A stretch of 37,146 nucleotides of DNA from Candidatus Margulisiibacteriota bacterium. GTDB lineage: Bacteria; Margulisbacteria; Termititenacia; Termititenacales; Termititenacaceae. Position numbers and translations under genes: made by a program. The first letter of the stretch is position 1. Each line of letters starts with the position of its first letter. The notes below the pieces were generated by a model, which worked only from the letters and a program-made list of their open reading frames with translations, was not told the DNA's origin and made no database searches. Where the stretch lies: the NCBI GenBank assembly GCA_031274525.1, contig JAISQA010000020.1, forward strand, positions 1 to 37,146, written 5' to 3'. Below are positions 1-37,146 of the stretch, piece after piece.

Positions 1-119
1 AACGCCAGCCACCTCTGCAAAGGGTCGCCCTCTATATCTTTCTTAATTATACTCCGCCATTTTACCATGTCCACAAAATGGATCTCCAGCGCATCTGTCA
101 AAAAACACTCCTTATGCGT
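1..119. repeat. Terminal direct repeat, left copy
   Basis: Bases 1-119 are identical to 37028-37146. The repeat lies inside the Rpn nuclease gene. An exact 119-base overlap is what a de Bruijn assembler with k=119 leaves on a closed loop, so this is probably an assembly overlap rather than a biological terminal repeat. Confidence 0.95.
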
Positions 120-545
120 GTCCTCCCGTATGTGAAAAACGCTGTGAAAATCCACTTCCGGTATAAACTCAAAATCCACGATATTGATAGCAATGACTTT
201 CGGCAACTCTGTATACACCTGACCGGCTTTGATACCTCTGACATATTCCCTGCTCCAGTAGAATAAACTGCGTCTGGCCATATCCCTGAACCTGTATACC
301 TGCACTTCGATGTTTATTTTATTGCCGTCGTTGGTGACTGCCCGGATATCCAGAATACTGGTCTTGTCCCCGATAATTTCCGGGGTCAGGGTTTTGTTCT
401 CCAGTATTTCTACAGTTGTTAATTTATTCTGTTCTGTCCTTTGGAGCACGGCGTTCAGAAAAGATAATAGCTGTTTCTCATCCCCTTTCTCTCCCATATA
501 TTTCATGAACAAAAAATCATTCAACGGGTTCAGTCTCTCTGTCAT
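1..545 (-). CDS. Rpn-family PD-(D/E)XK nuclease, N-terminal part (cut by the window edge)
   Basis: This reads from an ATG at 545 down to base 1 with no stop. The N-terminus carries the family signature LNDFLFMKYMGEKGDE. A PD-(D/E)XK core follows: D66 in SILDIRA, then E80 and Q82 in INIEVQ, and then the usual FRDMARRSLFYWSREY helix. Rpn proteins (recombination-promoting nuclease/putative transposase family) are DNA endonucleases that promote RecA-independent recombination. An AAGG-type ribosome site precedes the ATG. Bases 1-119 recur at 37028-37146. Joining the ends continues the frame into the C-terminal part at 36637, giving 311 residues, the normal family length. The family call is firm; whether this is one gene or two identical copies cannot be told here. 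Confidence 0.9.
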   Translation of the reverse strand, partial: MTERLNPLNDFLFMKYMGEKGDEKQLLSFLNAVLQRTEQNKLTTVEILENKTLTPEIIGDKTSILDIRAVTNDGNKINIEVQVYRFRDMARRSLFYWSREYVRGIKAGQVYTELPKVIAINIVDFEFIPEVDFHSVFHIREDTHKECFLTDALEIHFVDMVKWRSIIKKDIEGDPLQRWLA

Positions 546-730
546 ATTTTTTACCTGCCTTTCTTAAAATGTTGTGTTATCCACACAGCAGGGAAACAAC
601 AAAATTTATGCCAACTGGCATTTTTTTTGGATTTTTTACTTCGAGAGAAAGGGGCAGGTAAAATGTCTATTTCCAATTGTTTCTGTTCTATATTTTTTCT
701 CTTAGTTTCTTTTCCCAATGTCTCCGACGG

Positions 731-762
731 GCATATTTCTTTGTAGCCACAAAGAAATATGC
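731..762. repeat. Perfect 14-bp inverted repeat with 4-nt loop
   Basis: GCATATTTCTTTGT (731-744) and its exact complement ACAAAGAAATATGC (749-762) flank the loop AGCC. No T-run follows; an A-rich then GC-rich stretch does (GGCGCGGGGCTACGCCCC contains a second small hairpin). It is not a simple rho-independent terminator and is probably part of a dispersed repetitive element. Confidence 0.8.
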
Positions 763-854
763 AAAAGAAAAGGCGCGGGGCTACGCCCCTGCACCCCGAT
801 GTGTTCCGTATTCCTGCGCCGCAAAAGCTTTGTATACGAAACTTATTGTCTATC

Positions 855-922
855 TGTTCGCTCTGCGTACCGGCTGCATGTTCCCTGTCCGGCTGTACTC
901 TGGCGGCACTACCGCTTTTGCT
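855..922 (+). repeat. 68-bp dispersed repeat, copy 1
   Basis: This matches 17376-17443 at about 59 of 68 positions without gaps. The conserved cores are TGTTCGCTCTGCGTAC and GGCTGTACTCTGGCGGCACT. Both copies are intergenic and lie next to other repeats. No coding role is seen. Confidence 0.8.
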
Positions 923-1080
923 CCGGTCTATTTGATGGAATGTATATTTTGTCATTAACCGTATCCCCGCACCGCGACGCGCACCGGCAGGGTATTTGTT
1001 CCGCTGCCAAAAGAAAGGGACAGGTAAAATGGCCGGGACATATCTATGGCACGTGCAGGCAATATATTTATTACATCGTG

Positions 1081-1086
1081 TATAAT
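1081..1086 (+). promoter_or_regulatory. -10 box directly before the fumarase start (leaderless)
   Basis: A perfect TATAAT is followed by 6 nt and then the ATG at 1093. Transcription would begin at about the ATG. No Shine-Dalgarno sequence and no good -35 box are visible. Confidence 0.65.
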
Positions 1087-1092
1087 CTGCCT

Positions 1093-1929
1093 ATGCGTGA
1101 AATTGACACCGCTCTCCTCACCGCCCAAATCGCCGCGGCTGTCCGGCAGCTGAACATTCAGCTGCCGGCGGATGCGGTCAAAGCGCTGGCCGCGGCGGAA
1201 AAAACCGAGACTGCGCCGCAGGGCAAATCCGTCCTGCAAAAACTGCGGCAAAACGCTCAAATCGCCCGCGCGGAAAATATTCCGCTCTGTCAGGACACCG
1301 GGATCTGTATCGTTTTTGCGGAGATCGGGCAGGATATTCATTTTCAGGGTGATTTTGCGCAGGCCGTCCAGCAGGGCATTGCGGACGGTTATCAGACCCT
1401 GCGCAAATCCATCGTCCGCGACCCGCTGTTTTACCGGGTAAACACCGCGGACAACACACCGGGGGTTATTCACCCGGAAATAATTCCCGGCGCGACACTG
1501 CGGCTGCGCCTGCTGGCCAAAGGCGGCGGCGCGGAAAATAAATCCGCCCTGTATATGCTCCGCCCCACCGCGGAGAAAAAGGAAATTGTGGAAAAAATCG
1601 TTGAGACTGTTCGCCGCGCTGATTCCGCGCCCTGTCCGCCGTTGATCCTCGGCCTCGGTCTGGGCGGGACATTTGACAGCGCGCCAATTCTGGCCAAAAA
1701 AGCTCTGCTGCGCGAGCTCGGCAGCACGCATCCCGACCCCGCATACGCAGAGCTGGAAAAAACTATTCTGGAGGAAGTCAATAAACTAAATATCGGCCCG
1801 GCCGGTTACGGCGGCCAAACCACGGCGCTGGCCGCGCATATTCTGACCGGGCCCTGTCATATTGCCTCTCTGCCGCTGGCGGTCAATATTCAGTGCCACG
1901 CGGCGCGGCATCTAGAAATTATTTTTTAA
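1093..1929 (+). CDS. Class I fumarate hydratase, alpha subunit
   Basis: This 278-residue protein matches the N-terminal (alpha) half of iron-sulfur class I hydro-lyases, which interconvert fumarate and malate (or act on tartrate in the TtdAB relatives). Visible signatures are PLCQDTGICIVF with a cluster cysteine, the GLGLGGTFDSAP loop, EEVNKLNIGPAGYGGQTT, and the C-terminal GPCHIASLPLAVNIQCHAAR with further cysteines. The length fits a separate alpha subunit. I chose ATG 1093 because it follows TATAAT by 6 nt and the family homology begins there; the open frame extends upstream into repeats with no signal. The beta subunit, normally next door, is absent: the neighbour is convergent alkD. Fumarase versus tartrate dehydratase cannot be separated from this half alone. 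Confidence 0.9.
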   Translation: MREIDTALLTAQIAAAVRQLNIQLPADAVKALAAAEKTETAPQGKSVLQKLRQNAQIARAENIPLCQDTGICIVFAEIGQDIHFQGDFAQAVQQGIADGYQTLRKSIVRDPLFYRVNTADNTPGVIHPEIIPGATLRLRLLAKGGGAENKSALYMLRPTAEKKEIVEKIVETVRRADSAPCPPLILGLGLGGTFDSAPILAKKALLRELGSTHPDPAYAELEKTILEEVNKLNIGPAGYGGQTTALAAHILTGPCHIASLPLAVNIQCHAARHLEIIF

Positions 1930-1936
1930 GGCTTTG

Positions 1937-1960
1937 TAATTCCGCGGCGCGCTGGAATTA
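1937..1960. terminator. Hairpin between convergent fumarase and alkD genes
   Basis: TAATTCC (1937-1943) and GGAATTA (1954-1960) form a perfect 7-bp stem around a GC-rich 10-nt loop. It sits just after the fumarase stop, between convergent genes. GTCTTT follows rather than a long T-run, so the terminator role is inferred from position. Confidence 0.5.
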
Positions 1961-2013
1961 GTCTTTGGTATTCAACAAACAGAAGGAGCGCCTTACGAGA
2001 AATAGCCGGGATA

Positions 2014-2670
2014 TTACAAATACTTTGACGCTTCCCGCACGCTCAATTTTGCCATTTTAGTCCGGTACCGGCGGACAAACTCTTTCACCCATTTTTTGTT
2101 GGTTTTAGAATACTCGCGCAAAGACCAGCCGATCGCTTTATTCACGAAAAATTCGCCGGTGTCCAGATTTGCTAAAATCACCTGAGAGAGCATGGCCGTA
2201 TCGGTTTTATCTTTGAATTTCAGTTGAAAATCGATGGCTGTTCTTTTCAGCCAGATATTCGGGCTCCGGCTGAATTTAGCAATATGCGTTTTAAGCAGGG
2301 CCGGATATTTCTGCGCCAGCGCTCCGACCAGACTGTCCAGCCCGTCCACCGTATCCCACCAGGATTTGCGGGTTATCAATTTCTCCAGTTTAGAAATATC
2401 TTCAGCCGCCAGAAAATTCCGCATAACCTGCAAATAATCAAAAACCAGATACTGATATTCCCGCTCCGGCAAAGCCCACAGCTCAAAAACCCATTTCCAG
2501 TTTATTTTACTTTCTTGTTTTAATTTTGCGAAAAAATTTTTCTCCAGCGCGGCCCGGGCCGGCTTATTAAGTCCCAGAAAAGGGAATTTATTTTGCATAT
2601 ACGCCGCCATTGGCGCCGCGTTTTCAGGATTACGCGCGGCAGCAAAAGCCTCGATCAGCCCGGAATACAT
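2014..2670 (-). CDS. AlkD-like DNA alkylation repair protein
   Basis: This 218-residue all-helical protein has the layout of the AlkD/AlkC HEAT-like repeat DNA glycosylases, which remove positively charged alkylated bases such as N3-methyladenine and N7-methylguanine. Typical stretches are GLNKPARAALEKNF, the segment KSWWDTVDGLDSLVG, and the C-terminal NKAIGWSLREYSKTNKKWV. Its length matches the family (about 220-240 residues). The ATG at 2670 directly abuts the guaA stop codon, so it is probably the last gene of the guaB-guaA-alkD operon and translationally coupled to guaA. The co-transcription suggests constitutive rather than damage-induced expression. Confidence 0.88.
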   Translation of the reverse strand: MYSGLIEAFAAARNPENAAPMAAYMQNKFPFLGLNKPARAALEKNFFAKLKQESKINWKWVFELWALPEREYQYLVFDYLQVMRNFLAAEDISKLEKLITRKSWWDTVDGLDSLVGALAQKYPALLKTHIAKFSRSPNIWLKRTAIDFQLKFKDKTDTAMLSQVILANLDTGEFFVNKAIGWSLREYSKTNKKWVKEFVRRYRTKMAKLSVREASKYL

Positions 2671-5730
<3,060 letters not shown>

Positions 5731-5806
5731 GCAGCGCGCGGGCATTCACCGTGGTTCCGCTTAATTTCAAAGCCTGCAAAACTAACTGGATAAACGGTCA
5801 ACCGCC

Positions 5807-5918
5807 AGCGTAATAAATATATTGCCTGCGCGCGCCGTGGCCTCTCACTTAACGTCGCGGACGAAGCCGCTTGTTAAGTTCGAGCCAAAACGCGCTCCGG
5901 CAAAATATTTATTACGCT
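5807..5918. repeat. Palindromic element A (short form)
   Basis: This 112-bp imperfect palindrome sits between guaB and the next operon. Its outer arms AGCGTAATAAATATATTGCC and GGCAAAATATTTATTACGCT pair with one mismatch. Inside are GCGCGCCGTGGCCTCTC against GAGCCAAAACGCGCTC, then ACTTAAC/GTTAAGT, then an apical GCGG/CCGC hairpin. It shares its core with elements B (11946) and C (22481). No gene is present. Confidence 0.85.
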
Positions 5919-5960
5919 AAGCAGAATTTCCGAGAGTGTAAATAAAACTGCGTAAACCTG

Positions 5961-6512
5961 TTAATCCGCCGCGCCGAAACGCAGATTGAGGACGCCGCCC
6001 ATGCCCAAAAGCAAAAGCAGAAAAAAGAAAATCCCGCCGATCAGGGGCACAAAAACGCTGAAAAACAGCACGGTCGTGCCGAGCAGCAGCTCCACATAGA
6101 GGTGGCTGCGAAAAGTAAAAAACCGCATTATAAATTCGCCCAGCAGCAGCGCGGCGCTGTAAAAAGCCAGCAGCAGAAAAAAACAGTACATAAAAATAAA
6201 AGCCAGCAGCAAAAAACTGCCGAGCAGCGTGAAAAGCAGGGCCAGAAAAAGCACCGGGGTTAAAATAAGCCCCGCCGCGCCGCTCAACACAGCCGAGCGG
6301 TAATTAAGGCGCAGATACTCGCTGATATTCAGCAGATTGCGCTTGCAGAAAAACAAAAAGAAAAAACCTAAAACGATAAAACTCAGGTAGACCAGAAAAA
6401 TCCGCAGGCTCATATTCAGCAGATCGCGGTGCGCCAGATACGCGGAGCACTGCGCGGCCCGCAGCAGGACTGTATCCAGCATCAAGCGCAGAAAGGGGTG
6501 GCTGCTGAACAT
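5961..6512 (-). CDS. Integral membrane protein of unknown function
   Basis: I do not recognise a specific family. The 183 residues are very hydrophobic, with about four or five membrane segments: LRIFLVYLSFIVLGFFFLFF near 36-55, two adjacent segments near 75-120, and a Gly/Leu-rich pair near 140-175. Between them are short charged loops such as CKRNLLNISEYLRLNYR. It starts 3 nt after the stop of the Anbu-type peptidase gene, so the two are very likely co-transcribed and possibly functionally linked. A housing or partner role for the peptidase would be speculation. Confidence 0.75.
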   Translation of the reverse strand: MFSSHPFLRLMLDTVLLRAAQCSAYLAHRDLLNMSLRIFLVYLSFIVLGFFFLFFCKRNLLNISEYLRLNYRSAVLSGAAGLILTPVLFLALLFTLLGSFLLLAFIFMYCFFLLLAFYSAALLLGEFIMRFFTFRSHLYVELLLGTTVLFFSVFVPLIGGIFFFLLLLLGMGGVLNLRFGAAD

Positions 6513-6515
6513 AAC

Positions 6516-7229
6516 CTAGCCCGGCGGTTTCGCGCGCTTGAGCAGTCTGTTCAGGGCTTTGTTCACTTCCGCGTCCCACAGTCCGGATAATTTGAGGAGC
6601 GGTTTGGCCAGCAGACGCTTTTGCTTGAGCCGGAAGCTGCCGGCCGTGTATTGAATGACATCGATCGGCGGACTGCACAGCGGATAGCTGCGCATGGTCG
6701 CATTAAAAGCCAGCAGGGCCAGCATTTTCGTTTTTTCCATAGAATTCTGAAAATTCGCGGCGGCTTCCAGCAGGGACTTGCCGTACCGGGCCTCGCCGAT
6801 AATCTCAAAAGGCGAGTCGCGGGCGATGCGTTTCCAGGCCGCTTCGGGATAAATGCGGAAAAGCTGCGCGTGATCGTCTTCGGGGAACTGCCCGCCGACC
6901 AGATAATTGAGGTCAAAATCCACATCGCCCTGCTTGAGCCAGGTCTCTTCGCGGGCACGGATCTCGCGGACAATTTTGGCAATGAGGTCCACGCCCTGAT
7001 AGAGCTTGGCGCAGCTAAAGAAATACTCTTTGCGCTCATTGATATAGGTCAGCACCATGTCCGAGAGCGATTTGAGCCCGGAGAGCATAATAAACATGGC
7101 ATGTTTATCGCGCTCAAACGTAAAAACTTTACGGCTGGTGATCACAAAGTCCAGCTCGCCGCTGGTCAGCCGCGTATCCGCAACCGCGACCAGTCCCTGT
7201 TTTGTCCGTAAGCCCACACAAAAAGTCAT
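6516..7229 (-). CDS. Anbu-type (proteasome-like) Ntn hydrolase
   Basis: The 237-residue protein begins MTFCVGLRTKQGLVAVADTR, the hallmark of Anbu, the bacterial proteasome/HslV relative. After removal of Met, the residues fall at the canonical catalytic positions T1, D17 (in VADTR) and K33 (in SRKVF). A GLKSLSD segment follows the strand-turn where proteasome subunits carry a small-residue loop. The length fits Anbu (about 240). Known Anbu genes often lie with ATP-grasp, alpha-E and transglutaminase-like genes; here the partner is a small membrane protein instead. The ATG follows TAAAAT by 6 nt with no Shine-Dalgarno sequence. The natural substrate of this family is unclear. Confidence 0.82.
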   Translation of the reverse strand: MTFCVGLRTKQGLVAVADTRLTSGELDFVITSRKVFTFERDKHAMFIMLSGLKSLSDMVLTYINERKEYFFSCAKLYQGVDLIAKIVREIRAREETWLKQGDVDFDLNYLVGGQFPEDDHAQLFRIYPEAAWKRIARDSPFEIIGEARYGKSLLEAAANFQNSMEKTKMLALLAFNATMRSYPLCSPPIDVIQYTAGSFRLKQKRLLAKPLLKLSGLWDAEVNKALNRLLKRAKPPG

Positions 7230-7235
7230 TCCTGA

Positions 7236-7241
7236 ATTTTA
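7236..7241 (-). promoter_or_regulatory. -10 box directly before the Anbu gene (leaderless)
   Basis: TAAAAT on the minus strand lies 6 nt before the ATG at 7229. No convincing -35 box is seen. The geometry matches the other leaderless-type starts in the window. Confidence 0.5.
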
Positions 7242-7302
7242 ACATAAATTTTGTCTGTCTGTTTTGCGGGGCGGTTTTTCCGGCAGAATTACGGCCAGTT
7301 GT

Positions 7303-7629
7303 TTAGCGGCGCCGCAAGCCGGCCAGATAGCGCCGCCGGACTTTGCCGACCGCCAGAGCCACATCCTCGGTGTATTTTTCCAGAAGATTGCGGTAAGTGT
7401 CCGGCAAAACGGTGTCCGGCTTCAGCAGCTCATAAGCCTCCACCCTGAAAATATTGGCCAGTTTCAGCAGGGTGCCGGAGGAAACCCATTTGCGTCCGGT
7501 CTCAATACTGCTTAAAAAAGGGACAGAAATAGCCAGTCTATCCGCCAATTCCTCTTGAGACCAGTTGGCACGACTGCGCTGCAATTTAATATTTGCGCCT
7601 AATATTTTGTATAAATCTCGTGCGTTCAT
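7303..7629 (-). CDS. XRE-family transcriptional regulator (module 1)
   Basis: The 108-residue protein has a Cro/C1-type helix-turn-helix over residues 8-62: LGANIKLQRSRANWSQEELA, then the recognition-helix region ISVPFLSSIETGRK, then TLLKLANIFRV. The C-terminal 40 residues are basic and end in RRRYLAGLRRR. An AAAAGGAGT ribosome site precedes the ATG. It is divergent from tail-collar gene 1, and the shared 116-bp gap contains repeated TTAACC sites, so it probably represses that gene and itself. Confidence 0.85.
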   Translation of the reverse strand: MNARDLYKILGANIKLQRSRANWSQEELADRLAISVPFLSSIETGRKWVSSGTLLKLANIFRVEAYELLKPDTVLPDTYRNLLEKYTEDVALAVGKVRRRYLAGLRRR

Positions 7630-7643
7630 ATCACTACTCCTTT

Positions 7644-7714
7644 TAGGTTAATATTATTATGCTTTTGGATTGACATATTGAGCCAATATCTGTTATATTA
7701 ACCATGTTAACCTA
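7644..7714 (+). promoter_or_regulatory. Promoter of collar gene 1 with candidate XRE operators
   Basis: TTGACA (7670-7675), a 17-nt spacer and TTATAT (7693-7698) form a strong forward promoter. Immediately downstream is the palindrome TTAAC-CAT-GTTAA (7698-7710), which runs on into CCTA; the mirror site TAGGTTAA lies at 7644-7651, just before the XRE gene. The repeated TTAACC half-site on both sides suggests binding by the divergent XRE regulator. Confidence 0.65.
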
Positions 7715-7745
7715 TAAGATTAAATAAACCGCAAAGGAGTTCACT

Positions 7746-8546
7746 ATGACTATAGCAAGAGGTCAGCCGATGCTGGCGCAGGATATAATTGATCTAAAAA
7801 ATGGCTTGCAGGGAAACATAAATACTCTGTCAGCCAATGTGTCCGCTATGAGTTTTTTCCCGAAAGGCACTATCCTGATGTATGACGGCAGTTTCACGGA
7901 CAATGCGACGCTACCGGGCTGGTACAAATGCACGGGCCAGACCACGCCCCACGGCGCCACGCCCAATCTGGTGGATAAATTCATCCGCGGCAGCACGGCG
8001 TCCGGCGCCGGGGCCGGCGCGGACAGCGTGACCCTGACCGGCGCGCATATCCCGGCGCATACCCACACACTCTCCGGCACGGCCGCGGTCAGCGGCACGG
8101 CGGGCTCGGCCGGCTCGCATACGCATACTACCTCCGGGACCGCGGCTTCGGGCGGCGGGCACACGCACACTACATCCGGCACCGCGGCTTCGGCGGGCGG
8201 ACATACGCATACCGTGACCGTACATGACTCAAATCATAATAATACGCCAGCAAGCACGGATTATTCCGCTGGTGAATACGGTGAATATCATTCTGAGTCA
8301 TACACCACATCCTCCAGCGGCGCGCATACGCATACCACTTCCGGGACAGCGGCTGAGGGCGGCGGACATACGCACACCACCTCCGGCACCGCGGCTTCTA
8401 ATGGCGCACATGAACATACTGTTTCCGGCTCGGCCACGCTCAGCGGAAGCACCGGAAGCTATGGCGCGGGCAGCACGGCCGTGCCCACTATCCCGGCGTA
8501 TTACAAGCTCATCTATATTATCAAGATGACGGCGGCGGGGTCATAA
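7746..8546 (+). CDS. Phage-tail-collar-like fibre protein with HTH(T) repeats (copy 1)
   Basis: The 266-residue protein begins with a short helical segment, then a tail-collar-type domain: FPKGTILMYDGSFTD, GWYKCTGQTTPHGATPNLVDKFIRG. A long low-complexity shaft follows with repeated units of the form GGHTHTTSGTAAS (about 85-245). It ends in the typical fibre terminus PAYYKLIYIIKM. In T4 gp37 such HxH motifs bind iron along a trimeric needle, so a metal-binding fibre is plausible here. The start has a GCAAAGGAGT ribosome site. It is about 90% identical in DNA to the inverted copy at 10257-10799 but carries an extra segment of about 70-85 residues (VTVHDSNHNNTPASTDYS and flanks). No other phage structural gene is present. 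Confidence 0.85.
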   Translation: MTIARGQPMLAQDIIDLKNGLQGNINTLSANVSAMSFFPKGTILMYDGSFTDNATLPGWYKCTGQTTPHGATPNLVDKFIRGSTASGAGAGADSVTLTGAHIPAHTHTLSGTAAVSGTAGSAGSHTHTTSGTAASGGGHTHTTSGTAASAGGHTHTVTVHDSNHNNTPASTDYSAGEYGEYHSESYTTSSSGAHTHTTSGTAAEGGGHTHTTSGTAASNGAHEHTVSGSATLSGSTGSYGAGSTAVPTIPAYYKLIYIIKMTAAGS

Positions 8547-8551
8547 AATGC

Positions 8552-8557
8552 TATACT
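8552..8557 (+). promoter_or_regulatory. -10 box directly before the DUF3800 gene (leaderless)
   Basis: TATACT is followed by 6 nt and a GTG codon at 8564. There is no Shine-Dalgarno sequence. The box lies in the 17-nt gap after collar gene 1. Confidence 0.5.
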
Positions 8558-8563
8558 TTAATT

Positions 8564-9394
8564 GTGGAATATCTAATCTGGTGCGACGAGTCTGATTCAA
8601 AAGGCCGGTATTATTCAAATTTTTACGGCGGCGTTCTGGTTAAATCAAAAGATTTTGAATATGTGCGGTCAAAACTATTAGTTATTAAAACCGAAAACTA
8701 TCTCCTCGGTGAAATAAAATGGCAGAAAGTTACTTCAAATTATCTAGAAAAATATATTAAAGCAATCGATGTTTTCTTTGATCTGGTAAAACAAGATTTA
8801 ATAAAAGTCCGAATTATGTTTACGCATAACCGGATTATGCCCAAAAACCTCTCCGCATATCATAAAGAAAACGAATTTTTCATGCTGTACTATCAGTTTA
8901 TAAAACACGCTTTTGGTCTGGCCTATTCTAATTCCTCTGGACAGGATATTAATTTGCGTTTGTATTTTGACCGTTTGCCGGATACCGCAGAAAAATGCCG
9001 CTCTTTCAAGGGATACATAAGAGGATTAAATGACAATAAGCAATTCCGGACTGTCCGCATAAAAATAAAAGAGGAACATATATCCGAGGTTGTTTCTCAT
9101 CAGCATGTGATGATCCAGTTCCTGGATATAGTGCTGGGGTCAATGTCTTTCCGTTTAAATGAAAAATACAAAGAACGTGCGCCAATGTCTAAGCGCCGCG
9201 GCAAAAAAACGATAGCCAAAGAAAAATTGTATAAGCATATTCTCCAAAGGATCAGGGATCTACACCCCAATTTTAATATTGGCATTACTACCGGAATGAA
9301 AAATACTGAGCAGCTCTGGCAGGATAAATACAGACATTGGTGTTTTATGCCAAAAGCTAAAGAAATCAATTCAAAATGGCAAAAGACCCCATAA
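8564..9394 (+). CDS. DUF3800 domain protein
   Basis: The 276-residue protein opens with EYLIWCDESDSKG, containing the acidic D8-E9-S10 signature of the DUF3800 family, followed by EIKWQKV and LRLYFDRLP at later conserved positions. DUF3800 proteins are predicted RNase H-fold enzymes of unknown substrate, common in mobile and defence regions. Base composition is AT-richer than the neighbouring collar genes, suggesting separate acquisition. I chose GTG 8564 because the family homology begins at once and a -10 box lies 6 nt upstream. It is flanked by two inverted XRE/collar modules together with tsaB. Function is unknown. Confidence 0.75.
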   Translation: MEYLIWCDESDSKGRYYSNFYGGVLVKSKDFEYVRSKLLVIKTENYLLGEIKWQKVTSNYLEKYIKAIDVFFDLVKQDLIKVRIMFTHNRIMPKNLSAYHKENEFFMLYYQFIKHAFGLAYSNSSGQDINLRLYFDRLPDTAEKCRSFKGYIRGLNDNKQFRTVRIKIKEEHISEVVSHQHVMIQFLDIVLGSMSFRLNEKYKERAPMSKRRGKKTIAKEKLYKHILQRIRDLHPNFNIGITTGMKNTEQLWQDKYRHWCFMPKAKEINSKWQKTP

Positions 9395-9439
9395 TTACTA
9401 CTTAAATATCCTAAGTGGAACTTAGGACTTCGTAATTAC
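9391..9439 (+). terminator. Hairpin after the DUF3800 gene
   Basis: TCCTAAGT (9409-9416) and ACTTAGGA (9420-9427) form an 8-bp stem with a 3-nt loop, inside an outer pairing of ATAATTAC (9391) with GTAATTAC (9432). The structure starts on the stop codon. No T-run follows, so it may be a transcript-end stabiliser or a repeat remnant rather than an intrinsic terminator. Confidence 0.4.
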
Positions 9440-9527
9440 AGGGCATATCAATTGTAGTCTGTCGTCAATATTTGTCAATAGAATACTGATCAGCATTTTA
9501 CACCGCCAGTCATTTTCAAAAAGATAG

Positions 9528-9533
9528 TATAAT
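9528..9533 (+). promoter_or_regulatory. -10 box directly before tsaB (leaderless)
   Basis: Perfect TATAAT followed by 5 nt and the ATG at 9539. No Shine-Dalgarno sequence and no clear -35 box. Confidence 0.6.
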
Positions 9534-9538
9534 AAATT

Positions 9539-10249
9539 ATGATAATCCTCGGTTTTAATTTCGCCACGGAGAATTCAGGTCTGGCGGTCAGCATGGGAGC
9601 AGAGCCCCCTGTTAAAGGGAGCCAGCACGAAGCGCCGGAGGGACTGCCGCTCTCCGCACTGCCGCAAACGGCCGAAAAAATTTATCACGGCCAGACCATC
9701 AAAGCCGAGTTTTTACCCGGCTATCTGGACGAACTTTTACAGGAAAATAAGCTGACGCTGCGGGACATTGACCGCCTCGGTATTGCGATCGGCCCGGGGG
9801 CCTTTACCGGCCTGCGCCTCTCGCTCGTCACGGCCAAAACTATCGCGCTGGCCCTGAATATTCCGCTGGTGCCGGTCTCCACGCTGGAGGCACTGGCTTT
9901 ACAATATCAGGCGGAAGCGGCCGGCCGCCGCATCCGCGTGCTAATGACGGCCTGCCGCGGGGAATCCGCCACCGCGCTATTCGACGGCAATCTACAGCGG
10001 CTGGAACCCGACCATGTGCTAAAAACTGCGGATATTCCGGGCGTAATAGCCGCAGAGGAGACACTGCTGGTGGACAATCGTCCGGCGGACGCCCGGTCAA
10101 TCTGTGCGCTGGCGGCGCGGGCCGGGCATTTTTTATCCCGCGCGGAGATCCTGAAATTAACGCCGGTCTATTCGCACGAAAGCCGCGTGAATTATTCGGC
10201 CAAACCGGAACTGCGGCATTTGAAGATCGGACTGGGCCGGGGCGGCTAA
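9539..10249 (+). CDS. tsaB: tRNA threonylcarbamoyladenosine biosynthesis protein TsaB
   Basis: TsaB (YeaZ) is the ASKHA-fold partner that activates TsaD in making t6A37 in ANN-decoding tRNAs. The 236-residue protein shows the diagnostic GPGAFTGLRLSL loop and VSTLEALAL. The usual N-terminal DTS is replaced by NFATENS. Residues about 20-45 (AEPPVKGSQHEAPEGLPLS region) look like an insertion compared with the family. The underlying DNA (about 9598-9668) resembles a palindromic repeat, with CCCCTGTTAAAGGG and CACGAAGCGCCGG, read in frame. The protein is otherwise complete. It is the only housekeeping gene between the two inverted XRE/collar modules. Confidence 0.88.
   Translation: MIILGFNFATENSGLAVSMGAEPPVKGSQHEAPEGLPLSALPQTAEKIYHGQTIKAEFLPGYLDELLQENKLTLRDIDRLGIAIGPGAFTGLRLSLVTAKTIALALNIPLVPVSTLEALALQYQAEAAGRRIRVLMTACRGESATALFDGNLQRLEPDHVLKTADIPGVIAAEETLLVDNRPADARSICALAARAGHFLSRAEILKLTPVYSHESRVNYSAKPELRHLKIGLGRGG
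9598..9668 (+). repeat. Repeat-like insertion inside tsaB
   Basis: This stretch encodes about 24 residues with no counterpart in typical TsaB. It contains the internal inverted repeats CCCTGTTAAAGGG and CGGAG...CTCCG. From memory it resembles a class of dispersed bacterial repeats; no second copy exists in this window, so its mobile nature is inferred. Confidence 0.4.
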
Positions 10250-10256
10250 TTTCGGC

Positions 10257-10799
10257 TCACACCGCCGCGGCGGTCATCTTGATAATATAGATGAGCTTGT
10301 AATACACCGGGATGGTGGGCACGGCCGTATTACTCGCAGTGCCATAACTCCCGGTGCTTCCGCTGAGCGAGGCCGTGCCGGAAACAGTATGTTCATGCGC
10401 GCCATTAGAAGCCGCCGTGCCGGAGGTGGTGTGCGTGTGTCCGCCGCCCGTAGCCGCTGTCCCGGAGGTAGTGTGTGTATGCGCACCGGCCGAGCCTGCC
10501 GTGCCGTCGACCGTGCCAGTGCCGGAAAACGTATGGGTATGCGCCGGGATATGCGCGCTGGTCAGGGTCACGCTGTCCGCACCGGCGCCGGCGCCGGACG
10601 CTGCGCTGCCGCGGATGAATTTATCCACCAGATTGGGCGTGGCGCCATAGGGCGTGGTCTGGCCGGTGCATTTGTACCAGCCGACCAGCGTCTCATTGTC
10701 CGTGAAGCTGCCGTCATACATCAGGATCGTCCCTTTCGGCAGAAACTTTAAGTGTTTTACATCTTCAGCCAGCAGCGGCTCGCCAGTTTTTACTGTCAT
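10257..10799 (-). CDS. Phage-tail-collar-like fibre protein with HTH(T) repeats (copy 2)
   Basis: The 180-residue paralogue of the protein at 7746 has the same order: a short N-terminal segment (TGEPLLAEDVKHLK), the collar domain (FLPKGTILMYDGSFTD, GWYKCTGQTTPYGATPNLVDKF), three or four HTHTTSGTAA-type repeats, and the fibre end PVYYKLIYIIKM. It lacks copy 1's additional middle segment. A GGAGGT ribosome site precedes the ATG. It is divergent from a small XRE gene, with a perfect palindrome in the shared promoter region. It is convergent with tsaB, 7 nt apart. The two collar genes form an inverted repeat about 1.7 kb apart, able to support inversion of the DUF3800-tsaB segment. Confidence 0.85.
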   Translation of the reverse strand: MTVKTGEPLLAEDVKHLKFLPKGTILMYDGSFTDNETLVGWYKCTGQTTPYGATPNLVDKFIRGSAASGAGAGADSVTLTSAHIPAHTHTFSGTGTVDGTAGSAGAHTHTTSGTAATGGGHTHTTSGTAASNGAHEHTVSGTASLSGSTGSYGTASNTAVPTIPVYYKLIYIIKMTAAAV

Positions 10800-10825
10800 A
10801 TATTTACCTCCAGCGTATATTCTAT

Positions 10826-10845
10826 GTGTTTATCTGGATAAACAC
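10826..10845. promoter_or_regulatory. Perfect palindromic operator O1
   Basis: GTGTTTATCTGGATAAACAC is a perfect 9-bp inverted repeat with a 2-nt centre, in the divergent promoter between collar gene 2 and XRE gene 2. It contains the pattern TGTTTA-N6-TAAACA, which recurs at 10871-10888. Confidence 0.75.
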
Positions 10846-10863
10846 GCTATTTATCCTACCATT

Positions 10864-10888
10864 TATGATATGTTTATGCAAGTAAACA
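10864..10888 (+). promoter_or_regulatory. -10 box and operator O2 over the XRE gene 2 start
   Basis: TATGAT (10864-10869) lies 6 nt before the ATG at 10876. The second TGTTTA-N6-TAAACA site (10871-10888) covers the predicted start point and the initiation codon. It lies 44 bp, about four helical turns, from O1. This is the arrangement expected for autorepression by the XRE protein. Confidence 0.65.
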
Positions 10889-11094
10889 GTCAGAAACTGG
10901 CGCGCCGAATCAAAGCGCTGCGGGAAGATACCGGCAAGTCTTTAAATATTTTTTGTTTTGAAAATGACATCAACAAAGCCACGCAAAGCCTGATTGAGGC
11001 CGGCCGCAATACCAATCCCAAGCTGCAGGTTTTGCTCAAGATCGCCCGCGGCCTGAATACTTCCGTGGCGGAGCTGCTGCAGGATATTTACTAG
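10876..11094 (+). CDS. Small XRE-family regulator (module 2)
   Basis: The 72-residue protein is almost only a Cro/C1-type helix-turn-helix: SQKLARRIKALREDTGKSLN, ATQSLIEAGRNTNPKLQVLL, ARGLNTSVAELL. I prefer the second ATG (10876), which lies 6 nt after TATGAT, over the ATG at 10870; the difference is two residues. It is divergent from collar gene 2 and flanked by two copies of TGTTTA-N6-TAAACA, probably its operators. It ends exactly where the convergent protease gene ends. Confidence 0.8.
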   Translation: MQVNSQKLARRIKALREDTGKSLNIFCFENDINKATQSLIEAGRNTNPKLQVLLKIARGLNTSVAELLQDIY

Positions 11095-11778
11095 CTAATT
11101 CCTCCGCGAATTGCGCAGGGCCAGAAAGCGGAGCATTTCCAGAATCGCCATTAAGGTCGCGGCCAGATAGGTCAGCGCGGCCGCGGACAAAACTTTTTTG
11201 GCGCCGGTCAATTCCCCGGCGGTCAGGAGCCGGCCGCCGCTCAAAGCCAGCACCGCCCTCCGGCTGGCGTCCAGCTCCACCGGCAGGGTGATCAGCGAGA
11301 ACAGCACGGCAAAGGCAAAAAAGATAATTCCGGCGTCGATCAGCAGGTCAAACTGCAAAAACAGACCGAGGATAAAAAGCCACGGCCCCAGATTGGAGCC
11401 AAAATTCGCCACCGGCCAGAAATTATTCCGCAGCTGCAAGGGCAGGAAAGCTCTGGCATGCTGGATAGCGTGCCCGGCTTCGTGCGCGGCGATGCCGTAA
11501 GCAGCGATAGAATCCGCACCGTAAACTCCGCTGGATAAATTGAGCGTTCTGGTACGCGGGTCATAATTGTCCGTCAATTGTCCGGCGGTTTGTTTGATCG
11601 GGATCTGCACCTTGTGATAAGCCAGTATTTTTTCCGCCACCTGCTCCGCGGTCAGGCCTTTGGCCGCCTTGATCTTCGAATATTTTTTGTAGGTCGAGTT
11701 GACCAGCCACTGCGCCAGAAAAGAAAACGCCAGCACGACAAGGATGGCGTACCAGAGATTATTATTATATGTGTACAT
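11095..11778 (-). CDS. Membrane-bound neutral zinc metallopeptidase (YugP-like)
   Basis: The 227-residue protein fits the Zn_peptidase_2/YugP family. An N-terminal membrane anchor (about 9-27) is followed by the zinc motif HEAGH (99-103) in YGIAAHEAGHAIQHA, then two or three membrane segments (LGPWLFILGLFLQ, GIIFFAFAVLFSLITLP) with the conserved PVELDASRRA, and a C-terminal membrane helix. I chose the ATG at 11778 because AAGGAGG lies 4 nt upstream; a longer frame from 11808 adds only ten residues without such a signal. The physiological substrate is unknown. It lies downstream of dnaJ in the same direction, separated by 329 bp of repeats. Confidence 0.88.
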   Translation of the reverse strand: MYTYNNNLWYAILVVLAFSFLAQWLVNSTYKKYSKIKAAKGLTAEQVAEKILAYHKVQIPIKQTAGQLTDNYDPRTRTLNLSSGVYGADSIAAYGIAAHEAGHAIQHARAFLPLQLRNNFWPVANFGSNLGPWLFILGLFLQFDLLIDAGIIFFAFAVLFSLITLPVELDASRRAVLALSGGRLLTAGELTGAKKVLSAAALTYLAATLMAILEMLRFLALRNSRRN

Positions 11779-11883
11779 AAAGCCTCCTTTAGTTTTATCT
11801 ATGCACAACCCCGCGGGCAGCGCTGCGCAAATAGCTTTGCATCCGTCTCAATATCCTCTTTTCTCCTCTCAAGCTGTCTCGCC

Positions 11884-11909
11884 GTACACCGAGCGGAGTC
11901 GAGGTGCAC
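11884..11909. repeat. Mini-hairpin with conserved GAGCGGAGTCGA loop
   Basis: GTACACC and GGTGCAC (one mismatch) flank the 12-nt loop GAGCGGAGTCGA. The same layout with different arms and loop GAGCGTAGTCGA occurs inside aroC at 18067-18090 on the other strand. Confidence 0.5.
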
Positions 11910-11945
11910 CTCTCCGCAACGCTCCCCTTTACTACTTTGGCAACA

Positions 11946-12053
11946 GCAGGATAAATATCTTTGCCTCCGCGCGCCGTGGCCTCTCACTTAACGTCGCACT
12001 TTGTGCTTGTTAAGTTCGAGCCAAAACGCGCTCTGGCAAAATATTTATCCTGC
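11946..12053. repeat. Palindromic element B (short form)
   Basis: This 108-bp imperfect palindrome lies between dnaJ and the metallopeptidase gene. Outer arms GCAGGATAAATAT and ATATTTATCCTGC pair fully, as do ACTTAAC/GTTAAGT, and the apical GCAC/GTGC hairpin differs from element A's GCGG/CCGC by paired changes. Together with the mini-hairpin at 11884 it fills the 11779-12107 gap; no gene is seen there. Confidence 0.85.
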
Positions 12054-12107
12054 CCCTTGCGATCACACGCCCTCGCCGCTGGCAGGACACCGCCGCGGAG
12101 GGCGATA

Positions 12108-13310
12108 TTATTCCTCCCAGAAGAAGCCGCGCGGCTGGCGGCGTTCTTCCCGGCCATCTTCCTCGCGCAGGGCGGAAGTTCTGGCTTCTTTGTCCGCATG
12201 CACTATATCATCATCCACCGCCCGGGCAAAATCCAGCAGAATTTCTTTTTGTTTACTGGAAAGATTTCTGGGCACGGCAATATTGATCTTGAGATAATGA
12301 TCGCCGCGGCCGGGGCCGCCGTTGACCGAGGGCAGACCTTTGCCGCGCAGACGGAGTATCGCGCCCGGCTGTGTGCCGGACGGCACTTCGACTTTGATCC
12401 GGCCCGTCGCGGATTGCACATTGAGCGTGTCGCCCAGCGCCGCCTGCGCGTAAGAAAGCGTGACCTGACTGTAGAGATCCTGTCCGTCGCGCTCAAAAAC
12501 CGCGCTGTCCTCGACCTCTATATATATGTAGAGATCGCCGGGACGGCCGCCGCGCAGTCCGGCATTACCGGCGCCGGACACCCGCAGCCGAATACCGGTC
12601 TCCACCCCGGCGGGAACTTTGACTTTGACTTTATTGGTCTGGCGCTCGCGGCCGGTGCCTTTGCAATTGGGGCAGGGATCCGAGACTACTTTGCCTTCGC
12701 CCTGACAGTTGGGGCAGGTCGTCACCTGCTCAAAAGAGCCGAGTATGGTGTGCTGCACCATGCGCACCCGGCCGGTGCCGCCGCATTTGCCGCAGGTAGA
12801 GGGCTTGGTGCCGGCGCGCGAACCGGTGCCGGCGCATTTAGCGCAGGACACTAACTGGGGAATATCGATCGTGTATTCTTTGCCGCTGATCGCCACCTCA
12901 AAGGGCACGCGCAAATCGTAACGCAGATCGTCGCCGGTCTGCGGGCCGGAGCGGGAGCGCCGGCCGCCGCGTCCGCCGAAAAACGCTTCAAAAATATCCC
13001 CGGCAAACCCGCCCATGTCGCCGCCGAAACCCTGTGAAAAATCGCCGAAACCGCCAAAGCCGCCGCCGGCACCGCCCGCGCCAAAACCGCCGCCCGGCGG
13101 CACCTCGCCGAACTGGTCATACTGCCGGCGTTTTTGCGCGTCCGACAGCACCTCATAGGCTTTCTGGATCTCTTTGAACTGCTCTTCGGCGCCCGGCTCT
13201 TTATTGACGTCAGGGTGATACTTGCGCGCCAGCCGGCGGTAAGCTTTTTTTATCTCTTCGTCACCGGCAGTTTTGGCAACGCCCAGCGTTTCATAAAAAT
13301 TTTTAGCCAT
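12108..13310 (-). CDS. dnaJ: Chaperone protein DnaJ
   Basis: This is the 400-residue J-domain co-chaperone of DnaK. The J domain (1-70) contains YHPDVNKE with the HPD motif. A Gly/Phe-rich linker follows. The zinc-binding region has the four CxxCxGxG repeats [24 protein letters not shown] and CPNCKGTG. The C-terminal substrate-binding domains follow. The start lies 3 nt after the dnaK stop, so the pair is co-translated in the hrcA-grpE-dnaK-dnaJ operon. The C-terminus ends in an acidic/basic tail rich in Glu and Arg. Confidence 0.97.
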
Positions 13311-13313
13311 TAA

Positions 13314-15242
13314 TTATTTTTCTTCAGATTTTTTGTCGTCATCCTTAACTTCTTCATACTGCGCGTCCACTACTTTTTCGTCCTTGCCGCCCGCTTTGTC
13401 CCCGGCCTGCGCTCCAGCGCCCGGCTGGCCCTGCGCTCCGGGCTGCTGATACAAAGACGCGCCCACATCATACAATACTTTTTGCAATTGTTCTTTTCTG
13501 ACCTTAATTTCGCCGGGATCATTTTTATCTATGGCTTTTTTCAAATCGGCGATCAGCGCTTCCATTTCTTTTTTCCTGTCGGCCGGCACCTTGTCTTTGT
13601 TATCGACCAGCATTTTGTCCGCGGAATAAATCAGCGCGTCGGCCTCGTTCCGGGCGTCGATCTGTTCTTTATTCTTTTTATCCTCCTCGGCGTGCGCCTC
13701 GGCTTCTTTGCGCATTTTTTCGATCTCTTCTTTGGACAAACCGGAAGACGCGGTGATCGTGATCTTCTGCTCGCGGCCGGTGCCCAGATCCTTGGCGGAA
13801 ACATTGACAATGCCGTTGGCGTCAATATCAAAAGACACTTCGACCTGCGGCACGCCGCGCGGCGCAGGCGGGATGTCCGTCAGCTGAAAATGCCCCAGGG
13901 AACGGTTGTCTTTGGCCAGCGGCCGCTCGCCCTGCACCACATGAATATCCACGGCGGTCTGGCCGTCCGCGGCGGTGGAGAACACCTGGGATTTTTTCGT
14001 CGGAATAGTGGTATTCTTGGTGATCAGCGCGGTGGCTACGCCGCCCAGCGTCTCAATGCCCAGCGTCAAAGGCGTCACATCCAGCAGCACAATATCTTTG
14101 ACCTCGCCGACCAGCACGCCGCCCTGCACCGCGGCGCCGATAGCCACGCACTCGTCGGGATTGACCGAAGCGTTCGGCTCTTTGCCGAAAAAGTCCTTGA
14201 CCAGCTGCCGGACGCAGGGGATGCGCGTCGAACCGCCGACTAGAATCACTTCATCTATTTCGGACATGGAGATCCCGGCATCCTTGACCGCCACTTCGCA
14301 GGGTTTTTTCAGTTTTTCCAGAATTCCCGCGATCAGCTGCTCAAATTTGGCGCGGCTTAAATTGACATTCAAGTGCTTCGGGCCGTCCGCACCGGCGGAA
14401 ATAAACGGCAGATTGATCTCCGTCGTCGTCGCCGAAGACAATTCCATTTTGGCTTTTTCGGCCGCCTCGCGCAGCCGCTGCAAAGCCATTCTGTCCTGCT
14501 TCAGGTCAATGCCGGTGTCTTTTTTGAAAGCGTCCACCAGCCAGTCCATCAAAATATTATCGATATTGTCGCCGCCCAGATGCGTGTCGCCGTTGGTCGA
14601 AAGCACCTCAAATACGCCGTCGCCGATCTCCAGCACGGAGATATCAAAAGTACCGCCGCCGAAATCGAAGACCGCGATCTTGCTGTCTTTTTTATTTTTG
14701 TCCAGACCGTAAGCCAGCGCGGCCGCGGTCGGCTCATTAATGATACGCAGCACATCCAGCCCGGCGATCTTGCCCGCGTCCTTGGTGGCCTGCCGCTGCT
14801 GGTCGTTGAAATAGGCCGGCACGGTGATCACGGCTTTGTCCACTTTTTCGCCCAGATAGGTCTCCGCGTCAGTTTTGATTTTCTGCAAAATCATCGCCGA
14901 GATCTCCGGCGGCGTGAACTGTTTGGCGTCGATCTTCACCACCGCCGCGCCGTTCGTCCCGTCAATGACATGATAGGGCACCAGTTTTTCTTCCTCGCCG
15001 ACCTCGCTGTGCAGACGCCCCATAAAGCGTTTAATGGAATAAATGGTTTTTTCCGGATTGGTCACGGCCTGCCGTTTGGCGATCTGGCCGACCAGCCGCT
15101 CGCCGTCTTTGGCAAAACCGACCACCGACGGCACGGTGCGTCCGCCTTCCGCGCTGGTGATCACCACCGGCTTGCCGCCTTCCATTACCGAAACGCAGGA
15201 ATTTGTCGTCCCCAGATCAATACCTATTACTTTGTTGCCCAT
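13314..15242 (-). CDS. dnaK: Chaperone protein DnaK (Hsp70)
   Basis: The 642-residue Hsp70 begins [21 protein letters not shown]. The ATPase domain has the signatures [10 protein letters not shown]-type ([15 protein letters not shown]) and [13 protein letters not shown]. The substrate-binding domain and helical lid follow, ending in the Gly/Gln-rich linker and an acidic DDDKKSEEK tail instead of the classical EEVD. An AAGGAGG ribosome site lies upstream. The 71-nt gap after grpE contains a perfect 6-bp hairpin (15283-15304). Confidence 0.98.
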
Positions 15243-15282
15243 AATCTTTTCCTCCTTAAATTAATTTATTTCTGTTTTACAA

Positions 15283-15304
15283 AGTCCGTGCATATCTTCG
15301 GACT
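15283..15304 (-). other. Hairpin in the grpE-dnaK gap
   Basis: AGTCCG and CGGACT form a 6-bp stem with a 10-nt loop about 40 nt before the dnaK start. It could serve as a processing or stability element that lets dnaK mRNA outlast hrcA-grpE mRNA, as happens in other dnaK operons; that role is inferred. Confidence 0.35.
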
Positions 15305-15313
15305 CAGGAGTTG

Positions 15314-15970
15314 CTATTTCGCCACCACGACCATCGCCGGTCTTAATACTCTGTCGTGCAGCATAAAACCGGTCTGCATTTCTTCCAGCACGGTGTGCGC
15401 GGGCTGGTCGGATTCTTTTTGCAGCACCGCCTCGTGAAAGCGCGGATCAAAAGGCTGGCCGACCGCGGTTATTTTCTGCACGCCAAACTTCTGCAAAATA
15501 TCTTCCAGCTGTTTGTGTATCAAAGCAAATCCCTTTCGTAATTCACCGTCCGGCCCGGAGGGCTGTGCCCCGGCAGGCGCCGGAGCCGGTGTTTCCGGCC
15601 CGGGCGTCTCCACCAGTTTTTGATACCGCTCAAAACTGTCCAGCACCGGCAGCGCCGCCTCGATAAAATTACCGGCCGCATATCTGGCAAAATCCGCTCT
15701 TTCGCCTTCCGTGCGCTTGCGGAAATTGTCAAACTCCGCGAACAGGCGCAAATACCTGTCTTCCGCCGCGGCCAGTTTTTCTTTTAATTCCGCAACTTCC
15801 GGCGCGGGCGCGGAGCTCGCGCCTATAGCCGCCGTCTGCAAATTTTCTATCTTTATTTTCTGCGGCTTTTTTTCCTCATTCTGCGCCGCACTGTCCACCG
15901 GCGCGCCGCTGTTTTGGGCGGGCTCACCTGCCGCGCTATTTTTCGGATCGTCTGTTTTTTTGTCCGTCAA
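15314..15970 (-). CDS. grpE: Nucleotide exchange factor GrpE
   Basis: The 218-residue GrpE promotes ADP release from DnaK. An unstructured Ala/Pro/Asp-rich N-terminus (1-55) precedes the long coiled-coil helix (LKEKLAAAEDRYLRLFAEFDNFRKR). The C-terminal beta domain has VGQPFDPRFHEAVLQ and the conserved GFMLHDRVLRPAMVVVAK end. A TTG start at 15970 fits the reading frame and has AAAGGATG upstream; no ATG is better placed. Residues about 120-140 are Pro/Ala-rich (PGPETPAPAPAGAQPSGP), an unusual low-complexity linker inside the protein. Confidence 0.95.
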   Translation of the reverse strand: MTDKKTDDPKNSAAGEPAQNSGAPVDSAAQNEEKKPQKIKIENLQTAAIGASSAPAPEVAELKEKLAAAEDRYLRLFAEFDNFRKRTEGERADFARYAAGNFIEAALPVLDSFERYQKLVETPGPETPAPAPAGAQPSGPDGELRKGFALIHKQLEDILQKFGVQKITAVGQPFDPRFHEAVLQKESDQPAHTVLEEMQTGFMLHDRVLRPAMVVVAK

Positions 15971-15993
15971 TTATTTCACATCCTTTATACATG

Positions 15994-16009
15994 CCTGCCA
16001 GCAGGCAGG
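15994..16009 (-). other. Hairpin in the hrcA-grpE gap
   Basis: CCTGCC and GGCAGG form a perfect 6-bp stem around AGCA, just after the hrcA stop codon. It is a possible attenuating or processing structure between the two genes. Confidence 0.35.
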
Positions 16010-16010
16010 T

Positions 16011-16799
16011 TTAAAAATCCGCAAAGAACACATCCAGCGCCTGCGCGATAGAATCCACCGCCGCCGTGATCTTGCTGTAACGCATCCGCGTCGGGCCGAT
16101 AATGCCCAGCGAGCCGACTCTTTCGCCTTTATAAAAAAAATCCTTGGCCACCAGCGAACAGTCTTTGAGCGGCTCTGTTTGCAGCTCCGCGCCAATGCTG
16201 ATGCTGGTTTCGCCGCCGCTGTGCTCGTCGAGAATGTGCATCACTTCCGTTTTGTCATCCAGCAGATCCATCATCCGGCGGATATTCTGCACATCTTCAA
16301 ACTCCGGCTCATAAAACATTTTAGCCAGACCGGAGAGCCGCAGCGATTCCTGACGCGCGCTTTCCAGCGTGTTCCGCACTTTGCCGGTCAATTCATTTAA
16401 TAAATGATCGTCGGTTTTGAGCACCGTCGTGTAATTCTCGGAGAGCGACTGGATCGCTTTCAGCGTCTCATCCATGAGAGAATTCAAATCGCGCCCCAGC
16501 GCAACTTGCAGCTGCTCGACCAGCGTTTTTTCCCGCGCGGTCAGGCGGTAGGCATCCATCAGCTCATCGACGTAAAAACGATAACCCTGATCCGTCGGAA
16601 TACGCCCCGCCGAAGTGTAGGGATGTGTCAAAAAACCCTGCTCTTCCAGCGCGGCCAGTTCATTGCGGATCGTCGCCGGGGAACACTCGCCGTCCAGATA
16701 TTTCTGGCAAATCGCGGCCGAACCTATCGGCACCGCTGTGTCAATGTACTCTTTGACCACGAGGGCCAAAATTTTACGCTGTCTAGCCGTCAGCTCCAT
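16011..16799 (-). CDS. hrcA: Heat-inducible transcription repressor HrcA
   Basis: HrcA binds CIRCE operators and represses chaperone genes. The N-terminal winged helix is clear: RQRKILALVVKEYIDTAVPIG, then SPATIRNELAALEEQGFL and HPYTSAGRIPTDQGYRFYV. The C-terminal KDFFYKGERVGSLGIIGPTRMRY is typical. The protein is 262 residues, about 80 shorter than many HrcA proteins; the central sensory region after LSENYTTVL is reduced. It heads the operon, and a CIRCE-like operator lies directly upstream, so it should repress its own operon. Confidence 0.93.
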   Translation of the reverse strand: MELTARQRKILALVVKEYIDTAVPIGSAAICQKYLDGECSPATIRNELAALEEQGFLTHPYTSAGRIPTDQGYRFYVDELMDAYRLTAREKTLVEQLQVALGRDLNSLMDETLKAIQSLSENYTTVLKTDDHLLNELTGKVRNTLESARQESLRLSGLAKMFYEPEFEDVQNIRRMMDLLDDKTEVMHILDEHSGGETSISIGAELQTEPLKDCSLVAKDFFYKGERVGSLGIIGPTRMRYSKITAAVDSIAQALDVFFADF

Positions 16800-16800
16800 G

Positions 16801-16827
16801 CTGGCACTATACCATTCGGACTGCTAA
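16801..16827. promoter_or_regulatory. CIRCE-like operator
   Basis: CTGGCACTA - 9 nt - GACTGCTAA matches the CIRCE consensus TTAGCACTC-N9-GAGTGCTAA at 14 of 18 arm positions with the exact 9-nt spacer. It lies directly before hrcA and overlaps the -10 box, where a repressor would block transcription. Confidence 0.8.
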
Positions 16828-16835
16828 AAGGTCAA
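16806..16835 (-). promoter_or_regulatory. hrcA operon promoter, leaderless geometry
   Basis: On the minus strand TTGACC (16835-16830), an 18-nt spacer and TATAGT (16811-16806) are followed by 6 nt and the hrcA ATG. The CIRCE element overlaps the spacer and -10 box. Confidence 0.75.
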
Positions 16836-17009
16836 TGTAACAGCGACATGACGTATTTTTGCATATCTTATGCCAGGTCAGTTTTTACCGTATTTATCGC
16901 GAAAATTTTCAATCATCAATTATTTATTGTGAAAATTTTAGACAGCGTGTATATTATTTATACGCTTTATTGTATAAAAAATATACATGACGTCAGACAA
17001 CTATGGCCC

Positions 17010-17051
17010 GGATATGGATATAATATATTTGGATATGGATATAATATATTT
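17010..17051. repeat. Two exact tandem 21-bp units
   Basis: The unit beginning GGATATGGATATAATATA is repeated exactly at 17010-17030 and 17031-17051. It is AT-rich and contains a TATAAT-like string in each unit, but no gene follows on either strand. Confidence 0.75.
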
Positions 17052-17072
17052 TACCTGTCCCCAATTATTCAA

Positions 17073-17286
17073 TTATTTAGCAGGAGAAATATTTTTTCCT
17101 CCGCGCGCTATTGCGCAGCACGGCGCGCCTAACGGTGTGTTTGCGACTGCGAGCGACCACAAGTCGCCGCAGGAGTGTCGCCAGCTAATCAAGCTGGCGG
17201 CTGGACCTCACTTCACTTCGCCCTACGGGCTTGTGAAGTTCGTTGCGCAGAGCGCACTCCGGAAAAATATTTCTCCTGCTAAATAA
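17073..17286. repeat. Palindromic element D (long form)
   Basis: This 214-bp element has terminal arms TTATTTAGCAGGAGAAATAT and ATATTTCTCCTGCTAAATAA, which are fully complementary. Inside are nested stems: CGCCAGCT/AGCTGGCG, CTGCGAGCGAC/GTCGCCGCAG (one mismatch), and ACTTCAC/GTGAAGT enclosing GCCC/GGGC. The interior from GCGCAGCACGGCGC to CTGGACCTCACTT is shared with element E at 21226. The central stem-loop resembles that of elements A-C, so the long form is related to the short form. Confidence 0.85.
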
Positions 17287-17375
17287 ACAGCATCTCTATC
17301 GCTTTTTTCTTTTTTTGGGCCTTTGTATTTGAAAGATTGTAAAATTAACCGTGTAAACGCACAAGTTCGTGAGCG

Positions 17376-17443
17376 TGTTCGCTCTGCGTACTGGCTATAT
17401 GTTTTCTATCAGGCTGTACTCTGGCGGCACTTCCGCTCTTGCT
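17376..17443 (+). repeat. 68-bp dispersed repeat, copy 2
   Basis: Ungapped match to 855-922, about 59 of 68 positions identical. It lies downstream of element D and outside any gene. Confidence 0.8.
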
Positions 17444-17502
17444 ACTGCTTGTGGCTATAAACTGTTATTGGCTTAGGGCGGAGCAAATATTTTGCCGGAA
17501 AT

Positions 17503-18594
17503 CTACCGCAAGTTTCGGTTAATTTCCGCCAGACTGTCGCCGCCGAATTTCTCCAGAAAGGCAGCGGCCAGCACAAAAGCCATGATATTTTCCGCCACGA
17601 CAGCCCCGGCCTCGACCGCGCAGGTGTCCGCGCGCTCGACGAAAGCTCTGGCCGGTTTTTTGCTCCGCCAGTCCACGGTGGCCAGCGGCCGCCCCAAAGT
17701 CGGTATCGGCTTGAAAGCCAGCCGCACGATAATATCCTCGCCGTTGCTCATGCCGCCCTCAAGGCCGCCGGCATTGTTCGTCCGGTGTTTTATGCTGCCC
17801 TTCCGCAAAATCAGCTCGTCCTGCACCCTGCTCCCCGGCAGCTCCGCCGCGGCAAAACCCAGACCGAACTCCACGCCTTTCACTGCCTGCAGGCTCAGCA
17901 GCGCGCCGGCCAGCCGGCCGTCCAGCTTGCGGTCGGGCTGGGCATAAGAGCCCAGGCCCACCGGCACGCCGGAGGCACACAGCTCCACCACGCCGCCCAG
18001 CGAGTCGCCCGCGGCGCGCGCCGCGGCGATTTTTTGTCTGGCGGTTTCATTCAGCTGTTCTGCCCCGGCGGTTCGACTACGCTCACCGCCCCCGGCCGCG
18101 ACACCGCCGATACTGACCACCCGGCTGATAATCTTTATTTTGAAATTCGCCAGAAATTGTTTGCACACCGCGCCGGCCGCGACCTGCGCCGCGGTCATGC
18201 GCGCCGAGGAACGCTCCAGCACATTGCGCAAATCGGCAAACCCGTATTTCACCACGCCGACATAATCCGCGTGACCCGGACGCAGCTTCGTCACCGGCTC
18301 AATTTTGCGCTGCACCGGATCCGGCGACATAATCTCCGCCCAGTTTGCGTAATCTTTGTTTGCGACCAAAAGCGTGATCGGCGAGCCGAGCGACAGGCCG
18401 TGGCGGATGCCGGAAAGGATTTTTACTTCATCTTTTTCGATCTTCTGCCGGCCGCCGCGGCCATAACCCTGCTGGCGGCGCGCCAGCTCCGCGTCGATAT
18501 ATTTTTTGGCCAGTGGCACGCCCGCAGGCAAACCGTCCAGGATAGCCGTAAGGCCGGGGCCGTGGGATTCGCCGGAAGTGAGGAGCCTGAGCAT
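17503..18594 (-). CDS. aroC: Chorismate synthase
   Basis: This FMN-dependent enzyme converts 5-enolpyruvylshikimate-3-phosphate to chorismate, the last common step to aromatic amino acids. The 363-residue protein shows the signatures [30 protein letters not shown] and [14 protein letters not shown], then [17 protein letters not shown] and KPIPTL near the C-terminus. The ATG is 6 nt after a TATAAT box with no Shine-Dalgarno sequence. Around residues 168-176 the sequence [12 protein letters not shown] looks like a short insertion, encoded by the mini-hairpin repeat at 18067-18090. The reading frame stays open. Confidence 0.97.
18067..18090 (-). repeat. Mini-hairpin repeat inside aroC
   Basis: On the minus strand GGCGGT and ACCGCC flank the 12-nt loop GAGCGTAGTCGA. 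The loop matches that of the intergenic hairpin at 11884-11909 except for one base. The 24-bp unit preserves the aroC frame and adds about eight residues. Confidence 0.5.
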
Positions 18595-18600
18595 AGCTTA

Positions 18601-18606
18601 ATTATA
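18601..18606 (-). promoter_or_regulatory. -10 box directly before aroC (leaderless)
   Basis: TATAAT on the minus strand, then 6 nt (TAAGCT) and the aroC ATG at 18594. No Shine-Dalgarno sequence is seen and the -35 region is weak. Confidence 0.65.
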
Positions 18607-18655
18607 GCATCATCTATTTAGTTCTCGAAATCTGCTAGAGGGGTTGTCATATTTT

Positions 18656-18771
18656 AGCGTCCGGAAAATATTTTACCTCCGCGGCCGTTCCCTCGAACAA
18701 AACAAATGGGAAAAACAAAGTGCTTCCGCTCGGTGCAATGTCCGCTTGAGGTAAAATACTCCCCGGACGCT
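18656..18771. repeat. Palindromic element F
   Basis: This 116-bp element has outer arms AGCGTCCGGAAAATATTTTA and TAAAATACTCCCCGGACGCT that pair with three mismatches, extended by CCTC/GAGG. The AATATTTT-type arm recalls elements A-E, but its interior (GGCCGTTCCCTCGAAC...) is different, so it is a divergent or chimeric member. Confidence 0.7.
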
Positions 18772-18831
18772 CTGGTCAAATCCGCAGTACGCGTCTTTAT
18801 TCAGCCCTTTGCCGAGAATCTACTTTTCACT

Positions 18832-19839
18832 TTACGCCGCCGGGATAGCATATTCGTCTTTCCAGATCTTACGCCAGTACTTTTCCTTAAACCTGATTAT
18901 TTCCGCATAATCCAGCAACGGTCTATTTTCCGGGCGGCTGTGCGCTCCCCATAAAGCATAGACATCTGATCCCTTAGCATAAATCAGAGGCTCGGCCGCT
19001 TTACCGTCCCGCCTTCCCCCATACATGGCTTTTTCATCTCCGCATAAGTAGCTCCCCAGACAATACGCAATGTAGTCCAGTCTAAAATTGCGCGTATCCA
19101 GCTTAAAATTATCTATATACCTATTGTTGGCATAATACAATTTGAATTCACCCGGTAAAATACTGGTCAAAGCATAATGGTTGTTTATCCCCATTTTTTG
19201 GTCATATTCCGCATAACGCTCATTGCAAGTAACCGGGCATTTCGGACAATTAAAATCACAGGCGCTATTGAGCAATACGCGCACTTTAAAGCCGGACTCT
19301 TTAGCGTATTTCCACAAAGCCGGATTTTTAATCGCGCCTGTGCCCATTACTATCTCGGAATATCTCCGGTCTACCCTGTCCACCGCCTGGCGGGAACGCA
19401 CCATGCTGCGCACGCTAAGCCGTTTGGGTGTTTCCGGGAAAGCCCTGCTCACCCAGTCAATAAACTCGGCATTACAAACCACCACATCCGGATAAATACC
19501 GTGCAGCACGACATAAGTTTTGGCGATTACAATATCTTTATAGGTTAAACATTCATTGTTTAAGGCCAGCTCCTGTTTAATATTATAGGCTTTGGCTAAA
19601 TTCAAAATACTTACAATAAATTTATCGACATCCGCCAAATTAGAATACAGCTGGTGCCGGGTTTGAAAATTAGGCCCCGGAGGAGAAAAATATATACAGT
19701 CTATATATCCAGCCCATTTCTCAAATAATATTTTGTATTCCGCATAGGACAGGAAAGAGGACAAGCCGATGCTGAACTTCTTGCCATTTAAATCAAGTAT
19801 TCTCTGCGGTGTATTTTGGGCAGCACATTCTCCGCTCAT
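18832..19839 (-). CDS. Possible peptidase U32-like TIM-barrel protein with a CxxxCxxC motif
   Basis: I recognise no exact family. The 335-residue protein has a TIM-barrel-like alternation of strands and helices (FSIGLSSFLSYAEY, YIDCIYFSPPG, IKQELALNNE, PDVVVCNAEF, RLSVRSMVRS) that recalls U32-like barrels. A cysteine cluster follows in LLNSACDFNCPKCPVTC (C194, C198, C201, C205). The spacing C-x3-C-x2-C is that of radical SAM enzymes, but it sits mid-protein after several strands, so a U32-like metal site is equally possible. A GAAGGAGCGGG ribosome site precedes the ATG, and the gene starts 18 nt after ychF, so they are probably co-transcribed. Function unknown. Confidence 0.6.
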   Translation of the reverse strand: MSGECAAQNTPQRILDLNGKKFSIGLSSFLSYAEYKILFEKWAGYIDCIYFSPPGPNFQTRHQLYSNLADVDKFIVSILNLAKAYNIKQELALNNECLTYKDIVIAKTYVVLHGIYPDVVVCNAEFIDWVSRAFPETPKRLSVRSMVRSRQAVDRVDRRYSEIVMGTGAIKNPALWKYAKESGFKVRVLLNSACDFNCPKCPVTCNERYAEYDQKMGINNHYALTSILPGEFKLYYANNRYIDNFKLDTRNFRLDYIAYCLGSYLCGDEKAMYGGRRDGKAAEPLIYAKGSDVYALWGAHSRPENRPLLDYAEIIRFKEKYWRKIWKDEYAIPAA

Positions 19840-19857
19840 TAGTTATTTCCCGCTCCT

Positions 19858-20958
19858 TCAATTATTAAATTTAAACAACACCACATCCCCGTCCTGCATG
19901 ACATACTCCCTGCCCTCCTGCCGGACGAGGCCTTTTTCGCGGGCTTCGTGCAGGGAGGCAAAATTCTGGAGCTGCGTGTAATTGATGACCTCCGCCTTGA
20001 TAAAGCCTTTTTCAAAATCGGTGTGAATGACGCCCGCGGCCTGCGGGGCTTTCGTGCCGTTTTTAATTGTCCAGGCTTTGGTTTCTTTTTCGCCGGAAGT
20101 AAGATAGGTGATGAGGCCGAGCAGCCGGTAAGCCTGCCGCGCCAGCAGCTCCAGGCCGGATTCTTTTAAGCCGTACTCCTGCAATAACTCCCGGCGCTCG
20201 TCCAGAGGCAGCTCCGCCAGCTCGGCCTCCAGCCTGGTCGAAATGACCACAACTTCCGCCCCCTCCGCGGCGGCCAGCCCGCGGACGATCTGGACATAAG
20301 CGTCCGTGTCCGCGGCTCTGATCTGCGCCTCGGCAATATTGGCCACATACAAAACCGGCTTCTCGGACAAAAACGGCACGGTTTTTTTCAGCTCTTTTTC
20401 CTCGTCGCTGAATTCCAGTCCGCGCACCGGCTGACCGGCCGAGAGCCGCTCGCTGATTTTTTGAAAAAGCGCCGCTTCTTTTTTATCCTCCGGCCGGCCG
20501 GATTTAGCTTTTTTCTGCGCGGCATCCAGCCGCTTCTCAGCGGTCTGCAGGTCCGCGTAAATCAGTTCGAGATTGATGATCTCTATGTCGCGCCGGGGGT
20601 CCACCGAACCGCTGACATGCACGATATTGGGATCGTCAAAACAGCGCACAACGTGGGCGATCGCGTCCACCTCGCGGATATTGGCCAGAAATTTATTGCC
20701 CAGTCCCTCGCCCTGCGCCGCGCCCTTGACCAGTCCGGCAATGTCCACCAGCTCAATAGCGGTGGGAATAATTTTGGCGCTGTGGTGCATGCCCGCCAGC
20801 GCCGCCAGCCGCGCGTCCGGCACCTCGACAATGCCGACATTGGGGTCGATCGTGCAAAAAGGATAATTCGAAGCCTCCGCGCCGGCGTTGGTGACCGCGT
20901 TGAAGAGCGTGGATTTGCCCACATTGGGCAGGCCGACAATGCCGATAGAAAATCCCAT
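19858..20958 (-). CDS. ychF: Ribosome-binding ATPase YchF/Obg-like
   Basis: The 366-residue OBG-family protein begins [22 protein letters not shown] with the Walker A motif. [21 protein letters not shown] is the G3 region, where YchF characteristically favours ATP. A coiled-coil arm lies at about 140-210. The C-terminal TGS domain includes [27 protein letters not shown] and ends [11 protein letters not shown], the usual YchF terminus. The ATG follows TAAAAT by 6 nt with no Shine-Dalgarno sequence. Confidence 0.97.
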
Positions 20959-20964
20959 TTGCTT

Positions 20965-20970
20965 ATTTTA
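20965..20970 (-). promoter_or_regulatory. -10 box directly before ychF (leaderless)
   Basis: TAAAAT on the minus strand lies 6 nt before the ychF ATG at 20958. The -35 region is weak. Confidence 0.5.
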
Positions 20971-21000
20971 GCGTATTTTTGTGATTTGCGTTACGCGAAT

Positions 21001-21065
21001 ATTTGTCCCGCCGCCGAAGCCGGGCGGCAGCCTTATTTCTGGTAGATCGTGACGGTTATTTCCGG
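21001..21065 (-). pseudogene. Duplicated 3' end of nifU
   Basis: These 65 bases match 21439-21503, the last codons of nifU plus about 32 bases beyond its stop, with one mismatch (21026). The intact gene uses the copy at 21439. The 373 bp between the copies hold a 17-bp hairpin and element E. It therefore looks like a remnant left by a duplication or insertion at the nifU 3' end. Confidence 0.85.
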
Positions 21066-21081
21066 GGGGTACTGTTCACTT

Positions 21082-21120
21082 AGCAAATCTATCCATTTTT
21101 GACAAATGAATAGATTTGCT
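21082..21120. repeat. Strong 17-bp inverted repeat
   Basis: AGCAAATCTATCCATTT (21082-21098) and AAATGAATAGATTTGCT (21104-21120) pair with one mismatch around the loop TTGAC. It lies between the duplicated nifU ends. No T-run follows. It could be a small insertion-element terminus or a cruciform. Confidence 0.75.
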
Positions 21121-21225
21121 ATATATCCTGAATAGTTTAGAGAAAGCGACAGGTAAAAGAGAGGGCAATACCTTGCGGCTGCGCGAATATCTTTGCTTTC
21201 ACACAGATTGCCACAGCACAGTTGC

Positions 21226-21412
21226 GCGAATATTTTTTACCGCCACGCGTATTGCGCAGCACGGCGCACCTAACAGTGTGCTTGCGACTGCGAGCGACCA
21301 CAAGTCGCCGCAGAAGTGTCGCCAGCTAATCAAGCTGGCGGCTGGACCTCACTTAACTTCGCTTTGCTCGTTAAGTTCGTTGCGCAGACGCGCTCTAGTA
21401 AAAAATATTCGC
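21226..21412. repeat. Palindromic element E (long form)
   Basis: This 187-bp relative of element D has terminal arms GCGAATATTTTTTAC and GTAAAAAATATTCGC. It shares the nested CGCCAGCT/AGCTGGCG and CTGCG.GCGAC/GTCGC.CGCAG stems. Its central stem is ACTTAAC/GTTAAGT where D has ACTTCAC/GTGAAGT, a paired change. A partial left-arm-like sequence (GCGCGAATATCTTTGC) also occurs at 21181. Together with the hairpin at 21082 and the nifU duplication it accounts for the 20971-21470 gap. Confidence 0.85.
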
Positions 21413-21470
21413 TCTGCCAAATAACCGGCAGAACAAACATTTGTCCCGCCGCCGAAGCCGGGCAGCAGCC

Positions 21471-22427
21471 TTATTTCTGGTAGATCGTGACGGTTATTTC
21501 CGGGTCGAGTTTTTCGCGCAGGGTGCTTTCGATCAATTGCAAAGTACCGGCCGCCGCGCTGGCGCAGCCGTGGCAGGCGCCTTTATAAATAATCTGCACT
21601 TCTTTGCCCTGAATGTCGGCCAGCTCCACGCCGCCGGAGTCTTTGGCCAGCACCGGCGCAAGATAGGTATTCAACACTTCTTCCGCCCGTTTAAACTGCT
21701 GGGCTTTAGACAGCGCGGGGAAAGGGACGCTGCGGCTCCCGGCGGCGGCCTCTTCCGCCATTTTCTGCCGCGTGTCGCGCAGAAGATCTTCCAGATAATA
21801 TTTTTTCGGCGCGTGGCCGCCGGGACGGATACAGGATTTGCAGTAACCGCCGGCTTTGGTGTAGCGGGTAATGTCCTCGACAGTCTGCAGATCGTTCCGG
21901 CGAATGACGTCCACGATCATCCCCCGCGTGACGCGCGCACACTCGCAGACCATTTCCTGATCCTCCAGCGTATTGATGTCAATGTTTTTGTGCCTGGCCA
22001 CCGCGCGCTTGATGACATCATAGGCCATGACCGAACAGTGCATCTTCTGTCCGGGGAAAGCCGGCGTGTCCGGGTCGTCGCGCAGAGCCTGCTCCACATC
22101 GAGATTGGTGATCTGCGCCGCGTCGTCCACCGTGCGCCCGATAGTCAGCTCGGCCATCACATCCGCGCTGGCGATCGCCGTCCCGCAGCCAAAGGAAAGG
22201 AAACGCGCGTCCCGGATAATATCCGTCTGCGGGTCAACCAGCCAGAAAAGCTGTATCGAGTCGCCGCAGGAGGCGTCGCCGAAATCCGCGACGACTAATT
22301 TACACCGGGCGGCCTGCGCGTCCCGATCCGTGAAAGAGCCGCGGTGCGCGGGATTGTTCATACGGTCATGGACTTTCTGCGAATAGGCTTCCCAGAGGCT
22401 GAGGCCGATCAAATCTGATTTGCTCAT
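21471..22427 (-). CDS. nifU: NifU-type iron-sulfur cluster scaffold protein
   Basis: The 318-residue protein has the full three-domain NifU layout. The N-terminal IscU-like domain holds C54, C81 (FGCGTAIAS) and C131 (HCSVMA). The central [2Fe-2S] domain has C161/C163 (CEC) and C196/C199 (CKSC). The C-terminal Nfu domain has the CHGC pair C285/C288. It assembles Fe-S clusters for client proteins; the many radical SAM enzymes nearby would need them. No nifS is adjacent. It has its own promoter (TAGACT-N16-TATACT) and an AAAGGAAA ribosome site. Its 3' end is duplicated downstream at 21001-21065. Confidence 0.95.
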   Translation of the reverse strand: MSKSDLIGLSLWEAYSQKVHDRMNNPAHRGSFTDRDAQAARCKLVVADFGDASCGDSIQLFWLVDPQTDIIRDARFLSFGCGTAIASADVMAELTIGRTVDDAAQITNLDVEQALRDDPDTPAFPGQKMHCSVMAYDVIKRAVARHKNIDINTLEDQEMVCECARVTRGMIVDVIRRNDLQTVEDITRYTKAGGYCKSCIRPGGHAPKKYYLEDLLRDTRQKMAEEAAAGSRSVPFPALSKAQQFKRAEEVLNTYLAPVLAKDSGGVELADIQGKEVQIIYKGACHGCASAAAGTLQLIESTLREKLDPEITVTIYQK

Positions 22428-22449
22428 ACAAATTTCCTTTCTAACGGGA

Positions 22450-22477
22450 AGTATAGCACAGGCGGATTTTTAGTCTA
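22450..22477 (-). promoter_or_regulatory. nifU promoter
   Basis: On the minus strand TAGACT, a 16-nt spacer and TATACT precede the nifU start by about 20 nt, with AAAGGAAA between. Unlike the leaderless genes it has a normal leader and ribosome site. The -35 lies next to palindromic element C. Confidence 0.55.
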
Positions 22478-22480
22478 TCC

Positions 22481-22706
22481 AGCGCAATAAATATATTTTA
22501 TCTCACGCCTATGCGCAAGATACGGCTTCGCGGGAGCGGAATATCCCGCTCGCCAGCCTGCACGCGCCGTGGCCTCTCACTTAACGTCGCACTTTGTGCT
22601 TGCGACCGAGCGTGCATTTCCTTGCGCGCGAGGAAGTACCCGCAGGCGACAAGCCAAGGGTGTTAAGTTCGAGCCAAAACGCGTTCCGGCAAAATATTTA
22701 TTGCGT
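22481..22706. repeat. Palindromic element C (short form with inserts)
   Basis: Outer arms AGCGCAATAAATAT and ATATTTATTGCGTT pair with one G-T wobble. The core CGCGCCGTGGCCTCTCACTT and GTTAAGTTCGAGCCAAAACG is that of elements A and B. Two extra segments expand it to 226 bp: one in the left arm with its own GAGCGG/CCGCTC hairpin, and one at the apex with TTCCT/AGGAA. It lies upstream of nifU, between it and the divergent fibre gene. Confidence 0.8.
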
Positions 22707-22808
22707 TGACGGGTGCCCGTTTACACGGTTTTTTACAGGCTCAATCTTCTGCCCAAAAATTAAACCGCGGTGAATTTACGAAAGTCGAATCGATAGTTTC
22801 TGGTGTAA

Positions 22809-22831
22809 TTTTCCGCCTGGCCAGCGGAAAA
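22809..22831. other. 8-bp hairpin in the nifU-fibre gap
   Basis: TTTTCCGC and GCGGAAAA flank CTGGCCA in a perfect 8-bp stem. No gene lies between 22707 and 22948; the hairpin is about 120 bp before the first fibre gene and could mark the island border or a regulatory structure. Confidence 0.45.
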
Positions 22832-22948
22832 GCGCAGCGCTGTGCAGGCAATTAAAGTCACGCTGTACGCAAATATGGAACGAGTCTGTTTCTTTGTTCC
22901 GGGATAATAGGCGTCATATCGGGGATTGATTGCGGAAAGGGGGCATTT

Positions 22949-23386
22949 ATGGCCAGAGAATATGCAGGCATAAAATCGGGAGAAGAAATTAGAGCTGCCG
23001 ATATGAATGCGGCGTTGAATACTAAACTCAATCTGCTCGGCAATGTGAAGGAAACTATTCTCGGACAGAAAGAGTTCGAAGTATCGCCAACGGTGCCAAC
23101 CAAAGTATCCGCATCAGGGAATAGCCCCACGGTCATCGCCACCGAGGCGCAGGTTTATAACGTGCAAAGCCGCCTCAACACAGAGCCCAGCCTCAATGGC
23201 GAGACACTGAATAGAAAACTCACCACCACGGGCACAGAAACCATTTATGGAACAAAAACTTTTAACATATCACCACCATTGACAACAGGCAAAAGTACTT
23301 TTCCCACGGGCGACACCGCCACCACCAAAACAGCCGTGGCCACCGAGGCGCAGGTTTCCATGATAGCCTGCTGGAATAGCAATTAA
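22949..23386 (+). CDS. Tail-fibre-like repeat protein 1
   Basis: The 145-residue protein starts with SGEEIRAADMNAALNTKLNL, of the kind seen at phage tail-fibre N-termini. It then has two units of about 45-70 residues with the pattern KxF..SP.VPTK.....G.S.TVIATEAQVY, ending WNSN. Such GKxF-(vP)-(ATxAxV) repeats are typical of trimeric phage tail fibres. A GGAAAGGGGG ribosome site precedes the ATG. It is the first gene of the island on the plus strand and a paralogue of the next gene. It has no signal peptide. Function is unknown; an adhesive or displayed fibre is inferred. Confidence 0.7.
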   Translation: MAREYAGIKSGEEIRAADMNAALNTKLNLLGNVKETILGQKEFEVSPTVPTKVSASGNSPTVIATEAQVYNVQSRLNTEPSLNGETLNRKLTTTGTETIYGTKTFNISPPLTTGKSTFPTGDTATTKTAVATEAQVSMIACWNSN

Positions 23387-23421
23387 ATTTTATTGCGCTT
23401 TATTTTGAAAGAGGGGTTTTT

Positions 23422-23859
23422 ATGACGAGAGTGCTTTATACGGCGATACAGCAGGGGCAGAGGATCACGGCCCAGGACATTACAAATGCGCTGAATGCTA
23501 AAGTCAACCTGGATGGGCCCGATGATTACCCTATTGATGGACAGAAAACTTTTGCATTATCGCCAGTGGTGCCGGCCAAAAGTACCGCAGCCGGGAATAA
23601 CGCTACGTACATCGCCACCGAGGCGCAGGTCTATCTAGTAAACTCTGCCTTAAGCACTGCAATAACCAACGCCGCGGCAGGCCTCACAACGAAAGTCAAC
23701 AAGGGCACAAGCGCTGCCGATGGAGTAAACGAAACTATTTACGGAACAAAAACTTTTGATACCTCGCCAGTGGTGCCGGCCAAAAACACCGCGGCCGGGA
23801 ATAATTCTACGGTCATCGCCACTGAGGCGCAGGTCTATAAAGCGAGCCTGTGGCAATAA
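23422..23859 (+). CDS. Tail-fibre-like repeat protein 2
   Basis: Also 145 residues, with the same plan as its upstream neighbour: an N-terminal QQGQRITAQDITNALNAKVN, then two fibre units (QKTFALSPVVPAKSTAAGNN and TKTFDTSPVVPAKNTAAGNN, each ending IATEAQVY). The two units are nearly identical in DNA (about 23560-23630 and 23765-23840), so recombination between units or between genes is likely. A GAAAGAGGGG ribosome site is present. It lies 31 nt before the first radical SAM gene, in the same operon. Confidence 0.7.
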   Translation: MTRVLYTAIQQGQRITAQDITNALNAKVNLDGPDDYPIDGQKTFALSPVVPAKSTAAGNNATYIATEAQVYLVNSALSTAITNAAAGLTTKVNKGTSAADGVNETIYGTKTFDTSPVVPAKNTAAGNNSTVIATEAQVYKASLWQ

Positions 23860-23890
23860 AGCTGCGGCAATAAAATAAGGAACGGTACTT

Positions 23891-24991
23891 ATGCGGGTAA
23901 TTCCGGAAGAATTTAAATTGAACAGCTATGAAATAATTATGACGTGGGACTGCAATCTGCGCTGCGTCTACTGCTATGAATGCCAGCCGGACAAAACGAC
24001 CACCGCCCTGCGTCAAACCAATAAAGAACCCCTGTCTTCCGGAAGAATAGACGAGATCCTTGACTTTATTGTCGAGACGCATGATAAGCACGTGCCGGAG
24101 CTTAACATTATTTTCTGGGGCGGTGAGCCGTTTCTGGCGTTTGAGCAGATCAAAGAGCTGATCGCCAAATTTGAACAGGCGCAGGCCGCGGGGCTGCTCA
24201 AAACTAAAGCAACCTACACCACCACTTCCAATCTTACCACCCTGACGCTGGAACAAATGCAGTATCTGCAGACCAAACCCTTCAGCATTCTGGTCTCGCT
24301 GGACGGACTGCCGGAGAGCACGGACGGCAACCGCGGCCGGGGTACTTTTGCGCAAGTTATCCGCAATATGGCGCTGCTGGAGGGGCTCCGGATCCCCTTT
24401 TCGGTGCGGATGACTCTCACCGGGGAGCCCGCCGCGCTAAAAAAGGACCTGGATTTTGTCAATGAACTGGGACATCCTTTTTGGTGGTGTTTTGACCATG
24501 CTCATAAAACGCTGACTCCGGCGGATCTGGAGCAAATCTTGCCGGTTTTCTTAGACTTTTATAGAAAGCACCGGGTCAATCACGCCCGGACTCTGGATAA
24601 ATATCTGGGCAAGAAAAACAACAAAACGCACTGCATTGACCCTTATTATCAGGTAACCATAGATCCGGAAGGCCAGCTGCGTATTTGCTCCAGAGTGGAC
24701 TGGATCATTGGCAATATTCAAGAGGGCTTCACGCAATACGCGCAGGTCAAAGAACTGCCGTTCTATACCGGCCGGCCGCCGGACACCTGCGCGGACTGTC
24801 TGGTCTATGAATGTTGCAAGGGCGGCTGCATCGGCGCGCATTTTGAGAAAAATCCGGAAAAAGCTCTTAACTATCGGCTGAATGATAGTTTTTGCAAGGA
24901 AATGTTCTTAATGCAGCTGCTCAACGAGAATTTAATTTTGGGACAGCAGTACAATGAACTAAAAAAAGAAACCGAGGAGGCGCTGGCATGA
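23891..24991 (+). CDS. Radical SAM/SPASM protein 1
   Basis: The 366-residue enzyme has the radical SAM motif C21-x3-C25-x2-C28 in TWDCNLRCVYCYE, the SAM-binding WGGEPFLAF near 72, and SLDG near 135. The C-terminal SPASM-like domain is cysteine-rich: HCIDPYYQVTIDPEGQLRIC, then DTCADCLVYECCKGGCIGAH, and SFCKEMF. SPASM enzymes usually act on peptides or proteins. AAGGAA precedes the ATG. Its TGA overlaps the ATG of the Asn/Tyr/His-rich protein gene (ATGA), so the two are translationally coupled. That makes the downstream protein the leading candidate substrate. Confidence 0.9.
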   Translation: MRVIPEEFKLNSYEIIMTWDCNLRCVYCYECQPDKTTTALRQTNKEPLSSGRIDEILDFIVETHDKHVPELNIIFWGGEPFLAFEQIKELIAKFEQAQAAGLLKTKATYTTTSNLTTLTLEQMQYLQTKPFSILVSLDGLPESTDGNRGRGTFAQVIRNMALLEGLRIPFSVRMTLTGEPAALKKDLDFVNELGHPFWWCFDHAHKTLTPADLEQILPVFLDFYRKHRVNHARTLDKYLGKKNNKTHCIDPYYQVTIDPEGQLRICSRVDWIIGNIQEGFTQYAQVKELPFYTGRPPDTCADCLVYECCKGGCIGAHFEKNPEKALNYRLNDSFCKEMFLMQLLNENLILGQQYNELKKETEEALA

Positions 24992-25776
24992 CTTATTCGA
25001 ATCATATAAACGCGCAAGCATCAAATAGCTATACGAATTACACCAATTACTCCATCACGGGCGGCTGCGATCATTACGGCAATGCATGCTCTCATACAAA
25101 TAGGCATGCCAATTCCGATTACAACTCGCCCAATTACAATTCATATTATGGGCTTGTTACTAGTTACACTTATATCAATCACTACAACCATTATAATGTC
25201 GGCCATCGTTATTTTAATCAGACCACTCACTACAACTGCGCGCAGGTATATACCAATCATGCCAATAAATCCATTACCCATCCCACCGCCTATACGCTGG
25301 GGATCGCGGCCACCGCGCCGGACGCCTGGACCGGACTGAGCTCGGCCATTGCAGACATCAAAAAACTGCGGAACGAAATCAACACCCTGAGCACCGTAAA
25401 AGTAAAATCCACGGGCGCCCCGCTTACGGCCGCAGATGATCCGGTTAATACGAAAAATGCAGATGCAGAGTTTGGCCCGGGCAAACTGGCCCGGGCAGAG
25501 CAAATCAATGAAACTATCAGCAATGTGGAGCGTTTATGGAGGGCAATTAAAGGGTCAACATCGGGGTTCGGATTAACTAGCAAGACCGCCGGAGTTTCTC
25601 CCCGGAAAAAGCAGGACTATAAGGACATTATCGCCAAAGCCCAGGAATTAGCCAATTGCACCCAGACCTCTGGTTATGCCAATCACACCAATACTGGCAG
25701 CGGAGTGTCCGGATACGCCAATACTTGTAGCCACTGTACTAACACCAGCTGTACTGACAGGAATGTTTCCATTTAA
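24988..25776 (+). CDS. Asn/Tyr/His/Thr/Cys-rich protein, candidate radical SAM substrate
   Basis: I recognise no family. The 262-residue protein has three parts. Residues 1-100 are dominated by Asn, Tyr, His, Ser and Thr in short [Y/H]xN-like units (SYTNYTNYS, YINHYNHYN, YTNHANKS) with cysteines C27, C34 and C83. Residues 105-225 form a more ordinary, partly helical region (APDAWTGLSSAIADIKKLRN, GKLARAEQINETISNVERLW). Residues 225-262 return to the biased composition (SGYANHTNTGSG, ANTCSHCTNTSC). It is coupled by an ATGA overlap to radical SAM protein 1. The composition, cysteines and context suggest a modified precursor or display protein. This is inference; no leader cleavage site is obvious. 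Confidence 0.7.
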   Translation: MTYSNHINAQASNSYTNYTNYSITGGCDHYGNACSHTNRHANSDYNSPNYNSYYGLVTSYTYINHYNHYNVGHRYFNQTTHYNCAQVYTNHANKSITHPTAYTLGIAATAPDAWTGLSSAIADIKKLRNEINTLSTVKVKSTGAPLTAADDPVNTKNADAEFGPGKLARAEQINETISNVERLWRAIKGSTSGFGLTSKTAGVSPRKKQDYKDIIAKAQELANCTQTSGYANHTNTGSGVSGYANTCSHCTNTSCTDRNVSI

Positions 25777-25796
25777 TAAACGCAAGGAGTTAATTT

Positions 25797-26078
25797 ATGA
25801 CTATTGAAGAACTGGACACCTGCACGCTTTGCGGCAAGCCCATGGCAGAAATCCTGGTCCTGACAGAAGTCACCCTGGAGATACACAGCCGCTATCACCG
25901 GGAAGATGACACCTTTGAGAATATGAACGGACTGCAAAAGAAAACTTCCGAGTTTCTCTGCGAAGAATGCTTGCAGCAATTTGTGGAAAAATTGACCTCT
26001 TTTACCACCGAGCGCCGGAGTTTCGCCAGCCCGGAGGCCGCGGCGCAGGACGGTCAGGATGTTCCGGCAGTCAAATAA
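25797..26078 (+). CDS. Small CxxC...CxxC (zinc-ribbon-like) protein
   Basis: The 93-residue protein has two cysteine pairs, C9/C12 (CTLC) and C55/C58 (CEEC), spaced as in a rubredoxin-like or zinc-ribbon knuckle fold, with acidic intervening sequence (EDDTFENMN). AAGGAG precedes the ATG. Its stop overlaps the next start (TAATG), so it is coupled to radical SAM protein 2. It could be a recognition or chaperone protein, an electron carrier, or a further substrate; the sequence does not decide. Confidence 0.7.
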   Translation: MTIEELDTCTLCGKPMAEILVLTEVTLEIHSRYHREDDTFENMNGLQKKTSEFLCEECLQQFVEKLTSFTTERRSFASPEAAAQDGQDVPAVK

Positions 26079-27391
26079 TGTTTGAGAATGTTCACGAAAT
26101 TATCCTGAAAGTCACCCGGGACTGCAATTTAAGATGCGCTTACTGTTATGTACGGAATAAAGACCGCTACCGCGGCGAAAGAATGTCTTTCGCGCTTTTT
26201 AAGCGGTTAATCGACCGTTATGTGCTGGATCAGCAGAAAAACAGTCCGGACAGACAAAAACAGACGCTATCTTTAATTTTTCACGGCGGCGAACCGACAC
26301 TGCTGGATACTCATGAACTGATCCGTTTTATGAATTACGCCCGGCGCAAAATACCTTATATCCAGTTTGGCATGCAGACCAATCTCACGAATATTTCGGC
26401 GGAGCTGGCCATAATTCTGCAGAAATACGGCATCTCGCCGGGCATCAGCGCCGACGGCTGGCATTCCCGTTTCAACCAGCTGCGCACGCGCAGACAGAGC
26501 AAGACCATTTTTCGGAATGTCCGCCTGCTTAAGCAGTACGGAGTAAACTGTGCTCCGTTGATAATTATCAATAAGCTCAATATCCGATCAATTCTGACCA
26601 ACATACAGAGAATGTTAAAAATTTTCGGCCTGCAGGATATCAAAGCCAATTATGTGGAAAACATTTATACCTCCGATCCGGCTTATCCAGAAGTAAGCGC
26701 CGACGAGCTAATAACGCAATTATTCCTGCCCGTAATTAACCAGTTAAAGAAAAAGCAGGTTATTGTCGAAACGAATATTGCGGGCATGTTAGACCGGTTT
26801 TTTCAGACCAGCCTTTTCGGTGTAAATAATGATCCGGACAAGGATAACGTTTCCGGCAACTGCTATATGAAATTCTGCGCCGGGGGAAATAATATCGTCG
26901 AAGTGGACGCGGATGGCGCGGTGTGCTCCTGCGGGCGCTGGGATGCTGTTCACGAGGTCTGCCAGCTGGGTTTTATCAACACCGCGGATCCCTGGGGCTT
27001 GCGCTCCTACGGCAAAGCAGCCTGCCTGCAAATCCAGAAAGCCCGGCAGCTGCGCAAAAAACACTGCGATATCTGCCCCGCCCAGAACATTTGCAGTTAC
27101 GGCTGTCTGGCTTTCGCCTACGCCAAATACAAAGACTTTCGCATCCGCGAGGAGTTGGTCTGCGCCTATCACCTAAAAGCGAAAAAATATCTGCAGGAAA
27201 ACAGCTCTCTTATCTTAAAAGCCTACGCTGGAGCAAGGCAGTGGCCGGTGCGGAAAATACATAAAAAGATTTTTACCGTGGAGCTCCCGGCGGGTTTTCC
27301 GCCCTTAAATGAGGCGCAGATCAGCCAAATGCCCGGCTGGTCTGTTGTCAACGTGGATGGGCAAAATCTTTTGCAGGTAATTTTATGCTAG
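26078..27391 (+). CDS. Radical SAM/SPASM protein 2
   Basis: The 437-residue enzyme begins MFENVHEIILKVTRDCNLRC; its radical SAM cysteines are C16, C20 and C23. FHGGEPTLLD is the SAM-binding motif. The SPASM region holds GNCYMKFCAGGNNIVEVDAD, CSCGRWD, and HCDICPAQNICSYGCLAFAY. A C-terminal segment of about 60 residues (QWPVRKIHKKIFTVELPAG...) follows the SPASM domain and is shared with protein 3. I chose the ATG at 26078, which overlaps the previous stop; family homology starts there. Proteins 2 and 3 are tandem paralogues. Confidence 0.9.
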   Translation: MFENVHEIILKVTRDCNLRCAYCYVRNKDRYRGERMSFALFKRLIDRYVLDQQKNSPDRQKQTLSLIFHGGEPTLLDTHELIRFMNYARRKIPYIQFGMQTNLTNISAELAIILQKYGISPGISADGWHSRFNQLRTRRQSKTIFRNVRLLKQYGVNCAPLIIINKLNIRSILTNIQRMLKIFGLQDIKANYVENIYTSDPAYPEVSADELITQLFLPVINQLKKKQVIVETNIAGMLDRFFQTSLFGVNNDPDKDNVSGNCYMKFCAGGNNIVEVDADGAVCSCGRWDAVHEVCQLGFINTADPWGLRSYGKAACLQIQKARQLRKKHCDICPAQNICSYGCLAFAYAKYKDFRIREELVCAYHLKAKKYLQENSSLILKAYAGARQWPVRKIHKKIFTVELPAGFPPLNEAQISQMPGWSVVNVDGQNLLQVILC

Positions 27392-28761
27392 AAAATGTCT
27401 ATCACCTTATTTTAACTGTAACACGGGACTGTAATCTGCATTGTCAGTACTGTTTCGAGCAGGACAAGCAGCGCTACCGGCAGGAAAAGATGACGCTGGA
27501 ATGTTTTCAAAAATTTCTAGACCTGCTGTGTTATGAGCGCCGGAAAAATCCCGGGACTGGCCCGGCGCTGGAGATCTGTTTTCACGGCGGTGAACCGCTG
27601 CTGGCGGGGCGGGCGCGGCTTCAGCAGTTTATAGATGAAGCGCACCGCCAATTGGGCAAAGACCGGGTATTCTTCAGCCTGCAGACCAATGGCACGCTGC
27701 TGGATAAAGACTGGACGGACTGGGCGGAAAAAAACAACTGCCACATAAGCATCAGTCTGGACGGCTATAATTACCGGGCCAATCGGCTGCGTTTCACCCG
27801 TCAGGAATTTGCCCGGAAAAATCCCCTGCGGCGCGGCGTAAAAATATCCGGGGTGCTGGCGCTGCTGACACGCAATAATCTGTCTTCGCTCATTCCTTTT
27901 CTCCTGTATCTTTTCCACAGGCACAGGCTCGACTGCACCCGCGTCAATGCCGCGGAACTGGTCAATGCCCCCGGCCCTTGCCAGGAAGAGCTGACCGGGA
28001 CATTGCTGACGAAAAAGTTTTATATCCCTCTTTTACGCTGCATGGCTTTCTGGCCCTGGTTTAGCGAATACCATATACGCACCGCCTTGCAGGATTTTGC
28101 CGCGGGGTATCTGTATACCAGAGATGAGAAATATCCTAACAGCGGGTGCGTGTTATGCGGAGCTAAATTTTGCGGGGCAGGCAATGGCATTATAAATCTG
28201 CTCCCGGACGGCGATCTCTGGGCCTGCCAGCGCTCGCTGGGTCTGGAAAGTTACCGGCTGGGCAGTGTTTATGACCCGCCGGACTATTTCGGTCTGGCCA
28301 GTTTCGGCAAATTATTTGGCCTGGCTTATCAGATGGCACAGTCTATCCGGGCCAAGCGCTGCGACACCTGTTTTGCCGCGGACATCTGCGATCATGGCTG
28401 CCGGGCTTTTGCCCTGCTCAAGACGCAGGGCGCGGCGGCGATCCGGCCGGAAATAGCCTGCGAAACATATAAAAGTTTGAAGAAATATTTGGGCAAAGAC
28501 CCCTACAATCATCTGGTTCTTTTTGCTTTTTTACATAAATTCCCGGTGCGGAAAGAACGCTCTTTGATCCAGATAGAAATTCCCCGCCGTCTGGATACTA
28601 TCAACGGTCACCACGAAATAGGCTGGATCCGGGATCCGCAGATTCAGATCTTCAATAAAGACAATAAAATCTGGATCACTTTTGCGAAGAAGCGGGTAAG
28701 CCCGCCCCTTTTATTCTGGCTGACAGCAGCCGGATGGCGCAGGAGGAGTAAAAGACCATGA
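27385..28761 (+). CDS. Radical SAM/SPASM protein 3
   Basis: The 458-residue paralogue of protein 2 starts MLENVYHLILTVTRDCNLHC, with C16, C20 and C23, then CFHGGEPLLAG, LQTNGTLLD and ISLDGYNYR. The SPASM cysteines appear in GCVLCGAKFCGAGNGIINLL, WACQRS, and RCDTCFAADICDHGCRAF. The shared C-terminal extension is recognisable as KFPVRKERSLIQIEIPRR. It overlaps protein 2 by 7 nt and protein 4 by 4 nt, so all are co-translated. The extreme C-terminus (PPLLFWLTAAGWRRRSKRP) is hydrophobic then basic, a possible membrane-touching tail. Confidence 0.9.
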   Translation: MLENVYHLILTVTRDCNLHCQYCFEQDKQRYRQEKMTLECFQKFLDLLCYERRKNPGTGPALEICFHGGEPLLAGRARLQQFIDEAHRQLGKDRVFFSLQTNGTLLDKDWTDWAEKNNCHISISLDGYNYRANRLRFTRQEFARKNPLRRGVKISGVLALLTRNNLSSLIPFLLYLFHRHRLDCTRVNAAELVNAPGPCQEELTGTLLTKKFYIPLLRCMAFWPWFSEYHIRTALQDFAAGYLYTRDEKYPNSGCVLCGAKFCGAGNGIINLLPDGDLWACQRSLGLESYRLGSVYDPPDYFGLASFGKLFGLAYQMAQSIRAKRCDTCFAADICDHGCRAFALLKTQGAAAIRPEIACETYKSLKKYLGKDPYNHLVLFAFLHKFPVRKERSLIQIEIPRRLDTINGHHEIGWIRDPQIQIFNKDNKIWITFAKKRVSPPLLFWLTAAGWRRRSKRP

Positions 28762-29783
28762 ATATAGCCCTGACCACCCGCTGCAATAAAAACTGTTCTT
28801 TTTGTTTTGCCAGAGCACACCGGCAGGAAAGTTCACCGCAGGATATGGCGCTGGCTGATTTTCAGCGGCTGGTGGAATTGGCCCTGCAGGACTCGCCGCC
28901 GCAGCCCCTTAAGCTGCTGGGCGGCGAGCCGACCATCCATCCGCAGTTCGTGGAGATGCTGGACTTTCTGACGCGGAAAAATGTCCGGGCCACGTTAATT
29001 TCTAATCTGCTGTATACCGATGCAAGAGTGCGGGCGCGGCTTTATCAAGCGGCGCTGGAGGGCGTCATTGACGGCGGCCTGGCCAATGCGGCGGAACTGG
29101 AGATTGACAATCACCTGGAGATTTTTAAGGCCAATTTCACCGCTTTGCAGGAGGCCTGCGCAAAACACGGACGGGGGTATCTGACCGCGGGGATAACCCT
29201 GTCCCGGCGCAAATCGGCCGCGGAAGAAACAGCCTATGTAGAATATCTGGCCGGTAATTTAGAAATAGCTTGCCTGCGCCTGTCTCTGGATTTTCAAGCG
29301 GAAAATAAAAAAGATGAGTTTTTCATAAACAACAAGGAGCAGGGTGAAAAAATTCTGGCTATCGTGCATAAATGTCTGGATCTGCGTATTCCGCCGTCCT
29401 GGGACTGTAAATTGTTTCCCTGTATGTTCGAGCCAAAAACATTTCAAAAAGACATTATTGGCTTTATCAACAGCCTGCGCACCGGTTGTCCGGTGGACGG
29501 CGCACCTTTCGATGTGTTCCCCGATATGTCGTATATTCACTGCTATCCGGCCCGCATCCTTTGCGGGAAAAACATTCTGAAATTTTCGCGTATTTCTGAA
29601 GCACAGGGGGAGATTGCTTTTCTGAAAAAGGCCCTGCGAGGGCTTAGCCAGCACTCTTTACCGGACGCCTGCCGGGATTGCGGCTACTATCAGACCGGGC
29701 AATGCGATTCGCTGTGTCCGGGCTGCCAGGAGATCACCGCGCCGTTTTTGGTAAATCAAGTTGCCTCAAGCACTGGCTTATAA
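28758..29783 (+). CDS. Radical SAM protein 4
   Basis: The 341-residue enzyme has C9-x3-C13-x2-C16 in TTRCNKNCSFCFA at the very N-terminus and LLGGEPTIHPQF as the SAM-binding motif. The C-terminus carries auxiliary-cluster-like cysteines: DCKLFPC, YIHCYPARILCG, DACRDCGYYQTGQCDSLCPGC. It is not closely similar to proteins 1-3. ATGA overlap with protein 3. The last 32 bases of the gene (29751-29782) match the 3' end of the convergent glycosyltransferase gene at 28 of 32 positions, so its terminal residues may be the product of a small duplication. Confidence 0.88.
   Translation: MNIALTTRCNKNCSFCFARAHRQESSPQDMALADFQRLVELALQDSPPQPLKLLGGEPTIHPQFVEMLDFLTRKNVRATLISNLLYTDARVRARLYQAALEGVIDGGLANAAELEIDNHLEIFKANFTALQEACAKHGRGYLTAGITLSRRKSAAEETAYVEYLAGNLEIACLRLSLDFQAENKKDEFFINNKEQGEKILAIVHKCLDLRIPPSWDCKLFPCMFEPKTFQKDIIGFINSLRTGCPVDGAPFDVFPDMSYIHCYPARILCGKNILKFSRISEAQGEIAFLKKALRGLSQHSLPDACRDCGYYQTGQCDSLCPGCQEITAPFLVNQVASSTGL
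29751..29782. repeat. 32-bp direct repeat, left copy (end of radical SAM gene 4)
   Basis: This stretch begins GTAAATCAAGTTGCCTCAAG and matches 29813-29844 at 28 of 32 positions, 62 bp apart. The copies code the sense end of radical SAM gene 4 and the antisense end of the convergent glycosyltransferase gene. Confidence 0.75.
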
Positions 29784-29799
29784 GAAGCTCTAACGCTTC
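29784..29799. terminator. Small hairpin between convergent genes
   Basis: GAAGC and GCTTC flank TCTAAC in the gap just after radical SAM gene 4. No T-run is present; the terminator role is inferred from position. Confidence 0.3.
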
Positions 29800-30641
29800 G
29801 GTTGCCGGGAAAGTAAATCACGTTCCCTCAAGTACTCGCTTATATAACTATTGGAGTGGTTCCACTTAGGACTTTTTAAACAAGTAAAGTCCAAATCCGC
29901 AAAATTATGCTCTTTTAAGAGCTTTTTTAGTGACTCCAGCCATAAAAAATCCGCATTTAAATAGTCTATCCGATTTACAACATTGAATCCGTTCACCGAT
30001 TGTATTCCACCCGGACCCGGAAGCATTATTACCGGATGAGCTCTATATACCAGTGTATGATCGCCCTGCATCAGTATTGTTTGATAATTTTCTTTACCGG
30101 TGACATAGGCCAGCCCCACAGGATGGAGCCAGTACTGGTATTGGGTTTTTAAGAAAAGCCTGCTGGCCAGCCGGGAGATATAAATAATCCGGGGAATAGA
30201 AATAACAAACCCTTTAAACGCCGGGGATAAGTAAGCATTAAGTCTGGCGATAAAATCTCTGGGCACAGCATCATCATTGTCGATACGAAAACTGATTGAA
30301 AGACCGTCTCGAAAACAGACATGCTCCCGCACAAAATCATATGTGCCCCACTCTGAGGGCTGCGCCAAATAAATATTGCGCAGAAAAGTATTCTCCTGTT
30401 CCAGTACCTTAAATCTCTCTTTGTATTTATCCGGCATATCATCCGCATGTAATAACAGCAAATTAAAATTTTTGTCCGTTTGTGTTTGCAGGCTTTTCAG
30501 AGTAATTTCCTGAAAAATTTTAAACCTGTATTCAAAATATTCCGGCGCAAAAACATCTACAGGAGCCCCCCCCCGGCCAAGAGGTATATGTTCAGAATAT
30601 TGCACCAGGCCAATTATGGGCTGTCGTTTTATTTCTGACAT
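29790..30641 (-). CDS. Putative rhamnosyltransferase-like glycosyltransferase
   Basis: The 283-residue protein resembles the putative rhamnosyl transferase family (GT-A fold). It has SLQTQTDKNFNLLLLHAD, a segment LSISFRIDNDDAVPRDFI that carries the metal-binding DxDD motif, and FNVVNRIDYLN near the end. It starts right after the stop of the tandem GT2 gene (2 nt between), so the two are co-transcribed. The assigned sugar is not reliable. It most likely acts in cell-surface or protein glycosylation together with its neighbours. Confidence 0.75.
   Translation of the reverse strand: MSEIKRQPIIGLVQYSEHIPLGRGGAPVDVFAPEYFEYRFKIFQEITLKSLQTQTDKNFNLLLLHADDMPDKYKERFKVLEQENTFLRNIYLAQPSEWGTYDFVREHVCFRDGLSISFRIDNDDAVPRDFIARLNAYLSPAFKGFVISIPRIIYISRLASRLFLKTQYQYWLHPVGLAYVTGKENYQTILMQGDHTLVYRAHPVIMLPGPGGIQSVNGFNVVNRIDYLNADFLWLESLKKLLKEHNFADLDFTCLKSPKWNHSNSYISEYLRERDLLSRQPKR
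29813..29844. repeat. 32-bp direct repeat, right copy (end of glycosyltransferase gene)
   Basis: Partner of 29751-29782, with four mismatches. It encodes, on the minus strand, the YLRERDLLS region near the glycosyltransferase C-terminus. Confidence 0.75.
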
Positions 30642-30643
30642 AT

Positions 30644-32359
30644 TTAGCGCACCGGAGTTTCCGCGGATTTAGCCGACAAGGTTTGGATCATTGTTGCTTG
30701 TTCTTTCAAGGTTTCTTCTTTAGTCTTGTTCATTAGGAAATGTTCGAAATACCGTATCCAGACGCCGTTACTATCACAGGCTTCCCTCACATAACTAAAC
30801 CACTCTGCGCCGGGAATATACCAGAGAAAAGCCAGATATAGCCAGCGTTCATACCGGCTAAACATATTGTAAAATCCCGGCTCATTTAGAATTTCCGAAA
30901 CTGCTATAAAATGTTTTATATAAGCCAACATTTTGGGCTTGGTGTTTATTTTATTTTCTCCCGCTATTCTGTATGCATAAAAATCCAGCGGAAGAATATA
31001 TATTTGCCCAACCTTTATCAGTACCCGCGCTAAAAAAATCACGTCCTCGCCCACCAGATAATCCGGGAACCAGATCTGCTCCCTGATTAAAAAACTTTTT
31101 CTGTATATGCTCCTGAAGAAATACCAGGGAATATCATAATCTTCCGGAGGCAGAAGCTTCTCCTTGCCGCTGTACCTGCGGACATACCGATTGTCCTTTA
31201 ATTCTCCGTTCTCGTCATTTTTAAAATTCGCGCAGACCATTTTGGCGGTATTTTCTTCCGCCAGAGCGACCATTTTTTCCAGCGCGGCGGGCTCCAGCAG
31301 ATAATCATCCGCACCCACAAAAGCAACATACCGGCCCTGTGCTATGAGCAGTCCCTTATTTCGCGCCGCTCCGGAGCCAGCATTTTCCTGAGGCACAACG
31401 CGGATTTGCGGAAATTTAGCCGCATAGGCTTGCAGTATAGCAGCGGAATTATCTGTGGAGCCGTCATTTATACAGATTATCTCTATCTCTTTGAGTGTTT
31501 GTCCCAGCACGCTGTCCAGACAGGCGCTTAAATATCTGTCCGCATTATAGACCGGAATGATGACAGAAAGCAGCGTGTTTTCGTCATCTGTATATGTAAC
31601 CGGCAGGAGGGACAGCATCTCCCAATCCTCCCGGTCTCTGGCAAATTCTCGTATTTTTTTTACGGCATAATCCGTGTTTTTTTCGACGGTTTCCTTGATA
31701 TCTGCCTCATTACTATTCATAATCGAACCTGGATTCCGCGTGTGGATATAAGCAGCTCCCGGAACCAGGGCAATTTTCTTTGCGTAATATGCCGCCCGCG
31801 GCGTAAATAGCACATCTTCTGCGCCTACGCGCAGCCTGCGGTCAAAAATCAAACCATGTTTATCTAAAAACTCTTTTTTATATAGATAAAACCAGGCCAC
31901 CATATGAACATCTCGATTAAGCGCCTGTTTATCTTTGCTTATCGTTAATATCTCCTCCCGCGCAAAAGATATTGAGTGGGTGGGATATTTTTCATTATAA
32001 TAGCCGCCGCAGGTCAGCTCCGCGCCGGTTTTCACCGCAACATTCCATAGTTTTTCATAATAATCCGGATAAATAAAATCATCGGCGTCCAGAAAATGAA
32101 TATACTCTCCGCGGGCCGCGCGCAGGCCGCTGTTCCGGGCCGCAGATAACCCCTCATTGGCCGGATGTTTTATTACTTTGATCCTGGCATCCTGTTTGCC
32201 TGTATCGGCACAGATAACGCCGGTATTATCTGCCGAGCCGTCATCCACAACAATGATCTCCAGTTCCCGGTAGGTTTGTCCGCGGACACAGTTCAGACAG
32301 CGTGTTAAATACCGTTCTGCATTATACGCTGGAATAACAACCGAAATTAATTTTACCAT
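30644..32359 (-). CDS. Tandem GT2 glycosyltransferase (two domains)
   Basis: The 571-residue protein has two family 2 (GT-A) domains. Domain 1 (1-240) has ISVVIPAYNAERYLTRCL, IIVVDDGSADNT, HFLDADDF and the later GAEDVLF motif, so it looks active. Domain 2 (about 265-520) has LSVIIPVYNADRYLSACL, ICINDGSTDNSA and GEDVIF, but its DxD region reads VGADDYL rather than LDSDD. The C-terminal helical region (IKHFIAVSEILNEPGFYNMF) is also found in the GT2-like domain of the fusion protein at 33527. It probably heads the minus-strand pair; no clear ribosome site precedes the ATG. Confidence 0.9.
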   Translation of the reverse strand: MVKLISVVIPAYNAERYLTRCLNCVRGQTYRELEIIVVDDGSADNTGVICADTGKQDARIKVIKHPANEGLSAARNSGLRAARGEYIHFLDADDFIYPDYYEKLWNVAVKTGAELTCGGYYNEKYPTHSISFAREEILTISKDKQALNRDVHMVAWFYLYKKEFLDKHGLIFDRRLRVGAEDVLFTPRAAYYAKKIALVPGAAYIHTRNPGSIMNSNEADIKETVEKNTDYAVKKIREFARDREDWEMLSLLPVTYTDDENTLLSVIIPVYNADRYLSACLDSVLGQTLKEIEIICINDGSTDNSAAILQAYAAKFPQIRVVPQENAGSGAARNKGLLIAQGRYVAFVGADDYLLEPAALEKMVALAEENTAKMVCANFKNDENGELKDNRYVRRYSGKEKLLPPEDYDIPWYFFRSIYRKSFLIREQIWFPDYLVGEDVIFLARVLIKVGQIYILPLDFYAYRIAGENKINTKPKMLAYIKHFIAVSEILNEPGFYNMFSRYERWLYLAFLWYIPGAEWFSYVREACDSNGVWIRYFEHFLMNKTKEETLKEQATMIQTLSAKSAETPVR

Positions 32360-32507
32360 TAGAAATGGCTACGCTATAGATAACTTAATCTGTACAGAAA
32401 TACACATTATAAATCACTATCTCCCAGATAGGTACTATATTACCTTGATTTAGACCGATTTGACGTTCCTTATATGCAACCCGTCAGGAGAAAGATAACC
32501 TAACATA

Positions 32508-32532
32508 TATAATATAGCTAGATGAAAGGAAA
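32508..32532 (+). promoter_or_regulatory. Candidate promoter and ribosome site for the plus-strand GT2 gene
   Basis: TATAAT (32508-32513) lies about 10 nt before GAAAGGAAA, which precedes the TTG start at 32539. No convincing -35 box is seen. The 179-bp divergent gap holds no gene. Confidence 0.5.
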
Positions 32533-32538
32533 TCTATT

Positions 32539-33519
32539 TTGCCTCGCACCTTCGAGCGCTCAGGGAATAGCGGTCCTGTAATTTCTGTCATAATCCCTGT
32601 CTACAATGTAGAATTATATCTGGACCGTTGTCTGGACAGTATAGTCCGGCAAACCTATCAAAATCTGGAAATTATCATCGTGGATGACGGTTCGACGGAT
32701 AATTCCGCGGAAATATACACTCGTTATGCCCGGCAGGATCCCCGGATAAAAATAGTAAAACAACCCAATCAAGGCCCTGCCGCCGCCAGGAATACCGGAC
32801 TGGAACAGGTTTCCGGCGATTATATTCATTTTATGGACAGCGACGATCATCTGATAGAAGCAGATTATTACGAGAAGCTGCTCTTTGCCGCGCTGGACTC
32901 CGGGGCGGATCTGGCCTGCAGCGGCTTTTTTCTGGAGGACAAGTGGCATACTCATCAGCACTCCCGGAGAATTTTGACTGATATTGACGAAAAAATATCT
33001 CTGGTGAAACTGAATTTTTGCGTCTGGATTTATTTATTCAGCACGGCACTGGTCAAAAGGCGCCGCCTGAGATTTGACGTCTCACTCTACGTCGCGGAAG
33101 ACATGCTTTTTTCTGTCGCTGCGGTATACTACGCGCGCAAGATAGCGCTGGCGCCGGAAACCACTTATTATCATCGGAATAATTCCGCGTCTATTTCCCG
33201 AAATCTGGCCCCGGGTCTCGAAGAAAAAAAACAGCGGGGACTGCGTCTGGCCTGGGAGAAAATTCGGGCTTTTTCCGAAAATCATTATCTGGGCAGAGAA
33301 TTTGAGGATTTTTTTTTATGGCGGAAAAAAAGAATCTTCAAATACAAGTTTTTCCAGATTACTTTCCTGAAAAAAGTTGTTTCTTTATATAAGATCAGCT
33401 GGTATTTGTTCGGTTTTTTGCCTGTTTTAGCCTACATTTACGTCAAGGAGCTGGATGAGTCCCTGCCGTTTTCTGACCCCCGTGATTGGCCGCATGCTGA
33501 CCGCGGTTTTTTGGGCTAG
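32539..33519 (+). CDS. GT2 family glycosyltransferase
   Basis: The 326-residue single-domain GT-A enzyme has ISVIIPVYNVELYLDRCLDS, IIIVDDGSTDNSAEI, AARNTGLEQVSGDYIHFMDS with the DSDD motif, and VAEDMLFSVAAVYYA as the acid/base region. The C-terminus is basic with a hydrophobic stretch (KISWYLFGFLPVLAYIYV), suggesting membrane association. A TTG start is used because GAAAGGAAA lies upstream and no in-frame ATG fits. It is related to domain 1 of the divergent tandem GT2 protein. The large fusion gene follows 7 nt after its stop. Confidence 0.88.
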   Translation: MPRTFERSGNSGPVISVIIPVYNVELYLDRCLDSIVRQTYQNLEIIIVDDGSTDNSAEIYTRYARQDPRIKIVKQPNQGPAAARNTGLEQVSGDYIHFMDSDDHLIEADYYEKLLFAALDSGADLACSGFFLEDKWHTHQHSRRILTDIDEKISLVKLNFCVWIYLFSTALVKRRRLRFDVSLYVAEDMLFSVAAVYYARKIALAPETTYYHRNNSASISRNLAPGLEEKKQRGLRLAWEKIRAFSENHYLGREFEDFFLWRKKRIFKYKFFQITFLKKVVSLYKISWYLFGFLPVLAYIYVKELDESLPFSDPRDWPHADRGFLG

Positions 33520-33526
33520 CCGTCTT

Positions 33527-36454
33527 ATGCCCCGGAAAGAACTCCCCATAATATATGTAACCGATGACGCTTACGTCATGCCCACCGGGGTATCAATTAC
33601 CTCTCTAATAAAAAACAAACACCCCCGGACAAGCTATAAGATATTTGTTTTAGGCGTAAATCTGTCCGACCAGCACAAAAAACTACTGGAAAGTCTATCG
33701 GCAGAGAACGCTGAAGTAAAAACACTGGCCCTTGCGGATAAGGATTATACATATGACATACACCCGTCTATCAATTATATTTCCAGGGCCACCTATGCCC
33801 GTTTTGACATCATAAATATCTTTAAAGAATATGCCGCTGTTCTTTATCTAGATGGAGACACCATAATCCAGACCGATCTCTCCAGTTTGTTTCTCATTAA
33901 TTTAGCGAATAACTATGCTGGAGTAGTGCGGGATATTTCCCTCGTATTTAATGATGGACGGCACCGGGATTACTTTAATGCCGGAGTTTTACTCCTGAAT
34001 CTAAAAAAACTGCGGGCCGAGCAGGTATATTCCCGTCTGCGGGAGCTGGCCGCCATGCATATGAATTTTCGTTTTAATGATCAGGATATTTTAAATATTG
34101 TCTTTTATAAAAAAGTTACTTTCTTGTCCCTTACCTACAATTACATTCCGCAGTCAATGGAAAAGGACACCCCCCCGCTGGAAGAAATTCTTTCGCTGTA
34201 TGAAATTGAATCTTCCGAATTAACCCGCATACGCCAGGCCCCGGCCATTGTGCATTACGCCGCGCCTGAAAAACCCTGGACGCATTTTCCTTTGAGTTTT
34301 ACAGAAGTCTGGGTCAACTATTATCGTCTATCCCCTACCAAAGTTTTGCCTATAAAAAGGAAACGGTATATCCCGATCCCGCCTTATATTAAAAGAGCCT
34401 GCCCGCTTTCTATAATAATCCTTGTAAACAACAATACGGACGCTTTAACAAACTGTATAAACCGGCTATTGGCGCAAACCGTAAAAAATCTGGAAATAAT
34501 TTGTATTGATAATGCCTCCGACGGCAGCTCAGGACATATACTCAAAGATCTTGCCAACAGGCAACCCGACCCCATAACTATATTTTATCCAAAAGGCGCC
34601 AGCCCCAATCCAGCCCGGAACAAAGCGCTGGAGATTGCCAGCGGAGAATATATCTGTTTTTTGGATCCTGCTGATTATTATGAACAGCCTCAGGCGCTGG
34701 AAATAATACTGCATACAGGCTGGGAGGAAAGAGCTGACTTGCTCAGCATTCACCGTTCAGACCAGGAGCAGGCGCCTGACCCTAAAACCGCCCGGAAAAA
34801 GGCGCCTTTTAATATTTCTATCATACAGCCCCGGGAATACGCGCTATCATCTTCTTTGCAAAGAAACATTTTCCGTAAAGAATTTCTGCTGGCTAATGCG
34901 ATCTGGTTTCCGGATTATTTAACCGGCGGAGAAACTGTTTTTCTGGCAAAAGTCCTGTCCCAGGCAGAACGTCTGGTGGACATCCCTCTGAATATCTATA
35001 TTCCGGAGTCCGCGCCGCCTAAAAATCAGTCCCAAATAATAGATTTTATGAAACACTATCTGGAAGTTACGCAAATTTTATGTGAAGACTACTTTAAGAA
35101 TACTTTGTCATCATACACGGAATATTTTATCCGGAAACTTAATGCCTTAAATCTGTCTTCCGCAGAGTTTACCAGCAGCGTTTTGGCGGCCTGTCAAAAC
35201 GATCTAAACTTAGTAAATACATTTTTAACCAGCTTGCGGCAAGAAACGCCGCCAAAGCGCCCGGACACGGAAGAGCAACAGCGCACAGCCCCCGTCCCGG
35301 CGCCGCCGGAGGCACAACCCTCATCGGAACGCTCAGCCCCCGGATTAGGAGAGCTTGTTTCCCGGGTTTCCCTGCGCCTGCGGGATCCTGTTTTTTATAA
35401 GGCGCTCAAAGCCCAGAATCTGTTCAGGAGGCCGGTGTGTTATGCTCCGGTAGCTTCTCTCCATTTCTCGTTTCATGGCTCCGTATATGCCTGCTGTTAT
35501 AATTATCAAGATGAATTAGGGCATTATCCTGAAAATAGCATCCGGCAGATCTGGCTTGGACAAAAGAGAGCCAGGCTGACAAAAAACCTCAACAATTATA
35601 AGTTTAATAATCTCTGCCAGCGCTGCCGCGGGCAAATATTAAACCAAAACGGCAATGTTTTTAGTTCTTACGATGAGCTGATGGCGCACGCCATCCCGGA
35701 ATATCCGTCCAGCCTGGTGTTTAATTTCGCCAATATCTGTAATCTCGAATGTATAATGTGCAGCGGGGTACAATCATCCAGCATTAGAAAAAACAGAGAA
35801 GCAGAGGCGGTGGAGCCTGTTCCTTACGATGAGGCTTTTGTCGAACAGCTGACCGAGTTTATTCCCCATTTGAAACACGCGAATTTTTTAGGCGGGGAAC
35901 CGTTTCTTTTTCCGCTACATTACAAAATCTGGCAGACCATCGCCCGGTTGAATAAAAATCTCCCTGTGTATGTAACATCTAACGGCAGTATTTACAATAA
36001 ACAGGTGCAGGCCGTGCTCGATAGTCTACCAAATTTACGTATCTTAATTTCTCTGGACTCCTTAAATAAAGCCACGTATGAATCTATACGTAAAAATGCC
36101 CGCTTTGAAACGGTCATGGAGAATGTGCAGCGCTGGATAGCCCAGGATAGGCTCGCCGGAATATGCATATGTCCCATGATCCAGAATGTTTATGAACTAC
36201 CTGCTTTAGCAAAATTTTGTGAAAAACATAACCTGAATTTTTGGTTAAATGTAGTGGATGGGCCTTTATCCTCAGTAGCCCCTGTGGCTGTTCCTGAATT
36301 CAGGCTGGCTACGCTGCCCTGCGAGCAGCTCCTGGCTATCATAGAAATGCTGGGAAAAACCGAGGCCGATTATGCTTCCCCAAGAATAAAAGCCACCCTT
36401 AGGGGATTTAAACAACAAATATTGTCTTATATCCAGAAAGACCCCGCCGCCTAA
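33527..36454 (+). CDS. Fusion of GT8, degenerate GT2 and twitch/radical SAM domains
   Basis: The 975-residue protein has three modules. Residues 1-270 are a GT8 enzyme: IIYVTDDAYVMPTGVSITSL, LYLDGDTIIQ with the DxD metal motif, DYFNAGVLLLNL and NDQDILN. Residues about 285-560 are GT2-like but with motif decay: LDPADYY replaces DxDD and TGGETVF replaces GED. A Pro/Glu/Ser-rich linker (about 580-625) leads to an N-terminal-type twitch domain (CYAPVASLHFSFHGSVYACC, LCQRC) and then a radical SAM core with CNLECIMC (about 738-745) and LGGEPFLFP. I prefer the ATG at 33527 to 33455, which would overlap the previous gene and add unrelated residues. The fusion ties glycosyl transfer to radical chemistry on what may be one substrate. 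Confidence 0.85.
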   Translation: MPRKELPIIYVTDDAYVMPTGVSITSLIKNKHPRTSYKIFVLGVNLSDQHKKLLESLSAENAEVKTLALADKDYTYDIHPSINYISRATYARFDIINIFKEYAAVLYLDGDTIIQTDLSSLFLINLANNYAGVVRDISLVFNDGRHRDYFNAGVLLLNLKKLRAEQVYSRLRELAAMHMNFRFNDQDILNIVFYKKVTFLSLTYNYIPQSMEKDTPPLEEILSLYEIESSELTRIRQAPAIVHYAAPEKPWTHFPLSFTEVWVNYYRLSPTKVLPIKRKRYIPIPPYIKRACPLSIIILVNNNTDALTNCINRLLAQTVKNLEIICIDNASDGSSGHILKDLANRQPDPITIFYPKGASPNPARNKALEIASGEYICFLDPADYYEQPQALEIILHTGWEERADLLSIHRSDQEQAPDPKTARKKAPFNISIIQPREYALSSSLQRNIFRKEFLLANAIWFPDYLTGGETVFLAKVLSQAERLVDIPLNIYIPESAPPKNQSQIIDFMKHYLEVTQILCEDYFKNTLSSYTEYFIRKLNALNLSSAEFTSSVLAACQNDLNLVNTFLTSLRQETPPKRPDTEEQQRTAPVPAPPEAQPSSERSAPGLGELVSRVSLRLRDPVFYKALKAQNLFRRPVCYAPVASLHFSFHGSVYACCYNYQDELGHYPENSIRQIWLGQKRARLTKNLNNYKFNNLCQRCRGQILNQNGNVFSSYDELMAHAIPEYPSSLVFNFANICNLECIMCSGVQSSSIRKNREAEAVEPVPYDEAFVEQLTEFIPHLKHANFLGGEPFLFPLHYKIWQTIARLNKNLPVYVTSNGSIYNKQVQAVLDSLPNLRILISLDSLNKATYESIRKNARFETVMENVQRWIAQDRLAGICICPMIQNVYELPALAKFCEKHNLNFWLNVVDGPLSSVAPVAVPEFRLATLPCEQLLAIIEMLGKTEADYASPRIKATLRGFKQQILSYIQKDPAA

Positions 36455-36479
36455 AATGTCTAAACCCTATTTACGGATT

Positions 36480-36632
36480 TTACAGTCCCATTTTAGACAG
36501 AGGGCTTATTCTGTGGAACAAAAACACAGAGCACCAGGTCAGACTCTCTAGCTCCGCAGCAGGCAGCCCGGCAATTTCCTGTATTTGCTCCAGAGATATA
36601 TTCACTACATAGAATGGCAAGCAGACAAAATA
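36480..36632 (-). pseudogene. Remnant of another Rpn-type gene C-terminus
   Basis: Directly after the Rpn stop an open stretch on the minus strand reads NISLEQIQEIAGLPAAELES, matching the end pattern of Rpn proteins (the intact gene ends MPVTQISEYTGLSAAEIERL). It has no start codon context and runs on to unrelated residues. It is probably the tail of a second Rpn copy lost by recombination. It fills the gap between the fusion gene and the Rpn gene; an 8-bp inverted repeat (TGTCTAAA...TTTAGACA, 36457-36500 region) lies within the gap. Confidence 0.5.
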
Positions 36633-36636
36633 TTAA

Positions 36637-37146
36637 CTATAGTCTTTCTATCTCCGCCGCGGACAGACCGGTATATTCGCTGATCTGGGTTACGGGCATA
36701 CCGGCGTGTTTCATTTTGCGCGCGCTGGTTTTGATGGCTTCCCGACGGCCTTTTTCTAAACCCTGTTCCAGTCCTTCTTTCAGCCCCTTTTCCAGACCTT
36801 TTTGCTCGCCTTCGTTTAATCCCTCCTGTTTGCCTTCAAGCAATCCTTCCTGTCTGGCATCAAAGAGCCGGCTGTTCCAGTCGCTCAGGCCCATCTCCCG
36901 CATCTGATAAGCACGCAACGCCTCATCATCAGCGGACACATAGGTTATCCTTTTCTGCGCTTCCTGTATCGCTTTGTCCATATTTATTATCTCCTCTAAA
37001 GTCTTTTCTGGCGTGCTCTTATCAAAGAACGCCAGCCACCTCTGCAAAGGGTCGCCCTCTATATCTTTCTTAATTATACTCCGCCATTTTACCATGTCCA
37101 CAAAATGGATCTCCAGCGCATCTGTCAAAAAACACTCCTTATGCGT
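36637..37146 (-). CDS. Rpn-family PD-(D/E)XK nuclease, C-terminal part (cut by the window edge)
   Basis: This continues in frame from the part at 1-545 when the 119-bp overlap is joined. It holds the conserved LTDALEIHFVDMVKWR and DPLQRWLAFFDKSTPEK segments. A charged tail of repeated EGxxxG units (EGLLEGKQEGLNEGEQKG...) follows, ending in the helical ISEYTGLSAAEIERL typical of the family. Either part alone would be an incomplete nuclease. Confidence 0.9.
   Translation of the reverse strand, partial: THKECFLTDALEIHFVDMVKWRSIIKKDIEGDPLQRWLAFFDKSTPEKTLEEIINMDKAIQEAQKRITYVSADDEALRAYQMREMGLSDWNSRLFDARQEGLLEGKQEGLNEGEQKGLEKGLKEGLEQGLEKGRREAIKTSARKMKHAGMPVTQISEYTGLSAAEIERL
37028..37146. repeat. 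Terminal direct repeat, right copy
   Basis: Identical to bases 1-119; see the left copy. Closing the contig here gives a 37,027-bp circle. Confidence 0.95.

Follow-up and report, generated by a model that had tools for sequence, protein, structure and literature searches.

A group of eight genes in the window (the whole stretch of DNA analysed, 37,146 nucleotides) encodes two fibre-like proteins, four radical SAM (rSAM) enzymes, a small CxxC..CxxC protein and a protein, X, in which Tyr or His stands exactly two residues ahead of Asn far more often than expected. The eight-gene order is repeated in a second genus, in Candidatus Termititenax aidoneus (46–65% identity across the six enzyme, X and CxxC genes), and an X-type gene, CxxC, rSAM1, rSAM2 and rSAM4 are clustered in three viral contigs of 178–201 kb (L017/4399, L062/4404 and L102/2465). 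We give an even chance to the explanation that these genes form a module for tail-fibre maturation which phages and Margulisbacteria of the termite gut have exchanged, and that it cross-links a large repeat protein with a role in adhesion.

The preliminary description of this DNA had proposed a protein-modification system around repeat-rich or fibre-like proteins. The synteny in the second genus, together with the five core genes in the phage contigs, strengthens that proposal. No described system with the same combination had been recognized then, and none was found in the literature. What was missed is X as the probable substrate, the Tyr/His-x-Asn code and the phage connection.

The eight-gene unit and its surroundings

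The functional unit is eight genes, all on the forward strand, from 22949 to 29783. It begins with two fibre-like proteins of 145 aa each: A (22949–23386), with tandem 'NETIYGTKTF...SP...VATEAQV' repeats, and B (23422–23859), whose C-terminus, ATEAQVYKASLWQ, is identical to that in Termititenax. These are followed by rSAM1 (366 aa; 23891–24991), X (262 aa; 24988–25776), the CxxC protein (93 aa; 25797–26078), rSAM2 (437 aa; 26078–27391), rSAM3 (458 aa; 27385–28761) and rSAM4 (341 aa; 28758–29783). From 23891 to 29783 the genes overlap or nearly abut and run in the same direction, as had been read for about 23.9 to 29.8 kb: the overlaps are of 1–7 bp (4 bp at 24988 and 28758, 1 bp at 26078 and 7 bp at 27385), with one 20-bp gap, between X and the CxxC gene. 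Of two in-frame ATGs, the one at 26078 is taken as the start of rSAM2 in preference to that upstream at 25967, because all relatives begin at the former. By our reading of the genes the flanks are chromosomal (guaA, guaB, dnaK, dnaJ and aroC), and no tail structural genes adjoin the module in the window. A domesticated contractile tail was considered and rejected, no PF04984 (sheath) gene being found in genomes G000 or G003.

The island was originally drawn to 36454. All the genes named in 22949–36454 were found again, among them five radical SAM proteins (four stand-alone, with PF04055 at E 3e-16 to 2e-9, and one fused) and four glycosyltransferase-containing proteins, but the island does not hold as a single unit. 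The fused enzyme, a 999-aa protein, combines GT8 (2e-47), GT2 (9e-18), SPASM and radical SAM (2e-12) domains; in the bacterial family it has no full-length relative, only separate-domain matches. Of the remaining three, one is a PF11316 rhamnosyltransferase, one a double GT2 and one a GT2. The two glycosyltransferase genes at 29790–32359 are transcribed towards the operon from the opposite strand and show no conserved association with it. The Termititenax operon also has a GT2-rSAM fusion downstream, unrelated to the one in the window. Glycosyltransferases as module members were rejected on the fusion's lack of conservation and of kinship to the Termititenax fusion, and the glycosyltransferase half is outside the unit. 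The co-occurrence anticipated for the X-type protein was found with rSAM2 in all five systems and with rSAM3 in the window and in Termititenax; with the GT8-GT2-rSAM fusion it was not found outside the window.

The four glycosyltransferase-containing genes after the operon could be taken to mean that the 13.5-kb island serves surface polysaccharide, with unrelated rSAM genes beside it and no protein modification. This is highly improbable: a second genus keeps the core order, and phages keep part of it, in the absence of these glycosyltransferases, a conservation that already disfavours such a locus, and the fusion is not kept.

Protein X and the Tyr/His-x-Asn code

X, the putative substrate, is rich in Asn, Tyr and His. 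Its N-terminal region is disordered and has 14 [YH]xN triplets, the middle (residues about 110–222) is predicted to be helical, and a short C-terminal YxNHxN...YxN follows; the AlphaFold model has a mean pLDDT of 37. Asn occurs at exactly +2 from Tyr/His 17 times against 3.7 expected (0 of 20,000 shuffles). Because the excess sits at offset +2 only, the composition of X is not due to chance. The phage X proteins have 20, 10 and 16 such pairs against 5.7, 3.1 and 2.3 expected, respectively. The excess is weakest in Termititenax, where Asn plus Asp are needed (11 [YH] to N/D pairs against 4.5 expected).

A single-sequence search with X in the genome contigs gave no match, and a search across 74 Margulisbacteria gave two strong matches and one weak (E 0.0013). 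PHROGs, Pfam and NCBIfam gave no informative match to X or to the CxxC protein. A density scan covering 9,293 ORFs ranks the five X proteins top, including that of L102, which was unrecognised before the scan and is assigned from position and motif, not from sequence. The known systems number five only, two of them from one sample. Two elements, a YxNHxN that closes the N-terminal region and a C-terminal H.N...Y.N, are kept in the first three X proteins and for the most part in the fourth, although the sequence around them diverges. It should be noted that the aromatic-x-Asn motif alone is not proof, because a phage trimeric-fibre repeat (L105) shows an excess too.

The +2 spacing is, by analogy, the geometry of a three-residue cyclophane (triceptide), and X carries the aromatic-x-(N/D/S/R/K) tripeptides that define precursors of triceptide systems. 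The gene context makes it likely that the rSAM enzymes modify X. The reaction may be a C-C cross-link that joins Tyr/His (i) to the Asn/Asp beta carbon (i+2), an analogy that is equally likely to be right or wrong. Known i,i+2 cyclophanes made by rSAM/SPASM enzymes include Tyr-to-Asp, Tyr/His-to-Arg and Trp/Phe-to-Asn, and triceptide chemistry admits Tyr/His as the first residue and Asn/Asp as the third (PMC11002830). Up to about 17 such cyclophanes per window X would rigidify the otherwise disordered tails, and the helical middle segment and the CxxC protein would serve as docking elements.

The enzymes and their possible reactions

The cluster motif CX3CX2C (DCNL.C.YC) is present in rSAM1, rSAM2 and rSAM3 and is invariant in relatives; PF04055 is above cut-off for all three (2.6e-11 for rSAM1). 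The three also have a SPASM domain, and when examined for the cysteine pattern C..GX4C ... CX2CX5CX3C ... C, these three of the four enzymes carry complete sets: C248/G261/C266/C300/C303/C309/C313 in rSAM1, C267/G280/C285/C330/C333/C339/C343/C362 in rSAM2 and C263/G276/C281/C326/C329/C335/C339/C359 in rSAM3. The SPASM model PF13186 is below cut-off for rSAM1 and unreported for rSAM2 and rSAM3. The fourth enzyme, rSAM4, has a C-terminal Cys-rich auxiliary domain. The nearest solved structures are CteB for rSAM1 (5WGG, 2.5e-30) and anSME for rSAM2 (4K36, 4e-24); rSAM1 is 60% identical to its Termititenax counterpart, and rSAM3 is a paralogue of rSAM2 (31% identity). The CxxC gene adjoins an rSAM2-type gene in all five systems, and its product is probably a partner of rSAM2; a fold search with its predicted model (pLDDT 72) gave no match at E<=0.001.

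None of the module enzymes attains the cut-off of a known family model. Thioether-forming PapB is the top-scoring family for rSAM1–3 and for phage rSAM1, and the model (NF047865) gives 100–122 bits for rSAM1–3 (121.6 for rSAM1, its best NCBIfam match) against a cut-off of 340. Among the 3-CyFE family models (XyeB, GrrM, FxsB and YhhB), none of which is passed by any enzyme, the best is YhhB, with only 82–88 bits for rSAM2 and rSAM3 (cut-off 445). HxsB gives 44 and 64 bits for the same two (cut-off 370), and TIGR04115 gives 61 bits for window rSAM2 (cut-off 350). A TIGR04115-like enzyme and giant CXXX-repeat proteins are also found elsewhere in the window's genome; the enzyme of G000:C15 scores 275 bits against the cut-off of 350.

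The PapB scores raise the alternative that the enzymes are ranthipeptide/PapB-type thioether synthases acting on Cys of X, with the Tyr/His-x-Asn repeats being structural or metal-binding. The 7–11 Cys in X of three of the five systems, and the Cys-rich substrates at parallel loci of the family, favour it as well. We consider it unlikely: every PapB score is far under the cut-off, the full motif excess is seen in X of L102 (1 Cys) and of L062 (3 Cys), and conservation in X is strongest in the YxNHxN elements, not at Cys.

Another modification of X or of the fibre proteins, such as epimerisation, C-methylation, hydroxylation or backbone excision, is quite unlikely. In proteusins, rSAM epimerases are known to act on Asn-rich repeats, and several enzymes per operon suggest more than one reaction. 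But chemistry on Asn only would leave the recurrent Tyr/His two residues before it unexplained, and cross-linking is the usual activity of SPASM enzymes in this subgroup. Cross-linking of X remains the preferred reading.

Fibre-like proteins, phages and known systems

The label tail-fibre-like is based on the short repeats, on the wider family and on BppL_N matches that fall below the Pfam cut-off (E 3.5e-4 and 8e-5). A homologous fibre pair precedes the Termititenax operon, and three type II loci in the same bacterial family also have one upstream; at those three, the same two fibre-like proteins accompany a Cys-rich repeat protein and other rSAMs. The family has such modules in parallel, with Cys-rich substrates; the type II substrate was rejected as an X homologue (hhalign probability 4%). 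The pair precedes rSAM operons at these four further loci and the C-terminus YKASLWQ is conserved between genera, so one could take the fibre-like proteins as the main substrates and X as a scaffold, adaptor or metal-binding partner. This is very unlikely. Fibre-family matches are numerous (13 places in G000 and 18 in G006, many without a check for an rSAM neighbour), the repeated tripeptide is in X, not in the fibre, and it is X that varies with the rSAM type (Y/H-x-N or Cys).

X and the fibre-like proteins probably form or decorate an attachment fibre, to judge from their neighbourhood. In the phage contigs, tail-fibre genes lie within about 11 kb of the module (PHROG long-tail-fibre matches in L017 and L102, Peptidase_G2 in L062). 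In phages the product would be a host-recognition fibre; in the termite-gut bacterium it would be an adhesive appendage, either on the surface or secreted. The symbiont lineage is known for attachment to other gut microbes, and the module suggests that fibre-modifying genes were exchanged in it between phage and bacterium. A broader and more tentative proposal, which we think possible but somewhat doubtful, is that large phages use dedicated multi-enzyme rSAM modules to cross-link tail-fibre repeat proteins of the aromatic-x-Asn type (Cys-rich in the parallel versions), and that the same module serves symbiotic Margulisbacteria of the termite gut for adhesive fibres of their own. These would be chemically stapled, multi-cyclophane protein fibres, not small peptide natural products.

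Among known systems, the His-Xaa-Ser (Hxs) system likewise has a repeat protein with two rSAM maturases, but its motif is HxS instead of [YH]xN and the HxsB scores are under cut-off. The PapB, SCIFF and CXXX-repeat (TIGR04115) maturases are alike in giving rSAM1–3 their best scores (PapB) and rSAM1 its nearest structure (CteB). They act on Cys, whereas the module has a conserved Tyr/His-x-Asn code, and one of the X proteins contains no more than a single Cys. The triceptide enzymes (XncB, OscB/GrrM, FxsB, YxdB, HaaB and YhhB) share with the module a SPASM rSAM and aromatic-x-polar tripeptides. The module differs in the size of X, in the motif regions that flank a helical domain on either side, in serving each substrate with several different rSAMs, and in its CxxC partner, its neighbouring tail-fibre genes and its presence in phages; it passes no NCBIfam 3-CyFE cut-off.

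Clusters of rSAM genes are known in Campylobacter phages CP220 and CPt10 and in pelagimyophage host-recognition cassettes (PMC2853527, PMC7029224). They resemble the module in having several rSAM genes in a large phage, and the pelagimyophage cassettes in lying within a host-recognition cluster. The Campylobacter phage rSAMs have been interpreted as auxiliary metabolism, without a proposed substrate protein. CP220 was rejected as a member: although it has rSAM genes, neither an X-like nor a CxxC gene is present in its first 100 kb, the part scanned. Searches of annotated phages by tblastn gave only distant rSAMs with phage rSAM2, two such records having no X-like ORF, and no match with phage rSAM4.

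If the proposal holds, some attachment fibres of phages and symbionts undergo post-translational chemical cross-linking. The large-phage rSAM clusters, which the literature found calls metabolic or leaves unexplained, would gain a testable function, and the stapled-fibre reading would unite under one function the many rSAM genes that are unexplained in the host-recognition regions of phages. The module would also offer several new Tyr- and His-acting enzymes. The familiar products of rSAM/SPASM enzymes are small peptides that carry one or a few cross-links. Because the predicted product here is a protein of 220–307 aa, with 11–23 candidate sites, encoded near phage tail-fibre genes, cross-linking would instead help to build an attachment structure.

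Gene content and extent of the operon

All the genes listed in the preliminary description are present in the ORF map of the window, and Pfam domain searches recovered the five radical SAM (rSAM) domains and the GT8-GT2-radical SAM fusion, as well as the other glycosyltransferases. The compact packing is also evident from the coordinates, the genes of 23891-29783 overlapping or almost abutting. The nearest operon-bearing relative is Candidatus Termititenax aidoneus NkOx7-01 (BGZN01000008.1; Termititenacaceae, Margulisiibacteriota), where the gene order is that of window positions 22949-29783: fibre A, fibre B, rSAM1, X (the Asn/Tyr/His-rich repeat protein and putative substrate), CxxC (a small CxxC..CxxC protein), rSAM2, rSAM3 and rSAM4. 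The two copies share 60% identity in rSAM1, 46% in X, 57% in CxxC, 55% in rSAM2, 50% in rSAM3 and 65% in rSAM4; rSAM3 proper is known from these two bacteria only. The start of rSAM2 was set at 26078, because its relatives in Termititenax and in one phage begin there with the same MF.N sequence.

The earlier view of the island as a single unit reaching 36454 is not supported. Downstream of the window operon are glycosyltransferases, two of them convergent; downstream of the Termititenax operon are a 736-aa radical SAM-domain protein, an aminotransferase-like protein and a GT2-rSAM fusion unrelated to the window's GT8-GT2-rSAM fusion. Since the downstream genes differ and the window's fusion gave only separate-domain matches in the family search, without a full-length relative, 29790-36454 was excluded from the system.

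The draft genome to which the window belongs, as contig C33, is 1.6 Mb in size. X has strong support in two of the 74 genomes of the phylum, this one and T. aidoneus, and is absent from a complete genome of the same genus, a patchiness that would fit horizontally moved genes. The flank at 2014-22427 carries guaA, guaB, dnaK, dnaJ, grpE and aroC, ordinary chromosome as judged by reading the translations, and the window copy therefore does not lie within an evident prophage. Amid the housekeeping genes are two tail-collar-like proteins with HTHTTSGTAA repeats (7746-8546, with a weak Gp10_C match, E 0.0055, and 10257-10799). A DUF3800-VIII RNA motif (Rfam RF03075, 66.5 bits) occupies 9383-9447 (-), at the 3' end of the 8564-9394 gene, whose protein is DUF3800-like in appearance.

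Relatives in phages

Three phage contigs carry related systems. The 179-kb L017, found by an rSAM2 search of viral contigs, has in order a 901-aa tail fibre (long-tail-fibre distal subunit in PHROGs), another rSAM, rSAM1, X (307 aa), CxxC, rSAM2, a 205-aa protein and rSAM4. Profiles of rSAM1 and rSAM4 retrieved the other two. L062 (201 kb) has three CxxC domains, two rSAM2-type enzymes, rSAM1, rSAM4 and one X, which aligns to the X proteins of the window, Termititenax and L017 with 81% hhalign probability. In L102 (178 kb), rSAM1-, CxxC-, rSAM2- and rSAM4-type genes lie directly ahead of an X-like gene, with an 894-aa fibre about 5 kb beyond it; profiles built without L102 sequences recognized rSAM2 (2e-73), rSAM4 (3e-54), rSAM1 (9e-28) and CxxC (4e-7). 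Its X gave no convincing alignment to other X proteins and is assigned from position and motif. In all cases an rSAM2-type gene has CxxC next to it or fused at its side, which suggests that CxxC is a dedicated partner of that enzyme.

The 11-12 rSAM genes of Campylobacter phages CP220 and CPt10 were interpreted as metabolic (PMC2853527), and in pelagimyophages rSAM cassettes vary inside the host-recognition cluster (PMC7029224). In a mostly open-access literature, we found no publication proposing that phage rSAMs mature fibre proteins.

Other proteins of biased composition were encountered in phages. In L095, four His/Tyr/Asp-rich repeat proteins (GHDNDLHSTY...; 6832-8342, 12793-14254) flank two rSAM genes, with tail-fibre genes close. 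In L105, a protein with a Cys-rich C-terminus (CQRSCQIQCQTACQTSCQGC...; 11347-11946) sits amid a four-gene rSAM run directly past tail-fibre genes. The 123-aa CPT_0032 of CP220 (24206-24577) has 20 Cys within 60 residues, in NCKNCINCSNC repeats; it is not adjacent to rSAM genes, though CP220 is rich in them.

X as the likely substrate

The N-terminal region of X is rich in Tyr, His and Asn; a helical middle follows, and the protein ends in a short tail. The AlphaFold model of X has low overall confidence and both tails disordered. When each X was shuffled with its composition kept and Asn after Tyr/His counted per offset, Asn was in excess at +2, with no excess at +1, +3 or +4. The +2 counts, observed against expected, are 17 vs 3.7 in the window, 20 vs 5.7, 10 vs 3.1 and 16 vs 2.3 in the three phages, and, for Asn or Asp, 11 vs 4.5 in Termititenax; in L102, 18 of the 24 Tyr/His residues conform to this spacing. 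An excess at +5 in some X proteins is probably an echo of tandem repeats such as YxNHxN. When 9,293 ORFs were scanned for [YH]x[ND] density, the five X proteins ranked highest. A second scan covered 1,561 distinct ORFs and gave z values above 4 for just four of them: three X proteins and a fibre of a marine phage. The fibre is a caution, as trimeric-fibre repeats can likewise give a [YH]-x-N pattern.

For rSAM1-3 the nearest model is PapB, followed by those for SCIFF, anaerobic sulfatase maturase, YhhB, DynA and comparable peptide maturases; every one of these scores falls far short of the cut-off. For the L102 rSAM2, DynA ranks best, and YhhB, XyeB and AmcB are also high. The nearest solved structures are CteB (rSAM1) and anSME (rSAM2). 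The enzyme family thus backs peptide modification in general, and modification of X is likely; assignment of a cyclophane hangs on the substrate code.

Parallel modules and known systems

Three loci of the same family (type II; L121-L123) have the same two fibre-like proteins, then a Cys-rich repeat protein (259-267 aa, 'CVCVARCTCNAR...CECD...'), a small rSAM (275-277 aa) and a long SPASM rSAM (568-574 aa), with an additional rSAM in L121 and L123. Comparison of X with this Cys-rich protein gave no support for homology. The window's genome also encodes two giant Cys proteins with CXXX repeats, one of 463 aa and one of at least 429 aa (contig C15, L125 8088-9479 and 18711-20000, (-)), each beside an rSAM scoring 275 bits to TIGR04115 (cut-off 350). 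Of the eight family genomes, seven have close relatives of this enzyme, up to seven per genome; at the threshold used, no other genome of the phylum has one. From the type II and CXXX-repeat loci, we conclude that Termititenacaceae pair repeat proteins with rSAM enzymes again and again, the window operon being the Tyr/His version. Separately, at a locus in another genome (G004:C4, L124 164-2634), fibre-like N-termini are joined to what reads as an FGE/C-type-lectin-like C-terminal domain, a fold frequent in diversity-generating retroelement targets.

In sum, the module is a real, conserved, phage-linked protein-modification system; X may carry cyclophane bonds and may serve in adhesion. In characterized triceptides, the link made by SPASM enzymes runs from an aromatic residue (i) to the beta carbon at position i+2, the known pairs including Trp/Phe-Asn, Trp-Asp, Tyr-Asp, Tyr-Arg, His-Arg and His-Ala (PMC11002830), and the Tyr-x-Asn and His-x-Asn of X are compatible with these. 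The system differs from known rSAM peptide-maturation systems in substrate size, tripeptide code, enzyme number, the CxxC partner and the tail-fibre context.
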